Shown: one piece after another, positions 1 to 64,000 of the stretch
How the letters are laid out: the number at the start of each line of letters is the position of its first letter
How positions within the stretch are numbered: the stretch's first letter is position 1
Assembly (NCBI RefSeq): GCF_003339525.1
Contig: NZ_CP031124.1
Coordinates: forward strand, 1,488,001-1,552,000
Length of the DNA: 64,000 nucleotides
Direction of reading: 5' to 3'
Source of the DNA: Ephemeroptericola cinctiostellae
Lineage (GTDB): Bacteria; Pseudomonadota; Gammaproteobacteria; Burkholderiales; Burkholderiaceae
Translations under genes and position numbers: made by a program
The notes under the pieces: generated by a model
Database searches by the model: none
What the model saw: the letters and a program-made list of their open reading frames with translations, nothing else
What the model was told of the DNA's origin: nothing

Positions 1-41
1 TGGTGGGATGTAGAAAATTTTGTAAAAGGAGTTTTAACATC

Positions 42-1811
42 ATGACAAATGCGGCACTACAATTTCAAGATGGCGACCGACTTGGGCGAGTTGCAGCAGT
101 CGATACCAGTCGAGTTTTGATTTCAGTCGAAAATCATCAACACATGACAACCATTGCAGTCGGGAATCTAATTGCAATACAAGGTCGTACCACAGCCGAA
201 TTTCTAATTGGAATTGTCGAACGGGCTACTCGATCTGTTAGTGAGAAGCTGCTTCTTGATGAAACCGCAGATGATGGGTCGATTCCGCTTGGCGAGAGTC
301 AAGAGGATTTTATAAAGGCGGTTCTGATTGGAACCTATCGCACCGTAGACGGTAGTTCATCAAACACTTTCAAGCGCGGGGCAGATTGTTTCCCGCAAGT
401 TGATCGTGACTGCTTTCATGTGAACAGCAAGAACCTTCAGCAGTTCATGAATTTGCTCTCTATGAAAGTGGAGGAAAAGGAACGTTTGACTCTAGGTCAT
501 TTCATGGCTGATCAAACGGCTGTTGCCGTAGCGAATGGTGATAAGTTCTTTCAGCGTCATGCTGCAATTTTGGGAAGTACAGGATCTGGAAAGAGCTGGG
601 CAGTTGCGCTCATGCTCGAACGTGCCGCCGCTTTGAAGTCTGCAAACCTAATCGTGCTAGACATGCACGGAGAGTATTCGACATTGTGCGAAGGCCCTAA
701 CGCTATTGCGCAACAGTATCGTATTGCGGGACCTGGTGATCTGGATAAGCCTGATGACGAATGCTTATTTTTACCTTACTGGCTACTGAACCGTGAAGAA
801 ATGCTCGCGCTGATTCTTGATCGCAGTGATGACAATGCCCCAAACCAAGCAGCCCGATTTACCGAACACGTTCGGGCATTGAAGGAAAAGGTTCTGACCG
901 ATTCAAAAAAGACAGATGTCCTCGCCACGTTCACGGTTGACTCACCGATTCCCTACCCCATTGAGTCACTACTTTCCCTTTTGAAAGATGACGACACGGG
1001 CACAAAACCCGGAGCCAATGACAAGCCAATCAAGGGTGATTGGAACGGCAAACTGAGTCGATTCATTATTCGCATGAAGGCGAAAACTGATGATCGAAGA
1101 TGTGGGTTCATGTTTCAACCTCCGGCAATGTGCAGCGAGTACGGTTGGCTTGAAAAGATGCTGGGTAGCCTATTCTCGGTTTCAGGTGCTCAGGGTGGCA
1201 TAAAAATTATTGATTTTTCTGAAGTCCCGTCGGACGTCCTACCTATAGTTACAGGCGTTCTAGCACGATTACTCTACAGCATTCAATTCTGGATGGACAA
1301 GGAATCGCGGCATCCTCTCACCATTGTTTGCGACGAAGCACATCTGTATCTTCCTGTCCGTGATTCTGCTGAGGCTGCGGAGAAACGTGCACTGGAGTCA
1401 TTTGAACGGATTGCTAAAGAAGGTCGCAAATATGGCGTCTCGTTACTTGTTGTCAGCCAGAGACCATCCGACGTGAGCCGTACAATTCTCAGTCAATGTA
1501 ATAATTTTCTTGTTCTGCGCTTAACAAATGATCAAGACCAAAGTGTTGTAAAACGACTGATGCCAGAGTCTATGGGAGGTATTACAGACATATTACCCCT
1601 TCTTGATCTTGGTGAAGCACTGCTATTAGGTGACTCGATCTTGCTTCCAACTCGAATTAAGTTGGATAAACCAAAAATTGAACCTGCAAGCGCAACACGT
1701 CAATTTTGGACTGAATGGGCATCTCAAACTCCTAAACCTAATGCAGTATCTAGAGCTGTAGAGGCGCTTAGATGCCAAGTTCGAGCAAAAAATAAGGATT
1801 CCGATAAGTGA
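42..1811 (+). CDS. HerA-type DNA-translocating ATPase
   Basis: A 589-residue hexameric-helicase-like ATPase of the HerA/FtsK superfamily. The first ~60 residues read as a HAS-barrel (GRVAAVDTSRVLISV, then GNLIAI). Walker A is GSTGSGKS at about residues 177-184. Walker B is IVCDEAHL near residue 431, and the HerA-type SQRPSDV motif follows with a C-terminal GEALLLGD strand. I chose the ATG at 42 because AAGGAG at 26-31 precedes it by 10 nt; the upstream in-frame GTG at 3 has no such site. The stop overlaps the GTG of the next gene by four bases, so the two are translationally coupled. HerA proteins pump DNA and pair with a nuclease, NurA in archaeal end resection or various effectors in bacterial anti-phage systems. 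The pairing with a PIN-like protein suggests the latter, which is inference. An upstream partner may lie outside the window. Confidence 0.85.
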   Translation: MTNAALQFQDGDRLGRVAAVDTSRVLISVENHQHMTTIAVGNLIAIQGRTTAEFLIGIVERATRSVSEKLLLDETADDGSIPLGESQEDFIKAVLIGTYRTVDGSSSNTFKRGADCFPQVDRDCFHVNSKNLQQFMNLLSMKVEEKERLTLGHFMADQTAVAVANGDKFFQRHAAILGSTGSGKSWAVALMLERAAALKSANLIVLDMHGEYSTLCEGPNAIAQQYRIAGPGDLDKPDDECLFLPYWLLNREEMLALILDRSDDNAPNQAARFTEHVRALKEKVLTDSKKTDVLATFTVDSPIPYPIESLLSLLKDDDTGTKPGANDKPIKGDWNGKLSRFIIRMKAKTDDRRCGFMFQPPAMCSEYGWLEKMLGSLFSVSGAQGGIKIIDFSEVPSDVLPIVTGVLARLLYSIQFWMDKESRHPLTIVCDEAHLYLPVRDSAEAAEKRALESFERIAKEGRKYGVSLLVVSQRPSDVSRTILSQCNNFLVLRLTNDQDQSVVKRLMPESMGGITDILPLLDLGEALLLGDSILLPTRIKLDKPKIEPASATRQFWTEWASQTPKPNAVSRAVEALRCQVRAKNKDSDK

Positions 1812-2632
1812 GAACAAATGTTAAACATAAAGTTGTTCTTGACACTTGCGTTGTCCGTGAGCTTTTACCCCATTCAGAAATGCCTAGTTGGGTAGAAACC
1901 TTTATTTTAATGTCAAAAAAAGGGTACTCTTTTTCACTTGCAGATGGAACGGTGCTTGAGCTAATTAAACAAATAAGTACTTGTCAAATTAGACTAGAGG
2001 ATTTGCCTAAACTGTTCGTTACGTTAGAGCTTTTTTTAGATATGGCAGAGCCAGTGTTACCAGGGAAAGTCGATCTACAAGGACGAATAGGTGCTTTGAG
2101 AAAAGGACATAATTGGACTCTAGAAGAGTCTTTACAGACTGGATTAAGATACTGGGAAATGCTAAAGAATCCAGTACTTGAGTACAACATAACTGCACCT
2201 CAAATAATTGATGATGAAATAGATAGTTACCGTGAAATGTTTAACAAAACAGCTGCTCAAAGTTTACAGACTGATGAGAGCGTTTTAATTCAGGCCTTCA
2301 ATGTGCTTGATAGACAGTGCCCTGATTTAATTCCACCTCTATCGACAAGAATGGAATTACAAATCAAGTACTTTTATAATAAGTTTAAGAGCAGCAGCTT
2401 ACAACAAAAAGGCTACAATCCTTTATCTAATAAAAATAGTAATGATGCTGTAGATTTTGACTTGTTCAGATATTTAAGCCTACCTGCTTTTGTGATTACG
2501 TTTGAAAAAAAATATTTAAATTTAAGTGGATTTATCGATAGCATTCAAACTCGGTGGTTAATGAAGCCAAATGATCTTTGTTTACGCTGGGAGAAAAATG
2601 TTGAACCTTTCCCAATTTTTTCAAGTAGCTGA
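1808..2632 (+). CDS. PIN-like domain nuclease, partner of HerA
   Basis: A 274-residue protein starting at a GTG inside the four-base overlap (GTGA) with the HerA gene. The N-terminus VVLDTCVV (Asp12) and TVLELI (Glu51), with a C-terminal NDAVDFDLF (Asp213, Asp216, Asp218) followed by a strand ending in VITFEKKYL, match the spaced acidic residues of PIN-fold ribonucleases. The middle (residues ~60-205) is helical and not recognised. No signal peptide or membrane segment is seen. Base composition is more AT-rich than the HerA gene. The gene ends before a strong hairpin terminator, so it is the last of its operon. Likely the nuclease effector acting on DNA or RNA when HerA is engaged; this role is inferred from context. 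Other PIN-fold toxins remain possible. Confidence 0.65.
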   Translation: MRTNVKHKVVLDTCVVRELLPHSEMPSWVETFILMSKKGYSFSLADGTVLELIKQISTCQIRLEDLPKLFVTLELFLDMAEPVLPGKVDLQGRIGALRKGHNWTLEESLQTGLRYWEMLKNPVLEYNITAPQIIDDEIDSYREMFNKTAAQSLQTDESVLIQAFNVLDRQCPDLIPPLSTRMELQIKYFYNKFKSSSLQQKGYNPLSNKNSNDAVDFDLFRYLSLPAFVITFEKKYLNLSGFIDSIQTRWLMKPNDLCLRWEKNVEPFPIFSSS

Positions 2633-2704
2633 CAATTAAAAATATTGTCAACTACTTGTTTTTATTAGTATTGGGATTCTGCTACCTTATAGCGAACAGG
2701 CATC

Positions 2705-2734
2705 AAAAAACCACATGCAAACATGTGGTTTTTT
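2705..2734. terminator. Bidirectional intrinsic terminator
   Basis: A perfect 13-bp stem (AAAAAACCACATG paired with CATGTGGTTTTTT) around a CAAA loop, with an A-tract on one side and a T-tract on the other. It lies between the converging HerA-PIN operon and the YegP-like gene and can serve both. Confidence 0.9.
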
Positions 2735-2767
2735 AGTTTCAAGCGAATGCAAATAAATGCAAACAAC

Positions 2768-3103
2768 TTAAGCGGTCAAATCTTTAATGGTGTCACTTGA
2801 ACCATTTTTCATCACCGATTCGATGCCGTTGTCGCGAGAGGCGGCCGAGGCGTACATTTGGCTGGTGCCGATGATTTGGTGATTGCCTGCTTTGAGGTTG
2901 AAATATTCTTTGCCGTTTTTGGCAGTTTCTTTACTGAAACGTTCAGCCAATGCACTGTTTTTTTGCACCGACTCGATGCCATTTTCAGCGGCAGCACGTG
3001 TGGTGTATTGTTCGCTTGATAAAATGGCTTCGCCGTTACCTGCTTTTAAGGTGAATTTAAATTGATCGTTGCTGCTTTTAGATAATTCGTACCAACCGCT
3101 CAT
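2768..3103 (-). CDS. YegP-like DUF1508 protein
   Basis: A 111-residue protein made of two tandem DUF1508 units. Each unit follows the pattern phe-x-lys/asn-leu-lys-ala-gly-asn, a Ser/Gly strand, then an alanine-rich stretch ending NGIESVxKN: KFTLKAGNGEAILSSEQYTT then NGIESVQKN, and YFNLKAGNHQIIGTSQMYAS then NGIESVMKN. This is the YegP fold, in which two units form a compact domain. The start at 3103 is favoured over an upstream one at 3163 because AAGGAG sits 6 nt before it and the family begins MxGWYEL. The function of the family is unknown. The gene stands alone, with its own ribosome site and a shared terminator. Confidence 0.85.
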   Translation of the reverse strand: MSGWYELSKSSNDQFKFTLKAGNGEAILSSEQYTTRAAAENGIESVQKNSALAERFSKETAKNGKEYFNLKAGNHQIIGTSQMYASAASRDNGIESVMKNGSSDTIKDLTA

Positions 3104-3249
3104 GCTGCTCTCCTTAAAGTGGAAAAAATTGCACACAGACACGTGAATGTGCGCATGTGTCATATTAATTTAAAATAGCAGTACACAGGAAGAAAATCAT
3201 GCTTTTTTGTGTAACCATACGTAACCATTTCAGTCCATGATGCAATCAT

Positions 3250-4704
3250 TTACCCTTCAAGAGAAATGATGGTGTTTGGAATGACTTTGTTTGGATTCAT
3301 GATGTTCAGTGGATCCAGTGTCTGTTTGATCTGCTGCATGAGCATCAATTCGACAGGGGACTTGATGTTTATCATCAGGTCGCGTTTGAGTAAACCAATG
3401 CCATGTTCAGCACTGATGCTGCCGTTGAAGTGAGCAACTTGTTTATACACGATTGCATTGATGTTGGATTCGTGCGCCATGAGCGCTTCAGCATCCGAAA
3501 ATGCATGACCTCTTGAGACGTTGAAATGTAAATTACCATCACCGATGTGCCCAAAAACAATGGATTCAATGCCTGGATGGGCTTGTTCGAGGGCGGAATA
3601 CGTGCTGTCCACAAAAGCACTGATGCTTGAAATGGGCACACTGATGTCATGTTTGACGTTTTGACCAACTCGTTTTTGAGCGGCAGAAATGTTTTCGCGC
3701 AGCCGCCAAAAATGTGCGGCTTGATTGAGGTTTTGTGCGAGCAGCGCATTGGTGAGTGTGGCATGTTCAATGAGCAGGCTGAGTTGCGTGTGTAACACTG
3801 TTTCTAACTGGGCATGTGACGTCGCGCTGGAAATTTCGACGAGTGCAATGTGGCTGTTTTCGTCAGGGAATGGTAAATCCCAGCCAAATTGAGCACAAAC
3901 CAATTTCAATGCCGCTGGTGTGATGTATTCAAAAGCGGTGAGTTGTGAGTCGAATTGGCGTTGTAAAGCATCGAAGCTGTTGACGATGCCTGTGACATCG
4001 GTGGCTGAAATTAAGGCGACTTGTGTTTCTTTGGGTGCAGGAAAAAGTTTGAGCACCGCTGCCGTAATCAACCCCAAAGTGCCTTCAGCACCGATGAACA
4101 GGTGTTTGAGGTCATAGCCTGTGTTGTTCTTGCGCAAAGTATTGAGGTTCTGCCAAATGTCGCCACTCGGCAACACCACTTCCAGCCCCAAACACAAATC
4201 GCGCATGGTGCCATAGCACAACACTTGCGTGCCGCCAGCATTGGTTGCCAGATTGCCGCCAATGGTGGCCGAGCTTTGTGAAGCCAGAGTCAAGGGGAAA
4301 ATCAATCCGTGTGCACTGGCCGCTTGTTGCACCATTTCCAAAGTCACGCCCGCTTGTGCGGTCAAGGTGCGATTGGTGGGGTCAATGGCAATGATGCGGT
4401 TCAGGCGCGATAGATTGAGCAAAATACTGGTGCGCTCCGTCAGTACCGCGCAACCGCCAACCACGCCTGTGTTACCCCCTTGTGGAATCACGGCGATGGG
4501 CGGCTGTTGGGCGGAGCAGAGTCGAACCAGTTGCGCCACCTCTTCGATGGAACTGGGCAGCACAACCGCCAAAGGTGCTTGATGGTAACGGTTTCGTTCA
4601 TCCGTGTGAAAGGCTTGTGCCGATTCGCCTGTGCGTACATGTGCTGCACCCACAATGAGGGTCAGGTCATGAATGAAACGGTCATTGTGCGAATTCAAAC
4701 TCAT
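3250..4704 (-). CDS. FAD-linked oxidase, GlcD / D-lactate dehydrogenase type
   Basis: A 484-residue flavoprotein of the FAD_binding_4 plus FAD-oxidase_C architecture. It oxidises a D-2-hydroxyacid (glycolate, D-lactate or D-2-hydroxyglutarate) to the keto acid and passes electrons to a carrier. The FAD-binding segment PQGGNTGVVGG is at residues 74-84. The C-terminal half carries GHIGDGNLHFNV from residue 385 and SAEHGIGLLKR near 432-442, the catalytic and metal-binding signature of the family. Length is normal. Its ATG overlaps the stop of the upstream DUF2069 gene by four bases (4701-4704), so the two are co-translated. The exact substrate cannot be read from sequence. Confidence 0.9.
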   Translation of the reverse strand: MSLNSHNDRFIHDLTLIVGAAHVRTGESAQAFHTDERNRYHQAPLAVVLPSSIEEVAQLVRLCSAQQPPIAVIPQGGNTGVVGGCAVLTERTSILLNLSRLNRIIAIDPTNRTLTAQAGVTLEMVQQAASAHGLIFPLTLASQSSATIGGNLATNAGGTQVLCYGTMRDLCLGLEVVLPSGDIWQNLNTLRKNNTGYDLKHLFIGAEGTLGLITAAVLKLFPAPKETQVALISATDVTGIVNSFDALQRQFDSQLTAFEYITPAALKLVCAQFGWDLPFPDENSHIALVEISSATSHAQLETVLHTQLSLLIEHATLTNALLAQNLNQAAHFWRLRENISAAQKRVGQNVKHDISVPISSISAFVDSTYSALEQAHPGIESIVFGHIGDGNLHFNVSRGHAFSDAEALMAHESNINAIVYKQVAHFNGSISAEHGIGLLKRDLMINIKSPVELMLMQQIKQTLDPLNIMNPNKVIPNTIISLEG

Positions 4705-5357
4705 TGGAGACGATCGGTATCTGTGGAGGTGGGGTGTTCAGTATGGCTGTTTTTCGTGTGATCGCGTCCGCTGCGTACGCGATAAAAACCAATAATGAGC
4801 ATGTAAGGCACAACCAAACCAATGGTGATCCATTGAAGTGCTGTTTTAAATTGAATATAGCCTTGATCTTCAGTGCCCATCATTGGATTGTCGGCACTTG
4901 GCAGTGTCAGGTTAATGGCAAATACGATCATCGCCACATACAATAAACCACTCATTTTGCGAGTCTTTTTTTCTTTTTGTGGTTTGGGGGCTTTGGTTCT
5001 GTAGGCGAATTGATTGACCCAAATGAAAATAAAAGTCGACATCAGTAACTCTGCGATGGCAAAGTATTTTGAGGGCGTTGCATCAGAAAACGTGCGCAAT
5101 AAACCTTCCAACACATACAGCAAACTCAATAGGCTGAATACTTGATAGGCATATCGTTCACCACGCCACAGTTTGGTCAGTAATGGTAAAAATAAAATCC
5201 CTTTAAGCGCCATCCAGTAACCCGCACCATGTTTGAGTGGTGCGCCTACCGTTTCCCACACCACACACAATATAAATAAAGCAATGCTGAGGTAAGTGGT
5301 TTTTCGTGCCAATGCGTTGAGTGCGGGTTGATTGTGCAGTGTGTGTGTGGGGGTCAT
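4701..5357 (-). CDS. DUF2069 integral membrane protein with C-terminal extension
   Basis: A 218-residue membrane protein. Residues ~20-120 match DUF2069 (WETVGAPLKHGAGYW, then KGILFLPLLTKLWRGERYAY and YVLEGLLR), a small inner-membrane family of unknown role found next to wrbA in betaproteobacteria. Members are usually near 120-130 residues. Here a Lys/Pro-rich linker (about 122-137) leads into a further segment with two hydrophobic helices (LYVAMIVFAINLTL and ALQWITIGLVVPYMLIIG) and a polar tail. The extension could be a fused second small membrane protein. It is coupled to the downstream FAD oxidase by a four-base overlap; about 100 bp separate it from wrbA upstream. Confidence 0.8.
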   Translation of the reverse strand: MTPTHTLHNQPALNALARKTTYLSIALFILCVVWETVGAPLKHGAGYWMALKGILFLPLLTKLWRGERYAYQVFSLLSLLYVLEGLLRTFSDATPSKYFAIAELLMSTFIFIWVNQFAYRTKAPKPQKEKKTRKMSGLLYVAMIVFAINLTLPSADNPMMGTEDQGYIQFKTALQWITIGLVVPYMLIIGFYRVRSGRDHTKNSHTEHPTSTDTDRLQ

Positions 5358-5457
5358 TGATGCATTCGATTGATGGCTAATTGCAGAGTGAAATCTACTT
5401 TGCGTTTGTTTGAGGTAAGGGCGAATAAGGCGTTCAGCGTTATGACTAACAAATATT

Positions 5458-6501
<1,044 letters not shown>

Positions 6502-7740
6502 ATGAAAAGTATGCAATTAAAGAATTTAACAGACATCGGGCAACGGGTGCGCGCCGTGGTGCGTTTTTTGCTTGGGCGAATGGCCGTTCACCGCTTGAAT
6601 CAAGTGGCAGGCAGCTTGAGTTTCACCTCTGTGTTGTCTCTGGTGCCTTTGCTGGTGGTGATGCTGGCTATTTTGACGGCGTTCCCTGTATTTGATCGTT
6701 TTCAAAAAGAAATTCAGCAGTACATGTTGGATAACCTCATGCCAGATAGAATGAGTAAGGTGGTCATGAAACAGATCACTCAGTTTGCTGATCAAAGCTC
6801 ACGTCTGTCTATGGCTGGTGGCGTCTCGTTGGTGTTCACATCGTTGATGACGATGGGTACGGTTGATCGGGTGTTCAATGACATTTGGCAGGTCAAACGC
6901 CGAGGCTTGTTGCGCAAAAATGTATTGGTGTATTGGGCTGTATTGACGGTCGGGCCGATTTTGTTCGGTTTGATTCTGTTGTTTAACCGTTATATGGTGG
7001 ATACTTTGAAATATTCGCCCATCATGATGATTGAGGCTTTGGATTTCGTTGTCCCTTTTATATCGATTTTGCTTGGTTTCTCCGCTTTATACATGTTTGT
7101 GCCAAATCGTAAAGTTAAATGGCATGATGCTCTGATTGGCGGTTTGGTTGCAGCACTTTTGTTTACGGGACTGACCCAAAGTTTTTCATTGGTGTTTCGG
7201 CAATTTCAAGTGTATGCGATTGTTTATAGCGCATTCAGCATTTTACCTGCCCTGTTTTTGTGGTTGTATGTCTTTTGGTGGATTGTGCTGCTTGGGGCGT
7301 CCTTGACCGCCAGTTTGCCAATTTTAAAATATGAACGTTGGCGCAAAGAGCCACGTGTGGGCGATGATTTGCCCGAGGCTTTGATGGTTTTGTATATCTT
7401 GTACCAAGCCCAGCATTCACCAGCCCGTATGGTCAGTTGGGAGTCCTTGCAAACTCAACTCAAATTAAACAGCGAAGACTTGTCCAGCATCATGCAAACG
7501 TTGCAAGTGCATGGTTGGGTGGGGAAGGTTCGTCGCACGGACGATGGGACAGGTTGGGCTTTAATTTGCGATACAGGGGATGTCACTTTGGCCAACTTGT
7601 ATGATGTATTTGTCTTTGACTCGCAATATTTCTCAGCAAAAGCCCAGCAGGCGGGTTTGCCTTGGGCGAGTCGATTGACCGATTTACACCGCTCTGCTTA
7701 TCATCGTGTTTATCTGTCGGAATTGTTTGAAAAGAGATAA
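6502..7740 (+). CDS. yihY: YihY/UPF0761 family inner-membrane protein
   Basis: A 412-residue member of the YihY family, formerly mis-described as ribonuclease BN. The N-terminal ~280 residues hold about six transmembrane helices, among them SLVPLLVVMLAILTAF, NVLVYWAVLTVGPILFGLIL, FISILLGFSALYMFV and WLYVFWWIVLLGASLTASL. The family signature LSFTSVLSLVPLL lies near residues 39-51. The last ~130 residues are soluble and look like a winged-helix-type regulatory tail (ALMVLYILYQAQHSPARMVSW, then LQTQLKLNSEDL), usual in betaproteobacterial homologues. Start at 6502 with a weak GGATGG upstream; the ATG at 6511 is an alternative. Transport or envelope role unknown. Confidence 0.88.
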   Translation: MKSMQLKNLTDIGQRVRAVVRFLLGRMAVHRLNQVAGSLSFTSVLSLVPLLVVMLAILTAFPVFDRFQKEIQQYMLDNLMPDRMSKVVMKQITQFADQSSRLSMAGGVSLVFTSLMTMGTVDRVFNDIWQVKRRGLLRKNVLVYWAVLTVGPILFGLILLFNRYMVDTLKYSPIMMIEALDFVVPFISILLGFSALYMFVPNRKVKWHDALIGGLVAALLFTGLTQSFSLVFRQFQVYAIVYSAFSILPALFLWLYVFWWIVLLGASLTASLPILKYERWRKEPRVGDDLPEALMVLYILYQAQHSPARMVSWESLQTQLKLNSEDLSSIMQTLQVHGWVGKVRRTDDGTGWALICDTGDVTLANLYDVFVFDSQYFSAKAQQAGLPWASRLTDLHRSAYHRVYLSELFEKR

Positions 7741-7834
7741 AAAAGGTGCACAAATGCATCTCTTATGGTTACAATGCGTTTAATCAATCGCGCGATGCTT
7801 TCGCGTACTTTTATATATGTTGTTGGAGATGACC

Positions 7835-8275
7835 ATGAAAATTGCTGATATTTTAAAAACAAAAAACTTTACGCTTTTCACCGCCAATCCAAGCACCGAC
7901 CTGCAAGTGGCTGTGGATTTGATGGCGGAAAAAGATTTGGGTTCATTGGTCGTGCTCGAAGGTGGTGTTTTGGTCGGCATGCTGACTTTTCGTGAGATCA
8001 TCGCATCGTTGAGTTTTACCCGAGGCACGATCACGGGGACGACAGTGGGACAAGTCATGGAGCGCTCACCTTTGGTGTTGACTTCAGAAACCGATGTGCA
8101 CGACACGCGCCAAGCCATGTTGGATCGTCATGCGCGTTATGTGCCTATCATTGATAACCATGTGTTGATGGGCGTGATTTCTTTTTATGATGTGGCAAAA
8201 ACCATGTTGAATGCGCAGCAGCTCGAAAATAAAATGCTTAAAGCATACATCCGTGATTGGCCTGCTGAAAACTGA
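7835..8275 (+). CDS. CBS-domain pair protein
   Basis: A 146-residue protein consisting almost only of two CBS domains, a Bateman module that binds adenine nucleotides. The first runs from about residue 15 to 70 (LQVAVDLMAEKDLGSLVVLEGG, then VGMLTFREI). The second runs from about 80 to 135 (TSETDVHDTRQAMLDRHARY, then VPIIDNHVLMGVISFYDV). No enzyme domain is attached, so it probably acts as a stand-alone energy or ligand sensor. The ATG at 7835 is preferred to one at 7817 because GGAG at 7825-7828 lies 6 nt ahead of it. It is followed by a strong terminator. Confidence 0.9.
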   Translation: MKIADILKTKNFTLFTANPSTDLQVAVDLMAEKDLGSLVVLEGGVLVGMLTFREIIASLSFTRGTITGTTVGQVMERSPLVLTSETDVHDTRQAMLDRHARYVPIIDNHVLMGVISFYDVAKTMLNAQQLENKMLKAYIRDWPAEN

Positions 8276-8683
8276 TGTCATGTAAGTTGAATTCATCAAG
8301 TAAATTGAAGTGATTCAAAGTAAATGATAAAAACGGGCTGTGCCCGTTTTTTTTATGTGAGAGATCTAATGCCATTCGTCATTCAAATGAATCCGTGTTG
8401 AATCCAAGTTGAGTTCTAGGATGAAAAATGCAATTAATTCAACTTTGAGTTGGTGGGCGAATGGCTTTATTTATGTCTTTTCCACACATTCAAGCTTCTG
8501 TCTAAGTTTCAGGCGTCATCACAGAATCACGTATAATCGGGTACACACATGGTTCGATGGGATGTACCGCCTTCTCATCGTTGTTTTAGGGGTGTCCTCT
8601 TTGTTGCCTGACAATCCATGGTCAGCCACGCGGGCACATTATATCCAACACGTCGTCCAACACATCGACCTTACGGGATGCAC
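8276..8683. other. Intergenic region before the MFS-PlsC gene
   Basis: About 400 bp. It begins with the terminator of the CBS gene. The rest should contain the promoter of the MFS-PlsC gene, but no convincing -35/-10 pair stands out. An open frame of 110 codons running from 8409 into the next gene has no domain similarity I recognise and I treat it as chance. Confidence 0.6.
8329..8354 (+). terminator. Intrinsic terminator of the CBS gene
   Basis: A 10-bp stem AAAAACGGGC / GCCCGTTTTT with a TGT loop and three further T residues, 53 bp after the CBS gene stop. Confidence 0.92.
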
Positions 8684-10579
8684 ATGTCCAATTCGTCATT
8701 TGTTTTATTGCGCCAGCGTAAATTTCTCCCTTTTTTTGTGACCCAATTGTCAGGTGCTTTTAATGACACTTTATTCAAGTCGGCATTGACCTTGTTGGTC
8801 ACATTTTATGCTGCGCAATATGGTGGCTTATCGAGTGCAATGGCGAGTAATTTAATTGCAGGTGTGTTTATTTTGCCTTTTGTGTTGTTATCGGCGACGG
8901 CTGGACAGCTGGCCGATAAATTTGATAAAGCGCTGTTGATGCGCAGCATTAAAATGTTTGAAATCGTTATTTTAAGCCTTGCTGCTTTTGGTCTGATGCA
9001 AAAAGTAGCATGGTTGTTGTACCTGTGTGTGTTTTTGTTGGGTGTGCATTCGGCGGTGTTTGGCCCTGCAAAATATGCTTATTTACCCCAGCATTTGTCG
9101 AGTAAAGAGGTGGTGGGTGGCAATGGTTTGGTCGAAATGGCAACGTTCATATCGATTTTGCTTGGTTCTTTGGTGGCAGGGGAGTTGGTGCATCATGGTG
9201 AGCAGGGCGTGATCGTGGTGGCGCTCCTGTGTTTGGTGGTGGCGGTTGTGGGGTATGCGGCCAGCCGATTTATTCCCAGCACACCAGCATTGCAAAGTTT
9301 AAAAATGAATTGGAACCCATTGTCGGAAACAGCACGCAACTTGAGGCTGGCGCGTGAGGACATGGCGGTGTTCTATGCGATGATTGGTATTTCGTGGTTG
9401 TGGTTTTTTGGAGCGATTTTTTTAACGCACTTTGCACCTTTGGCGAAGGAAATGTTGCATGCTGATGAGCGTGTGGTGACGTTGATGTTGGCGACTTTTT
9501 CAATTGGAATTGGTGTGGGCTCTGTGCTGTGTGAGAAACTGTCTCGTCAGCAATTGGAGATTGGTTTGGTGCCGTTTGGTGCGATGGGCATGAGTGTTTT
9601 TGGCATTGATTTGTATTTTGCCATTGATGGTTTTGTCCGTTCAGGGGTGGACAGTGGGGCATTGATGGGGCTGGGTGAGTTTTTGCGGCATGGTGGCAGC
9701 ACGCGTTTGTTGTTGGATTTGTTTTTGTTATCATTGTTTTCAGGGCTTTACAGTGTGCCGTTGTATGCGATGATTCAAACATTTGCGCGGCCAACTCACC
9801 GCGCGCGCATTGTCGCAGCGAACAACATCATCAATGCCTTGTTTATGATTGTGGCGAGTGTGATGGCGCTTGTGTTGACACAGTTGGGTTCGAACGTGGC
9901 GCAAATCATCGGCATCACTGCATTGTTGAATGTTTTGGTGGCGGTGTATATTTTCCGTCTTGTGCCCGCGTTTTTGTTGCGTTTTTTGGCATGGGTGCTG
10001 ACACATTTGTTGTACCGCGTGACGTTTGTCAATCGGCAATTGATTCCTGCCAGTGGCGCAGCAATCATGGTGGCGAACCATGTGTCATTTGTGGATGCTT
10101 TGTTTTTGATGGCGGCCAGCCCGCGCCCAATTCGTTTTGTGATGGACTCACAGATTTTCAAAATACCAGTGTTGTCTTGGTTGTTTAAAAAACTGGATGC
10201 GATTCCGATTGCGAGTGCAAAAGACGATGCTTTTTTATTGGAAGCCGCTTTTTTACAAGTGGCGCATGAGTTGGAGGATGGGCAGTTGGTGTGCATTTTC
10301 CCTGAGGGGCGGTTGACGACCGATGGTGAAATGGGGACATTCCGTGCGGGCATCAGTAAAATTTTGTCTTTACACGCGGCGCCTGTTATCCCATGCGCAT
10401 TGCAGGGGTTGTGGGGGTCTTTCTTTTCAAGAAAATATGGTGCAGCCATGAGCCGTCCTTTTGCCCGTGGGCTGTTCTCAAAGGTACAGGTGGTGGTGGG
10501 CGCACCCATAGCGCCAGAGCGAGCCACACCCGAGCGCTTAGAAGCAGCCGTGGCGGCACTGCGCGCTGGCATTCAGTGA
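8684..10579 (+). CDS. Fused LplT-like MFS transporter and PlsC acyltransferase
   Basis: A 631-residue inner-membrane protein with two parts. Residues ~1-415 form a 12-helix major-facilitator domain resembling LplT lysophospholipid flippases (FFVTQLSGAFNDTLFKSAL near the start, then FGPAKYAYLPQHL). Residues ~440-630 form a PlsC-type glycerolipid acyltransferase with NHVSFVDALF, the H-x4-D catalytic motif, and FPEGRLTTDG, the substrate-binding motif. The fusion implies flipping of lysophospholipid into the cell followed by re-acylation, analogous to E. coli LplT plus Aas. Aas's AMP-binding domain is absent here, so acyl-CoA or acyl-ACP should be the donor. The ATG at 8684 gives the usual family N-terminus; an ATG six bases upstream is possible. 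Confidence 0.9.
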   Translation: MSNSSFVLLRQRKFLPFFVTQLSGAFNDTLFKSALTLLVTFYAAQYGGLSSAMASNLIAGVFILPFVLLSATAGQLADKFDKALLMRSIKMFEIVILSLAAFGLMQKVAWLLYLCVFLLGVHSAVFGPAKYAYLPQHLSSKEVVGGNGLVEMATFISILLGSLVAGELVHHGEQGVIVVALLCLVVAVVGYAASRFIPSTPALQSLKMNWNPLSETARNLRLAREDMAVFYAMIGISWLWFFGAIFLTHFAPLAKEMLHADERVVTLMLATFSIGIGVGSVLCEKLSRQQLEIGLVPFGAMGMSVFGIDLYFAIDGFVRSGVDSGALMGLGEFLRHGGSTRLLLDLFLLSLFSGLYSVPLYAMIQTFARPTHRARIVAANNIINALFMIVASVMALVLTQLGSNVAQIIGITALLNVLVAVYIFRLVPAFLLRFLAWVLTHLLYRVTFVNRQLIPASGAAIMVANHVSFVDALFLMAASPRPIRFVMDSQIFKIPVLSWLFKKLDAIPIASAKDDAFLLEAAFLQVAHELEDGQLVCIFPEGRLTTDGEMGTFRAGISKILSLHAAPVIPCALQGLWGSFFSRKYGAAMSRPFARGLFSKVQVVVGAPIAPERATPERLEAAVAALRAGIQ

Positions 10580-10586
10580 GAATGAG

Positions 10587-11192
10587 ATGAAAATCAGATA
10601 CACCATTGGCTACAACGCCCGTGATGCAAAATTGGTCTCGATTTTATACAATGAATCGTTTGGTCAAAAGTTCAGATTGGCGATTCGTAATCACGAAAAA
10701 CGCCGTGAAGTGGTGCACCGTTTGTTAAACCCGCGGTTTTGTATTGCGGCTTATTCAGGAGAGCATTTACTTGGCGTGGCGGGGTTTCAAAATGCGTATG
10801 GCACATTGGTCGAAAAGGCAACATTTCGGGTACTGTATCAAGTACTGGGATTTTGGAGCGGGTTGTGGGCCACTTTTATCTTGCTGTTTTATAACCGTTA
10901 TACCCAATACGATGAGTTGTTATTGGATGGCATTGCCAATGACCCCCAATGTCGTGGGCAAGGGGTGGGGCGTGGTTTGTTGCAAGAGGTGTTGAGGTAT
11001 GCGCGGGATAATAATTATGAACGTGTGCTGGTGGATGTGCCCGACATGACGGAAAAAGCCAAGGGGCTGTACCTTAAACATAACTTTGTCATTGAGCCTG
11101 AGCGTGGATTTGTTGTTTGGTTTAAAAAGCAATTTCGTTACCTCAAAAGTACCCGTTTGGTGTTTGATCTAAAAAAATGGCATAAACGTTGA
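10587..11192 (+). CDS. GNAT-family N-acetyltransferase
   Basis: A 201-residue acetyltransferase. The acetyl-CoA pyrophosphate loop is RGQGVGRG at residues 123-130, preceded by the strand ELLLDGIANDP and followed by the helix LLQEVLRYARDNN. The late strand-helix VLVDVPDMTEKAKGLYLKHNF is the usual GNAT motif B region. An aromatic hydrophobic segment (GFWSGLWATFILLFYN, about 88-103) is unusual and may contact membrane or a hydrophobic partner. It starts 7 nt after the MFS-PlsC stop and is surely co-transcribed with it. The substrate is unknown. Confidence 0.85.
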   Translation: MKIRYTIGYNARDAKLVSILYNESFGQKFRLAIRNHEKRREVVHRLLNPRFCIAAYSGEHLLGVAGFQNAYGTLVEKATFRVLYQVLGFWSGLWATFILLFYNRYTQYDELLLDGIANDPQCRGQGVGRGLLQEVLRYARDNNYERVLVDVPDMTEKAKGLYLKHNFVIEPERGFVVWFKKQFRYLKSTRLVFDLKKWHKR

Positions 11193-11219
11193 AAATAATT
11201 AATTGCTTTAAGGAGTGGT

Positions 11220-11834
11220 ATGTCACAGTTGGTGTTGGCTTCAAACAATGCAGGTAAATTATCTGAATTCAGTCGCTTGTTAAAGCCATTGGATCTGCAT
11301 GTGGTGTCGCAAAGCTCATTCAATTTGCCCGAATGTGACGAACCCTTTTTCACCTTTGTGGAAAATGCTTTACACAAAGCCCGTCATGCGGCGCGCGAAA
11401 CAGGATTGCCTGCATTAGCAGATGATTCGGGGGTGTGTGTGCCCGCATTGGGTGGTGAACCAGGGGTGTTTTCGGCACGGTACGCTGGTCATGAGGGCGA
11501 TCTGAACGTCCCTAAAGACACCCGAAACAACCTTAAGTTGGTGGCTGCACTGGCAGATCAAACCGACAAGCGGGCGTATTATTATTGCGTGCTGGTGTGT
11601 GTACGGCATGCGGATGATCCTCAACCCATTATTGTGGATGGACAATGGTGGGGAGAAATCATAGGGCAACCACATGGCGAAGGTGGATTTGGGTATGACC
11701 CTTACTTTTACTTACCTGAATTGGGCAAGACTGCTGCACAACTGGATGCCGTTGAGAAAAATAACATCAGTCACCGTGGGCAGGCTGTTCAGGCCTTGAT
11801 TGAGAAACTGAAACACGAAGTGTTTGGTAAATAA
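11220..11834 (+). CDS. rdgB: RdgB/HAM1 non-canonical purine NTP pyrophosphatase
   Basis: A 204-residue Maf/HAM1-superfamily house-cleaning enzyme. It hydrolyses dITP, ITP and XTP to monophosphates and pyrophosphate, keeping deaminated purines out of nucleic acid. SNNAGKLSEF near residue 8 is the phosphate-binding start, ADDSGVCVPAL near 67 carries the catalytic acidic pair, and GFGYDPYFYLPELGKTAAQL and HRGQAV close the family pattern. Length is normal. AAGGAG at 11210-11215 sets the start. It follows the GNAT gene by 27 bp and may share its transcript. Confidence 0.95.
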   Translation: MSQLVLASNNAGKLSEFSRLLKPLDLHVVSQSSFNLPECDEPFFTFVENALHKARHAARETGLPALADDSGVCVPALGGEPGVFSARYAGHEGDLNVPKDTRNNLKLVAALADQTDKRAYYYCVLVCVRHADDPQPIIVDGQWWGEIIGQPHGEGGFGYDPYFYLPELGKTAAQLDAVEKNNISHRGQAVQALIEKLKHEVFGK

Positions 11835-11838
11835 TGTT

Positions 11839-11893
11839 ATACTTGTAAGTATTTTTGATACTTTTTTGTATGTTAGCATCAGGTGATGCTAAC
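11839..11893. promoter_or_regulatory. Two palindromes between rdgB and the arginase gene
   Basis: Two perfect inverted repeats lie side by side. ATACTT-GT-AAGTAT at 11839-11852 is followed by a short T-run and may be a weak rdgB terminator. GTTAGCATCA-GG-TGATGCTAAC at 11872-11893 has 10-bp arms with no T-run, which looks more like a regulator-binding site for the arginase gene 200 bp downstream. No known regulator consensus is recognised. Confidence 0.45.
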
Positions 11894-12093
11894 ACTCAAT
11901 TCATGGGGTGCGGTGATTGCATTCACTGGATATTGAATTTGTATTTCAGTCTTTTTTGTTTAAAGTGTGTCGTGGCTTTGAAACCAGTAAAACCTCACTC
12001 TCACTGCTTGCTTCTCAAACAAAAGATCTCATTTTTACTCGGAAAAAGCCTTTACTTTTTCCATCCATCATACACAAAGAAAGGGCGGTGCTC

Positions 12094-13014
12094 ATGAGTA
12101 CAACCATTGAATTGATTGGCGTACCCACAGACATTGGAGCGGGTGCTCGCGGCGCATCCATGGGACCTGAAGCCTTGCGCGTGGCGGGTTTGATTGAAAT
12201 GCTTAAAAATCACGGTTTGATCGTGATTGACAGTGGCAATTTGGCGGGGCCAACCAACCCATGGTTGCCCCCCGTCAATGGCTATCGCCACCTTGCGGAG
12301 GTCACCGAATGGAACGAGGCTTTGCATGAGGCGAGTTATGCCGCTTTGCAAAAAGGTCATTTGCCGATTATTTTAGGGGGTGATCATTGCCTCGGCATCG
12401 GTTCAATCAGTGCCGTTGCCCGCCATTGTCGCGCGACGGGAAAAGACTTGCGCGTGATTTGGTTGGATGCCCATGCGGATTTTAACACCAGTGAATTGAC
12501 CCCCACAGGTAACATTCATGGCATGCCTGTTGCCATATTGTGTGGTCATGGACCTGAGCAATTGATTCAAATTGGTGGGGTTGTTCCTGCAATTGATTCG
12601 GATGTGGTGCATCAAATCGGCATTCGCAGCGTTGATGAGGGTGAAAAACGTTTTGTTCATCAACAAGGCTTGGAAGTGTTTGATATGCGTTACATCGACG
12701 AGCATGGCATGCGTGAAACCATGGCGCGCGCTTTGGATGGCATGACCGACAACACTCATTTGCACGTCAGTTTTGATGTTGATTTCCTAGACCCCGCAAT
12801 TGCACCGGGTGTGGCGACAACAGTGCCTGGTGGGCCGACTTATCGAGAGGCTCAATTGTGCATGGAAATGATCGCGGATACGGGGCGTTTGGCTTCGCTC
12901 GACATCATGGAGGTTAATCCTGCATGCGATGTGAAAAATCAAACTGCATTGCTCGCAGTGGACTTGGTTGACAGTTTGTTTGGCAAATCAACTTTGATGC
13001 GGGATGCGAAATAA
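12094..13014 (+). CDS. rocF: Arginase
   Basis: A 306-residue ureohydrolase that converts arginine to ornithine and urea. The binuclear manganese ligands are all present: GGDHCLG (His98), DAHADFN (Asp125, His127, Asp129) and SFDVDFLDP (Asp228, Asp230). The N-terminal PTDIGAGARGASMGPEALR and the late IMEVNPACD are arginase rather than agmatinase features. I place the start at ATG 12094, where the family N-terminus (IELIGVPTD) begins; the open frame extends 59 codons upstream without similarity. No ornithine transporter or urease gene is nearby, so it stands alone after rdgB. Confidence 0.94.
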   Translation: MSTTIELIGVPTDIGAGARGASMGPEALRVAGLIEMLKNHGLIVIDSGNLAGPTNPWLPPVNGYRHLAEVTEWNEALHEASYAALQKGHLPIILGGDHCLGIGSISAVARHCRATGKDLRVIWLDAHADFNTSELTPTGNIHGMPVAILCGHGPEQLIQIGGVVPAIDSDVVHQIGIRSVDEGEKRFVHQQGLEVFDMRYIDEHGMRETMARALDGMTDNTHLHVSFDVDFLDPAIAPGVATTVPGGPTYREAQLCMEMIADTGRLASLDIMEVNPACDVKNQTALLAVDLVDSLFGKSTLMRDAK

Positions 13015-13104
13015 GGTGAAAACCATGTGAAACGTGTTGCTTGCTTTGTTTTTGAGGTCAGAGCGCACGTTTCATTATACAAATTCAGAGTTGAAAGTAT
13101 GAAT

Positions 13105-13135
13105 GGGTGGACATAAATAATGTTCGCCCTTTTTT
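13105..13135 (+). terminator. Terminator of the arginase gene
   Basis: A 9-bp stem (GGGTGGACA with TGTTCGCCC, two wobble pairs) around a TAAATAA loop, followed by six T residues. It lies between the converging arginase and AraC-type genes. Confidence 0.8.
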
Positions 13136-13146
13136 GTGGTGATTTC

Positions 13147-14031
13147 TCATGTTTGTTTTAGTTGCCTAATGTCTCGTAAAGGTGGAGCGCCAAACAGTCG
13201 GCTATACTCTCGACTGAACTGAGACACACTTTCATAACCGACGCTGATTGCAGCACTGCCCGCGTTAAAGTTACGATTGAGCATCAGTTGTCGTGCTTCT
13301 TGAAGACGCAATTGCTTTTGGTATTGCACGGGACTCATGCCTGCGACGGCTCTGAAATGCTGTCGAAATGTTGATGGACTCATATAAGCGTTATCTGCAA
13401 GATCGTCTACCCGTATATCATTTGAGAAATTTAGCTTGAGCCAAGAAATGGCTTGGATAATTTTTTGGCTCGGCGACTCATGAGTGACGAAATGCCGCAA
13501 TTTTGAGCCATGAGCACCAGTCAACAGGCGCATGGCGATTTCTTTTTGAATCAATGGTGCTACATGAGCAAGCAAATCTGGCTCGTCAAGCAGTCTCAGT
13601 AATCGAATAAGTGCATCATTTATCCCGCCATCAAGTGCTTCAATAGACATCGCTTGATAAATATCTATTTTGCTGGGTGGCGGTAAAGCCATTTCAGTGG
13701 CCAGTTGAACAATAAATTGTGCCTTCATTAACAACAACAGGCCGAGATACGGTGTATCTACACTGGCGCGCGTCACATACGAAACCACGGGCAAATCGGC
13801 GGTCGTCAATAAAATCTGCCCAGAGCCATAGTTGAATACTTTATCGCCCAACGTCACCTGTTTACCGCCTTGAATGGTCACTGCTAGACCAAACTCATAA
13901 ATGTACGGCATTGGCTCTGTGGTCATGCTTCTGCGATACAACGATAATTCTGGAATGGCTGTTTGGTAGTCGCCATCATTTTGAGCAATTGACATTACGA
14001 TTTTGGCAAGATCGTTGTCATTTTCCATCAT
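13147..14031 (-). CDS. AraC-family transcriptional regulator
   Basis: A 294-residue regulator. The N-terminal half is of the AraC_N type (LAVTIQGGKQVTLGDKVFNYGSG, split here as LAVTIQGGKQ and NYGSGQILLTTADLPV), a cupin-like sensor. The C-terminal ~100 residues hold two helix-turn-helix units: VDDLADNAYMSPSTFRQHFR, then PVQYQKQLRLQEARQLM and AISVGYESVSQFSREYSRLFG. AAAGGAG lies 6 nt before the ATG at 14031. It is divergent from the alpha/beta hydrolase at 14233 and probably controls it; regulators of this subfamily commonly sit beside the oxidoreductase or hydrolase they regulate. The effector is unknown. Confidence 0.9.
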   Translation of the reverse strand: MMENDNDLAKIVMSIAQNDGDYQTAIPELSLYRRSMTTEPMPYIYEFGLAVTIQGGKQVTLGDKVFNYGSGQILLTTADLPVVSYVTRASVDTPYLGLLLLMKAQFIVQLATEMALPPPSKIDIYQAMSIEALDGGINDALIRLLRLLDEPDLLAHVAPLIQKEIAMRLLTGAHGSKLRHFVTHESPSQKIIQAISWLKLNFSNDIRVDDLADNAYMSPSTFRQHFRAVAGMSPVQYQKQLRLQEARQLMLNRNFNAGSAAISVGYESVSQFSREYSRLFGAPPLRDIRQLKQT

Positions 14032-14232
14032 CTTGTACTCCTTTTAATTATTAGATTTTAGTTTATCACGCGTCCATTCAAGATGATCGCAGTGTTTTTA
14101 CAAATCATTGAATTAGGCAAAATATCCCTCAATTTTGGCAACCGCTTCCAATGACCGATGTGACACAATTCTCTCTAGCAATTTATTGCCAGTAAATAAA
14201 GAACCGATTAATTTCTTAAAAAGGTGAACTTC

Positions 14233-15153
14233 ATGGAAACCGTTAGCATCAAGAATTTTTATTGTGACATCGCCGCAGATATCTATTTCCCTCCAAACTT
14301 TGACGCCCGCAATAAGTATCCAGCCATCATCAGCGCTCATCCTATCGGCAGTTGCAAAGAACAAACCTCTGGTAATGTGTACGGTGCGGGTCTTTCCAAA
14401 GAAGGATTTGTAGTTATAGCCTTCGACGCTGGTTACCAGGGAGCCAGTAGTGGAGAACCCCGCTACATTGAGAACCCAGCGTTGCGGGTTGAAGACTTTC
14501 GTGCCGTTGTTGACTATTTGGTTACTCTGCCTTACGTGGATCAGGAGCGTATTGGCACTCTGGGCATCTGCGGTGGCGGGGGATATGCCATCAACACCTC
14601 CATGACCGAGCGACGCATCAAGGCAGTTGCCTCGGTTACTGCTGTGAACATCGGTCGTTTGATGCGTGAAGTTTTCAGCGGGAATGACCCTCTTGCCATG
14701 CTGGAGGCCATCGCCAAACAACGTACTGCTGAAGCCCTCGGCGCCGAACGTCGTGCAGACGATGTATTACCGCCCAGCCCTGAAGATGCCATACGCCTTG
14801 GATTGACCGAAATCGATGTTTTCGAAGCTACCGAGTACTACCGCACCCCACGGGGACGCCAACCTGATGGAGTTAATCGCTGGTTGTTTTCGCATCATGC
14901 GGCCGCTGTAGGTTGGGACGCATTCCATCTCGCAGAAATTCTTCTTACGCAACCTCTCATGGTGGTCGTGGGCGACAAGGTAGGGGCGTTCGGTGCATAC
15001 AGGGATGGCTATGAAATCGTCGGTAGGGCCGCTTCAAAGAACAAAGAAATAGTGGAGCTGGCGGGTTGGTCACATTACGACTTGTACGACAAACCTGAGC
15101 CAGTTGCATTGGCGCTGGCTAAACTTGTTCCGTTCTTCATGAATAACCTCTGA
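14233..15153 (+). CDS. Alpha/beta hydrolase with cysteine nucleophile
   Basis: A 306-residue alpha/beta-hydrolase-fold protein. The nucleophile elbow reads GICGGGG, with cysteine (about residue 113) where most members have serine; dienelactone hydrolases share this. The acid is probably the Asp in VVVGDKVGAFG (about 248) and the histidine lies in GWSHYDLYD (about 281). The oxyanion region is SAHPIGSCKEQ. No signal peptide. The ATG at 14233 is preferred to a GTG at 14224, which would overlap the ribosome site AAAGG. The divergent AraC-type regulator probably controls it. The substrate is unknown; it belongs with proteins often annotated as hydrolases of the dienelactone or DltD-like kind. Confidence 0.85.
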   Translation: METVSIKNFYCDIAADIYFPPNFDARNKYPAIISAHPIGSCKEQTSGNVYGAGLSKEGFVVIAFDAGYQGASSGEPRYIENPALRVEDFRAVVDYLVTLPYVDQERIGTLGICGGGGYAINTSMTERRIKAVASVTAVNIGRLMREVFSGNDPLAMLEAIAKQRTAEALGAERRADDVLPPSPEDAIRLGLTEIDVFEATEYYRTPRGRQPDGVNRWLFSHHAAAVGWDAFHLAEILLTQPLMVVVGDKVGAFGAYRDGYEIVGRAASKNKEIVELAGWSHYDLYDKPEPVALALAKLVPFFMNNL

Positions 15154-15482
15154 GGTATCCGCCGCAGTAGTTTCAAAACAAAGGGTGCAATAATTATTGC
15201 CCATATATCAATGTTAAATCGTCATAAACATCAAAAGGAGATTGCCATGACATGGTAAGTTTATTGAAGAACATGGCCAGCCTGATATGCTTGGTTTATT
15301 ACAGCAAATTGGAGCAGTACAATCGCCGTGAGAGTGGCGAGTTTTGTCTCAAGCAATAATTACATTAAAGCCATGAAAATCAAAAAGTTTTTGACGTGAA
15401 GTCTGAGTATTTGAACCAAATTGGTGCGATATGAGTCTGTTGGAGGAGGGTGAATGTTTTGTTTTTACCGTACAATGTTTGA
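15154..15482. pseudogene. Intergenic stretch with a possible gene remnant
   Basis: About 330 bp before moaA. A textbook ribosome site (AAAAGGAG at 15234-15241) precedes an ATG at 15247, but that frame stops after three codons. Shifting by one base opens a frame from 15254 reading KFIEEHGQPDMLGLLQQIGA, which looks protein-like before its own stop near 15331. This pattern suggests the 5' end of a gene lost by frameshift and deletion. The parent family is not recognised. The remainder should contain the moaA promoter. Confidence 0.35.
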
Positions 15483-16490
15483 ATGAATTCCAGCCTAATT
15501 TTCTCTCCACCCACTCTTACCGACCGTTTTAATCGAAGCATTGACTATCTGCGTGTTTCTGTGACGGATCGTTGTGATTTGCGTTGTTCATATTGCATTC
15601 CCAAAGGGTTTCGTGGTTTTGAAGTGCCTGAGCATTGGTTGTCGTTTGCAGAAATCACCCGTGTCGTGGGTGCTTTTGCTCGTTTAGGCACACGACGGTT
15701 TCGTTTGACGGGTGGCGAACCCTTACTGCGCAAAGGATTGGTTGATCTGGTGGGGCAGCTCAATGGCATTGATGGTGTGGACGATTTGTCACTGTCAACC
15801 AATGGCACTTTGTTGGCCACACAGGCCTATGACTTGCGTCGCGCGGGTGTGAAGCGTTTGAACATCAGTTTAGATTCATTGCGCGGTGAGTGTGTGCAAC
15901 ACATCACGGGCAGCAACAGTTTAGAAAAAGTGTTGCATGGTTTGCGCATGGCAAAAGGTGCAGGCTTTGAACGCATCAAAATCAACATGGTGTTGATGCA
16001 AGATGTGAATGAATCCGATGTGAGTGACATGGTGGCTTTTTGTATGCAACATGGTTTTATTTTACGTTTGATTGAAATGATGCCAATGGGTGCAACAGGC
16101 CAAAGCATGGGTTTTGTTGATGCACAGCCCATTTTGGCTCGATTAAAAAATCAATTTGATTTGCACGCGGTACATGACGATGGTTTGGGTGGTGGACCCG
16201 CCCGTTATTGGCGCAGTGCGGATGGTGCATTCACAATGGGGGTGATTACCCCCATGTCACAGCATTTTTGTGAAACCTGTAACCGTGTGCGTTTATCGGT
16301 CGATGGCACGCTGTACATGTGTTTGGGACAAGATGAACGGTTTGAGTTGCGACCCATGTTGCGTGCAGGTTGCTCTGATGCTGAGTTGGAAGCAGCCATT
16401 CGAACAGCCATTGAATTGAAACCAGAGAAGCATGATTTTCATGAGCAGCCTGAAAAAATCATTCGTTTCATGTCGATGACGGGGGGGTAG
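15483..16490 (+). CDS. moaA: GTP 3',8-cyclase MoaA
   Basis: A 335-residue radical-SAM enzyme that, with MoaC, turns GTP into cyclic pyranopterin monophosphate, the first step of molybdenum cofactor synthesis. The N-terminal cluster motif is CDLRCSYC (Cys31, Cys35, Cys38). The second 4Fe-4S cluster uses Cys263, Cys266 and Cys280 (HFCETCNRVR, then MCLGQ). TGGEPLLRKG is the SAM-binding motif. The protein ends in the conserved Gly-Gly tail (SMTGG) that enters the active site. The ribosome site is weak. It is separated from the other moa genes by about 3 kb of unrelated genes. Confidence 0.97.
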   Translation: MNSSLIFSPPTLTDRFNRSIDYLRVSVTDRCDLRCSYCIPKGFRGFEVPEHWLSFAEITRVVGAFARLGTRRFRLTGGEPLLRKGLVDLVGQLNGIDGVDDLSLSTNGTLLATQAYDLRRAGVKRLNISLDSLRGECVQHITGSNSLEKVLHGLRMAKGAGFERIKINMVLMQDVNESDVSDMVAFCMQHGFILRLIEMMPMGATGQSMGFVDAQPILARLKNQFDLHAVHDDGLGGGPARYWRSADGAFTMGVITPMSQHFCETCNRVRLSVDGTLYMCLGQDERFELRPMLRAGCSDAELEAAIRTAIELKPEKHDFHEQPEKIIRFMSMTGG

Positions 16491-16701
16491 TTGAGCATAA
16501 AGCCGCTCAAGCGCGCATTCATCCCATCTCATGCGAATTGAGGAATATTGGCGCTCATCATTAGTCAGGTCAATCGCATTCTTTCCGATCTTGAATCTCC
16601 CCGTTGGCATCACAAGTCAATAATAAGAGGGCGCTATGGTGAGCAACGCGTCATTGTACGAATGAAAAAAGGGACGATGGCGCAAAAACCATCAATTACC
16701 C

Positions 16702-17025
16702 TTACGCACTGTATGCATCCAGATTGTCAAATAGAAACATTTGAACATCATCATCGTTTGGAGCCAAAACCCTGCGATCCGCAGCACAGGCGCGTCCGCA
16801 TTCAGATGCAAAGGCCTCTTTAATGGCATCTAGAGAGTCAAAATGCAACGTTCCAATAAGGTATGGGTCTGTAGCACCTGCTAAAGCAACAATCGCCCCC
16901 TTACTGACTTCATATCTTTTAAGACCAGGTAATTGTTTGGCCATTGGAATGTGAATATTGAAATAGTGTTCATCAAATTTAGCGGGGTTTTTTGGGGTTT
17001 TATAAATAACAACCATGCGCGCCAT
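16702..17025 (-). CDS. EthD-family protein
   Basis: A 107-residue dimeric alpha+beta-barrel protein of the EthD family. MVVIYKTPKNPAKFDEHYF at the start, HIPMAKQLPGLKRYEVSKG in the middle and FDSLDAIKEAFAS later are the family landmarks. The C-terminus (GRACAADRRVLAPNDDDV) departs from the common pattern. The ATG at 17025 is chosen because AAGGAG precedes it; the open frame upstream is proline-rich and lacks similarity. It lies 68 bp after the SRPBCC gene on the same strand and probably shares its HxlR-controlled transcript. EthD proteins accompany degradation of ethers and other compounds, but the reaction is unknown. Confidence 0.85.
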   Translation of the reverse strand: MARMVVIYKTPKNPAKFDEHYFNIHIPMAKQLPGLKRYEVSKGAIVALAGATDPYLIGTLHFDSLDAIKEAFASECGRACAADRRVLAPNDDDVQMFLFDNLDAYSA

Positions 17026-17093
17026 TGGGTGCTCCTTCGAGAGGGTGGGTGAAAGTGGGTTGGGCAAATTCGATTTCAATTTGCCCATTTTTT

Positions 17094-17552
17094 TCAATTC
17101 CAATTGTCAATTTTAACATCGTCAGGTGACGGTTTACCCGTTCCTGTTTCCACGTAAGCACGCAAACTCAGCATAAACACGGCCCATTTCATGCTGCAAT
17201 GCGCCATGTGTTCATTTTGTTCGCGCCAGTTTCGATGACCGAATATTAAAATGGTTTGGCCATCCTGCTCTGATAATTCAAACGTGACATCCGTACCCAC
17301 CCAGTCATCAGGTCCACCCACGCAATGCCAGCGCACACATGCATTTGTAACGCTTTCTTGCACTTGCATGACCATGGTCGCCATAAAATCACCTGTTTTT
17401 TTATAAAAAGAAAAATCAATTTTTTCGCCTACATTTGTATTTCCTTGCACCTCGGTTGTCCACCAATGGGCCAAGCCATTTATCGAAGTTAAGGCTTGAT
17501 AGACTTTTTCAATGGGTTGTTTAATCGCGATGCGGTGAATGATATTTGCCAT
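17094..17552 (-). CDS. SRPBCC / AHSA1-like protein
   Basis: A 152-residue START-like (SRPBCC) protein of the Aha1-C kind, a hydrophobic-pocket fold. The start IIHRIAIKQPIEKVYQALTS and GLAHWWTTEVQGN, the strand VRWHCVGGPDDWVGTDVTFEL and the final amphipathic helix (SMKWAVFMLSLRAYVETG) are typical. The ATG at 17552 follows GGAG; a TTG four codons earlier is less likely. It is divergent from an HxlR regulator across a perfect palindrome, an arrangement common for this family. Ligand and role are unknown. Confidence 0.85.
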   Translation of the reverse strand: MANIIHRIAIKQPIEKVYQALTSINGLAHWWTTEVQGNTNVGEKIDFSFYKKTGDFMATMVMQVQESVTNACVRWHCVGGPDDWVGTDVTFELSEQDGQTILIFGHRNWREQNEHMAHCSMKWAVFMLSLRAYVETGTGKPSPDDVKIDNWN

Positions 17553-17599
17553 GTCAATCTCCAAAAAAGATAAAACCGAAATGAATAGGGGTAAAATTC

Positions 17600-17622
17600 A
17601 TTACTTGCAAATTGCAAGTAAT
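17600..17622. promoter_or_regulatory. Palindromic operator between the HxlR and SRPBCC genes
   Basis: A perfect inverted repeat with 11-bp arms (ATTACTTGCAA / TTGCAAGTAAT) around one central A. It lies 48 bp upstream of the SRPBCC start and 71 bp upstream of the HxlR start. Its position and symmetry fit a dimeric winged-helix repressor, so it is most likely the HxlR binding site controlling both directions. Confidence 0.75.
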
Positions 17623-17693
17623 ATGGGTAGTTTATTATGAATGCTTGTAAAATGCAATTGATTGATGACCAAGTAAAGATGACATGAGATGAC

Positions 17694-18143
17694 ATGAAAA
17701 AAAATAAAACCAAGCTGCGTTCACATTGCCCTGTTAATTATGGCCTCGAAGCTTTCGGTGACCGTTGGGCGCTACTCATCCTGCGTGATATTATCTTTAG
17801 AGGTAAACGCACATATGGCGAATTTTTGGAATCGGAAGAAGGTTTTTCCACCAACATTCTCGCATCACGCTTAGAGCATTTGACAAGTGCTGGCATACTT
17901 CGGCTCGATGAAGATGAAAGCGATGCGCGGAAAGGTCTTTATACACTCACTGAAAAAGGCTTAGACCTCATTCCTCTGGTTTTTGAAATGATTTTATGGA
18001 GCGCTAAATATGACGATGATTCAGAAGCCAAGCACATCAGTCAATTGATTGAATTGATTCAAAAAGACAATCGTAAAATCAGCCAAAAAACCATTGAGCA
18101 AGTTAAGCGAGGTGAGGCCATTGTGAAGGCGTATGTGCTCTGA
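17694..18143 (+). CDS. HxlR-family transcriptional regulator
   Basis: A 149-residue winged-helix regulator. HCPVNYGLEAFGDRWALLIL near the N-terminus, with the single early cysteine typical of redox-sensing HxlR proteins, leads into the recognition region SEEGFSTNILASRLEHLTSA and the wing GILRLDEDESDARKGLYTLT. The C-terminal ~50 residues are an acidic then basic helical tail, longer than usual for the family. It faces the SRPBCC-EthD operon across a perfect palindrome and probably represses that operon and itself. Confidence 0.88.
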   Translation: MKKNKTKLRSHCPVNYGLEAFGDRWALLILRDIIFRGKRTYGEFLESEEGFSTNILASRLEHLTSAGILRLDEDESDARKGLYTLTEKGLDLIPLVFEMILWSAKYDDDSEAKHISQLIELIQKDNRKISQKTIEQVKRGEAIVKAYVL

Positions 18144-18496
18144 AAATGGCAATGTCATCCTCATGCATTTTGATTTTCCGTGTGTGTACGATCAGGGGGA
18201 TTAGGGTGTTTAAGCTTAAAATCGCACAAAATCTAGGCGAGTATAAAAATAATCAACATCAATAGCATCGTTATTGTGTATCCCCACCCAGTACCTAGTA
18301 CCCAATGCGCAATGAGCACGTGAGCATGACATGGGTCAATGTATTGATTTATTGACAAATATTTTATTTTTATTGATTTATATGTATTTAAACGTATTTA
18401 CTCTTTTATGTATTTTATATATTATGACGATGAATCTTCATATTTCATATGAGGTTTCTAGGTTGTTCATTGTTAATAATTCTTGGGAGAGTAATC
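18144..18496. other. AT-rich region upstream of the RTX gene
   Basis: About 350 bp, strongly AT-rich in its second half. No gene is seen. TTGACA at 18352-18357 is a good -35 hexamer, but the matching -10 is poor. TATTGATTTAT occurs at 18342-18352 and again at 18371-18381, 29 bp apart, which could be a pair of activator or nucleoid-protein sites. Confidence 0.4.
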
Positions 18497-19558
18497 ATGT
18501 CTTTAAGTAATTTTTGGTCTTATGCGATTTATGGAAGAAACTATTCAGGCTATTCATGCTCAAACTACATCTATGGCACGTCATGTGATGACAGCTTGGT
18601 GGGTGGAAGTGGTGCGGATGTGCTCATCGGTTACTCGGGCAACGATACTTTGCGTGGCAATGCAGGTAACGATGTCCTGTATGGCGGTTGGGGTCAGGAT
18701 GTGTTGGAAGGTGGTGAAGGCAATGATGCCTTGTATGGTGATTGTGGTAATGATTCGATGGATGGCAACTCGGGTTGTGATTTTTTAAGTGGTGGTGATG
18801 GTGATGATTATGTGACCGGAGGCATCGGTAATGACACCTTGTATGGTGGCTCGGGAAACGACACTTTATTGGCAGGATTGGGTGAGGATTTTGTATCGGG
18901 TGGTTGTGGTGACGATAATCTTTTTGGCGATGCTGGGAATGATACTTTGGTGGGAGGGGAGGGCAAAGACACCTTGCGTGGAAGCTTAGGCGATGACCAT
19001 TTGTATGGTTGTGATGGCGATGATAAACTGGACTGTGACATCGGGTATGACTTTTTATCGGGTGGCAATGGCAATGATTACATCACGGGAGGGGCATCAA
19101 ACGATACTTTGTTTGGTGGTGCAGGTAACGATCAATTGTTTGGTGGTGTCGAGAATGACACGTTGGTTGGTGGTTATGGCAATGACAGCTTGCAAGGTGG
19201 CACGGGTAATGATTCGTATTATTTCTCAGGTTCTTTTGGTCAAGATGCGGTGTATGATGCTGCTGGTGACAATGACATGGCCTTTTTTGACACCAGTGCG
19301 AGTAATCTGAGGTTTTCAAATTCCAATGGTGATCTCGTGGTCAGTGTGGCTTGCACGGACAATAGTGTGACCTTTGAAGGTTGGTTTGAGTCGACCGAAA
19401 ATCAAGTGGGTATCCAAGCAGGCCATCAAGTGATTCAAAACATCGATGCTTTGGTCTCATCCATGTCGTGCACGCCTGTGGTGTCGTGCTACAGCAGTGC
19501 CAGCCCAACCTATTATTCATGTGATGTTGCGCCTGCATGGTGTTGTGCTGCGGCTTAA
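18497..19558 (+). CDS. RTX calcium-binding repeat protein, cysteine-containing
   Basis: A 353-residue protein dominated by about 20 RTX nonapeptides (GGxGNDxLx) from residue ~35 to ~245, forming a calcium-stabilised beta-roll. A non-repeat C-terminal part follows (residues ~250-353), beginning DSYYFSGSFGQDAVYD and containing LVVSVACTDNSVTFEGWF, similar to the tail of haemolysin-type proteins sent through type I secretion. No N-terminal signal peptide. It is unusual in holding 13 cysteines, several inside repeats (GDCGNDS, GGCGDDN, DCDIGYD) and six in the last ~35 residues. No type I transporter lies nearby. The ATG at 18497 follows GGGAG; an upstream in-frame start at 18449 has none. No catalytic domain is seen. 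Confidence 0.88.
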   Translation: MSLSNFWSYAIYGRNYSGYSCSNYIYGTSCDDSLVGGSGADVLIGYSGNDTLRGNAGNDVLYGGWGQDVLEGGEGNDALYGDCGNDSMDGNSGCDFLSGGDGDDYVTGGIGNDTLYGGSGNDTLLAGLGEDFVSGGCGDDNLFGDAGNDTLVGGEGKDTLRGSLGDDHLYGCDGDDKLDCDIGYDFLSGGNGNDYITGGASNDTLFGGAGNDQLFGGVENDTLVGGYGNDSLQGGTGNDSYYFSGSFGQDAVYDAAGDNDMAFFDTSASNLRFSNSNGDLVVSVACTDNSVTFEGWFESTENQVGIQAGHQVIQNIDALVSSMSCTPVVSCYSSASPTYYSCDVAPAWCCAAA

Positions 19559-19567
19559 GGATTGAGT

Positions 19568-19610
19568 GAATTCGGAAAAAGCATTCATTTGCTTTTTTCG
19601 AATTTTATTT
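19568..19610. terminator. Terminator between RTX gene and mogA
   Basis: A 15-bp stem (AATTCGGAAAAAGCA with TGCTTTTTTCGAATT, one G-T pair) and a 6-nt loop, followed by a T-rich run. It lies between two converging genes. Confidence 0.8.
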
Positions 19611-19643
19611 CCATACCTGTTTTATACACTTTTGAATGGTCGG

Positions 19644-20231
19644 CTATTTTTTCTTCGGCCGAAAGGCCTTAACCACATCCTCATGCGTTTCTAAATAAAC
19701 CCCACCCATCAGTTCAATACAATACGGCACGGATGAGAAAATGCCGTGTACCAACGTGTCACCATCTGTATTTTTCACCCCTTCTAAAGTCTCTGCGATG
19801 GCCTTGGGTCGACCAGGCAAATTCAAAATCAATGATGTGCCACGGATCACGCCGACTTGACGCGATAAAATCGCTGTGGGGACGTAGTGCAAGCTGATTT
19901 GTCGCATTTGTTCGCCGAAGCCTGGCATCACGCGATGCGCGACCGCAAGCGTTGCTTCTGGCGTCACATCCCGTGGCGATGGGCCCGTGCCGCCTGTGGT
20001 GAGGATGAGTGCGCAGCTTTGAATGTCGCATAATTCAATTAACGTGCTTTCAATGAGGGGTTGCTCATCGGGAATGAGGCGTTCTTCAAATTCAACGGTG
20101 TTTTTTAATGCGCGGGTCAACCAGTCGCGCAATGCGGGTAAGCCTTCATCTGTGTACACGCCTGCACTGGCGCGGTCAGAGATGGAGACAATGCCAATTT
20201 TGACAGAGGGTAAATGGTGTGGGTGGGTCAT
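19644..20231 (-). CDS. mogA: Molybdopterin adenylyltransferase MogA
   Basis: A 195-residue MoaB/Mog protein. It adenylates molybdopterin to prepare it for metal insertion by MoeA. IGIVSISDRASAGVYTDEG at the start and LTTGGTGPSPRDVTPE at residues 78-92 are the MPT-binding signature. RGTSLILNLPGRPKAIAETL matches the conserved late strand-helix. Length and the TDEG motif favour MogA over MoaB. It is followed at lower coordinates by the RTX terminator, and it lies 149 bp downstream of moeA on the same strand. Confidence 0.93.
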   Translation of the reverse strand: MTHPHHLPSVKIGIVSISDRASAGVYTDEGLPALRDWLTRALKNTVEFEERLIPDEQPLIESTLIELCDIQSCALILTTGGTGPSPRDVTPEATLAVAHRVMPGFGEQMRQISLHYVPTAILSRQVGVIRGTSLILNLPGRPKAIAETLEGVKNTDGDTLVHGIFSSVPYCIELMGGVYLETHEDVVKAFRPKKK

Positions 20232-20380
20232 GGTTCTAGAATGAAATGTCTTAAATAATGAAATGTTTGTGTGTGGTTTGTTTCGGTTGTTTTAGATCAT
20301 TGTGGGTTTTATATTTTGTGCAAATCATCGCTCAAAATTGTAAAAATACAAATACTCGTAAAGTAACTTTTATTTTACGA

Positions 20381-21592
20381 TCAGCTGTGGATGGGGTAGA
20401 CATTTAACGTGTCGCCAACATTGACTTGCGTGTGTGGTGGAATTTCAATCAGTACATTGGCCGCAACACAGGCTGACAGCATGTGTGAGCCTTGATTGAC
20501 CAGTTTCTTAACATGCACAACGCCATCTGCATCTATGTGCATCACGCCACGCAGGAACTCCCGCCGAAACTCGGGTTGGGTTTGAGCGAAATCAGCACGT
20601 GCGGTCACCATGTGAGGCTGAGCTTGTTCGAATGACATGCCCATTAGCACACGCACCGCAGGTTCAACCAACATCTTAAAAGTAACAAATGTCGCCACGG
20701 GATTGCCGGGCAGCATCATCACGGTCGTATGAACCATTCGCCCCCATGCAAAAGGTTTACCTGGTTTGAGTAAAAGTTTCCACTGCACCAATTCTCCCGA
20801 TGCTTCTAATGCGGCTTTTAAGTGATCTTCTTCGCCGACGGACACGCCGCCGCTGGTGAGGATCAAGTCGCTTGTTGCCGCAGCGGCTTGTAAGCACGTT
20901 TCGGTGGTGGCGCGGTGATCGGGCAAAATGCCACCATCGGTGACGGTGCAACCCAATTGTTGCAACCATGTGAGCAATTGATAACGGTTGGCATCAAAAA
21001 TTTCACCTCCGATCAAACCTTTTGTGGAAGGTTCGCGTAGCTCATTGCCACTGGAAAATACCGTCACGCGCAGGGGTGAGTGGGTGAGTGCATGCGCATG
21101 CCCTTGACTGGTAGCAAGGCCGATGGCTGCGGGAGAAAGTATTTGACCCGCCTCAAGCAATGCGTCGCCTGCATGAATGTCTTCACCGCGTCGGCGGATG
21201 TGTTGGTTTAATTGTGGAGGGCTGGTGCACAGCAAAACATTGCCGTTGATTTCAGTTTGCTCTTGTGCAATCACCGCATTGCAGCCAGCAGGAATGGGTG
21301 CGCCTGTGAAAATCCGCACGGCTTGACCCATGTTCAATTCAAAATCTGCCGCATCATCGCCCGCAGCAATGCGCCCGATCACGGTAAATTCAGTTTGCAC
21401 TGCGGTTTCATTGGTGTGCAGCGCATAACCATCCATCGCACTGTTGTCGAATTGAGGTGAATCGTATTGGGCATGAATATTTTCAGCAAGCACGCGGGCA
21501 CTGGCTTCGCGTAAGGGGGTGGCATGAACGAGGGTGCGACGTTCAGCGACGGCTGTCAGCAATTGATTGAGGGCAGTTTGGTAATCGAGCAT
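20381..21592 (-). CDS. moeA: Molybdopterin molybdenumtransferase MoeA
   Basis: A 403-residue enzyme that inserts molybdate into adenylated molybdopterin, giving Mo-cofactor. Domain order is normal: N-terminal region with SPQFDNSAMDGYAL near residue 40, the beta-rich domain with IFTGAPIPAGCNAVIAQE near 92, the MogA-like domain with VFSSGNELREP, LTSGGVSVGEEDHL and MLPGNPVATF, and a C-terminal beta-barrel. It starts 12 bp after the mobA stop, so it belongs to the moaD-moaE-mobA-moeA transcript. Confidence 0.96.
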   Translation of the reverse strand: MLDYQTALNQLLTAVAERRTLVHATPLREASARVLAENIHAQYDSPQFDNSAMDGYALHTNETAVQTEFTVIGRIAAGDDAADFELNMGQAVRIFTGAPIPAGCNAVIAQEQTEINGNVLLCTSPPQLNQHIRRRGEDIHAGDALLEAGQILSPAAIGLATSQGHAHALTHSPLRVTVFSSGNELREPSTKGLIGGEIFDANRYQLLTWLQQLGCTVTDGGILPDHRATTETCLQAAAATSDLILTSGGVSVGEEDHLKAALEASGELVQWKLLLKPGKPFAWGRMVHTTVMMLPGNPVATFVTFKMLVEPAVRVLMGMSFEQAQPHMVTARADFAQTQPEFRREFLRGVMHIDADGVVHVKKLVNQGSHMLSACVAANVLIEIPPHTQVNVGDTLNVYPIHS

Positions 21593-21604
21593 AGGGTGTG
21601 TGTT

Positions 21605-22168
21605 TTAAAAGTGATGATTAGGCAAGGTATTCATGTTCACAAAATCAGATGAATTAAAGCCCGCCAAAGCAACGGCGTGATTGCTGTGCAACCACGCGCG
21701 CAAGCTTAATTGTTTGTTGGTGAGCTGATGCAGGGCAGAGGGCAGACATGAACGGCGAATCAACATGCACGCATAATGTTCAGCGTCTGGGGTGCATGGG
21801 TAAATCATATTTGCAGCACCTAAATTGTCCAATAATTGAGCGGTTAAATCCAGCGGGAAAAAGGGCACATCGCATGGCATGATCTGTACTGCATCGTATT
21901 GCACTGGTAAAATCGCCATAAAACTGGCAATCCCTGCCAGAGGACCTTGTGCATGCCACGGCTCTGCATCGCTGAAAACGGGATGACCAAAGTCTGCGTA
22001 TGTGCTCATATTGCGATTGGCACTGATCCACAGCGCATCCACTTGTGGGGCAAGTCGTCCAATGACATATTGCACCAACGGCTGATCTTGAAAATACTGT
22101 AATCCTTTGTCGGCACCACCCATGCGCCGTCCTTCGCCGCCGGCAAGGACGAGACCCGCGACCTTCAT
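21605..22168 (-). CDS. mobA: Molybdenum cofactor guanylyltransferase MobA
   Basis: A 187-residue nucleotidyltransferase that attaches GMP to Mo-cofactor, giving the MGD form used by DMSO-reductase-family enzymes. LAGGEGRRMGGADKGL near the N-terminus is the GTP-binding loop and IMPCDVPFFP in the middle the metal-binding Asp. The ATG at 22168 overlaps the moaE stop by four bases (22165-22168), which makes it a better start than a TTG three codons upstream. Its presence implies that the cell has bis-MGD enzymes such as nitrate or formate oxidoreductases, although none is in the window. Confidence 0.94.
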   Translation of the reverse strand: MKVAGLVLAGGEGRRMGGADKGLQYFQDQPLVQYVIGRLAPQVDALWISANRNMSTYADFGHPVFSDAEPWHAQGPLAGIASFMAILPVQYDAVQIMPCDVPFFPLDLTAQLLDNLGAANMIYPCTPDAEHYACMLIRRSCLPSALHQLTNKQLSLRAWLHSNHAVALAGFNSSDFVNMNTLPNHHF

Positions 22169-22644
22169 GGTTGCCAACGTTGCACCGCTTGTGCATCGCT
22201 GAGTTTGGCTTCAACCCATTTTTGAGAGCCATTGGCGCGCGATTCGCGTTTCCAAAAGGGGGCTTGGGTTTTCAGATAATCCATGATGAATTCGGCCGCC
22301 GCAAATGAATCTCGACGGTGACGAGAGCACACCATGACCAACACAATGACCTCATTCGCATGCAATGCCCCGACCCGATGGATCACCCGAACGGCTGTGA
22401 GCGACCATCTTTGCGCGGCTTCGTGGATGATACGCTCAATTTCGCTTTCAGTCACTTCGGGGAAGTGCTCCAAACATAAACCCACCACCCGTTCTTCGGC
22501 CATGCCGTGATCAAACTCACGCACCATGCCTTGAAAAGCAACCAATGCACCTGCATCACCCGCGTGCTGACGCAGGGCAATTTCCTCTTTACCCAACTCA
22601 AAGGCATCGGTTTGGATGCTGACTTTTTGCCAAAACCCCGCCAT
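22165..22644 (-). CDS. moaE: Molybdopterin synthase large subunit MoaE
   Basis: A 159-residue catalytic subunit of molybdopterin synthase. It transfers sulphur from the MoaD thiocarboxylate to precursor Z. GALVAFQGMVREFD near residue 32, LEHFPEVTESEIERI, RVIHRVGALHANEVIVLV and the late YLKTQAPFWKRE with its active-site lysines follow the family. It begins three bases after the moaD stop and overlaps mobA, showing tight coupling. Confidence 0.96.
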   Translation of the reverse strand: MAGFWQKVSIQTDAFELGKEEIALRQHAGDAGALVAFQGMVREFDHGMAEERVVGLCLEHFPEVTESEIERIIHEAAQRWSLTAVRVIHRVGALHANEVIVLVMVCSRHRRDSFAAAEFIMDYLKTQAPFWKRESRANGSQKWVEAKLSDAQAVQRWQP

Positions 22645-22647
22645 GAA

Positions 22648-22896
22648 TCAACCTCCTGTCACAGGCGGTAAAATGCCCACATCATCACCATCATGGATGT
22701 CTACGACTTCATGCTTGAGCACCCGATTGACAGCGATTTTAAAGATGCGATCAGTTTGCAATGCTGAAAACCATGGCTCGCCACGTTCGCGCAGTGCGGT
22801 CAGCAGTTGTTGACTTGTGCCGCCCGTCCAAGCCAATTGTTCACTGGCGCAACCCAGTTGATCGTGCAATGCACCAAAATATTGAATGTGTATCAT
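22648..22896 (-). CDS. moaD: Molybdopterin synthase sulphur carrier MoaD
   Basis: An 82-residue beta-grasp protein ending PPVTGG. The C-terminal Gly-Gly is adenylated and thiocarboxylated, then donates sulphur in MoaE. The core strand IQYFGALHDQLGC and VNRVLKHEVVDIHDGDDVGI match MoaD. It is the first gene of the moaD-moaE-mobA-moeA run and diverges from moaC across 156 bp. Confidence 0.93.
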   Translation of the reverse strand: MIHIQYFGALHDQLGCASEQLAWTGGTSQQLLTALRERGEPWFSALQTDRIFKIAVNRVLKHEVVDIHDGDDVGILPPVTGG

Positions 22897-22958
22897 CGTT
22901 TTTTACTTAAATGGATAAAGGTGAAACAAGCCGATGCATCCCAATTGGCCAACGGCTT

Positions 22959-22964
22959 TATAAT
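22959..22964 (+). promoter_or_regulatory. Candidate -10 element for moaC
   Basis: A consensus TATAAT about 90 bp upstream of the moaC start in the moaD/moaC divergent region. No good -35 hexamer is found at the standard distance, so the call is tentative. Confidence 0.3.
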
Positions 22965-23052
22965 ACGCACATTATCGCTCATAAATCGCTTGGGTTTATT
23001 CAGCAAAATGCCAATAGACGCGTATTTTTTCTCATGATAAGGTTTGCCAATA

Positions 23053-23583
23053 ATGAATGCCATTGTTTCTAATTCACAACTCACCCATTTCGATGCCAGT
23101 GGTCAGGCGCATATGGTGGATGTGGGACAAAAATCCGAGACCCATCGCATTGCTGTTGCATCGGGTCAGATTCGCATGTCAGCCGCAGCTTTTGAACAGT
23201 TGCAGCCCGAACGCAATAAAAAAGGGGATGTGCTTGCGATTGCCCGTATCGCAGCCATTTCAGGTTGTAAGCAAACATCACAATTGATTCCATTGTGCCA
23301 TCCTTTGGGTTTAACCCGCGTCGCAGTTGATTTTATCATCGATGCATCACTTTTTTCGGTGTCCGTTCAAGTCACTGCGGAGACTTTTGGACGGACTGGG
23401 GTCGAAATGGAAGCTTTAACGGGCGTGACCGTTGGTCTGTTGACCATTTATGACATGCTTAAAGCCGTTGATAAAGGGATGTGCATTGAAAATGTTCATT
23501 TACTGCGTAAAGCGGGTGGCAAAAGCGGTGACTGGGTTCATTCCAATGACGCCAATGATACCAATGATACCAATGATCAATGA
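23053..23583 (+). CDS. moaC: Cyclic pyranopterin monophosphate synthase MoaC
   Basis: A 176-residue enzyme acting after MoaA in the first pathway step. [20 protein letters not shown] and [13 protein letters not shown] near the middle hold the active-site lysine and histidine. [19 protein letters not shown] and [13 protein letters not shown] complete the signature. The protein ends with a short acidic tail made by a 9-bp tandem repeat (unit CCAATGATA, four copies at 23543-23578, encoding [11 protein letters not shown]). The ATG at 23053 is used; a TTG at 23044 is also in frame. A strand opposite to moaD suggests divergent control. Confidence 0.96.
23543..23578 (+). repeat. Four-copy 9-bp tandem repeat at the end of moaC
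   Basis: Four copies of CCAATGAxx in frame, the last three being nearly identical (CCAATGATA, CCAATGATA, CCAATGATC). They add an Asn-Asp-Thr tail outside the conserved MoaC fold and could vary in number. Confidence 0.8.
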
Positions 23584-23653
23584 GTGGCCTTTTTCATTTG
23601 TGGGCGGTGATGACGAATGTATAAAAAATAGCAAAAATACACTGGAGGTTTTT

Positions 23654-24091
23654 ATGGATGTACAGCAAGATTTAACCCTTAGCAAAGAGCAAATTGCCCA
23701 AGTGGTTGATCTGTTTTATGATCGTGTTCAACTGGATCAAGGGTTGTCTCAGCCTTTTTCTATTGTGACCGATTGGACCCATCACAAGGCGATCATCAGC
23801 CATTTTTGGTGGATGACTTTGGGGGGCGAACGTTACATGGATCATAAGTACAGCGTGGCACCGAAACACCGCGCTGTTGGGTTTACGCCTGATTTATTGA
23901 ACCATCATTGGCTGCCACTGTTTGAACGCACCATGCGTGAAGTCCTTCCTGATGAGTTGTCAGATGTTTGGATGGCACAAGCGCGTCGTATTGGTCAATC
24001 ACTTGAGTTGAACCACAATTATTGGTCAGCACAAACGGAGTCAGATAAAAAACAAGTGCTTGAAAATACTTTTTCTGAGGTTAAACGTTGA
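23654..24091 (+). CDS. Group III truncated haemoglobin
   Basis: A 145-residue globin of the group III (P) truncated class. FYDRVQLDQGLSQPF, then HHKAIISHFWWMTLGGERY and KHRAVGFTPDLLNHHWLPLF contain the distal residues, the conserved tryptophans and the proximal histidine region. Such proteins bind oxygen or nitric oxide and are linked to microaerobic or nitrosative stress. The start follows GGAGG at 23644-23648. It lies 70 bp after moaC and directly before a small coupled gene, and its place inside the molybdenum cluster hints at a link with nitrate or nitrite reduction. Confidence 0.9.
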   Translation: MDVQQDLTLSKEQIAQVVDLFYDRVQLDQGLSQPFSIVTDWTHHKAIISHFWWMTLGGERYMDHKYSVAPKHRAVGFTPDLLNHHWLPLFERTMREVLPDELSDVWMAQARRIGQSLELNHNYWSAQTESDKKQVLENTFSEVKR

Positions 24092-24417
24092 TGAAAATTC
24101 GTTTTGAAAAAAACACCATGCGTTGGCGCATCAGCCAAAGGGAGCTGCAATTGCTTGCGCAAGGGCAAGCATTGGGGCATGAGACCGTTCTGCCCACAAT
24201 GCAACTGCGCTTTCATGTGCTGGTGGATCAAAGCCCACCCAATGGCCGCGTTATGAATTTCGAACAAGTGCTTGAGGGTGATTGGCTGGATCATGTGTTG
24301 CTGCTGAGTCCACAAGGTCTGACTGATTTACAGGCAGACCCGCAACGTGCCTTACACGAATTCATCGATGGCATTGATGAAACAGAGCTGATGTTGGAAG
24401 TTGATTTTAAAGGTTAA
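24091..24417 (+). CDS. Small conserved protein downstream of the haemoglobin gene
   Basis: A 108-residue soluble protein beginning MKIRFEKNTMRWRISQREL and ending ELMLEVDFKG. It overlaps the last base of the haemoglobin gene (TGATG arrangement), so translation is coupled. The pattern of an N-terminal strand with an arginine-rich helix followed by a beta-rich half resembles proteins filed as DUF7009, but this is from memory and unchecked. No catalytic motif or membrane segment is visible. Function unknown. Confidence 0.65.
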   Translation: MKIRFEKNTMRWRISQRELQLLAQGQALGHETVLPTMQLRFHVLVDQSPPNGRVMNFEQVLEGDWLDHVLLLSPQGLTDLQADPQRALHEFIDGIDETELMLEVDFKG

Positions 24418-24570
24418 ATGTCACTGGCCAAGCACAAAACTTGATTGGTCACGGTGACTTGCATCACACCATGTCGTCATGGAAATGGATTGTTTTTCGC
24501 ATGGATGTCAAAGTCATCTTAATTTTTTTGATGATGCAAGCCGATTGCATGCCCGATGGCACACACCATG

Positions 24571-25290
24571 TTAATCACGATCTAAAAATGCACTCAGCGA
24601 TGTCATGAATCCAAAATCAAGTTGAGCAGCCAAATCATGGGGGGAGCCGACTGCCGTGATGCGCCCTTGATCGATCAGCACCAAAGTATCCGCCAAGTAC
24701 AACACCTCGCTCAGGGCATGGCTGACGTAAATCATTGGGATGTTGGCCTCAACATTAATTCGCTTTAAATATGGCAATATTTCATTTTTACTGCCTTGAT
24801 CCAAATTGGACAAGGGTTCATCCATGAGCAACAGTTCAGGACTGGTCAGGATGGCGCGACCAATTGCGACCTTTTGTCGTTGCCCACCAGACAGCTCGTG
24901 AGGTTGCCTTTTAAGCAGATCGGATAAACCCAACCAAGCCACCACTTGCTCGAAACTGTATTGTTGTCGTTCTTTGGGGCAACGCTTCAGGCCGTATTCA
25001 AGGTTGTGTTTGACGGATAAATGAGGAAAAAGGCTGTTTTCTTGGAACACATAACCCAGAGCACGACAGTGTGTTGGGACGAATATCTGCTCATTTTGCC
25101 ATATGGATTCACCGACACGGATGTGCCCTTGTTTGACCCGATCCAATCCGGCGAGACCGCGTAGAAGGGTGGTTTTACCTGAACCTGAAGGGCCAAACAG
25201 TGCTGTGATGCCTTGAATGGGAAGGGTCAAATCAACATCTAAATCGCATGTGTGGCGTTTCAGTTGCAGGGCGATGTGCATTGTGTTCAT
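24571..25290 (-). CDS. modC: Molybdate ABC transporter ATPase ModC, short form
   Basis: A 239-residue ABC ATPase powering molybdate uptake. Walker A is GPSGSGKTT, the signature is LSGGQRQKVAIGRA, Walker B is LLLMDEP, and the switch histidine is in VSHALSEV. Usual ModC proteins are about 350 residues and end in a molybdate-binding Mop/TOBE domain. That domain is missing here and the protein ends soon after the ATPase core (LDFGFMTSLSAFLDRD). The ATG at 25290 begins one base after the modB stop; an earlier in-frame start inside modB is less likely. It is the last gene of modE-modA-modB-modC. Confidence 0.9.
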   Translation of the reverse strand: MNTMHIALQLKRHTCDLDVDLTLPIQGITALFGPSGSGKTTLLRGLAGLDRVKQGHIRVGESIWQNEQIFVPTHCRALGYVFQENSLFPHLSVKHNLEYGLKRCPKERQQYSFEQVVAWLGLSDLLKRQPHELSGGQRQKVAIGRAILTSPELLLMDEPLSNLDQGSKNEILPYLKRINVEANIPMIYVSHALSEVLYLADTLVLIDQGRITAVGSPHDLAAQLDFGFMTSLSAFLDRD

Positions 25291-25291
25291 G

Positions 25292-25966
25292 TCAAAATAC
25301 CCCACGTGACCGTTTATTGACGGCATACAAAATACTCAACACCACAAAAGAAAACAACAACAACCCCATGGATAAGAGGTGAGCCTGCCCGTATTCCAAG
25401 GTTTCAACATGTTCATAAATGTAGATTGAGATGACTTGGGTCTTTTCTGGGATGTTGCCACCAATCATCAGCACCACGCCAAATTCACCCACCGTATGGG
25501 CAAACCCCAAAACAGCCGCAGTCCAAAGCCCAGGGCGAGCCAACGGCAATGCAACGGTGAAAAAGCAATCAATGGGTGATGCACCCAGTGAGGCTGCGGC
25601 TTCCATTGGACGTTTGCCTATCGTTTCAAAGGCGTTCTGTAATGGTTGAACAACAAACGGCATTGAGTAAAATACGGAACCCAACAGCAAGCCATAAAAG
25701 GTAAATGCCAAACTGCCCAAGCCAAGGCTCTGGGTCATTTGTCCAATAGCCCCTTTGGGGCCAAGCAACAGAAGCAGATAAAATCCAATCACCGTTGGTG
25801 GTAAAACGATGGGCAATGAAATCACTGCATTCAATGGTGCTTTGAGCCATGAATGCGTATTTGCCAACCACCATGCCAAGGGGATGCCCAAACACATGAG
25901 AATCAGTGTGGTCGATGCGGCCAGTTTCAGGGTAAGAAGGACAGGGGGAAGCCAATCAGGTGTCAT
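25292..25966 (-). CDS. modB: Molybdate ABC transporter permease ModB
   Basis: A 224-residue inner-membrane permease with about five transmembrane helices. The coupling helix (EAA motif) reads EAAASLGASPIDCFFTVALP near residues 145-165 and contacts ModC. PIVLPPTVIGFYLLLLLG is a hallmark of ModB. It lies between modA (240 bp upstream) and modC (one base downstream). Confidence 0.94.
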   Translation of the reverse strand: MTPDWLPPVLLTLKLAASTTLILMCLGIPLAWWLANTHSWLKAPLNAVISLPIVLPPTVIGFYLLLLLGPKGAIGQMTQSLGLGSLAFTFYGLLLGSVFYSMPFVVQPLQNAFETIGKRPMEAAASLGASPIDCFFTVALPLARPGLWTAAVLGFAHTVGEFGVVLMIGGNIPEKTQVISIYIYEHVETLEYGQAHLLSMGLLLFSFVVLSILYAVNKRSRGVF

Positions 25967-26206
25967 AAATGCGTCTTATCGTCAATTGCGATCATTCATC
26001 GCCAAGTAAAATCCCACTTTGTGTTTGTCTGAAGTCAAAGGTGTGTGGAGATGCGCACACCACCTTTGAAATGATAAATCAAAACATGGTGGCAAAATGT
26101 AAAGGAGAAAAAACCAGTTAAAACATTGGGTTATGTGCAAATTTCACGACCCGTCATTGTTTGCCATTCGTTGGTTTGTCATTCATTGTCTTGAAAAGGG
26201 TTTGGC

Positions 26207-26959
26207 TTATTTTGGTAAATCATAGCCGTAGCTTTTAATCACATCTCGTGTGCGAGTGCTTTTTAAAAAGGACAAGAATGCTTTTGCAGCCGCATTGTCT
26301 CGGGCTTTACTGAGCAAAACAGCTTGTTGCGCCAAAGGGCTGTACAACTTTTGCGGTACAAGCCAGTAAGAACCAGACATTTTCCCATCCCCTTGGATTT
26401 GAGACAAAGCAACAAATCCCAATTCTGCATTGCCCGTTTCGATAAATTGATGGGTCTGACCGATGTTTTCGCCTTGCACCAGTTTACTTTGCAGATTCCA
26501 CCACAAGTTTAATTTTTGCATGGTTTGTTGTGCGGCGATGCCATAAGGGGCAACTTTTGGGTTGGCAATGGCGATGTGATCATAGCGACCCGTGATCAGC
26601 GCTTGACCCATTTTGTCAACAAAATTACTTTGTGGACTCCACAGAACCAGTTTGCCAATTGCATACGTGTCACGCGAGCCGCTCACGGCTTCATTTTCTC
26701 GCTCCAATCGCTCGGGTGTTGCTGTGTCCGCAGATAAAAGCACGTCAAAAGGGGCTCCATTTTTGATCTGAGTGTAAAACTTGCCTGTTGAGCCAAAGCT
26801 GAGAATGGCACGATGACCCGTTGCCTGTTGGAATTGACGGGCAATTTTTTGCATCGGCCCAGCAAAATTGGCTGCAACCGCTATTTGAACGTCTTCGGCC
26901 ATTGCCGTATGGATGCAAGACAAGCCCATGATGAGCAGTGTAAGTGATTTGAATGTCAT
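26207..26959 (-). CDS. modA: Molybdate-binding periplasmic protein ModA
   Basis: A 250-residue substrate-binding protein. A signal peptide of about 21 residues ends TAMA before EDVQIAVAANFAGP. LSFGSTGKFYTQI and GAPFDVLLSADTATPERL hold oxyanion ligands, and IANPKVAPYGIAAQQ and GNAELGFVALSQI are family motifs. The gene follows modE by 49 bp on the same strand. Confidence 0.95.
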   Translation of the reverse strand: MTFKSLTLLIMGLSCIHTAMAEDVQIAVAANFAGPMQKIARQFQQATGHRAILSFGSTGKFYTQIKNGAPFDVLLSADTATPERLERENEAVSGSRDTYAIGKLVLWSPQSNFVDKMGQALITGRYDHIAIANPKVAPYGIAAQQTMQKLNLWWNLQSKLVQGENIGQTHQFIETGNAELGFVALSQIQGDGKMSGSYWLVPQKLYSPLAQQAVLLSKARDNAAAKAFLSFLKSTRTRDVIKSYGYDLPK

Positions 26960-27008
26960 AAAAATCCGTGTGAGTCAATTTAAAATGAAAATTGAAGTTG
27001 CACTATAT

Positions 27009-27785
27009 TTAGCTTTCAGTGGCTAAAATCACACTGGATGCACTGAACAGCACATAAATGGTTTGCCCTATGTTCAGTGCAAAGCGCATCGCCCCCTCAT
27101 TGGTGATGATGGCCACCATTTGTTTGCCACTGAGCAAGCGCACTTTGACCTCGCAGTTGACCGCGCCTAAGGTGACATGTTCCACTTCACCCAAGAGGCA
27201 GTTTTCTGCGCTAACTTGGCTGGGGGTGATGTTGACCGCGAGCTGCACAGCAGATGCTTTAATTAAAGCATGAACGGGTTTTCCCTCTGTCAGCTCTAAA
27301 TGTGTCACGCTGTCGTTGGTGATGGTGGCAATGATGTCCTGTTGTCCGCCGATGTTGAGATGGATTTCGCTGTTGACTGCACCTTGTTTAATCTTCGTTA
27401 CTTGACCGATGAATTGATTGCGCGCACTGGTCTTCATGAGCAGTCCTTTTAAAAAAATACCAAAGGTATCGGGAAGTTGGGGGACTGTTGAGGATGTCTC
27501 CACACCAACGGCATCTAAAAACACACGGTATTGGTGTTCAACAGACTCAAACATATGTAAAACCTGTTCACCATAAGGTGTGAGTCGGGTGCCGCCCCCA
27601 TTTTTTCCACCCATTCGGCCGACAATTAAAGGCTGAGGAAACAAATTGTTGAGGCCATCCACGGCATCCCATGCGGTTTTATAGCTCATGCCAATGTGTT
27701 GAGCTGCTTGCGTGATTGATCCTGTGAGGGCAATTTCACGGAGCAGCACAATTTGTTTGTTTTTTAATGTTGGAAGGGTGTGCAT
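27009..27785 (-). CDS. modE: Molybdate-responsive regulator ModE
   Basis: A 258-residue ModE with an N-terminal winged helix (LREIALTGSITQAAQHIGMS, then YKTAWDAVDGLNNLF and GGKNGGGTRLTPYG). Two Mop domains follow: SARNQFIGQVTKIKQGAVN near 120 and NCLLGEVEHVTLGAVNCEV near 192. On binding molybdate, ModE dimers usually repress mod operons. Here it is the first gene of the mod run, so it probably controls itself and the transporter. The ATG at 27785 is used; a TTG at 27797 is the alternative. Since ModC lacks its own Mop domain, ModE is the only visible molybdate sensor. Confidence 0.94.
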   Translation of the reverse strand: MHTLPTLKNKQIVLLREIALTGSITQAAQHIGMSYKTAWDAVDGLNNLFPQPLIVGRMGGKNGGGTRLTPYGEQVLHMFESVEHQYRVFLDAVGVETSSTVPQLPDTFGIFLKGLLMKTSARNQFIGQVTKIKQGAVNSEIHLNIGGQQDIIATITNDSVTHLELTEGKPVHALIKASAVQLAVNITPSQVSAENCLLGEVEHVTLGAVNCEVKVRLLSGKQMVAIITNEGAMRFALNIGQTIYVLFSASSVILATES

Positions 27786-27820
27786 GACGTGCTTCAAGTG
27801 TGCTTAAGTCTATTTAAAAG

Positions 27821-27844
27821 CGATATGTAAAAAATTATATCACG
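27821..27844 (-). promoter_or_regulatory. Candidate ModE-binding site
   Basis: A 24-bp AT-rich imperfect palindrome with CGATAT at one end and ATATCACG at the other, 36 bp upstream of modE. It has the same span and CG-bounded ends as the E. coli modA operator. The match in the central positions is loose, so this is a suggestion. Confidence 0.4.
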
Positions 27845-28113
27845 ACAGTTAATGTCACCCATTCGTTAAATGAACCATGCATGTGGCGTATGTGTGGTGA
27901 CTGTGTTCAAAAAATATTTCACATGTCGCATTGGGATGTCGTTCAGAGCGAATTACGTAAAATCCTTTTTTGGATTGTCACCAAACCATGTTTGCTGAAG
28001 TCTGCTGAACGATGCACCGCTCATGCTTGTTTGACTCAAAGCGACGGTTGTCAAATTGCGGTCATCACGCCTGTTGAAGTGGCTTTTTTTATCAGTGACG
28101 TGATAAATTCATT

Positions 28114-28119
28114 TATAAT
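28114..28119 (+). promoter_or_regulatory. Candidate -10 element for slyD
   Basis: Consensus TATAAT 34 bp before the slyD ATG. The -35 region is not clear. Confidence 0.4.
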
Positions 28120-28152
28120 CTGTGTTCGATTAATTGCAATCACGAGGACGCC

Positions 28153-28635
28153 ATGCAAATCAAACAAAATTCTGTTGTAAACATTCATTACACACTTAAA
28201 AACGATGCTGGTGAAGTACTCGACACATCCGCAGGCAAAGAACCATTGATGTACATGCAAGGTCATGGCAACATCATTCCTGGCTTAGAAAATGCGATGC
28301 TGGGTAAAACTGTCGGTGAGCAGTTGAACGTGAGCATTGAGCCAGAAGATGCCTATGGTGTGCGTCAAGAGGATGCGATTCAGCAAGTGCCCCGTGAGGC
28401 GTTTGTGAATGTCCCCGATCTGCAAGTGGGCATGCAGTTGCACGGTGATTCGCCACAAGGGCCCATTTCTGTTGTGGTCATGGCCATCACTGACGAAGTG
28501 GTGACGGTTGATGCCAATCATCCTTTGGCTGGTCAACGCTTGCATTTTGATGTGACGGTGGACAGTGTGCGTGATGCAACTGACAGTGAATTGTCTCATG
28601 GTCATGCACATGCTGGCGATGGTCATCATCACTAA
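28153..28635 (+). CDS. slyD: FKBP-type prolyl isomerase SlyD
   Basis: A 160-residue SlyD-like chaperone and peptidyl-prolyl isomerase. The split FKBP domain (VNIHYTLKNDAGEVLDTS at the start, GHGNIIPGLENAMLGKTVGE, then LAGQRLHFDVTVDSVRDA) encloses an insert-in-flap region (residues ~70-125). The tail is short and histidine-rich (GHAHAGDGHHH), suited to nickel binding as in E. coli SlyD, though shorter and without its cysteines. Cytoplasmic; helps folding and metallocentre assembly. Single gene with its own terminator. Confidence 0.95.
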   Translation: MQIKQNSVVNIHYTLKNDAGEVLDTSAGKEPLMYMQGHGNIIPGLENAMLGKTVGEQLNVSIEPEDAYGVRQEDAIQQVPREAFVNVPDLQVGMQLHGDSPQGPISVVVMAITDEVVTVDANHPLAGQRLHFDVTVDSVRDATDSELSHGHAHAGDGHHH

Positions 28636-28961
28636 AATTCATTGAAGCAGTAAGTTTTGGCTTTTTTTGTCGCCTGTTACATGATTACTGTTTTCCATAA
28701 AAAAACCATCCAGAATGATGGTTTTTTTATGCGACCACACGATAAATTGGTTTAATTTAAACGCTAATCGACCAATGAATCATGGGCTTAATTAACTTTA
28801 TTTTTAGCATGTACTGAACAGCCTTCGCTCAATCAAATCAATTGAAACAGCCATTTGATCCAAACAAAAAAGATGCAATAAGCCCGCCTCTAGATCACGT
28901 TTGACAAGCAGCAGAACCCAATTTGACTTAAAATCAAACGTCATTTACCACTCAACTGTTT
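28636..28961. other. Intergenic region after slyD
   Basis: About 325 bp containing the slyD terminator at 28696-28731. Beyond that I see no gene or clear promoter for the peptidase at 28962. Confidence 0.6.
28696..28731. terminator. Intrinsic terminator of slyD
   Basis: A perfect 15-bp stem (CATAAAAAAACCATC with its complement) and a CAGAAT loop, with a seven-T run within the right arm. Confidence 0.9.
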
Positions 28962-29474
28962 ATGCCACTCAAATACCTCAGCCACTACGCCCCTGAACTG
29001 CAACATCAAGTCAAACACATGATGGCAGAGCGAAGCATTGGCGCGTATATTCAAGCCAAATACCCTCAAGCCCACACCATTCAAACGGATAAAGCGCTGT
29101 ATCAGTTCGTCAATGAGTATAGAAAAACACACCTCAAAAATGCGCCCCTTTTAAATAAAGTCCAGTACGACAACACCCTCAACCTCACTCATCGCGCCCT
29201 TGGGCTGAATACGGCCATTTCACGTGTGCAAGGTGGAAAACTGGTGGCTGCTAAAGAAATCCGCATCGCCAGTGTGTTTAAAAGTGCACCCGCTGATTTT
29301 TTGAAAATGATTGTTGTTCATGAGTTGGCACATTTGAAGGAGCGCAACCACGACAAAGCCTTTTATAAGCTTTGCACACACATGCTGCCCGAATACCATC
29401 AGCTTGAGTTTGACCTGAGGGTTTATTTGACGGGTTTAGAGATGCGGGCAGACAAGGAGGGTGTGGCTCAATAG
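28962..29474 (+). CDS. YgjP-like zinc metallopeptidase
   Basis: A 170-residue M48-type protein of the YgjP (DUF45) family. The zinc motif HELAHLKERNH (His120, Glu121, His124, with His130 as further ligand) is followed by DKAFYKLCTHMLPEY, the typical ending. The N-terminal half lacks the strands seen in longer relatives and reads as helices. No signal peptide, so cytoplasmic. No ribosome site is obvious before the ATG. Single gene, converging on the carboxymuconolactone decarboxylase-like gene. Confidence 0.87.
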   Translation: MPLKYLSHYAPELQHQVKHMMAERSIGAYIQAKYPQAHTIQTDKALYQFVNEYRKTHLKNAPLLNKVQYDNTLNLTHRALGLNTAISRVQGGKLVAAKEIRIASVFKSAPADFLKMIVVHELAHLKERNHDKAFYKLCTHMLPEYHQLEFDLRVYLTGLEMRADKEGVAQ

Positions 29475-29593
29475 TCACCCACCCAAGCGTTGTCCCGAAT
29501 GCCTTAGATCAAGCGATTCGCTGTTTTGTTCAGATACGACGCAATGATTGAAGGGCATTTTTTACATGTCATTGCCTCATCCTTCTTTCTTAT

Positions 29594-30283
29594 TTAATTG
29601 AAGTCATGCGTTTCCCAGTGCATCACAAGTTCCGTGAGGTTTTGATCGACATAACGTTTCGTATGTGGCATTTCAAAATGTTGTTTAAATGCCGCTTCGT
29701 CGATAAAGCGTTGCCACAGCACAAAGTGGTCAGGACGTTGAGCATCTTGTTGCATGTCAAATTGCAAGCAGCCTGCTTCGGTGCGGGTGGCGTGAGCCAA
29801 TTCATTTAACGCTTTTTTCGCCACAGCGACATCAATGCCTTCCCGCACGCGAATCTGTGCCGTGATGCCGTAGTTTGGTTTTTTATTGACCAGTGGATGA
29901 TCGGCAAACACAGCCTTTGCTGCAAACATTGCATTCAAGGCGGCAGGAAAACCTGCGTACACTGCCATTTGAATGATGGTTTCGATGATTTCCATGCGGC
30001 TCAACCCAACATTGAGAGCGGCATGTAAATGCACTTTGAGTTGTGGTTCGGCATTGCCCAAAGCGGTTAACGCGGCGATGGTGGCGAGCTCACGTTGCTG
30101 CAAAGTCAAACCTTCTCGGCTGTAAATATGTCCAAAGCCAAAATCAATCACGTAATTGGCAAGGTCGGGGCTGATGCTTTGCAAACTTTCAATCACGCGT
30201 TCGCCTGCTTCTGCATCGACATCAAACAAACGTTTCAAGCCGCGTTCATGAATGTCTTGTTGGGTTAAGTTTTGGGTGGTCAT
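29594..30283 (-). CDS. Carboxymuconolactone-decarboxylase / ABM fusion protein
   Basis: A 229-residue two-domain protein. Residues ~15-125 are an AhpD/CMD-like helical domain (YSREGLTLQQRELATIAALT, then HLHAALNVGLSRMEIIETI), here without the CxxC of true AhpD. Residues ~135-229 are an antibiotic-biosynthesis-monooxygenase (ABM) dimeric barrel (ITAQIRVREGIDVAVAKKAL, then CLQFDMQQDAQRPDHFVLWQ). The ATG at 30283 follows AAAAGG with 9-nt spacing. The start lies inside the end of the MerR gene upstream, an overlap of about 38 bp, so the two are co-regulated. Substrate unknown. Confidence 0.88.
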   Translation of the reverse strand: MTTQNLTQQDIHERGLKRLFDVDAEAGERVIESLQSISPDLANYVIDFGFGHIYSREGLTLQQRELATIAALTALGNAEPQLKVHLHAALNVGLSRMEIIETIIQMAVYAGFPAALNAMFAAKAVFADHPLVNKKPNYGITAQIRVREGIDVAVAKKALNELAHATRTEAGCLQFDMQQDAQRPDHFVLWQRFIDEAAFKQHFEMPHTKRYVDQNLTELVMHWETHDFN

Positions 30284-30677
30284 TTTGCGCATCCTTTTCA
30301 TGGTTTAAGCGCGATTCAATGTCGGTATAACGTTCAATTTTGTCATTCAATACCGACAAATGTCCACTCAACGCCGCCATCTCCTCGCACACATGGCGTG
30401 CATGTTCGATCAACATCTCACGCCGCCCATGAACACTTTCCAGCGTTTCGCCCAAACGCCGCAACTCGGCATAACGCAACATCCGTGCGATCGACATGCC
30501 TGTGCTGCGCAAGCGCAAGACAAACTCAAGCCAACGGACATCGTCATCACTGTAAACGCGATGCCCGTTTTTCCGCGCCACCACATCCATTAAACCAATG
30601 CGTTCGTAATAACGCAAAGTATGTGCGGATAAGCCTGTGCGTTGGGCGATGTCGGTGATGCGGTAAAAAGTGTTCAT
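30246..30677 (-). CDS. MerR-family transcriptional regulator
   Basis: A 143-residue MerR regulator. The winged helix YRITDIAQRTGLSAHTLRYY begins at residue 5, with ERIGLM and NGHRVYSDDDVRWLEFV completing the DNA-binding domain. A coiled-coil dimer helix follows (about 80-125). The C-terminus has no cysteine metal site, so it probably senses an organic or redox signal. It overlaps and precedes the CMD/ABM fusion gene and is likely its regulator. Confidence 0.92.
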   Translation of the reverse strand: MNTFYRITDIAQRTGLSAHTLRYYERIGLMDVVARKNGHRVYSDDDVRWLEFVLRLRSTGMSIARMLRYAELRRLGETLESVHGRREMLIEHARHVCEEMAALSGHLSVLNDKIERYTDIESRLNHEKDAQNDHPKLNPTRHS

Positions 30678-30833
30678 AGCGTGATGATAGAGGTTTGAGC
30701 GTGCTCGAAGTCAAGCATCATATCTTGAAAAACATGATGCACTTTGAAACAAATATTTGTTACGGAAAGCAAGCAGTCCGTGTTTGGCGTTGATTTTTTA
30801 CAATTATTGACAAAAGCATGGTCATTTTCTAAT

Positions 30834-31178
30834 TTATTTTCTAATTGTTTCTTCATAAAACTCACCCCAGCGTGTGAGCGTGTTAATAATGGGTCTTAGC
30901 GTTTGACCGATATCGGTTAAAGAGTATTCAACTTTTGGTGGGATTTGAGGGTAGATAACCCTCAAAATGATGCCATGCTCTTCTAATTCACGCAGCTGAC
31001 GAGTTAACATGCGCTGGGTAATATTGGGAATCAATCTCGTCAACTCGTTGAAACGTTTAGTGCCTTGACTTAAATGATACAAAATCACACCTTTCCATTT
31101 TCCACCAATGACTTCTAGTGTTGCGCTCATGGAGCATTGTGTGTCGAGTTGCGAAGGTTTTTTTTTATTTTCTGTCAT
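30834..31178 (-). CDS. HxlR-family transcriptional regulator
   Basis: A 114-residue winged-helix protein. CSMSATLEVIGGKWKGVILY near the start carries the early redox-type cysteine, followed by TKRFNELTRLIPNITQRMLT (recognition helix) and RVIYPQIPPKVEYSLT (wing). I use the ATG at 31178 by length; the frame opens up to 31262 and neither start has a good ribosome site. It diverges from a nitroreductase, the usual partner of this regulator type, and probably controls it. Confidence 0.88.
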   Translation of the reverse strand: MTENKKKPSQLDTQCSMSATLEVIGGKWKGVILYHLSQGTKRFNELTRLIPNITQRMLTRQLRELEEHGIILRVIYPQIPPKVEYSLTDIGQTLRPIINTLTRWGEFYEETIRK

Positions 31179-31323
31179 TTTTTCAGAGGGTTGTTTGAGT
31201 GAGAAATTGTGAATTGCAGTATACAAAATGTGTGTATCGGTCTTAAATGTGCATTCTATCATTTAATAAAGTAAGCGTTTATCATGCTGTTTCCATTGAT
31301 ACACAACAGAACAGGAGTTTTAA

Positions 31324-31926
31324 ATGAATGTATTTCAAGCCATCAACGCGCGTCGTGCTGTTAAATCGTTTGACCCAAATCATCAGATGCCCGCAGATAT
31401 TGAGCGTCAACTATTGGAGGCCGCACGATTGGCACCCACATCGTTTAATATTCAGCATTGGCGCTTTTTGCTACTTAAAGATGAACAGCAAAGAAAGCTG
31501 GTACGTGCAGCGGCATGGGATCAATCACAAATCACTGATGCCAGTTTGGTCATTGTCATTTGTGGGGATATTCAGGCATGGCAGGATCAGCCTGAACAAT
31601 ATTGGCGTAATTTTCCTGAAGAGCGGCAGGCATTCATGGTGAACATGCTTAAACAGTTTTATCACAATCAACCACAAAAGCAATACGATGAAGTGCTTCG
31701 TTCTATTGGTATTGCAGCGCAAACCCTCATGTTGTCAGCACAAGCTTTAGGTTATGAGTCTTGCCCGATGGTTGGTTTTGATGCGGACAAACTCGCGGAG
31801 TTAATCAAACTTCCTGAGCAACATAAAATTGGTATGATTGTTGCGATTGGTAAAGGCATACGGCCTGCGTTTCCGCGGGGTGGAGAGTTGCCTTATGATA
31901 AAGTGGTATTTGAAAATTGTTTTTAA
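31324..31926 (+). CDS. Nitroreductase-family FMN oxidoreductase
   Basis: A 200-residue NfsB/FRase-like flavoprotein. FQAINARRAVKSFDPNHQM at the N-terminus binds FMN phosphate with its double arginine. LLEAARLAPTSFNIQHWRFL and the late GIAAQTLMLSAQALGYESCP are family landmarks. It reduces nitro-compounds or quinones with NAD(P)H. AGGAG lies ahead of the ATG. The divergent HxlR gene implies induction by electrophiles. Confidence 0.92.
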   Translation: MNVFQAINARRAVKSFDPNHQMPADIERQLLEAARLAPTSFNIQHWRFLLLKDEQQRKLVRAAAWDQSQITDASLVIVICGDIQAWQDQPEQYWRNFPEERQAFMVNMLKQFYHNQPQKQYDEVLRSIGIAAQTLMLSAQALGYESCPMVGFDADKLAELIKLPEQHKIGMIVAIGKGIRPAFPRGGELPYDKVVFENCF

Positions 31927-31938
31927 AAGGATTGAATG

Positions 31939-31973
31939 AAAAAACCGCCGTTCAAATGAACGGCGGTTTTTTT
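31939..31973. terminator. Bidirectional terminator between nitroreductase and gabD
   Basis: A very strong hairpin, 14-bp stem AAAACCGCCGTTCA with its complement, flanked by an A-run and a seven-T run. It serves both converging genes. Confidence 0.95.
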
Positions 31974-31994
31974 GTTAACGAGTACAACAAAAGC

Positions 31995-33449
31995 TTACTT
32001 GTCCAATCCAGCCAAACAAGTGTATTTGATCGTCATGTAATCTTCAATGCCGTACTTTGAGCCTTCACGACCCAAACCTGATTGTTTTACACCGCCAAAT
32101 GGGGCGATTTCAGTGGAGATCAGACCGCTGTTCACGCCGACCATGCCGTATTCGAGGGCTTCTGATACGCGGAAGATGCGGCCGATGTCACGGCTGAAGA
32201 AATACGATGCGAGGCCGAACTCGGTGTCATTGGCGTAACCGATGACTTCCTCTTCAGTCGAGAAGCGGAACAGTGGTGCCATGGGGCCGAATGTTTCTTC
32301 ACGTGCAACAGCCATGTTTTGAGTCACATTGGTCAAAATGGTGGGTTCAAAAAATGAATGACCGAGCGCGTGGCGTTTACCGCCCAGTTTAATGGTCGCA
32401 CCTTTGGCGATGGCATCAGCGATGTGTTCTTCAACTTTTTCCATGGCCTTTTCATCGATCATTGGGCCTTGGGTCACACCATCTTCAACGCCGTTACCGA
32501 CTTTGAGTTTGCCTACGGCAATCGCTAATTTTTCAGCAAAAGCATCATACACACCATCTTGCACGTATAAACGATTTGCGCAAACGCAGGTTTGGCCCGC
32601 ATTGCGGTATTTTGAAGCAATTGCGCCTTCGACGGCTGCATCGAGATCGGCATCATCAAAGACGATGAAAGGTGCGTTGCCGCCAAGTTCCATTGATACT
32701 TTTTTGACCGTTGGCGCACATTGTTCCATCAGCACGCGACCCACTTCAGTTGAACCTGTGAAAGTCAATTTGCGTACAGTTGGGTTTGATGTGAACTCTG
32801 CGCCGATAACACGTGATTTACCGGTGATGACTTGGAACACACCAGCAGGCACACCTGCACGGTGCGCCAACTCAGCCATGGCCAATGCAGAGAAGGGCGT
32901 TAAATCAGCTGGGCGGACAATCATCGGGCAGCCTGCAGCCATGGCGGGTGCCGCTTTACGCGTGATCATTGCATTTGGAAAGTTCCATGGCGTGATCGCC
33001 ACGCACACACCAATTGGTTCTTTGGTGATCATGATGCGGCGATCGGCCATGTGCGATGGAATGTTTTCACCGTATACGCGTTTGCCTTCTTCAGCAAACC
33101 ATTCGATGTACGATGCGCCATAGGCAATTTCACCTTTGGCTTCTGCCAAAGGCTTGCCTTGTTCTGCGGTCAAAATCATGGCCAAGTCGTCTTGGTTTTC
33201 CATCATCAGGTTGAACCATTTGCGCAAAATGGCTGAACGTTCTTTTGCCGTTTTTTTGCGCCATGCAGGCCAAGCGGCATTTGCATCCGCAATGGCTTTG
33301 GCTGTTTCAGTTTGACCAAGATGGGGAATGGTGCCGATGACTTCACCTGTGGCTGGGTTGGTCACAGTCATGGTGTCGCTGCCGCTGACCCATTCACCAT
33401 TGAGGTAACATTGTTGCTTGAATAAACTTGGATCTTTAAGGTTTAACAT
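31995..33449 (-). CDS. gabD: NAD(P)+ succinate-semialdehyde dehydrogenase GabD
   Basis: A 484-residue aldehyde dehydrogenase, close to the 482 residues of E. coli GabD. It oxidises succinate semialdehyde to succinate in GABA breakdown. TPWNFPNAMITRKAAPAMAA, VSMELGGNAPFIVFDDADLD (general base Glu) and NAGQTCVCANRLYV (nucleophile Cys) follow the family in order. ISTEIAPFGGVKQSGLGREG closes it. It lies 160 bp downstream of gabT on the same strand. Confidence 0.96.
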   Translation of the reverse strand: MLNLKDPSLFKQQCYLNGEWVSGSDTMTVTNPATGEVIGTIPHLGQTETAKAIADANAAWPAWRKKTAKERSAILRKWFNLMMENQDDLAMILTAEQGKPLAEAKGEIAYGASYIEWFAEEGKRVYGENIPSHMADRRIMITKEPIGVCVAITPWNFPNAMITRKAAPAMAAGCPMIVRPADLTPFSALAMAELAHRAGVPAGVFQVITGKSRVIGAEFTSNPTVRKLTFTGSTEVGRVLMEQCAPTVKKVSMELGGNAPFIVFDDADLDAAVEGAIASKYRNAGQTCVCANRLYVQDGVYDAFAEKLAIAVGKLKVGNGVEDGVTQGPMIDEKAMEKVEEHIADAIAKGATIKLGGKRHALGHSFFEPTILTNVTQNMAVAREETFGPMAPLFRFSTEEEVIGYANDTEFGLASYFFSRDIGRIFRVSEALEYGMVGVNSGLISTEIAPFGGVKQSGLGREGSKYGIEDYMTIKYTCLAGLDK

Positions 33450-33557
33450 AGTGAATCCTTTAAAAGAGATGCAAAGAGATGCAAAAAGATGCGCCTAAGA
33501 AAACTGCATGCATTGGCAGTGATCGTATGGCTGTAAAAGTAAAACGATAAACTGCAA

Positions 33558-33576
33558 GGCGGGCTTGTCGCCCGCC
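33558..33576 (-). terminator. GC-rich hairpin between gabT and gabD
   Basis: A 7-bp perfect stem GGCGGGC / GCCCGCC with a 5-nt loop, in the 160-bp gap. On the minus strand it is followed by a moderately T-rich stretch without a clean run, so it may be a partial terminator or an mRNA-processing hairpin that makes gabD less abundant than gabT. Confidence 0.5.
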
Positions 33577-33609
33577 CTGTTAGAGTTCGATGAGTTAAAA
33601 CAGCATTAT

Positions 33610-34887
33610 TTAAGCTTTAGCTGCTTCAATCAGTACCGATTCCAAAATAGCCATGCCTTCGTCGAATACGCTGTCTTGAATGGTCAGAGGGAACAGGAAA
33701 CGAATCACATTGGCATAAGTACCGCATGACAATAACAATAAGCCTTTATTTAAAGCCGCCACGCGTACTTTTTGTGTGAACTCTGGTGAAGGCAAGCCTG
33801 TCGCAGCATCAACAAATTCAACTGCATTCATCGCACCCGGGCCGCGCACGTCTGAAATTTGAGGCACTTGCGCACGTAAGTCATTTAAACGCGCTTTAAG
33901 CTTGTCGCCCAACACATTGGCACGGTCAAGTAAGTTTTCTGAGTCAATGATGTCCAATACTGCATGTGCAGAAGCCAAAGCCAAAGCATTGCCAGCATAA
34001 GTACCACCCAAACCGCCTGGTGCGGGTGCATCCATGATTTCAGTGCGACCGCACACGCCAGACAAAGGCATGCCACCCGCCAAACTTTTAGCAAAAGTGG
34101 TCAAGTCAGCTTGGACGTCATAATGCTCCATAGCAAACAATTTACCCGTACGGCCAAAACCTGTTTGAACTTCATCGGCGATCAACAAAATGCCATGTTC
34201 ATCACACAACGCACGCAAAGCGCGCATGAACGATTGAGAAGCCATGTAAAAGCCGCCTTCGCCCTGAACAGGCTCAAGAATGATGGCTGCTACGCGTGTT
34301 GGCTCAATGTCGGCTTTAAATAAGTTTTGAATGGCTTTAAGTGAATCATTCTCAGTCACGCCGTGCGATTCGACTGGGAATGGTACATGGTAAATTTCTG
34401 AAGGGAATGGACCAAATCCGATTTTGTATGGTGCGACTTTACCTGTCAATGCCATGCCCATCATTGTGCGACCATGGAAACCACCCGTGAAAGCGATCAC
34501 ACCTGCACGACCTGTGGCGGCGCGTGCGATTTTGATCGCATTTTCAACGGCTTCTGCACCTGTGGTGAAAAAAGCAGTTTTCTTTGCGTGTGTGCCAGGT
34601 GTACGTGCATTTACTTTCTCAGCCAAAGACACATAGCTTTCGTATGGAACGATTTGGTAAGCGGTGTGTGTAAAACTATTCAATTGCTCTGTGATGGCAG
34701 CCACTTGTTTGGGGTGGCGATGACCTGTATTTAAAACAGCAATACCACCAGCGAAGTCGATGAAACGACGACCTTCAACATCCCATAATTCAGAGTTTTC
34801 TGCACGAGCGGCATAAAAATCAGTCATCACGCCAACACCGCGTGGTGTGGCAGCATTCTTGCGAGTTTGTAAATCAGCATTTGACAT
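33610..34887 (-). CDS. gabT: 4-Aminobutyrate aminotransferase GabT
   Basis: A 425-residue class III PLP aminotransferase that converts GABA and 2-oxoglutarate to succinate semialdehyde and glutamate. FFTTGAEAVENAIKIARAAT near residue 105, IADEVQTGFGRTGKLFAMEH and TTFAKSLAGGMPLSGV, with the PLP-binding lysine, are conserved. Length is the same as E. coli GabT. A purine-rich GGAAACCTC region lies just before the ATG. It heads the gabT-gabD pair. Confidence 0.95.
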   Translation of the reverse strand: MSNADLQTRKNAATPRGVGVMTDFYAARAENSELWDVEGRRFIDFAGGIAVLNTGHRHPKQVAAITEQLNSFTHTAYQIVPYESYVSLAEKVNARTPGTHAKKTAFFTTGAEAVENAIKIARAATGRAGVIAFTGGFHGRTMMGMALTGKVAPYKIGFGPFPSEIYHVPFPVESHGVTENDSLKAIQNLFKADIEPTRVAAIILEPVQGEGGFYMASQSFMRALRALCDEHGILLIADEVQTGFGRTGKLFAMEHYDVQADLTTFAKSLAGGMPLSGVCGRTEIMDAPAPGGLGGTYAGNALALASAHAVLDIIDSENLLDRANVLGDKLKARLNDLRAQVPQISDVRGPGAMNAVEFVDAATGLPSPEFTQKVRVAALNKGLLLLSCGTYANVIRFLFPLTIQDSVFDEGMAILESVLIEAAKA

Positions 34888-36334
34888 GAGGTTTCCTTGT
34901 GTGAATTAAAAAATCGTCACTTTATTAAAATGAAGTGACAAGTTTAAGCATGAATTATTACGTGATAAGTGAGTGAATTATCGTGTTAGAAGCTGTTTTG
35001 GTCAATAAAAATCCGTAATGGAGTGTTCGTCCATCGCCAATTGGTCTGAAAAACATGAGAGTTGCTTTGTGTAAACCTAGCCATTGTCTTGCTGTTTTGA
35101 GGTGATTTTTTTAATTGTCAAAAAAACAAGCCAATGAAATACAGGTGAAATGAAGTAAGTAAGCGTTTTGACTTGTAATTTAACATGTTGTTTGGCTTGA
35201 TTTGAACAATAAAAATTAAGCCCAATAGAGGCCAATGCAAAAAAGCAAGAAGAGGGTTGTTAATTGTCTCTTTGATAAGTGGCGTACAAACGCAAGCAAA
35301 ATGCGATTGAACATGCATTCATTGGCTTTTCTTCTGAGCCGCAATTGCTTCGATTCAAACATCCTGTCTGTTAATGGATTAAAAGCGATTGGAGGGGCAA
35401 ATGCAACGATGCATTTTCGTATTTTACTTGCAAGCGGACAATCAGGATTGTTTTTCATTTTGCAAGCATTTTGTACTGAAAAAATGCAGTGTTGTTATTA
35501 AGTAGTTGTTTGTGTTTATTTTAAAAAACATATACATGTTTTTTTGCATTTTAAAATTGGTTGATTTTTATTTTATATTAAATTATTTGCTTTTTTAAGT
35601 GATTATTTTTTATTTATTGTGTTTTTTCATAAATATTGACTAATTGCGTGTTTTTTTTGCCCATTGTTGGATTTTGTTAATCCATTTTTTACATGTGGTT
35701 ACATGGTTTTTATAGTAGTTTTATGTATCAAATATAGGTAAAATGAAAAGCAAACTGTATTTAAAAGGTGTGCAGCAGATAAAGGGCAAAAGTCGATAGG
35801 GTGCATCACTGGGCATTACAAAGCACACTTTATATAGATTGCCATTACGCTGATTGAGTATAAATTTTGTTTATTTAAACTCAGTAAAAAATGCAATGCG
35901 AAATATTTTAGGGATATCGTTAAATTGAGTCACCCAGCGTTTTGCATGATTCCAGAGTGAATTTATCCCATTCAAATAATTGCGATCGTTTTTTGGAATG
36001 TTTGAAGTTTATATTAGGTTTTTTCTCTTTGCTCTCAATAAATTGATACGCCTTTTAATGTGTTTGCTTTTTAAGACCCAAATTAATTGCGTACAGCCTT
36101 TAATGAATTATTTTAAATGATTGAGTGTTTTGTCTTGAAGCCTTGTTTTTTATTTAAAAATCAAAGTGCTATAGGTTTTATACATGTTGATCTTCGTTTT
36201 AAATTGATGTGATCACCTTGTTTTAACACGACAATCATTGACCTGAGTGTTGTTTTGGATGTTTTTTGAATCAAAGTTGACTGACTTTGATCGTTGCATT
36301 CCTTCGCATAACCATCTATTTTTAAGGAGTGGCT
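34888..36334. other. AT-rich 1.45-kb intergenic region
   Basis: No gene can be supported here. Composition is markedly AT-rich, with many TTTTT and AAAA runs from 35500 to 36150. Three short opposing frames (35118-35501) lack any domain or ribosome site. The region must contain the promoters of gabT and of the giant adhesin gene. No convincing sigma-70 hexamer pair stands out close to the adhesin start, so the adhesin may have a long leader. AT-rich DNA of this kind is a typical target for nucleoid silencing proteins. Confidence 0.5.
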
Positions 36335-39300
36335 GTGAACTTGAATTTTCGTAGTGTTTTTAATGAGCAAACAGGGACATGGGTGGCAGTGTCTGAAATT
36401 GTCGCGGCAAAAGGCAAGCGCAGCCGCGCTGCTATGGTTGTTGCAGTCTCGACCTTAATTGGGTCAGCTCTGATGGGAAGTCAAGCACAGGCACAGCTGT
36501 TCTTAACAGAGTCAGTTACGCCAAGTCAAGGCAATACAGCTACGGCTGGGCTAGTGGGTCTCATAGAAGCCCATAATTACGATACCAACACAACGGTTGA
36601 AAGCACGTTCGGAGGCTATTCTAGCATAGTGGGTGGGGCTAATAACAAACTGCTAGGTAAGAGTGAAATCGTATTTGGTATGGGTAATACCGATGCTGCA
36701 GCCGTTGCTGACAGCGTAATTTACGGCGCTTATAATAAGAACTCTGGTGCGACGGACGCTGTCCAGATTGGCAATCTTAATGTTGTTAATAATGGCGGTG
36801 GCTTCGGTGGTGGTTCCAATATAACATTGGGTTCGGCGAATACTGCTGCGGGGTATTACGCGTATGCCCTTGGTACTTTTGCTAAAGCAAGCAATGATTA
36901 TGCAATTGCATTTGGTACAGAAATTACAGCGGCAGGCTTAAATTCTATTGCGATGGGGCAAAATGCCCGAGCAACAGCGTCGGGAGCAATTGCGATTGGT
37001 AGTACGCCAGCCAATGCTTCAACAGGGCAATTTAAGTCTTCACAAGCGCAAGCGGCAACAGGTGTCAACTCAATTGCATTAGGGCAGTTGGATACAGCCA
37101 GCGGTGTGAGTGCTGTCGCAATAGGTACGAACTCAACTGCATCTGGTGATACATCCATCGCTTTCGGAAGTAATGCGTATGCCAATGCTGTGGGTAGTGT
37201 TGCGGTTGGCAAATCCTCAACCGCCATTGGTGTGGGTGCGATAGCAATGGGGGTGGAAGCCAGTGCTATGGGTGATAAATCGATTTCGATTGGTCAATCT
37301 GCGACAGCCGTTGGGATCGACGATACCGTCATTGGTACATCTGCTGGTACAGGCAGCGCGTCAACAAACAAAGACAACACCGCGGTGGGCTTCCTCGCAG
37401 GCCGCAGCGTATCGGGCGATGAAAATGCAGCACTTGGGCGTTCTACAGGTAACAATGTGACAGGCAGTGACAATACGGCTCTGGGGTCACGTGCGGGAAA
37501 TAGTGTGTCGGGCTCCACCAATGTGTCTATTGGCTTTTTTGCGGGCCAATTTGTGACGGGTACATCAAACAATGCCATTGGTTACTATGCGGGTAATAAT
37601 GTCAGCGGCGATACGAATGATGCCATTGGTTTTCAGGCAGGTCAAAAAGTAACTGGCGGTTCCAATGTGTCACTTGGCTTTCAAGCTGGTAACAGCGTCA
37701 GTGGTGGCGCCAACAATGCCATCGGCTTCCAATCGGGGATTAATGTATCTGGTGAGGGCAACAACTCACTTGGCCAATATGCAGGGCAAAGCGTGAGTGG
37801 CTGGAACAACACCAGTATTGGTAATGCTGCTGGAAAAAGTGTTAAAGGCAATGAGAATGTTGCCATTGGCTATGCGGCTGGCCAGAGCATTTCGGCATTT
37901 AGAACAAATGCCATAGGCTACAGTGCAACAGCCAGTAAAAATGATTCGATTGCCATCGGTACAGGTGCGATCGCTTCGGGCGTACAGTCCATCTCGATTG
38001 GGTATAAAAACAATGTGTCAGGTAATTTTTCTGGCGCCTTCGGTGATCCTTCTATTGTGATAGGCAGTCAATCTTATTCTGTTGGTAACAACAACTTAAT
38101 TTTGGTCGATAACTCATTTGCCCTAGGTAATAATATTTCCATTATTTCTGCTGCTAACACGATCAACGGAAACGTCGTGCTCGGTAATTTGTCTGCTGAC
38201 AAAGCGTATGCACAAGTCACCACGGGTACTGTAAGTGGCATCGTTTACAGCGGTTTTGCAGGAACAGCCAAGGGTGTTGTGTCTGTCGGCGCAGCAGGTG
38301 CTGAACGACAAGTGGTCAATGTTGCACCTGGTGCAGTTACGAGCACATCAACCGATGCCATTAACGGTTCCGAATTGTTCTACATTGCCAGTGGGCTTCA
38401 AAGTTCGATTGCATCCTTGTCAACCGCAACTTCAACAAGCATCAGCTCGGATAGAAGTGCAATTGCATCGCTTTCAAGTTTGACCTCAACGGGTTTGAGT
38501 TCAACCAACAGCGCAGTGGCTTCATTGTCCACTGTGACCTCAACGGGTTTGAGTTCAACCAACAGCGCAGTGGCTTCATTGTCAACCGCAACTTCAACAA
38601 GCATCAGCTCGGATAGAAGTGCAATTGCATCGCTTTCAAGCTTAACTTCAACAGGTTTGAGTTCAACTAACAGTGCGGTGGCATCATTATCGACTGTAAC
38701 TTCAACGGGTCTGAGTTCAACCAACAGTGCAATGGCTTCATTGTCAACTGTGACTTCAACAGGTTTGAGCTCAACCAACAGTGCAATGGCTTCATTGTCA
38801 ACTGTGACTTCAACAGGTCTGAGCTCAACCAACAGTGCAGTGGCATCGTTGTCAGCGGCATCGGGCAGTGCAGTGGCATCATTATCGACTGTGACTTCAA
38901 CAGGCTTGAGTTCAACCAACAGCGCGGTGGCTTCATTGTCGACAGCAACTTCAACAGGTCTGAGCTCAACCAACAGTGCAGTGGCTTCATTATCGACTGT
39001 GACTTCAACAGGCTTGAGTTCAACCAACAGCGCAGTGGCTTCATTGTCCACTGTGACTTCAACAAGCATCAGCTCGGATAGAAGTGCAATTGCATCGCTT
39101 TCAAGTTTAACTTCAACAGGCTTGAGTTCAACTAACAGTGCGGTAGCTTCATTGTCGACGGTAACTTCAACAGGTTTGAGTTCAACCAGCAGTGCAGTGG
39201 CATCGTTGTCGACGGTAACTTCAACGGGTTTGAGTTCAACTAACAGCGCCGTGGCTTCATTGTCGACAGCAACTTCAACAAGCATCAGCTCGGATAGAAG

Positions 39301-42300
39301 TGCAATTGCATCACTTTCAAGTTTGACTTCAACGGGTTTGAGTTCAACCAACAGCGCAGTGTCCTCATTGTCGACTGTGACTTCAACGGGTTTGAGCTCA
39401 ACCAGCAGTGCAGTGGCTTCATTGTCGACTGTGACTTCAACGGGTTTGAGTTCAACCAACAGCGCAGTGTCCTCATTGTCGACTGTGACTTCAACGGGTT
39501 TGAGCTCAACCAGCAGTGCAGTGGCTTCATTGTCGACTGTGACTTCAACGGGTTTGAGCTCAACCAACAGTGCAATGGCTTCGTTGTCGACAGTAACTTC
39601 AACAGGTTTGAGTTCAACCAGCAGTGCGGTGGCTTCATTGTCAACCGCAACTTCAACAAGCATCAGCTCGGATAGAAGTGCAATTGCATCGCTTTCAAGT
39701 TTAACTTCAACAGGCTTTAGCTCAACCAACAGCGCGGTGGCCTCATTGTCCACTGTGACTTCAACGGGTTTGAGCTCAACCAGCAGTGCGGTGTCCTCAT
39801 TGTCCACTGTGACTTCAACGGGTCTGAGTTCAACCAACAGCGCCGTGGCATCGTTGTCGACAGCAACTTCAACAAGCATCAGCTCTGATAGAAGTGCAAT
39901 TGCATCACTTTCAAGTTTGACTTCAACGGGTTTGAGTTCAACTAATAGCGCAGTGGCATCATTATCGACTGTAACTTCAACGGGTTTGAGCTCAACCAGC
40001 AGTGCAGTGGCTTCATTGTCGACTGTGACTTCAACGGGTTTGAGCTCAACCAACAGTGCAGTGGCATCATTATCGACTGTGACTTCAACAGGTTTGAGTT
40101 CAACCAGCAGTGCAGTGGCATCGTTGTCGACTGTAACTTCAACGGGTTTGAGTTCAACTAACAGCGCCGTGGCGTCATTGTCCACTGTGACTTCAACGGG
40201 TTTGAGCTCAACCAGCAGTGCAGTGGCTTCATTGTCGACTGTGACTTCAACGGGTTTGAGTTCAACCAACAGCGCAGTGTCCTCATTGTCGACTGTGACT
40301 TCAACGGGTTTGAGCTCAACCAGCAGTGCAGTGGCTTCATTGTCTACTGTGACTTCAACGGGTTTGAGCTCAACCAACAGTGCAATGGCTTCGTTGTCGA
40401 CAGTAACTTCAACAGGTTTGAGCTCAACCAGCAGTGCGGTGGCTTCATTGTCGACTGTAACTTCAACGGGTTTGAGCTCAATCAACAGTGCAATGGCTTC
40501 GTTGTCGACAGTAACTTCAACAGGTTTGAGTTCAACCAGCAGTGCGGTGGCTTCATTGTCAACCGCAACTTCAACAAGCATCAGCTCGGATAGAAGTGCA
40601 ATTGCATCGCTTTCAAGTTTAACTTCAACAGGCTTTAGCTCAACCAACAGCGCGGTGGCCTCATTGTCCACTGTGACTTCAACGGGTCTGAGTTCAACCA
40701 ACAGCGCCGTGGCATCGTTGTCGACAGCAACTTCAACAAGCATCAGCTCTGATAGAAGTGCAATTGCATCACTTTCAAGTTTGACTTCAACGGGTTTGAG
40801 CTCAACCAACAGCGCGGTGGCATCATTATCGACTGTGACTTCAACAGGCTTTAGCTCAACCAGCAGTGCGGTGGCTTCATTGTCGACTGTAACTTCAACG
40901 GGTTTGAGCTCAATCAACAGTACAGTGGGATCATTATCGACAGCAACTTCAACAAGCATTAGCTCGGATCGAAGTGCAATTGCATCATTATCAACGTCAA
41001 CATCAACTGGTTTGAGTTCGGCGAACAGCGCAATGGCCTCATTATCAACAGCAACAGGTAGCTCGGTCGCCTCGTTGTCAACTGTGACGTCAACAGGCTT
41101 GGGCGCTGTGGGTTCGGCCGTTGCATCATTGTCAACCGCGGCAGGCAGTTCTGTTGCCTCGTTGTCAACTGTGACGTCAACAGGCTTGAGCGCTGTGGGT
41201 TCGGCCGTTGCATCGTTGTCAACGGCAGCAGGTAGCTCAGTTGCCTCGTTGTCAACCTCGACCTCAACGGGATTGAGCACAGTTAACTCAACAATCGCAT
41301 CGCTGTCAACAGCGGCAGGCAGTTCGATTGCATCGTTGTCAACGGCAGCAGGCAGTTCGGTTGCTTCATTGTCAACCGTGACGGGCAGTTCGATTGCATC
41401 ATTGTCAACGGCAGCAGGCAGCTCGGTTGCTTCATTGTCAACCGTGACGGGTAGTTCGATTGCATCATTGTCAACGGCAGCAGGCAGTTCGGTTGCTTCG
41501 TTGTCAACAGTGACAGGCAGTTCGATTGCCTCGTTGTCAACGGCAGCAGGTAGCTCAGTTGCCTCGTTATCAACCTCGACCTCAGCGGGTTTGAGCACAG
41601 TTAATTCAACAATCGCATCGCTGTCAACGGCGGCAGGTAGTTCTGTTGCCTCGTTGTCAACCTTGACTTCAACAGGCTTCAGCACTGTGGATTCAACCGT
41701 GGCTTCATTGTCAACTTCGACTTCGACTGGCTTTAGCACTGTGGATTCAACCGTGGCTTCATTGTCAACTTCGACTTCGACAGGCTTCAGCACTGTGGAT
41801 TCGACTGTGGCTTCGTTGTCAACCGCAGCGGGTAGTTCGGTTGCATCGTTGTCGACTTCAACTTCAACAGGCTTCAGCACTGTGGATTCAACCGTGGCTT
41901 CATTGTCAACTTCGACTTCGACAGGCTTGAGTACTGTGGATTCGACTGTGGCTTCGTTGTCAACAGCGGCAGGCAGTTCGGTTGCATCATTGTCGACTTC
42001 GACTTCAACAGGCTTCAGCACTGTAGATTCAGCAGTGGCTTCGTTGTCAACATCGACTTCGACAGGCTTCAGCACTGTGGATTCAACCGTGGCTTCGTTG
42101 TCGACTTCGACTTCGACAGGCTTCAGCACTGTGGATTCAGCCGTGGCTTCATTGTCAACTTCGACTTCGACTGGCTTCAGTACGGTTGATTCAACAGTGG
42201 CTTCATTGTCAACTTCGACTTCAACAGGTTTGAGCACCGTTGATTCGGCGGTGGCTTCGTTGTCAACCGCAGCGGGTAGTTCGGTTGCTTCGTTGTCGAC

Positions 42301-45300
42301 TTCGACTTCGACAGGCTTCAGCACTGTGGATTCGACTGTGGCTTCGTTGTCAACCGCAGCGGGTAGTTCGGTTGCATCGTTGTCGACTTCAACTTCAACA
42401 GGCTTCAGCACTGTGGATTCAGCCGTGGCTTCGTTGTCGACTTCGACTTCGACTGGTTTGAGCACCGTTGATTCCGCGGTGGCTTCGTTGTCAACCGTAG
42501 CGGGTAGTTCGGTTGCCTCGTTGTCGACTTCGACTTCGACTGGTTTGAGCACCGTTGATTCCGCGGTGGCTTCGTTGTCAACCGCAGCGGGTAGTTCGGT
42601 TGCATCGTTGTCGACTTCAACTTCAACAGGCTTCAGCACTGTGGATTCAACCGTGGCTTCATTGTCAACTTCGACTTCAACAGGTTTGAGCACCGTTGAT
42701 TCGGCGGTGGCTTCGTTGTCAACCGCAGCGGGTAGTTCGGTTGCTTCATTGTCAACTTCGACTTCGACTGGCTTTAGCACTGTGGATTCAGCCGTGGCTT
42801 CGTTGTCGACTTCGACTTCGACAGGCTTCAGTACGGTGGATTCGACTGTGGCTTCGTTGTCGACTTCGACTTCGACAGGCTTCAGTACTGTGGATTCAAC
42901 CGTTGCTTCATTGTCAACTTCGACTTCGACAGGCTTGAGTACTGTGGATTCGACTGTGGCTTCGTTGTCAACAGCGGCAGGCAGTTCGGTTGCATCATTG
43001 TCGACTTCGACTTCAACAGGCTTCAGCACTGTAGATTCAGCAGTGGCTTCGTTGTCAACATCGACTTCGACAGGCTTCAGCACTGTGGATTCAACCGTGG
43101 CTTCATTGTCAACTTCGACTTCGACAGGCTTCAGCACTGTGGATTCAGCCGTGGCTTCATTGTCAACTTCGACTTCGACTGGCTTCAGTACGGTTGATTC
43201 AGCAGTGGCTTCGTTGTCGACTTCGACTTCGACTGGCTTTAGCACGGTGGATTCAGCAGTGGCTTCGTTGTCGACTTCGACTTCGACAGGCTTCAGCACT
43301 CTGGATTCAACCGTGGCTTCATTGTCGACTTCGACTTCAACAGGCTTCAGCACCGTTGATTCGACTGTGGCTTCATTGTCGACTTCGACTTCGACAGGCT
43401 TGAGTACTGTGGATTCAACCGTGGCTTCATTGTCAACATCGACTTCGACAGGCTTCAGCACTGTGGATTCGACTGTGGCTTCGTTGTCAACCGCAGCGGG
43501 TAGTTCGGTTGCTTCGTTGTCGACTTCGACTTCGACAGGATTCAGCACTGTGGATTCAGCCGTGGCTTCATTGTCGACTTCGACTTCGACAGGCTTGAGT
43601 ACTGTGGATTCGACGGTGGCTTCGTTGTCGACTTCGACTTCGACAGGCTTCAGTACGGTTGATTCAACAGTGGCTTCATTGTCGACTTCGACTTCGACAG
43701 GCTTCAGTACGGTTGATTCAACCGTGGCTTCGTTGTCAACCGCAGCGGGTAGTTCGGTTGCTTCGTTGTCGACTTCGACTTCGACAGGATTCAGCACTGT
43801 GGATTCAGCCGTGGCTTCATTGTCGACTTCGACTTCGACAGGCTTGAGTACTGTGGATTCGACGGTGGCTTCGTTGTCGACTTCGACTTCGACAGGCTTC
43901 AGTACGGTTGATTCAACAGTGGCTTCATTGTCGACTTCGACTTCGACAGGCTTCAGTACGGTTGATTCAACCGTGGCTTCGTTGTCAACTTCGACTTCAA
44001 CAGGTTTGAGCACCGTTGATTCCGCGGTGGCTTCGTTGTCAACCGCAGCGGGTAGTTCGGTTGCATCGTTGTCGACTTCAACTTCAACAGGCTTCAGCAC
44101 TGTGGATTCAACCGTGGCTTCATTGTCAACTTCGACTTCGACAGGCTTGAGTACTGTGGATTCGACTGTGGCTTCGTTGTCAACAGCGGCAGGCAGTTCG
44201 GTTGCATCATTGTCGACTTCGACTTCAACAGGCTTCAGCACTGTAGATTCAGCAGTGGCTTCGTTGTCGACTTCGACTTCGACAGGCTTCAGTACGGTGG
44301 ATTCGACTGTGGCTTCGTTGTCAACCGCAGCGGGTAGTTCGGTTGCTTCGTTGTCGACTTCGACTTCGACAGGATTCAGCACTGTGGATTCAGCCGTGGC
44401 TTCATTGTCGACTTCGACTTCGACAGGCTTGAGTACTGTGGATTCGACGGTGGCTTCGTTGTCGACTTCGACTTCGACAGGCTTCAGTACGGTTGATTCA
44501 ACAGTGGCTTCATTGTCGACTTCGACTTCGACAGGCTTCAGTACGGTTGATTCAACCGTGGCTTCGTTGTCAACTTCGACTTCAACAGGCTTGAGCACCG
44601 TTGATTCAGCTGTGGCTTCGTTGTCGACTTCCACTTCGACAGGCTTCAGCACTGTGGATTCAACAGTGGCATCATTGTCGACTTCGACTTCGACAGGCTT
44701 CAGCACTCTGGATTCGACCGTGGCTTCATTGTCAACTTCGACTTCGACTGGCTTCAGTACGGTTGATTCAACAGTGGCTTCGTTGTCGACTTCAACTTCG
44801 ACAGGTTTGAGCACCGTTGATTCCGCGGTGGCTTCGTTGTCAACCGCAGCGGGTAGTTCGGTTGCATCGTTGTCGACTTCAACTTCAACAGGCTTCAGCA
44901 CTGTGGATTCAACCGTGGCTTCATTGTCAACTTCGACTTCGACAGGCTTGAGTACTGTGGATTCGACTGTGGCTTCGTTGTCAACAGCGGCAGGCAGTTC
45001 GGTTGCATCATTGTCGACTTCGACTTCAACAGGCTTCAGCACTGTAGATTCAGCAGTGGCTTCGTTGTCGACTTCGATTTCGACTGGCTTCAGTACGGTT
45101 GATTCAACAGTGGCTTCATTGTCAACTTCGACTTCAACAGGTTTGAGCACCGTTGATTCCGCGGTGGCTTCGTTGTCAACCGCAGCGGGTAGTTCGGTTG
45201 CTTCGTTGTCGACTTCGACTTCGACAGGCTTCAGCACTGTGGATTCGACTGTGGCTTCGTTGTCAACAGCGGCAGGCAGTTCGGTTGCCTCGTTGTCGAC

Positions 45301-48300
45301 TTCGACTTCGACTGGTTTGAGCACCGTTGATTCCGCGGTGGCTTCGTTGTCAACCGCAGCGGGTAGTTCGGTTGCATCGTTGTCGACTTCAACTTCGACA
45401 GGCTTGAGTACTGTGGATTCGACTGTGGCTTCGTTGTCAACAGCGGCAGGCAGTTCGGTTGCATCATTGTCGACTTCGACTTCAACAGGCTTCAGCACTG
45501 TAGATTCAGCCGTGGCTTCATTGTCGACTTCGACTTCGACTGGCTTCAGTACGGTTGATTCAACAGTGGCTTCATTGTCAACTTCGACTTCAACAGGTTT
45601 GAGCACCGTTGATTCGGCGGTGGCTTCGTTGTCAACCGCAGCGGGTAGTTCGGTTGCTTCATTGTCAACTTCGACTTCGACTGGCTTCAGTACGGTTGAT
45701 TCAACAGTGGCTTCATTGTCAACTTCGACTTCAACAGGTTTGAGCACCGTTGATTCGGCGGTGGCTTCGTTGTCAACCGCAGCGGGTAGTTCGGTTGCAT
45801 CGTTGTCGACTTCAACTTCAACAGGCTTCAGCACTGTGGATTCAACCGTGGCTTCATTGTCAACTTCGACTTCGACAGGCTTGAGTACTGTGGATTCGAC
45901 TGTGGCTTCGTTGTCAACAGCGGCAGGCAGTTCGGTTGCATCATTGTCGACTTCGACTTCAACAGGCTTCAGTACGGTGGATTCGACTGTGGCTTCGTTG
46001 TCAACAGCGGCAGGCAGTTCGGTTGCCTCGTTGTCGACTTCGACTTCGACTGGTTTGAGCACCGTTGATTCCGCGGTGGCTTCGTTGTCAACCGCAGCGG
46101 GTAGTTCGGTTGCATCGTTGTCGACTTCAACTTCAACAGGCTTCAGCACTGTGGATTCAACCGTGGCTTCATTGTCAACTTCGACTTCGACAGGCTTGAG
46201 TACTGTGGATTCGACTGTGGTTTCGTTGTCAACAGCGGCAGGCAGTTCGGTTGCATCATTGTCGACTTCGACTTCAACAGGCTTCAGCACTGTAGATTCA
46301 GCAGTGGCTTCGTTGTCGACTTCGACTTCGACAGGCTTCAGTACGGTGGATTCGACTGTGGCTTCGTTGTCAACAGCGGCAGGCAGTTCGGTTGCATCAT
46401 TGTCGACTTCGACTTCAACAGGCTTCAGCACTGTCGATTCAACAGTGGCATCATTGTCGACTTCGACTTCGACAGGCTTCAGTACGGTGGATTCGACTGT
46501 GGCTTCGTTGTCGACTTCGACTTCGACAGGCTTCAGTACTGTGGATTCAACCGTGGCTTCATTGTCAACTTCGACTTCGACAGGCTTGAGTACTGTGGAT
46601 TCGACTGTGGCTTCGTTGTCAACAGCGGCAGGCAGTTCGGTTGCCTCGTTGTCGACTTCGACTTCGACTGGTTTGAGCACCGTTGATTCCGCGGTGGCTT
46701 CGTTGTCAACCGCAGCGGGTAGTTCGGTTGCATCGTTGTCGACTTCAGCTTCAACAGGCTTCAGTACGGTTGATTCAACAGTAGCATCGTTGTCAACGTC
46801 AACTTCGACAGGCTTGAGCACTGTGGATTCAGCAGTGGCTTCGTTGTCGACTTCAACCTCAACAGGTTTGAGTACCGTTGATTCTGCTGTTGCATCATTG
46901 TCAACGTCAACTTCGACAGGTTTGAGCACGGTGGATTCAGCTGTGGCTTCGTTGTCGACTTCGACTTCAACGGGTTTGAGCACGGTGGATTCAACCGTGG
47001 CATCATTGTCGACTTCAACTTCAACAGGCTTCAGTACGGTTGATTCAACAGTGGCTTCGTTGTCAACGTCAACTTCGACAGGCTTGAGCACCGTTGATTC
47101 AGCAGTGGCTTCGTTGTCAACTTCGACTTCAACAGGCTTGAGTACTGTGGATTCAACCGTGGCATCGTTGTCGACTTCAACTTCGACAGGCTTGAGCACT
47201 GTGGATTCAGCTGTGGCTTCGTTGTCGACATCGACTTCGACAGGTTTGAGCACCGTTGATTCGGCTGTGGCTTCATTGTCGACATCGACTTCGACAGGCT
47301 TTAGCACTGTGGATTCAACGGTGGCTTCATTGTCGACTTCGACTTCAACAGGCTTCAGTACGGTAGACAGCTCGATTGCATCGTTGTCGACATCGACTTC
47401 AACAGGCTTCAGTACCGTGGATTCAACCGTGGCATCATTGTCGACTTCGACTTCAACAGGCTTCAGTACCGTGGATTCAACCGTGGCATCATTGTCGACT
47501 TCGACTTCAACAGGCTTCAGCACTGTAGATTCAGCAGTGGCTTCATTGTCGACATCGACTTCAACAGGCTTCAGCACTGTGGATTCAACAGTGGCATCAT
47601 TGTCGACTTCAACTTCGACAGGCTTGAGTACTGTGGATTCGACTGTGGCTTCGTTGTCAACCGCAGCGGGTAGTTCGGTTGCATCATTGTCAACTTCGAC
47701 TTCAACAGGCTTCAGCACTGTGGATTCAACAGTGGCATCATTGTCGACTTCAACTTCGACAGGCTTGAGTACTGTGGATTCGACTGTGGCTTCGTTGTCA
47801 ACCGCAGCGGGTAGTTCGGTTGCATCATTGTCAACTTCGACTTCAACAGGCTTTAGCTCTGTCGATTCAACAGTGGCATCATTGTCGACTTCAACTTCAA
47901 CAGGCTTCAGCACTGTAGATTCAGCCGTGGCTTCGTTGTCGACTTCGACTTCGACAGGCTTTAGCACTGTGGATTCAACAGTGGCATCATTGTCGACTTC
48001 AACTTCGACAGGCTTGAGTACTGTGGATTCGACTGTGGCTTCGTTGTCAACCGCAGCGGGTAGTTCGGTTGCATCATTGTCAACTTCGACTTCAACAGGC
48101 TTTAGCTCTGTCGATTCAACAGTGGCATCATTGTCGACTTCGACTTCAACAGGCTTCAGCACTGTAGATTCAGCAGTGGCTTCGTTGTCAACATCGACTT
48201 CGACAGGCTTTAGCACCGTTGATTCAGCCGTGGCTTCGTTGTCGACTTCAACTTCGACAGGCTTGAGCACTGTGGATTCAGCCGTGGCTTCATTGTCAAC

Positions 48301-51300
48301 GTCAACTTCAACAGGCTTTAGCACTGTCGATTCAACAGTTGCTTCGTTATCGACTTCAACTTCAACAGGCTTTAGCACTGTCGATTCAACAGTTGCTTCG
48401 TTATCGACTTCAACTTCAACAGGCTTTAGCACTGTCGATTCAACAGTTGCTTCGTTATCGACTTCAACTTCAACAGGCTTTAGCACTGTCGATTCAACAG
48501 TTGCTTCGTTATCGACTTCAACTTCAACAGGCTTTAGCACTGTCGATTCAACAGTTGCTTCGTTATCGACTTCAACTTCAACAGGCTTTAGCACTGTCGA
48601 TTCAACAGTTGCTTCGTTATCGACTTCAACTTCAACAGGCTTTAGCACTGTCGATTCAACAGTTGCTTCGTTATCGACTTCAACTTCAACAGGCTTTAGC
48701 ACTGTCGATTCAACAGTTGCTTCGTTATCGACTTCAACTTCGACAGGCTTGAGCACTGTCGATTCAACAGTGGCTTCATTGTCGACATCGACTTCAACAG
48801 GCTTCAGCACTGTGGATTCAACAGTGGCTTCGTTGTCAACTTCGACTTCGACTGGCTTTAGTACTGTGGATTCAGCAGTGGCTTCGTTGTCAACGTCAAC
48901 TTCAACAGGCTTCAGCACTGTTGATTCAGCAGTGGCTTCGTTATCGACTTCAACTTCAACAGGCTTGAGTACTGTGGATTCGACTGTGGCTTCGTTGTCA
49001 ACGTCAACTTCGACAGGCTTCAGCACTGTGGATTCAACAGTGGCTTCGTTGTCAACTTCGACTTCGACTGGCTTTAGTACTGTGGATTCAGCAGTGGCTT
49101 CGTTGTCGACTTCGACTTCGACAGGCTTGAGTACTGTGGATTCGACAGTGGCTTCGTTGTCAACGTCAACTTCGACAGGCTTCAGTACGGTAGATAGCTC
49201 GATTGCATCGTTGTCGACTTCAACTTCGACAGGCTTCAGCACTGTGGATTCAACAGTGGCTTCATTGTCAACATCGACTTCAACAGGCTTCAACACTGTG
49301 GATTCAGCCGTGGCATCATTGTCGACTTCGACTTCAACAGGTTTGAGTACTGTGGATTCAACAGTGGCTTCGTTGTCAACTTCGACTTCGACTGGCTTTA
49401 GTACTGTGGATTCAGCAGTGGCTTCGTTGTCGACTTCGACTTCGACAGGCTTGAGTACTGTGGATTCGACAGTGGCTTCGTTGTCAACGTCAACTTCGAC
49501 AGGCTTCAGTACGGTAGATAGCTCGATTGCATCGTTGTCGACTTCAACTTCGACAGGCTTCAGCACTGTGGATTCAACAGTGGCTTCATTGTCAACATCG
49601 ACTTCAACAGGCTTCAGCACTGTGGATTCAGCCGTGGCTTCATTGTCGACTTCGACTTCAACAGGCTTTAGCACTGTGGATTCAACAGTGGCTTCATTGT
49701 CAACTTCAACTTCAACAGGCTTGAGTTCTGTGGATTCGACCGTGGCTTCGTTGTCAACAGTGACGGGTAGTTCGATTGCTTCATTGTCGACTGCGGTGTC
49801 TACGATGGCTTCGACGACCTTGAGTGTGGCGAACAGCTCGATTGCTTCGTTGTCAACTTCGACTTCAACGGGTTTCAGCACTGTGGACTCAACCGTGGCT
49901 TCGTTGTCAACTTCGACTTCAACAGGCTTCAGCACTGTGGATTCAACAGTGGCTTCGTTGTCAACTTTGACTTCAACGGGTTTCAGCGCAGTTGATTCAA
50001 CAGTGGCTTCGTTGTCGACCTCGACTTCAACAGGTTTAAGTACTGTGGATTCGAGTGTGGCTTCGTTGTCAACAGCAGCCGGCAGTTCAGTTGCTTCGTT
50101 GTCAACGTCAACTTCAACTGGTTTGAGCTCGGTGGATTCGGCAGTGGCTTCATTGTCAACAGTGACGGGTAGCTCGATTGCTTCATTGTCGACTGCGGTG
50201 TCTACGATGGCTTCGACGACCTTGAGTGTGGCGAACAGTTCGATTGCTTCGTTGTCGACCTCGACTTCAACAGGTTTAAGTACTGTGGATTCGAGTGTGG
50301 CTTCATTGTCAACGTCAACGTCAACTGGTTTGAGCACGGTGGATTCGGCAGTGGCTTCATTGTCAACAGTGACGGGTAGCTCGATTGCTTCATTGTCGAC
50401 TGCGGTGTCTACGATGGCTTCGACGACCTTGAGTGTGGCGAACAGTTCGATTGCTTCGTTGTCAACTTCGACTTCAACGGGTTTCAGTACAGTTGATTCA
50501 ACAGTGGCTTCGTTGTCGACCTCGACTTCAACAGGTTTAAGTACTGTGGATTCGAGTGTGGCTTCGTTGTCAACAGTGACGGGTAGTTCGATTGCTTCAT
50601 TGTCGACTGCGGTGTCTACGATGGCTTCGACGACCTTGAGTGTGGCGAACAGTTCGATTGCTTCGTTGTCGACCTCGACTTCAACAGGTTTAAGTACTGT
50701 GGATTCGAGTGTGGCTTCGTTGTCAACAGCAGCCGGCAGTTCAGTTGCTTCGTTGTCAACTTCGACTTCAACAGGCTTCAGCACTGTGGATTCAACAGTG
50801 GCTTCGTTGTCAACGTCAACTTCAACTGGTTTGAGCACGGTGGATTCGGCAGTGGCTTCGTTGTCAACATCGACTTCAACGGGTTTCAGTACAGTTGATT
50901 CAACAGTGGCTTCGTTGTCGACCTCGACTTCAACAGGTTTAAGTACTGTGGATTCGAGTGTGGCTTCATTGTCAACGTCAACGTCAACTGGTTTGAGCAC
51001 GGTGGATTCAGCTGTGGCTTCGTTGTCAACATCGACAGGCAGTTCGGTCGCTTCATTGTCGACTGCGGTGTCTACGATGGCTTCAACGACCTTGAGTGTG
51101 GCGAACAGTTCGATTGCTTCGTTGTCAACATCGACTTCAACGGGTTTCAGTACAGTTGATTCAACAGTGGCTTCGTTGTCGACCTCGACTTCAACAGGTT
51201 TAAGTACTGTGGATTCGAGTGTGGCTTCATTGTCAACGTCAACGTCAACTGGTTTGAGCACGGTGGATTCAGCTGTGGCTTCGTTGTCAACATCGACAGG

Positions 51301-53353
51301 CAGTTCGGTCGCTTCATTGTCGACTGCGGTGTCTACGATGGCTTCAACGACCTTGAGTGTGGCGAACAGTTCGATTGCTTCGTTGTCAACTTCGACGTCA
51401 ACGGGTTTCAGTACAGTTGATTCAACAGTGGCTTCGTTGTCAACGTCAACTTCAACTGGTTTGAGCACGGTGGATTCGGCAGTGGCTTCATTGTCAACAG
51501 TGACGGGTAGTTCGATTGCTTCATTGTCGACTGCGGTGTCTACGATGGCTTCGACGACCTTGAGTGTGGCGAACAGTTCGATTGCTTCGTTGTCAACTTC
51601 GACTTCAACGGGTTTCAGTACAGTTGATTCAACAGTGGCTTCGTTGTCGACCTCGACTTCAACAGGTTTAAGTACTGTGGATTCGAGTGTGGCTTCGTTG
51701 TCAACAGCAGCCGGCAGTTCAGTTGCTTCGTTGTCAACTTCGACTTCAACAGGCTTCAGCACTGTGGATTCAACAGTGGCTTCGTTGTCAACGTCAACGT
51801 CAACTGGTTTGAGCACGGTGGATTCAGCTGTGGCTTCGTTGTCAACAGTGACGGGTAGTTCGATTGCTTCATTGTCGACTGCGGTGTCTACGATGGCTTC
51901 GATGACCTTGAGTGTGGCGAACAGTTCGATTGCTTCGTTGTCAACTTCGACTTCAACGGGTTTGAGCACGGTGGATTCAGCTGTGGCTTCATTGTCAACA
52001 GTGACGGGTAGTTCGATTGCTTCATTGTCGACTGCGGTGTCTACGATGGCTTCAACAACCTTGAGTGTGGCGAACAGTTCGATTGCTTCGTTGTCAACTT
52101 CGACTTCAACGGGTTTCAGTACCGTTGATTCAACAGTGGCTTCATTGTCGACTTCGACTTCGACAGGCTTGAGTTCCGTGAATTCTGCGGTGGCTTCATT
52201 GTCGACGACCGTTTCAGCAATGGCTTCGACCACTTTGAGTACGGCGAATAGCACAATTGCTTCGTTGTCGACGGTGACGGGCAGTTCGATTGCTTCGTTG
52301 TCAACTTCGACTTCAACGGGTTTCAGCACGGTTGATTCAACAGTGGCTTCGTTGTCAACTTCGACTTCGACAGGCTTGAGTTCGGTGAATTCTGCGGTGG
52401 CTTCATTGTCGACGACCGTTTCAGCGATGGCTTCGACCACTTTGAGTACGGCGAATAGTACAATTGCTTCGTTGTCGACGGTGACGGGCAGCTCGATTGC
52501 TTCGTTGTCGACAGTGACAGGTAGTTCGATCGCTTCGTTGTCAACGGTGGTGTCTTCGATGGCTTCAACGACTTTGAGCACTTCGAACAGTTCGATTGCT
52601 TCGTTGTCGACGGTGACGGGCAGTGCTATTGCGTCGTTGTCAACTTTGACTTCGACTGGCTTGAGCTCGACCAACAGTGCGGTGGCTTCGTTGTCTACTT
52701 CGGTGTCTTCTTTGTCAACGACGGTGAATGTCATTAACAATGCAGGTACGAAGTATTTCCAAGCCAATTCAACGGAGGCGGGCGCGCAGGCTGTGGGCAA
52801 TAACTCGGTGGCGATTGGTCCTAATTCGGTGGCGAATGGTGACAGTTCAGTGGCTATGGGCAATGGGGCTGTGACCACGACCAGTGCGACCAATTCGTTG
52901 GCGATGGGTACGAGCGCGACGGCTTCGGCGGCTAATTCTGTGGCTTTGGGTTCGAATTCAGTGGCCAATGAGGCCAATACGGTATCGGTCGGTTCTGCGG
53001 GCAGTGAACGTCGAATCACCAATGTGGCTGAAGGCGTAAACGGCACGGATGCGGTGAATGTGAATCAGTTGAAAGGTATGGGCAGTGTAATCAATGCAAA
53101 AATTGATGGTTTGGATAACAAATTGTCTGCGGGTGTTGCATCAGCGATTGCATTACAAGCACCTGCATTGATTGTTCCCGGTAAAACGACAGTCAGAGCA
53201 GGGGTCGGTTACTTTAGAGGTCAAACAGCGATGGGTGTTTCTGTACGACAAACGGCTGATAATGGTCGATGGAGTTTAACTGGCGGTGTATCTGCAAGCA
53301 AAGGCGGTGTTGCTGCGGGAGCAGGTGTTGAATGGGTGATGGGTAAAGATTGA
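36335..53353 (+). CDS. Giant trimeric autotransporter adhesin
   Basis: A 5,672-residue type Vc adhesin. In order: an ESPR and signal peptide (VFNEQTGTWVAVSE near residue 8; cleavage after AQA near 53); YadA-like head repeats to about 640, with a 16-residue repeat block at about 353-528; a neck (AAGAERQVVNVAPG, then TDAINGSELF, about 647-685); and a stalk of about 4,770 residues built of 11-, 18- and 22-residue units such as VASLSTSTSTGFSTVDST. Then come a second head (NNSVAIGPNSVANGD), a neck (GSERRITNVAEG, then TDAVNVNQL) and a C-terminal YadA anchor ending GVEWVMGKD. I set the start at GTG 36335, 5 nt after AAGGAG at 36324-36329; the GTG at 36329 overlaps that site. The anchor forms a trimeric barrel in the outer membrane and exports the rest. 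Adhesion or biofilm role is inferred. Confidence 0.95.
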   Translation: MNLNFRSVFNEQTGTWVAVSEIVAAKGKRSRAAMVVAVSTLIGSALMGSQAQAQLFLTESVTPSQGNTATAGLVGLIEAHNYDTNTTVESTFGGYSSIVGGANNKLLGKSEIVFGMGNTDAAAVADSVIYGAYNKNSGATDAVQIGNLNVVNNGGGFGGGSNITLGSANTAAGYYAYALGTFAKASNDYAIAFGTEITAAGLNSIAMGQNARATASGAIAIGSTPANASTGQFKSSQAQAATGVNSIALGQLDTASGVSAVAIGTNSTASGDTSIAFGSNAYANAVGSVAVGKSSTAIGVGAIAMGVEASAMGDKSISIGQSATAVGIDDTVIGTSAGTGSASTNKDNTAVGFLAGRSVSGDENAALGRSTGNNVTGSDNTALGSRAGNSVSGSTNVSIGFFAGQFVTGTSNNAIGYYAGNNVSGDTNDAIGFQAGQKVTGGSNVSLGFQAGNSVSGGANNAIGFQSGINVSGEGNNSLGQYAGQSVSGWNNTSIGNAAGKSVKGNENVAIGYAAGQSISAFRTNAIGYSATASKNDSIAIGTGAIASGVQSISIGYKNNVSGNFSGAFGDPSIVIGSQSYSVGNNNLILVDNSFALGNNISIISAANTINGNVVLGNLSADKAYAQVTTGTVSGIVYSGFAGTAKGVVSVGAAGAERQVVNVAPGAVTSTSTDAINGSELFYIASGLQSSIASLSTATSTSISSDRSAIASLSSLTSTGLSSTNSAVASLSTVTSTGLSSTNSAVASLSTATSTSISSDRSAIASLSSLTSTGLSSTNSAVASLSTVTSTGLSSTNSAMASLSTVTSTGLSSTNSAMASLSTVTSTGLSSTNSAVASLSAASGSAVASLSTVTSTGLSSTNSAVASLSTATSTGLSSTNSAVASLSTVTSTGLSSTNSAVASLSTVTSTSISSDRSAIASLSSLTSTGLSSTNSAVASLSTVTSTGLSSTSSAVASLSTVTSTGLSSTNSAVASLSTATSTSISSDRSAIASLSSLTSTGLSSTNSAVSSLSTVTSTGLSSTSSAVASLSTVTSTGLSSTNSAVSSLSTVTSTGLSSTSSAVASLSTVTSTGLSSTNSAMASLSTVTSTGLSSTSSAVASLSTATSTSISSDRSAIASLSSLTSTGFSSTNSAVASLSTVTSTGLSSTSSAVSSLSTVTSTGLSSTNSAVASLSTATSTSISSDRSAIASLSSLTSTGLSSTNSAVASLSTVTSTGLSSTSSAVASLSTVTSTGLSSTNSAVASLSTVTSTGLSSTSSAVASLSTVTSTGLSSTNSAVASLSTVTSTGLSSTSSAVASLSTVTSTGLSSTNSAVSSLSTVTSTGLSSTSSAVASLSTVTSTGLSSTNSAMASLSTVTSTGLSSTSSAVASLSTVTSTGLSSINSAMASLSTVTSTGLSSTSSAVASLSTATSTSISSDRSAIASLSSLTSTGFSSTNSAVASLSTVTSTGLSSTNSAVASLSTATSTSISSDRSAIASLSSLTSTGLSSTNSAVASLSTVTSTGFSSTSSAVASLSTVTSTGLSSINSTVGSLSTATSTSISSDRSAIASLSTSTSTGLSSANSAMASLSTATGSSVASLSTVTSTGLGAVGSAVASLSTAAGSSVASLSTVTSTGLSAVGSAVASLSTAAGSSVASLSTSTSTGLSTVNSTIASLSTAAGSSIASLSTAAGSSVASLSTVTGSSIASLSTAAGSSVASLSTVTGSSIASLSTAAGSSVASLSTVTGSSIASLSTAAGSSVASLSTSTSAGLSTVNSTIASLSTAAGSSVASLSTLTSTGFSTVDSTVASLSTSTSTGFSTVDSTVASLSTSTSTGFSTVDSTVASLSTAAGSSVASLSTSTSTGFSTVDSTVASLSTSTSTGLSTVDSTVASLSTAAGSSVASLSTSTSTGFSTVDSAVASLSTSTSTGFSTVDSTVASLSTSTSTGFSTVDSAVASLSTSTSTGFSTVDSTVASLSTSTSTGLSTVDSAVASLSTAAGSSVASLSTSTSTGFSTVDSTVASLSTAAGSSVASLSTSTSTGFSTVDSAVASLSTSTSTGLSTVDSAVASLSTVAGSSVASLSTSTSTGLSTVDSAVASLSTAAGSSVASLSTSTSTGFSTVDSTVASLSTSTSTGLSTVDSAVASLSTAAGSSVASLSTSTSTGFSTVDSAVASLSTSTSTGFSTVDSTVASLSTSTSTGFSTVDSTVASLSTSTSTGLSTVDSTVASLSTAAGSSVASLSTSTSTGFSTVDSAVASLSTSTSTGFSTVDSTVASLSTSTSTGFSTVDSAVASLSTSTSTGFSTVDSAVASLSTSTSTGFSTVDSAVASLSTSTSTGFSTLDSTVASLSTSTSTGFSTVDSTVASLSTSTSTGLSTVDSTVASLSTSTSTGFSTVDSTVASLSTAAGSSVASLSTSTSTGFSTVDSAVASLSTSTSTGLSTVDSTVASLSTSTSTGFSTVDSTVASLSTSTSTGFSTVDSTVASLSTAAGSSVASLSTSTSTGFSTVDSAVASLSTSTSTGLSTVDSTVASLSTSTSTGFSTVDSTVASLSTSTSTGFSTVDSTVASLSTSTSTGLSTVDSAVASLSTAAGSSVASLSTSTSTGFSTVDSTVASLSTSTSTGLSTVDSTVASLSTAAGSSVASLSTSTSTGFSTVDSAVASLSTSTSTGFSTVDSTVASLSTAAGSSVASLSTSTSTGFSTVDSAVASLSTSTSTGLSTVDSTVASLSTSTSTGFSTVDSTVASLSTSTSTGFSTVDSTVASLSTSTSTGLSTVDSAVASLSTSTSTGFSTVDSTVASLSTSTSTGFSTLDSTVASLSTSTSTGFSTVDSTVASLSTSTSTGLSTVDSAVASLSTAAGSSVASLSTSTSTGFSTVDSTVASLSTSTSTGLSTVDSTVASLSTAAGSSVASLSTSTSTGFSTVDSAVASLSTSISTGFSTVDSTVASLSTSTSTGLSTVDSAVASLSTAAGSSVASLSTSTSTGFSTVDSTVASLSTAAGSSVASLSTSTSTGLSTVDSAVASLSTAAGSSVASLSTSTSTGLSTVDSTVASLSTAAGSSVASLSTSTSTGFSTVDSAVASLSTSTSTGFSTVDSTVASLSTSTSTGLSTVDSAVASLSTAAGSSVASLSTSTSTGFSTVDSTVASLSTSTSTGLSTVDSAVASLSTAAGSSVASLSTSTSTGFSTVDSTVASLSTSTSTGLSTVDSTVASLSTAAGSSVASLSTSTSTGFSTVDSTVASLSTAAGSSVASLSTSTSTGLSTVDSAVASLSTAAGSSVASLSTSTSTGFSTVDSTVASLSTSTSTGLSTVDSTVVSLSTAAGSSVASLSTSTSTGFSTVDSAVASLSTSTSTGFSTVDSTVASLSTAAGSSVASLSTSTSTGFSTVDSTVASLSTSTSTGFSTVDSTVASLSTSTSTGFSTVDSTVASLSTSTSTGLSTVDSTVASLSTAAGSSVASLSTSTSTGLSTVDSAVASLSTAAGSSVASLSTSASTGFSTVDSTVASLSTSTSTGLSTVDSAVASLSTSTSTGLSTVDSAVASLSTSTSTGLSTVDSAVASLSTSTSTGLSTVDSTVASLSTSTSTGFSTVDSTVASLSTSTSTGLSTVDSAVASLSTSTSTGLSTVDSTVASLSTSTSTGLSTVDSAVASLSTSTSTGLSTVDSAVASLSTSTSTGFSTVDSTVASLSTSTSTGFSTVDSSIASLSTSTSTGFSTVDSTVASLSTSTSTGFSTVDSTVASLSTSTSTGFSTVDSAVASLSTSTSTGFSTVDSTVASLSTSTSTGLSTVDSTVASLSTAAGSSVASLSTSTSTGFSTVDSTVASLSTSTSTGLSTVDSTVASLSTAAGSSVASLSTSTSTGFSSVDSTVASLSTSTSTGFSTVDSAVASLSTSTSTGFSTVDSTVASLSTSTSTGLSTVDSTVASLSTAAGSSVASLSTSTSTGFSSVDSTVASLSTSTSTGFSTVDSAVASLSTSTSTGFSTVDSAVASLSTSTSTGLSTVDSAVASLSTSTSTGFSTVDSTVASLSTSTSTGFSTVDSTVASLSTSTSTGFSTVDSTVASLSTSTSTGFSTVDSTVASLSTSTSTGFSTVDSTVASLSTSTSTGFSTVDSTVASLSTSTSTGFSTVDSTVASLSTSTSTGFSTVDSTVASLSTSTSTGLSTVDSTVASLSTSTSTGFSTVDSTVASLSTSTSTGFSTVDSAVASLSTSTSTGFSTVDSAVASLSTSTSTGLSTVDSTVASLSTSTSTGFSTVDSTVASLSTSTSTGFSTVDSAVASLSTSTSTGLSTVDSTVASLSTSTSTGFSTVDSSIASLSTSTSTGFSTVDSTVASLSTSTSTGFNTVDSAVASLSTSTSTGLSTVDSTVASLSTSTSTGFSTVDSAVASLSTSTSTGLSTVDSTVASLSTSTSTGFSTVDSSIASLSTSTSTGFSTVDSTVASLSTSTSTGFSTVDSAVASLSTSTSTGFSTVDSTVASLSTSTSTGLSSVDSTVASLSTVTGSSIASLSTAVSTMASTTLSVANSSIASLSTSTSTGFSTVDSTVASLSTSTSTGFSTVDSTVASLSTLTSTGFSAVDSTVASLSTSTSTGLSTVDSSVASLSTAAGSSVASLSTSTSTGLSSVDSAVASLSTVTGSSIASLSTAVSTMASTTLSVANSSIASLSTSTSTGLSTVDSSVASLSTSTSTGLSTVDSAVASLSTVTGSSIASLSTAVSTMASTTLSVANSSIASLSTSTSTGFSTVDSTVASLSTSTSTGLSTVDSSVASLSTVTGSSIASLSTAVSTMASTTLSVANSSIASLSTSTSTGLSTVDSSVASLSTAAGSSVASLSTSTSTGFSTVDSTVASLSTSTSTGLSTVDSAVASLSTSTSTGFSTVDSTVASLSTSTSTGLSTVDSSVASLSTSTSTGLSTVDSAVASLSTSTGSSVASLSTAVSTMASTTLSVANSSIASLSTSTSTGFSTVDSTVASLSTSTSTGLSTVDSSVASLSTSTSTGLSTVDSAVASLSTSTGSSVASLSTAVSTMASTTLSVANSSIASLSTSTSTGFSTVDSTVASLSTSTSTGLSTVDSAVASLSTVTGSSIASLSTAVSTMASTTLSVANSSIASLSTSTSTGFSTVDSTVASLSTSTSTGLSTVDSSVASLSTAAGSSVASLSTSTSTGFSTVDSTVASLSTSTSTGLSTVDSAVASLSTVTGSSIASLSTAVSTMASMTLSVANSSIASLSTSTSTGLSTVDSAVASLSTVTGSSIASLSTAVSTMASTTLSVANSSIASLSTSTSTGFSTVDSTVASLSTSTSTGLSSVNSAVASLSTTVSAMASTTLSTANSTIASLSTVTGSSIASLSTSTSTGFSTVDSTVASLSTSTSTGLSSVNSAVASLSTTVSAMASTTLSTANSTIASLSTVTGSSIASLSTVTGSSIASLSTVVSSMASTTLSTSNSSIASLSTVTGSAIASLSTLTSTGLSSTNSAVASLSTSVSSLSTTVNVINNAGTKYFQANSTEAGAQAVGNNSVAIGPNSVANGDSSVAMGNGAVTTTSATNSLAMGTSATASAANSVALGSNSVANEANTVSVGSAGSERRITNVAEGVNGTDAVNVNQLKGMGSVINAKIDGLDNKLSAGVASAIALQAPALIVPGKTTVRAGVGYFRGQTAMGVSVRQTADNGRWSLTGGVSASKGGVAAGAGVEWVMGKD
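37391..37918 (+). repeat. Eleven 48-bp repeats in the adhesin head
   Basis: Eleven consecutive 16-residue units of the form xxAGxxVSGxxNxxIG (for example FFAGQFVTGTSNNAIG, YYAGNNVSGDTNDAIG, FQAGNSVSGGANNAIG), diverged at DNA level. The spacing differs from the usual 14-residue YadA head unit found on either side. Confidence 0.9.
39571..40688 (+). repeat. Segmental duplication within the stalk
   Basis: A block of about 200 bp starting at 39571 recurs unchanged from 40489, an offset of 918 bp, which equals 17 units of 54 bp. The unchanged third positions show a recent copying event rather than selection on protein. Confidence 0.75.
48317..48748 (+). repeat. Eight exact copies of a 54-bp unit
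   Basis: The unit TTTAGCACTGTCGATTCAAC (first 20 bases) begins at 48317, 48371, 48425, 48479, 48533, 48587, 48641 and 48695, always 54 bp apart and identical throughout. The copy after that changes to TTGAGC. Codon choice in this block differs from neighbouring units, so it arose by recent tandem expansion from one founder. Confidence 0.95.
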
Positions 53354-53406
53354 TGAGTAAAAACTCATGGGTAAAAGGGTGGGCGTCTGTGTTTACCCTT
53401 TGACCC
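53353..53406 (+). promoter_or_regulatory. Tandem hairpins between adhesin and tpgA-like gene
   Basis: Two hairpins follow the adhesin stop. ATGAGT-AAAA-ACTCAT lies at 53353-53368. A 12-bp stem (GGGTAAAAGGGT with ACCCTTTGACCC, one mismatch) around a 14-nt loop lies at 53369-53406. No T-run follows, so they may protect the 3' end of the adhesin mRNA or reduce read-through rather than terminate fully. Confidence 0.5.
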
Positions 53407-53448
53407 GCTTTAAAAAATCACCTTTCAGCAAAAAATACTGAGGATAAA

Positions 53449-54261
53449 ATGAAAAAATATGTAAATAATGCAGCAAAAGCAATCACATTCTGTGGTTTCA
53501 TGTTATCGACAACAGTTCAAGCGGCGCCTCCATCTCCTTGGCATAATGGCTTGGGTGTTGTTGAGTTTCCAAAAATCAGTGATTCACATTTTCAACATCC
53601 GAGTGTAATCGATCTTGACACCCTAAATCTTGTCGATGCCAATATGAGTAAATGGCAAATTGTTAAACTGATTGGACGGCCACATTTTGATGAAGGGGCT
53701 TTTTCTGAAACCGCATGGGATTATGTCTTTCGTTTTAAGCAAGACGATGGCAGCTACAAAACATGTCAATATCAAATTCATTTTGAGAGAGACGATCGCA
53801 GGCAGTTTTTGACGAACAAAGAGATGTACAGCACTTGCGCACCTGTTGTTAAGGATGTAACACAACCTAAAATGATTGCTTTATCAGCCGATGCTTTGTT
53901 CGCATTTGCAGGTGGGGCGTTAAAGGACTTAAATCCAAAAGGGCGGGCTGAACTTGATAATGTCGGCAATATGATCGCTGAAACTTATCGGGTGGTGTCA
54001 TCCATCAAAGTTGTAGGGCATACCGATCGATTGGGCTCAGAAACATCGAATGCTAAGTTGTCACAACAGCGCGCCGACACAGTTCGTTCTTATTTGATCA
54101 GCCGAGGCGTATCGAGTGAATTGATCAGCACCAAAGGTATGGGCATGTCACAACCGATTTTTTCTTGTTCTGATGGCTTAAGGCGCGCTCAATTGATTGA
54201 ATGTTTGGGGCCCAATCGACGTGTCACCATTCAAATTGATGGTGAGCAACGGGTGCGGTAG
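53449..54261 (+). CDS. TpgA-like OmpA/SmpA-domain protein
   Basis: A 270-residue periplasmic protein. A signal peptide of about 25 residues ends TTVQA before APPSPWH. Residues ~60-115 resemble the SmpA/OmlA (BamE) fold (MSKWQIVKLIGRPHFDEGAF, then WDYVFRF). Residues ~150-265 form an OmpA C-terminal peptidoglycan-binding domain: VVGHTDRLGSETSNAKLSQQ, RADTVRSYLISRGVSSELI and NRRVTIQID hold the diaminopimelate-binding Asp and Arg. This architecture and its place after a trimeric autotransporter match TpgA, which anchors AtaA of Acinetobacter to the cell wall. GAGGA precedes the ATG. It is probably co-expressed with the adhesin. Confidence 0.87.
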   Translation: MKKYVNNAAKAITFCGFMLSTTVQAAPPSPWHNGLGVVEFPKISDSHFQHPSVIDLDTLNLVDANMSKWQIVKLIGRPHFDEGAFSETAWDYVFRFKQDDGSYKTCQYQIHFERDDRRQFLTNKEMYSTCAPVVKDVTQPKMIALSADALFAFAGGALKDLNPKGRAELDNVGNMIAETYRVVSSIKVVGHTDRLGSETSNAKLSQQRADTVRSYLISRGVSSELISTKGMGMSQPIFSCSDGLRRAQLIECLGPNRRVTIQIDGEQRVR

Positions 54262-54669
54262 CAGATAGATATTTTATGACTCATCAAAAAAAATGGCACT
54301 TGGGGTGCCATTTTTTTGACATGTTTTTCTGTGTCTTTAGGTGGGGCGAAGTGATTTTTTGTGTGGCTTAACCAAATGATATGTGATACGTAAATATACT
54401 TAAAATAACTACACTTCTTGCTTAAGTTATAATAAAATAATAATAAAGGGTCTGAAAGCCTAAGCTGTTTAAAAAAAATTTTACTTTAAAAAATATTTAA
54501 AACTAAAATCAACAGGTTATGCCGTTCTGCCAGATTTTTTAATAGTAAAGCAACTCAAGATGATGTCGTTTAGATAAAATAAACTATATCAATTGAGTGC
54601 CCTAAAATGAATGTGTGATAAAGTTCACACAGTGCAAAGATGGACATTTTTTCAAGGTGAAATGGATAG
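54262..54669. other. Intergenic region between the adhesin and pilin operons
   Basis: About 400 bp, AT-rich, with the tpgA-like terminator at its start. The rest should contain the minor-pilin promoter. An open frame at 54611-54805 overlapping fimT has no supporting feature. Confidence 0.55.
54286..54317 (+). terminator. Terminator of the adhesin operon
   Basis: A stem AAAATGGCAC / GTGCCATTTT around a TTGGG loop, ending in seven T residues, 25 bp after the tpgA-like stop. Confidence 0.92.
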
Positions 54670-55488
54670 ATGTTTAGATTTTTCTATCAAATATGCCATA
54701 CAACTAGTGATTTACCGCATGCTTCTGTGCGGGCAAAGTTATGGCATCGCTTTTTACGGTCAAAACGAATTTGTTCAAGGAAACAAGGCGGTTTCACGGC
54801 TTTAGAAATGACAGTGGTGTTGGCCATTGTTGCAATCATGTCTTCTTTGGCTATTCCACGCCTGCAAGGGGTTTCTGCGCAAAGAAATGTCGATGTGATG
54901 GCCAGTGAAATCGCTCAACAGATGGAAGCAGCCAGAATATACGCCCAAAGTCATTCGGTGGTCGTGACGGGTTGCCCCGTTAATGTTGCTGATTTAAGTG
55001 GTTTCGCCCCACCCACATGTCTCAATTTAAATAATACTGCCAATTGGAGCGCTTGGGTTTGGATGGCGCCCGTGGGTGTGGATGGTGTTAACTCTATTAT
55101 CATGCGCAGTGAGGCGGCTCCTGCTTCGGTTAATATGGTTTCAGATCGAAGCACCATCACTTTTGATCGAAAAGGAATTGCGAATGGCTCAAATTTGACA
55201 ATAAAAGTGACATCCGCTCAAGCTCAAACACCTCAACAGGTTGTTTTGGCATCCTCTGGTCGCATCACCTTGAGTACCAATGTGATGGCCCCCGCAAGCA
55301 ATACTACATTAGCTAGCACCACAGCAGCAGTGTTGCCAACGTTAACAATGGACACATCCACCACAAGTTCAACATCGGCGCTCTCATCCTCAACCGTATT
55401 CACAACCGAGTCGACGCCTGCTGTATTGCTACCAGCTCCGCCGGTTGGGGTGTCCGTGACAGCAGCTGCGGCGGCACCTGCGCAATGA
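54670..55488 (+). CDS. fimT: Type IV minor pilin FimT/GspH-like
   Basis: A 272-residue pseudopilin. The prepilin site is GG-FTALE with the hydrophobic helix MTVVLAIVAIMSSLAIPRLQ, but the leader before it is about 41 residues, far longer than the usual 6-20. AAGGTG lies 9 nt before the ATG at 54670; a GTG at 54727 would give a 22-residue leader but has no ribosome site. The middle (ARIYAQSHSVVVTGCP, then TITFDRKGIANG and SSGRITLST) fits the GspH/FimT fold. The last ~60 residues are a Thr/Ser/Ala/Pro-rich low-complexity tail not usual for FimT. Its stop overlaps the next start (ATGA). Confidence 0.85.
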   Translation: MFRFFYQICHTTSDLPHASVRAKLWHRFLRSKRICSRKQGGFTALEMTVVLAIVAIMSSLAIPRLQGVSAQRNVDVMASEIAQQMEAARIYAQSHSVVVTGCPVNVADLSGFAPPTCLNLNNTANWSAWVWMAPVGVDGVNSIIMRSEAAPASVNMVSDRSTITFDRKGIANGSNLTIKVTSAQAQTPQQVVLASSGRITLSTNVMAPASNTTLASTTAAVLPTLTMDTSTTSSTSALSSSTVFTTESTPAVLLPAPPVGVSVTAAAAAPAQ

Positions 55489-56009
55489 TGGTCATGATGA
55501 AAGAAAAAAACAATCACTTGAAAGATCAAAAAGGATTCAGCTTAATCGAGGTGTTGGTGGCAACATTGATTGCTGCTGTGGCGATTGGGGCGACCATGAT
55601 CATTCATGCCAACAACCTTCGGCAGGTTTCGGATACCTCCGAATTGGCGAGGGCAGAACTGGTTCTTGTTAACATGGTGAGTCGCATGCAAGTAAACAAT
55701 CAGGAGCTGGCCGCAAATACATACAGCGGTACGTGGTTTGCTGCGGCGGTGACTCCACCCTTATGTGTGGGATGTACGCCCGCACAAATTGCCCTTCTGT
55801 ATGATGTCCCCATGTGGCAGTCGCAAGCATTTGAGGCTGGTTTAATAGGTGCACGCTTAAGGATTGCTCCCGTTGGCGCAGCAAACGCGGTGTGGAGTGT
55901 GCAAATGGACTGGCCTGCCCATGCCCCTGCAAACGTGGTACAAAGAGCCCCATGTGTGGTGGTGGCAGCCAATCATTGCGTTTCAATGTTATTGAGGGTT
56001 GGGCCGTGA
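55485..56009 (+). CDS. pilV: Type IV minor pilin PilV-like
   Basis: A 174-residue minor pilin. KG-FSLIEVLVATLIAAVAIG is the prepilin peptidase site and membrane helix. NNLRQVSDTSELARAELVLV and a C-terminal RAPCVVVAANHC with a cysteine pair follow PilV. It overlaps fimT by four bases and its stop shares a base with the pilW ATG, so the operon is tightly coupled. The protein primes the pilus tip with the other minor pilins. Confidence 0.88.
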   Translation: MMVMMKEKNNHLKDQKGFSLIEVLVATLIAAVAIGATMIIHANNLRQVSDTSELARAELVLVNMVSRMQVNNQELAANTYSGTWFAAAVTPPLCVGCTPAQIALLYDVPMWQSQAFEAGLIGARLRIAPVGAANAVWSVQMDWPAHAPANVVQRAPCVVVAANHCVSMLLRVGP

Positions 56010-56764
56010 TGTTTACATCTCAATCGACACGAAAAAAGTTCAAGCAAAGTGGGTTCACTTTGCTTGAACTGCTGATTTCGGTGCTGCTGATGTTGGGTAT
56101 TGTGATTGCCGTCCAACGTTATGTTGCGGGTGTGGTGGTGGATCAAACCGTTGTGCAATTGCGTCAAGATCAATCATCACAGGTTCAAATTTCGTTGAGT
56201 AACTTAAAACGCGATGTTGCGCAAGCAGGCTCTTATCCTTTCGCAACCACAGCAGGGGTAGCTTTGTTTGCCCCTGCCCAGATGAATGTTTTGAAGGTTG
56301 GGGTCAGTATTGCGCCATGCACCGCGGCCAATTGTGTTGGAAGCCAATTGAATGTGGCCTCTGTTGTGCCTGTCGCGCAAGCCAGAGATTGTCATGGTAA
56401 TGCCATTCAATACACTGCAGCGAATGGTTTGCTGAATAATGGATGGGTGTTTGTTTACAATCAATATGCCTTTCAACGCAACGGCACTTTACTTGACTTG
56501 ACTTGTCTTGGCAATGGCGCAGCACCTGCTTTTGGTTGGAGGGATATTTTAAGTGGTGTTGTGGGTGCTCAGTTTAACCAAACCAACATCAATGGTGTTG
56601 CCCGTCTCATTGGTTTGTGCATTGTGACGTCGGATGCCAGCGGTCTGAACGATGGTTCGGCCACATTGACCGATTGTGCGGGCAACGGCCTTCCCGCTGG
56701 TGCTGTTTTTTATAAAACCCGCATTGACATGCCTGTGAACAATTATTCCTTCACGGCAAACTAG
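56009..56764 (+). CDS. pilW: Type IV minor pilin PilW-like
   Basis: A 251-residue minor pilin. [19 protein letters not shown] is the prepilin site. ISLSNLKRDVAQAGSYPF is the common PilW segment, and a later AFGWRDILSGVVGAQF matches. Four or more cysteines in the globular part suggest disulphides. The ATG at 56009 is preceded by GAGGG; the open frame upstream belongs to pilV in another frame. Confidence 0.88.
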   Translation: MFTSQSTRKKFKQSGFTLLELLISVLLMLGIVIAVQRYVAGVVVDQTVVQLRQDQSSQVQISLSNLKRDVAQAGSYPFATTAGVALFAPAQMNVLKVGVSIAPCTAANCVGSQLNVASVVPVAQARDCHGNAIQYTAANGLLNNGWVFVYNQYAFQRNGTLLDLTCLGNGAAPAFGWRDILSGVVGAQFNQTNINGVARLIGLCIVTSDASGLNDGSATLTDCAGNGLPAGAVFYKTRIDMPVNNYSFTAN

Positions 56765-56765
56765 G

Positions 56766-57308
56766 TTGTTTAAATTGTTAACATCATACGTTTTTCCTTT
56801 TAAAAAAAATCAGCGCGGTTTTGCGCTGATTGTGGTGTTGATCACACTGCTGATCTTGGCTGGCGTGGTGGCCAGCATGCTTAGAGGGCAAACCTTAAAG
56901 CTTAGAGAGACGGGTGGTTATTTTGTAATGAATGAGCAGGCTTTGGTATCGCATAATGCCCATCGAGCGTGTTTGCTTATCGTGAAAAATGCATTTAAAT
57001 CGAATGCAGCTGCTGTCTTCAATTGGACTCCAACCGTTTCCGTGCCCAATGGTACTTGTACAGTTGTTGCTGCAGTACCCGTTCCTTTGCTCGGTGGTGC
57101 GCCTGTATTTTGGCAGCAACCCAACTTGATTGTAACGACCACTGCGAACGGCTTGTTAGAAACATCAGAGATTTTGTATCCCGCATGCAATCTGTTCAAT
57201 GTGGGGTGTGTGCAAAGCGCAGCGGTCATTACCTTAAGTAATGGGGCTGTTGTTTCTCCTCTGATTTTGCAGGGTGGTGCTGTGCAAGTTGGATGGCGAG
57301 GGCCTTGA
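56766..57308 (+). CDS. pilX: Type IV minor pilin PilX-like
   Basis: A 180-residue protein. RG-FALIVVLITLLILAGVVA is the PilX-type prepilin site, lacking the Glu at position 5 that recruits other pilins, as usual in PilX. The globular part (RACLLIVKNAF, then TCTVVAAVPVP) is short. The only start near the beginning is TTG (56766), just after the pilW stop, or TTG 56775; neither has a strong ribosome site, so it may depend on translation of pilW. Confidence 0.82.
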   Translation: MFKLLTSYVFPFKKNQRGFALIVVLITLLILAGVVASMLRGQTLKLRETGGYFVMNEQALVSHNAHRACLLIVKNAFKSNAAAVFNWTPTVSVPNGTCTVVAAVPVPLLGGAPVFWQQPNLIVTTTANGLLETSEILYPACNLFNVGCVQSAAVITLSNGAVVSPLILQGGAVQVGWRGP

Positions 57309-57312
57309 TCAA

Positions 57313-57717
57313 ATGAAATCGAAATCATCCAAATCTCAGAATGGATTTACTTTGCTGGAATTGTTGGTGGTGATTGCCATCATCGGCGTGTTGTCGTCTT
57401 TGGCGGTTGGGCGCTACCAAGACTACATCATCAGTTCAAACCGTCATGCGGCACAAACAAGGCTGTTGATGGCGCAACAAGCCATGGAGCGTTATTTTTT
57501 ACGCGCCAATACTTATGTGGGGGCGGCACTGCCCGCATTGGATCCCAATGAGCCTTATGTTCTTGCTTTTGCTGCAGGCTTTCCAACGGCAACGACTTAT
57601 CAAATATCTGCTAGACAAACTGGGCTTCCTGATCTAGATTGTGGGACTTTAAGTATTAACGAAACGGGGCAGAGATTTTCCACAGGAGCTTTACCTTTGG
57701 GTGATTGTTGGCGATGA
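57313..57717 (+). CDS. pilE: Type IV pilin PilE-like
   Basis: A 134-residue pilin-like protein. [20 protein letters not shown] is the prepilin site and helix. [32 protein letters not shown] and a C-terminal disulphide loop ([16 protein letters not shown], then LGDCWR) match the PilE minor pilins at the end of fimT-pilVWX-pilY1-pilE operons. GAGGG lies 10 nt ahead. The usual pilY1 gene between pilX and pilE is absent, and only 4 bp separate the two genes here. Confidence 0.87.
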
Positions 57718-57741
57718 CCAAATCAAGTTTGATGACCAAGG

Positions 57742-57772
57742 CCCGCAGCTTTTGCTCGCGGGTCTCGTTTTA
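57742..57772 (+). terminator. Possible terminator of the pilin operon
   Basis: A hairpin with arms CCCGCAGC and GCT-C-GCGGG, one bulge, a TTTT loop, followed by TCTCGTTTTA. Weak T-run, so partial termination before aroC is likely. Confidence 0.4.
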
Positions 57773-57841
57773 TGTGAAAAAATGGGCTACAATGTGGGGC
57801 ATATTTGTGCATTGCACATTCAATTATTCTTAAGGTTTATC

Positions 57842-58945
57842 ATGGCAGGCAGCACTTTTGGACAACTTTTTAGTGTCACTAACTTTGGCGAATCTCATGG
57901 GCCCGCGATCGGCTGCGTGATCGATGGTTGCCCTCCAGGTTTGGCATTGTCGGCGGAAGACATTCAGCCTGATTTAGACCGCCGTCGTCCGGGGACATCA
58001 CGCCATGTGACGCAACGACAAGAAGCGGATCAAGTCGAAATTTTATCTGGGGTGTTTGAGGGCAAAACCACAGGCACGCCCATTGCGTTGTTGATTCGCA
58101 ATCAAGACCAGCGCAGCGGTGATTATGGCAATATTGCCGTGCAGTTTCGTCCCGGTCATGCCGATTACACCTATTGGCATAAATACGGCATCCGCGATTA
58201 CCGTGGTGGTGGCCGCTCTTCAGCGCGCCTAACCGCACCAATGGTGGCAGCAGGTGCGGTGGCCAAAAAATGGTTGAAAGAAAAATTTGGTACCGAGGTG
58301 ATGGGCTGCATGACCGCATTGGGTGATGTTCACATTCCATTCCAAGATTGGGATCATGTCGCTCAGAACCCATTTTTTGCACCCAATAATGAGATTGTGC
58401 CTGAATTAGAAGCTTATATGGATGCCTTGCGCCGTTCAGGTGATTCTGTCGGGGCGCGTTTAATGGTGGGGGCAACCAATGTGCCCGTTGGCTTGGGTGC
58501 GCCTTTGTTTGATAAGCTCGATGCAGACATTGCTTACGCCATGATGGGTGTGAATGCGGTCAAAGGCGTTGAAATGGGTGATGGTTTTGATGTGGTCGCG
58601 CAACGTGGTTCGCAGCATGGGGATGAAATGCCACCATCGGGCTTTAAATCGAATCATGCGGGTGGGGTGCTCGGCGGTATTTCGACAGGCCAGCCCATCG
58701 TCGTGCACGTTGCCATTAAGCCCACTTCGTCGATTCGTATTCCACGTGAGAGCATGGACATCCATGGCCATCCCGCCACCGTTGAGACCTTTGGACGGCA
58801 TGACCCATGCGTGGGCATTCGCGCAACACCTATTTTGGAAGCCATGCTGGCTTTGGTTTTGATGGATCACGCGTTATTGCATCGCGCGCAGAATGGCGAT
58901 GTCAGTGTTTCAACCCCAGTATTACATTTACAACACGGAGAGTGA
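57842..58945 (+). CDS. aroC: Chorismate synthase AroC
   Basis: A 367-residue FMN-dependent enzyme for the last step of the shikimate pathway (EPSP to chorismate). [19 protein letters not shown] near residue 14, [20 protein letters not shown] near 104, [13 protein letters not shown] and the late [17 protein letters not shown] are the three signature regions. The ATG at 57842 after AAGG gives the standard N-terminus [10 protein letters not shown]; the frame is open upstream into pilE. It lies 3 bp before the M48 peptidase gene. Confidence 0.97.
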
Positions 58946-58948
58946 GCA

Positions 58949-59776
58949 ATGACTTTTTTGACTTCAAAAACAGCAGCTGCGATTGCAGTGTCTTTGACTT
59001 TAGCGGCGTGCGGTACACAGCAAACAACCACCACGGGCAGTGCTGTTGGTGTTGAGCGCAAGCAAACTTTTTCAATTTCATCTGAAGCGATTAATACACA
59101 GGCGGCACAAAGCTACACTGAAATGGTTGCTCAAGCGCGCACCAAAGGAGCGCTCAATAAAGATGCGGCACTGACCGCTCGCGTGCGTGGCATTGCCAAC
59201 CGTTTGATTGCAAAAGCACCTGTTTTGCGCCCTGATTCAAAATCATGGGCGTGGGAAGTCAATGTGTTTGCAGATAACGAAATCAATGCGTTTTGCTTTC
59301 CAGGCGGTAAAATTGGGGTGTACAGCGGTTTGATTTCACGTTTGAATTTGACCGATGACGAAATCGCTCAAGTAATGGGGCATGAGATTGCCCACGCTTT
59401 GCGTGAGCACACTCGCGAACAGCAATCACGTGAACAAGGCATCGGTCTTGTTTCAGGCGTGATTGGCGCCGTGGGTGAAGCATATGGTCTATCCAATGTG
59501 GGGCAGATTGCATCAATTGGGGCTGATTTGGGTTTCAATTTGCCATTCAGTCGCGCACATGAAACAGAGGCAGATCAGTTGGGCATCGAATTGGCTGCAC
59601 GTGCGGGATACAATCCTGACGCAGCTGTGACGCTGTGGGACAAAATGCAACGCGTAGAAGGCGGAGAAATCCCTCAGATTTTGAGCACGCACCCCAACTC
59701 AGGTAACCGTCAAGCTTCATTGCGTGTACTGGCTGAAAAAGTTCGCCCTTTGTACCTCGCAGCGAAGAAAAAATAA
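58949..59776 (+). CDS. M48 metallopeptidase lipoprotein
   Basis: A 275-residue outer-envelope lipoprotein peptidase, LoiP/YggG-like. The lipobox LAAC places the lipidated cysteine at residue 21. NAFCFPGGKIGVYSGLI, the zinc motif GHEIAHAL (His145, Glu146, His149) and HETEADQLG with the third zinc ligand follow, and the late THPNSGNRQASL is a family feature. It probably trims misfolded envelope proteins. It starts 3 bp after aroC and so shares its transcript, an unusual pairing of biosynthesis with quality control. Confidence 0.92.
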   Translation: MTFLTSKTAAAIAVSLTLAACGTQQTTTTGSAVGVERKQTFSISSEAINTQAAQSYTEMVAQARTKGALNKDAALTARVRGIANRLIAKAPVLRPDSKSWAWEVNVFADNEINAFCFPGGKIGVYSGLISRLNLTDDEIAQVMGHEIAHALREHTREQQSREQGIGLVSGVIGAVGEAYGLSNVGQIASIGADLGFNLPFSRAHETEADQLGIELAARAGYNPDAAVTLWDKMQRVEGGEIPQILSTHPNSGNRQASLRVLAEKVRPLYLAAKKK

Positions 59777-59818
59777 CTTTTAAATTTTAATATCAATCAT
59801 TGGTAAGTTTGGATTTTC

Positions 59819-61234
59819 ATGAAAACCTTATACGACAAATTGTGGGACATGCACGTCATTCGTGCTGAGGATGACGGCACCGCGCTCATTTACATTGACC
59901 GACAACTTTTACACGAAGTCACCAGCCCACAAGCTTTTGAAGGCTTGCGCTTGGCTTCGCGTCCTGTATGGCGTTTGAATGCAAATCTTGCGGTGTGTGA
60001 TCACAATGTGCCCACAACCGATCGTTCACAAGGCAATGCAGGGATTGTGGATCCCATTTCACGAATTCAAGTGGAAACCTTGGACAGCAATTGTGATGCC
60101 TTTGGGATTACAGAGTTCAAAATCAACGACATCCGTCAAGGCATCGTGCACGTGATTGGCCCTGAGCAAGGTGCAACATTGCCCGGCATGACGATTGTGT
60201 GCGGTGATTCGCACACATCGACGCATGGTGCAATGGGTGCATTGGCATTTGGCATTGGCACTTCTGAGGTTGAGCACGTGCTGGCCACACAAGCCATGAT
60301 GATGAAAAAAGCCAAAAACATGTTGGTACAAGTCGATGGTGCCTTGCCTGCGGGCTGCACGGCCAAAGACATCGTGCTGGCTGTGATTGGCGAAATTGGC
60401 ACAGCGGGTGGTACAGGCTATACCATTGAATTTGCAGGCTCTGCGATTCGTGCATTGAGCATGGAAGGGCGCATGACCATTTGCAATATGGCGATTGAAG
60501 CGGGCGCACGTGCGGGTTTGGTTGCGGTTGATGACGTCACGATCAATTACATGAAAAACCGTCCTTTCGGCCCACAAGGTGCAGAATTTGACATGGCGGC
60601 TGAGTTTTGGCGAACCTTGCGCTCGGATGATGGCGCGAAGTTCGATGCCGTGATTAAATTGCAAGCTGAACTCATTAAACCGCAGGTGACATGGGGCACT
60701 TCACCTGAAATGGTGGTCGCCATTGATGCCAATGTGCCGGATCCTGAACTTGAAAAAGACCCCGTGAAACGCGACGCGATGGAGCGTGCATTGATTTACA
60801 TGGGTTTAGAGCCACGCGTGCCGATGACATCGATCAATGTGGACAAAATTTTTATTGGCTCATGCACCAACAGCCGCATCGAAGACATGCGCGCTGCGGC
60901 ATGGGTGGTCAAACGTTTGGGTAAAAAAGTGGCTGGCAATGTCAAATTGGCCTTGGTCGTGCCTGGCTCTGGTTTGGTCAAAGCACAGGCAGAAGCCGAA
61001 GGCTTGGATGTCATTTTTAAAAATGCGGGATTTGAGTGGCGTGAACCGGGTTGCTCCATGTGCTTGGCGATGAATGCCGATCGCCTCGAATCAGGCGAAC
61101 GTTGTGCGTCGACATCAAACCGAAATTTCGAAGGTCGCCAAGGTGCAGGTGGACGCACCCACTTGGTCAGCCCTGCGATGGCTGCTGCGGCAGCGATTGA
61201 AGGGCATTTTGTGGATGTCCGTGCATTGGCGTAA
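59819..61234 (+). CDS. leuC: Isopropylmalate isomerase large subunit LeuC
   Basis: A 471-residue aconitase-family subunit that with LeuD interconverts 2- and 3-isopropylmalate. [12 protein letters not shown] at the start, [20 protein letters not shown] in the middle and the 4Fe-4S ligands in [13 protein letters not shown] and [11 protein letters not shown] are all present. Length normal. It opens the leuC - lipoprotein - leuD - leuB operon. Confidence 0.97.
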
Positions 61235-61328
61235 GATTAAATTATCAACACCGTACGAAATGTGGCCATGTTTTTTTGGTAGAGTGGTTTCTGCGGTACT
61301 GTTCAAAACTTTTTTGAAGGAAAATGAA

Positions 61329-61508
61329 ATGCGTAAAATGTTAATCTTAAGTGTTTTAGCCTCTTTGGCCTTGACAGGCTGCAACACATTTAAAGGCTTT
61401 ACCAATGGTTTAGGCAAGGATGTTTCGGCTGTGGGCGGTGCGGTCAAAAATGGTGGCGATTATGTTCAAGAGAAAGTGCCAGCACCCGCAACCACATCAG
61501 GCTATTGA
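61329..61508 (+). CDS. Entericidin-like small lipoprotein
   Basis: A 59-residue lipoprotein, well below the size usually picked up. The signal MRKMLILSVLASLALTGC is a clean lipobox (LTGC, Cys18). The mature part NTFKGFTNGLGKDVSAVG is the entericidin A/B pattern. AAGG lies 8 nt before the ATG. The position between leuC and leuD is conserved in Burkholderiales, though its relation to leucine synthesis is unknown. Entericidins act as a bacteriolytic toxin-antidote pair in E. coli; here only one member is present. Confidence 0.88.
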   Translation: MRKMLILSVLASLALTGCNTFKGFTNGLGKDVSAVGGAVKNGGDYVQEKVPAPATTSGY

Positions 61509-61623
61509 GACCTGTTTTGTATTAATCGTTTCACATCTGTTTGTCTTGTTTTGAAACGCATTGCTGCATTGCGCTGCAATGCGTTTCCCATTTATATTAG
61601 TTGACCTATTGGCTGGAAAATCC

Positions 61624-62268
61624 ATGGATAAATTCACCGTACATAAGGGGCTCGTCGCTCCGCTGGATCGCGAAAATGTTGATACCGACGCGATCATCCC
61701 CAAACAGTTTTTAAAGTCCATCGCCCGCACGGGTTTTGGCGATAACCTGTTCGATGAATGGCGCTATCTCGATGTGGGTCAGCCAGGGCAAGACAACACA
61801 AACCGTCCGATCAACCCTGATTTTGTGCTCAATCAAGCGCGCTATCAAGGCGCAAGTGTGTTGATTGCGCGTGATAATTTTGGTTGTGGCTCATCACGTG
61901 AGCATGCACCTTGGGCGTTGCAACAATACGGTTTCCGTGCGGTCATCGCACCATCGTTCGCCGATATTTTCTTTAACAACTGTTATAAAAACGGTTTGTT
62001 GCCCATCGTATTGACCGCAGCACAAGTGGACAAATTGTTTCATTTGACAGCGGGTTTTGTGGGCTTTGAAGTGACCATTGATTTGCCAGAGCAAGTCGTG
62101 CGTGCCGGCGATGATGCCTTCCCCTTTGAGATCAGTGCTTTTCGCAAATACTGTTTGACCAATGGTTTTGACGACATTGGTTTGACTTTGCGTCATGCCG
62201 AAGAAATTAAACAATTTGAAGCCGCGCATTTGACGCGCTTCCCTTGGTTGAACCACCGCGCTTTATAA
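61624..62268 (+). CDS. leuD: Isopropylmalate isomerase small subunit LeuD
   Basis: A 214-residue swivelling-domain partner of Leu[21 protein letters not shown] at the start, [13 protein letters not shown] in the middle and [20 protein letters not shown] follow LeuD. The start at ATG 61624 matches the family; the frame is open 21 codons upstream. Confidence 0.96.
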
Positions 62269-62326
62269 TGATTCGTCCAATGTTTTGGACGATAGACTGA
62301 ATTTAAAATAACTTTTGGTACTGACA

Positions 62327-63406
62327 ATGACTCAAAATATTCTTCTCTTGCCAGGTGATGGCATTGGCCCCGAAATCATGGCACAAGCCGTCCGCGTGCT
62401 TGAACGACTCAAATCCGATGGCTTAGACATCGCATGGGACAACGCGTTGATCGGTGGCTGTGCCGTGGATGCGACAGGCGTGCCTTTCCCACAAGAAACC
62501 CAAGACAAAGCGTTGGCCGCAGATGCAGTCTTGCTGGCTGCAGTGGGCGGTCCTCAATATGACGTGTTGCCACGTGAGCAACGCCCAGAACGTGGCTTGT
62601 TGGCCATTCGCAAAGTCATGAATGTGTTTTCTAATTTGCGCCCAGCTTTGGTGTACCCTGAGTTGGTCGAAGCCTCAACATTAAAACCCGAAGTCATTTC
62701 AGGTTTGGACATCATCATCGTTCGAGAGCTGGTGGGTGACATTTATTTTGGCGAACCACGCGGCATCGAAATGCGCGATACAGAGTTTGGCAACGAACGT
62801 GTCGGCTACAACACCATGGTTTACAGCGAATCAGAAATTCGCCGCATCGCCCACAGCGCGTTCAAAACTGCACAAAAACGTGCGAAAAAACTGTGTTCAG
62901 TCGATAAAATGAATGTGCTCGAAGCGACGCAACTCTGGCGTGACGTGGTCATCGAAGTGTCCGCTGAATATCCCGATGTTGAATTAAGTCACATGCTGGT
63001 TGACAATGCCGCCATGCAACTGGTGCGCAATCCGAAGCAATTTGACGTGATGGTCACGGGCAATATGTTCGGTGATATTTTGTCCGATGCCGCATCCATG
63101 CTCACGGGTTCGATCGGCATGTTGCCATCGGCTTCATTGGATGCCAATGGCAAAGGTTTGTACGAACCCATTCACGGCTCTGCACCTGACATCGCAGGTA
63201 AAAATTTAGCCAATCCATTGGCCATGATTTTATCCGTCGCCATGATGCTGCGTCACAGTTTGAATCAAGTCGCCGCCGCCGACCGTGTCGATAGCGCAGT
63301 GAAACAAGTACTTGCGCAAGGCTACCGCACGGGTGACATCATGACCGAAGGCGGCAAAAAGGTTGGTACTGTTGAGATGGGTGATGCGGTGTTGGCAGTT
63401 TTGTGA
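62327..63406 (+). CDS. leuB: 3-Isopropylmalate dehydrogenase LeuB
   Basis: A 359-residue NAD-dependent decarboxylating dehydrogenase making 2-oxoisocaproate precursor. [20 protein letters not shown] at the start, [15 protein letters not shown], the catalytic [17 protein letters not shown] and [20 protein letters not shown] are conserved. The ATG at 62327 is used. It ends the leu operon, 85 bp before an unrelated AT-rich gene. Confidence 0.97.
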
Positions 63407-63491
63407 TCTTGGTTTTTTATGCGATTTATTAACAGTAATAAAAGTAAGCTAGTTACAATTAAGCACTTTTTACATTGTTTTGGAGAATATG

Positions 63492-64000
63492 ATGGCAATT
63501 TATGCAATTTGGAATAATAAAGGCGGAGTTGGTAAAAGTTACTTAACTTTTCAGATCGCAGCGGAATACGCCTTAAAAAACCCAAATAAAAAAGTCTTGG
63601 TTGTTGATTTGTGCCCTCAAGCCAATTCTTCCACAATGTTATTAGGTGGTATGGAAAATGGTGAGAGTGTTCTTGAAACAATTCATTCTAATATTGAAAA
63701 ACGAAAAACAATATCGGGTTACATTGATGAACGGATTGTTAGTCCGTATATCTCTCCAAAAACAGGTGCTAATTATTTGACTCAAGTTCAAAATTACAAT
63801 ACTGAGATACCCTCTAATTTGTACTTGTTAGTTGGCGATGAGCAGTTAGAGAATCAAGCCTCAAAAATTTATGGCGCATCTATCAATGGACCAGATGATG
63901 CATGGCGAATTGTGCATTTGTGGATTAAAGATTTAATCAATGATGTGCAAAATTATTGGGGTGAAGGCAATGCGGTTTTCATTGACTGTAATCCAAGTTT
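63492..64000 (+). CDS. ParA-family ATPase, incomplete at window edge
   Basis: The first 169 residues of a ParA/MinD-type ATPase that runs off the window. The deviant Walker A motif is NNKGGVGKS at residues 8-16, followed by KVLVVDLCPQANSSTMLLGG (Walker A' with DxCPQAN) and a Walker B strand VFIDCNPSF at the edge. The region between (about 65-150) is longer than in plasmid ParA, as in orphan ParA-like proteins of genomic islands. GGAG precedes a double ATG; the second (63492) is better spaced. Composition is more AT-rich than the leu genes, suggesting transfer. No ParB or parS is visible. Confidence 0.85.
   Translation, partial: MAIYAIWNNKGGVGKSYLTFQIAAEYALKNPNKKVLVVDLCPQANSSTMLLGGMENGESVLETIHSNIEKRKTISGYIDERIVSPYISPKTGANYLTQVQNYNTEIPSNLYLLVGDEQLENQASKIYGASINGPDDAWRIVHLWIKDLINDVQNYWGEGNAVFIDCNPS

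Follow-up and report, generated by a model that had tools for sequence, protein, structure and literature searches.

A 5,672-residue predicted trimeric autotransporter with an SLST-type stalk and a TpgA-like partner gene in Ephemeroptericola cinctiostellae

Results

A giant autotransporter gene and its flanks

The window, meaning the whole stretch of 64,000 nucleotides of Ephemeroptericola cinctiostellae DNA that was analysed, holds a gene for a giant trimeric autotransporter adhesin (TAA), here called T1, followed by a gene for a TpgA-like protein (Table 1). The listing of open reading frames gives 5,674 codons without a stop at 36329-53353 (+), and, as an earlier note on this DNA had claimed, the frame is open throughout its 17 kb. 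With the ribosome-binding-site-like motif AAGGAG at 36324-36329 lying just 5 bases 5' of GTG 36335, this GTG, at which the earlier note also began the gene, was taken as the start codon, and the protein therefore has 5,672 residues; residue numbers in the text are counted from 36329 and are hence 2 above a count from the GTG.

Table 1. Features of T1 and its immediate flanks (positions in the window)
Feature	Position	Strand	Basis or remark
AT-rich upstream intergenic region	34888..36323	.	31.5% G+C over 34888-36334; presumably holds promoter
Giant TAA gene T1	36335..53353	+	5,672 residues
Extended signal peptide region (ESPR)	36335..36496	+	PF13018, 38.9 bits, cut-off 25
N-terminal head: YadA-type repeats, then N-AIG-x-AG-x-VSG repeats	36497..38248 (end approximate)	+	PF05658 and sequence
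Neck ahead of stalk (GAERQVVNVAPG ... TDAINGSELF)	38249..38410	+	by eye
SLST-type stalk, unbroken, 4,765 residues	38411..52705	+	[AS]SLS landmarks, composition, periodicity
Second, membrane-proximal YadA-type head	52751..53044	+	PF05658, 55.8 bits, cut-off 25
Neck and short stalk	53012..53128	+	YadA_stalk PF05662, 44.6 bits, cut-off 28.4
YadA_anchor, four beta-strands per chain	53177..53335	+	PF03895, 39.4 bits, cut-off 22.7
TpgA-like periplasmic partner, BamE-like N domain and OmpA-like C domain	53449..54261	+	Pfam, NCBIfam, PDB
Terminator-like hairpin, 3' of TpgA-like gene	54287..54317	+	2 such sites vs 1.1 expected in shuffles

All the parts for export and anchoring that the earlier note had described as kept are indeed there, with ESPR, heads, neck, stalk and YadA_anchor over the Pfam cut-offs. 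The N-terminal head is matched by PF05658 (YadA_head) in four stretches (103.2 bits, cut-off 25), and signal cleavage would fall after ...AQAQ. The second head forms short strands in an AlphaFold2 model and matches the structures of BoaA, BpaC (BMA1027) and SadA, and the anchor is modelled as four strands and matches the transmembrane structures of AtaA and Hia. Sequence, Pfam and the model agree on the order head, neck and stalk that the TAA class requires, and all 16 PDB matches at E <= 0.001 are TAAs. These data identify T1 as a TAA (type Vc secretion), predicted to form a homotrimer on the outer membrane.

A frame open over 17 kb, with recognizable domains at both ends and with repeat units whose dN/dS is about 0.17, is not a product of chance, and by its sequence T1 is a real and intact gene. 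An antisense frame of 4,882 aa at 38398-53046 (-) was rejected as a gene; it stays open because no sense codon between residues 691 and 5476 begins with TA or CA (Tyr, His, Gln or stop). In the upstream region (34888-36334), 10 promoter-like sites were counted, compared with a shuffle mean of 6.9 (sd 2.7), none of them nameable as a promoter, and an Rfam search of window positions 34888-36323 yielded no match at gathering score. This 1.4 kb intergenic region may hold silencing or regulatory sites. Elsewhere in the window, 18449-19558 (+) encodes a repeat-rich, probably secreted protein with eight RTX calcium-binding nonapeptide stretches.

A stalk built of a few unit lengths

The landmark [AS]SLS occurs 285 times between residues 695 and 5459 of T1, and its 284 intervals comprise 210 of 18 residues, 59 of 11, 12 of 22, and one each of 36, 29 and 7. 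As the looser landmark xSL[SA] divides the 36 into 18+18 and the 29 into 18+11, the whole 4,765-residue stalk consists of consecutive 18-, 11- and 22-residue units and a single unit of 7. Across all 210 of the 18-residue units, S2, L3, S4, S8 and S16 are invariant, position 11 is F, L or I and position 18 is V, I or M, while T7 is found in 208 and G10 in 202. The stalk uses just 12 amino-acid types, with Ser and Thr together making up 56.6% of it; its only charged residues are 167 Asp and 9 Arg. Its serine-rich repeats start with SLST, as do those of Burkholderia TAAs.

Among 4,000 random pairs drawn from the 210 units, the synonymous difference was 0.50 and the non-synonymous difference 0.13, giving the dN/dS cited above, by which measure the stalk unit is under selection. 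The DNA likeness of units falls with their spacing, from a mean of 0.84 at distance 1 to 0.73 at distance 120, the pattern expected of local duplication.

Fold and length of the stalk

Units of 7, 11, 14, 18, 22, 29 and 36 residues all come close to an integral number of alpha-helical turns and can be written as sums of 7 and 11, as would be expected of a coiled coil made of heptads and hendecads. When each distinct unit of 7-45 residues was counted once (18 of the 39 integers in this range qualify), the sums held for 191 of 196 units in the eight TAAs of the host genome, for 146 of 148 in nine loci of other genera and for 139 of 172 in six congener TAA loci, the other 33 congener units breaking the rule; pooled, with units common to several groups counted once, 462 of 502 fit. 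The congener TAAs also have 30- and 26-residue spacings, which may reflect 15-residue repeats. The hydrophobic residues of the T1 stalk show a peak at a period of 3.61 (power 33.4, versus 4.1 in the 2.0-2.4 band), and assigning layers as 18/5, 11/3 and 22/6 likewise gives 3.61 residues per turn, which implies a rod with almost no supercoil. Taken alone, the periodicity is little proof of a coiled coil, since a control in which the non-18 units were randomly resized (60 trials) gave a mean power of 17.1 and a best of 36.3.

Structure prediction gave different pictures for the two parts of the stalk that were modelled. Given 30 aligned natural sequences, AlphaFold2 folds residues 8-132 of the last 335 as one helix, with pLDDT of 64-83 per 10-residue block except at the ends, followed by a beta-roll, a neck helix and the four strands. 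This helix spans residues 5347-5471, which are the last 113 residues of the stalk (units 18, 22, 11, 11, 22, 11, 18, 7) and 12 more. A mid-stalk piece, for which the alignment consisted of eight further pieces of the T1 stalk, was modelled as beta-strands, at a mean pLDDT of 51, and this model was set aside because of its low confidence and because AlphaFold2 is reported to be biased to beta-solenoids for perfect repeats (PMC11795689).

Read literally, the mid-stalk model, with about two strands per 18-residue unit in a stalk rich in Thr and Val, would describe a beta-solenoid of 265 turns of 18 residues each. At a rise of about 0.48 nm per turn, such a stalk would be only about 0.13 micrometre long. 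We consider this very unlikely, as the interspersed 7-, 11-, 14- and 22-residue units should break the stacking, the stalk end with its units of 18, 22, 11 and 7 is helical where natural homologues informed the model, and the strands come with a pLDDT of just 51 from a method reported to produce spurious solenoids when repeats are perfect. The composition could also suit an extended, disordered Ser/Thr brush without a defined rod, perhaps O-glycosylated, as the authors of a study of BCAM2418 have raised for its SLST repeats (PMC7142374). This too seems unlikely, since disorder has no need of unit lengths that keep a register, and the hydrophobic positions are fixed, with L3 in every one of the 18-residue units. 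The oligosaccharyltransferase profile PF15864 had no match in the host genome, and none in the control genomes either, which makes this result uninformative. Ser, Thr and Gly, 62% of the stalk, are poor helix formers, which counts against a helical stalk; the unit lengths and the C-terminal model support it, and we infer a coiled coil along the entire stalk.

If the stalk is alpha-helical throughout, its 4,765 residues at 0.148-0.15 nm per residue would measure 705-715 nm. The length of about 0.7 micrometre proposed in the earlier note thus stands on that condition, backed by the unit lengths and the C-terminal model and with helix in mid-stalk as its assumption. The 3,630 residues of AtaA form a fibre of just about 260 nm (PMC13082670), which indicates that fibre length is not simply proportional to residue number. 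For scale, cells are described as 0.4-0.5 by 0.7-2.8 micrometres in Ephemeroptericola cinctiostellae, and a cell size of "0.7-2.2" micrometres is given for its relative Hydromonas duriensis (PMC12634028).

The TpgA-like partner

The TpgA-like gene begins 95 bases 3' of T1. Its product scores over the cut-offs for PF04355 (45.4 bits) and PF00691 (70.1 bits) and matches chain B of PDB 9vnj, the TpgA of the AtaA-TpgA crystal structure, with E 3.3e-11; on NF047726 it reaches 132.6 bits, under the equivalog cut-off of 350, and for this reason it is named TpgA-like rather than TpgA. It is at most 41% identical to the other full-length TpgA-like proteins found in the genus. All 11 TpgA-like sequences aligned from the genus have D193 and R208, and these residues bind peptidoglycan in OmpA. 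Among 79 TpgA loci from named records (best 80 of 443), a TAA barrel end lies at most about 330 bp upstream in 71, of which 70 were recognized by a script pattern and one (L053) by eye. No TAA end was found upstream in the other eight (L088, L092, L096, L100, L102, L105, L119 and L122); the contig of L088 starts 228 bases upstream of the TpgA gene. At one Burkholderia pyrrocinia locus, the short gene that comes after an SLST-stalk TAA carries no annotation but BamE (L132, 10522-10926). The TpgA-like protein encoded beside T1 probably fastens T1 to the cell wall.

Eight TAA genes in one genome

The ESPR matches eight open frames in the host genome, of 5,675, 3,977, 3,281, 2,454, 2,237, 1,771, 1,032 and 950 codons (T1-T8), which together take up 2.35% of the genome and encode 21,376 residues. 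An SLST stalk is present in every one of them, with T8 alternating 11 and 14, and seven appear in the PF03895 anchor list, which missed the anchor of T3. A TpgA-like gene follows seven of the eight. The exception, T6 (L034, G000:C1:1663000-1674000, ORF 2340-7655), runs about 30 residues past the usual barrel end, as judged by eye, and this tail is perhaps a periplasmic extension replacing TpgA.

Long tracts of DNA are identical between these genes: 605 bases in T1 and T3, which lie about 0.74 Mb apart, 287 in T1 and T5, 728 in T2 and T4, and 260 in T3 and T4, with at most 141 in the other pairs. Compared over the 600 bp that precede the neck, T1 has 94.8% identity with T3 and 95.8% with T5, and after the neck the identity drops to 52.4% and 54.1%, respectively; the drop is smaller against T4 (74.0 to 61.2%) and nearly absent against T2 (56.4 to 53.4%). 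In T1 and T5, 135 pre-anchor residues are identical, compared with 37% identity for the anchors and 36% for the TpgA-like proteins. The fall in identity together with the shared identical tracts suggests that gene conversion or recombination has copied passenger DNA from one locus to another, and that in T1, T3 and T5 this exchange would stop short of the barrel, leaving the anchors distinct.

The same identical tracts, shared with T3 and T5, would make a misjoin of paralogues possible, and repeats of this kind break draft assemblies, the TAA frame running to a contig end in 5 of 13 congener loci fetched. That the length of T1 is an assembly error, through such a misjoin or an expanded tandem array, nevertheless appears highly improbable: the genome is a single complete contig of 2.72 Mb (rated 100% complete), the frame stays open over its full length, the longest exact repeat within T1 is 386 bp, short for any long read, and its 210 18-residue units have 139 distinct DNA sequences.

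In order to compare anchors with their partners, Mantel tests were run over 15 TAA-TpgA pairs, with near-identical orthologues included and with five congener loci omitted where the TAA end or the TpgA was missing or cut (L039, L041, L043, L048, L049). Anchor and TpgA distances were congruent (r 0.57, p 0.0002), with lower values for passenger and TpgA (r 0.30, p 0.047) and for anchor and passenger (r 0.38, p 0.028). The seven pairs of the host genome alone gave r 0.42 (p 0.083) for anchor and TpgA and r 0.36 (p 0.064) for passenger and TpgA. In congener G003, two loci (L046 and L047) have anchors that are 44% identical, passenger ends that are 94% identical and identical TpgAs. Given these identical TpgAs, the orthologues among the pairs and the p of 0.083 within the host genome, the data do no more than suggest co-evolution of each anchor with its TpgA.

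The T1 site in congeners

Downstream of T1, small genes are clustered at window positions 54670-57717 (+), and N-methylation and GspH motifs mark some of them as minor pilins. These genes are 33-51% identical to those of congeners G001 and G002 and 73-84% to two seen in G005, and their neighbours are well conserved. In congener G002, the aminotransferase gene that flanks T1 on the left is separated by just about 0.4 kb from the minor-pilin cluster that flanks it on the right, with no TAA in between, and neither the anchor search nor the stalk search matched this genome. The pilin cluster of G001 likewise has no TAA directly ahead, in a rearranged order. The site could be compared in these two genomes, as contigs end on both sides of it in G005 and the flanks lie on separate contigs in G003 and G004. 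The head DNA of T1 has only short matches elsewhere in the genus. On this comparison T1 is accessory, either gained in the host or lost elsewhere. One congener TAA in G001 (L040, G001:C6, ORF 2840-10108 (-)) has no ESPR start and lies, as seen by eye, beside two transposase-like frames; it is possibly a disrupted gene.

Discussion

We regard it as highly likely that T1 and its neighbour form a two-gene adhesin unit, in which T1 builds a trimeric coiled-coil fibre of about 0.7 micrometre braced by the TpgA-like partner. The T1 chain would leave the cytoplasm via Sec, the C-terminal parts of three chains would together make up one trimeric outer-membrane barrel, and the chains would thread outward and zip into a fibre that carries, from the tip, a head, the 4,765-residue stalk as a continuous trimeric coiled-coil rod, the second head, the neck and the anchor. 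The TpgA-like protein would grip the barrel on its periplasmic side and link it to peptidoglycan, so that the long rod could bear pull. Stalk length probably shifts by recombination between units and between paralogues, and lengths that preserve the helical register would be those that survive.

More tentatively, and with rather more doubt than confidence, the stalk may be an unbroken, nearly non-supercoiled and almost uncharged trimeric coiled coil, possibly the longest continuous one seen, with a length set by the copying of phase-keeping 18-, 11- and 22-residue units, and at least five TAA genes (T1-T5) may act as one pool in which DNA for the stalk and the membrane-proximal head is swapped or converted, each anchor remaining paired with a TpgA-like "socket" of its own.

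As predicted from sequence, T1 would be a natural extreme of length and simplicity for a secreted coiled-coil rod, and the length and continuity of its stalk are the points of specialist interest, with expression, fold and length being predictions. The 7/11 unit rule offers a testable account of how a fibre could change length without breaking, and the seven TAA-TpgA pairs, with differing anchors and some near-identical passenger ends, provide a system for the study of anchor-tether specificity. We know of no association of the Hydromonas lineage with disease. The lineage that carries this large TAA set has been recorded in fresh water (H. duriensis, PMC12634028).

Comparison with known systems

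T1, as the earlier note had stated, is larger than AtaA and BadA, with 5,672 residues against 3,630 (PMC3498257) and 3,082 (PMC7247746). In a wider comparison with 160 other TAAs, which span 3,123-5,563 residues and were selected for their length and for a similar anchor or stalk, making them a sample of giant TAAs rather than a census of all TAAs, T1 exceeds every one. Its size alone was rejected as unprecedented, since six of the 160 have 5,000-5,563 residues. These proteins came from an anchor search (120 matches listed of 328) and a stalk search (40 listed, scored among the 986 candidates that shared most words with the query); a search with the signal-peptide end of T1 gave no match, and all three covered proteins of about 3,120-9,930 residues. 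A limited literature search found no paper on the distribution of TAA lengths. The longest stretch of T1 that lacks K, E, Q, Y, H, P, C and W has 4,783 residues, versus at most 77 in all 160 TAAs listed, and such a run reaches 1,884 residues in the SLST-stalk TAAs fetched from other genera. Within the same family, the anchor matched in 248 of 398 genomes, the longest open frame among the matches listed being 4,562, and 88 of 299 genomes had a match to the stalk query.

T1 and its partner resemble AtaA and TpgA of Acinetobacter sp. Tol 5 in their arrangement, a TAA with a YadA-type anchor and a YadA-type head near either end that is paired with TpgA or a TpgA-like protein, and by sequence the T1 anchor and the TpgA-like protein match chains A and B of PDB 9vnj. 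TpgA is described as a peptidoglycan-linked brace of AtaA, and pairs of TAAs and TpgA-like proteins occur in many genera (PMC13082670). AtaA differs in its stalk, with repeats of 58-243 residues as reported (PMC3498257, PMC13082670) against a run of 7-22-residue units in T1.

In the stalk, T1 resembles the Burkholderia TAAs BoaA, BoaB, BMA1027 and its orthologues and BCAM2418, for which serine-rich SLST repeats in strain-variable number are reported (PMC2955633, PMC4021183, PMC7142374), and its second head matches the structures of two of them. The nine loci of other genera share the 7/11 rule; in seven same-family SLST loci fetched the longest landmark run is 1,865 residues versus 4,765 in T1, and units of 14 are common in the former and units of 22 in T1. 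The passages available of the cited SLST and TpgA papers, and a limited literature search, yielded no statement of this rule. Giant TAAs of Acinetobacter and Neisseria (P0026, 5,563 aa; P0080, 5,104 aa) are like T1 in length, ESPR and anchor, and differ in that 240-residue excerpts from mid-protein, viewed by eye in nine proteins, have a different and mostly modular sequence. NadA3 of Neisseria meningitidis, a TAA coiled coil whose crystal structure combines heptads with 11-residue repeats, is reported to have two undecads (PMC6191539), whereas T1 has 59 separate 11-residue units along with 210 of 18 and 12 of 22. Judged by its sequence, T1 is therefore no new class of protein; it is an extreme member of the known TAA family, which joins the AtaA-TpgA arrangement to a Burkholderia-type SLST stalk.
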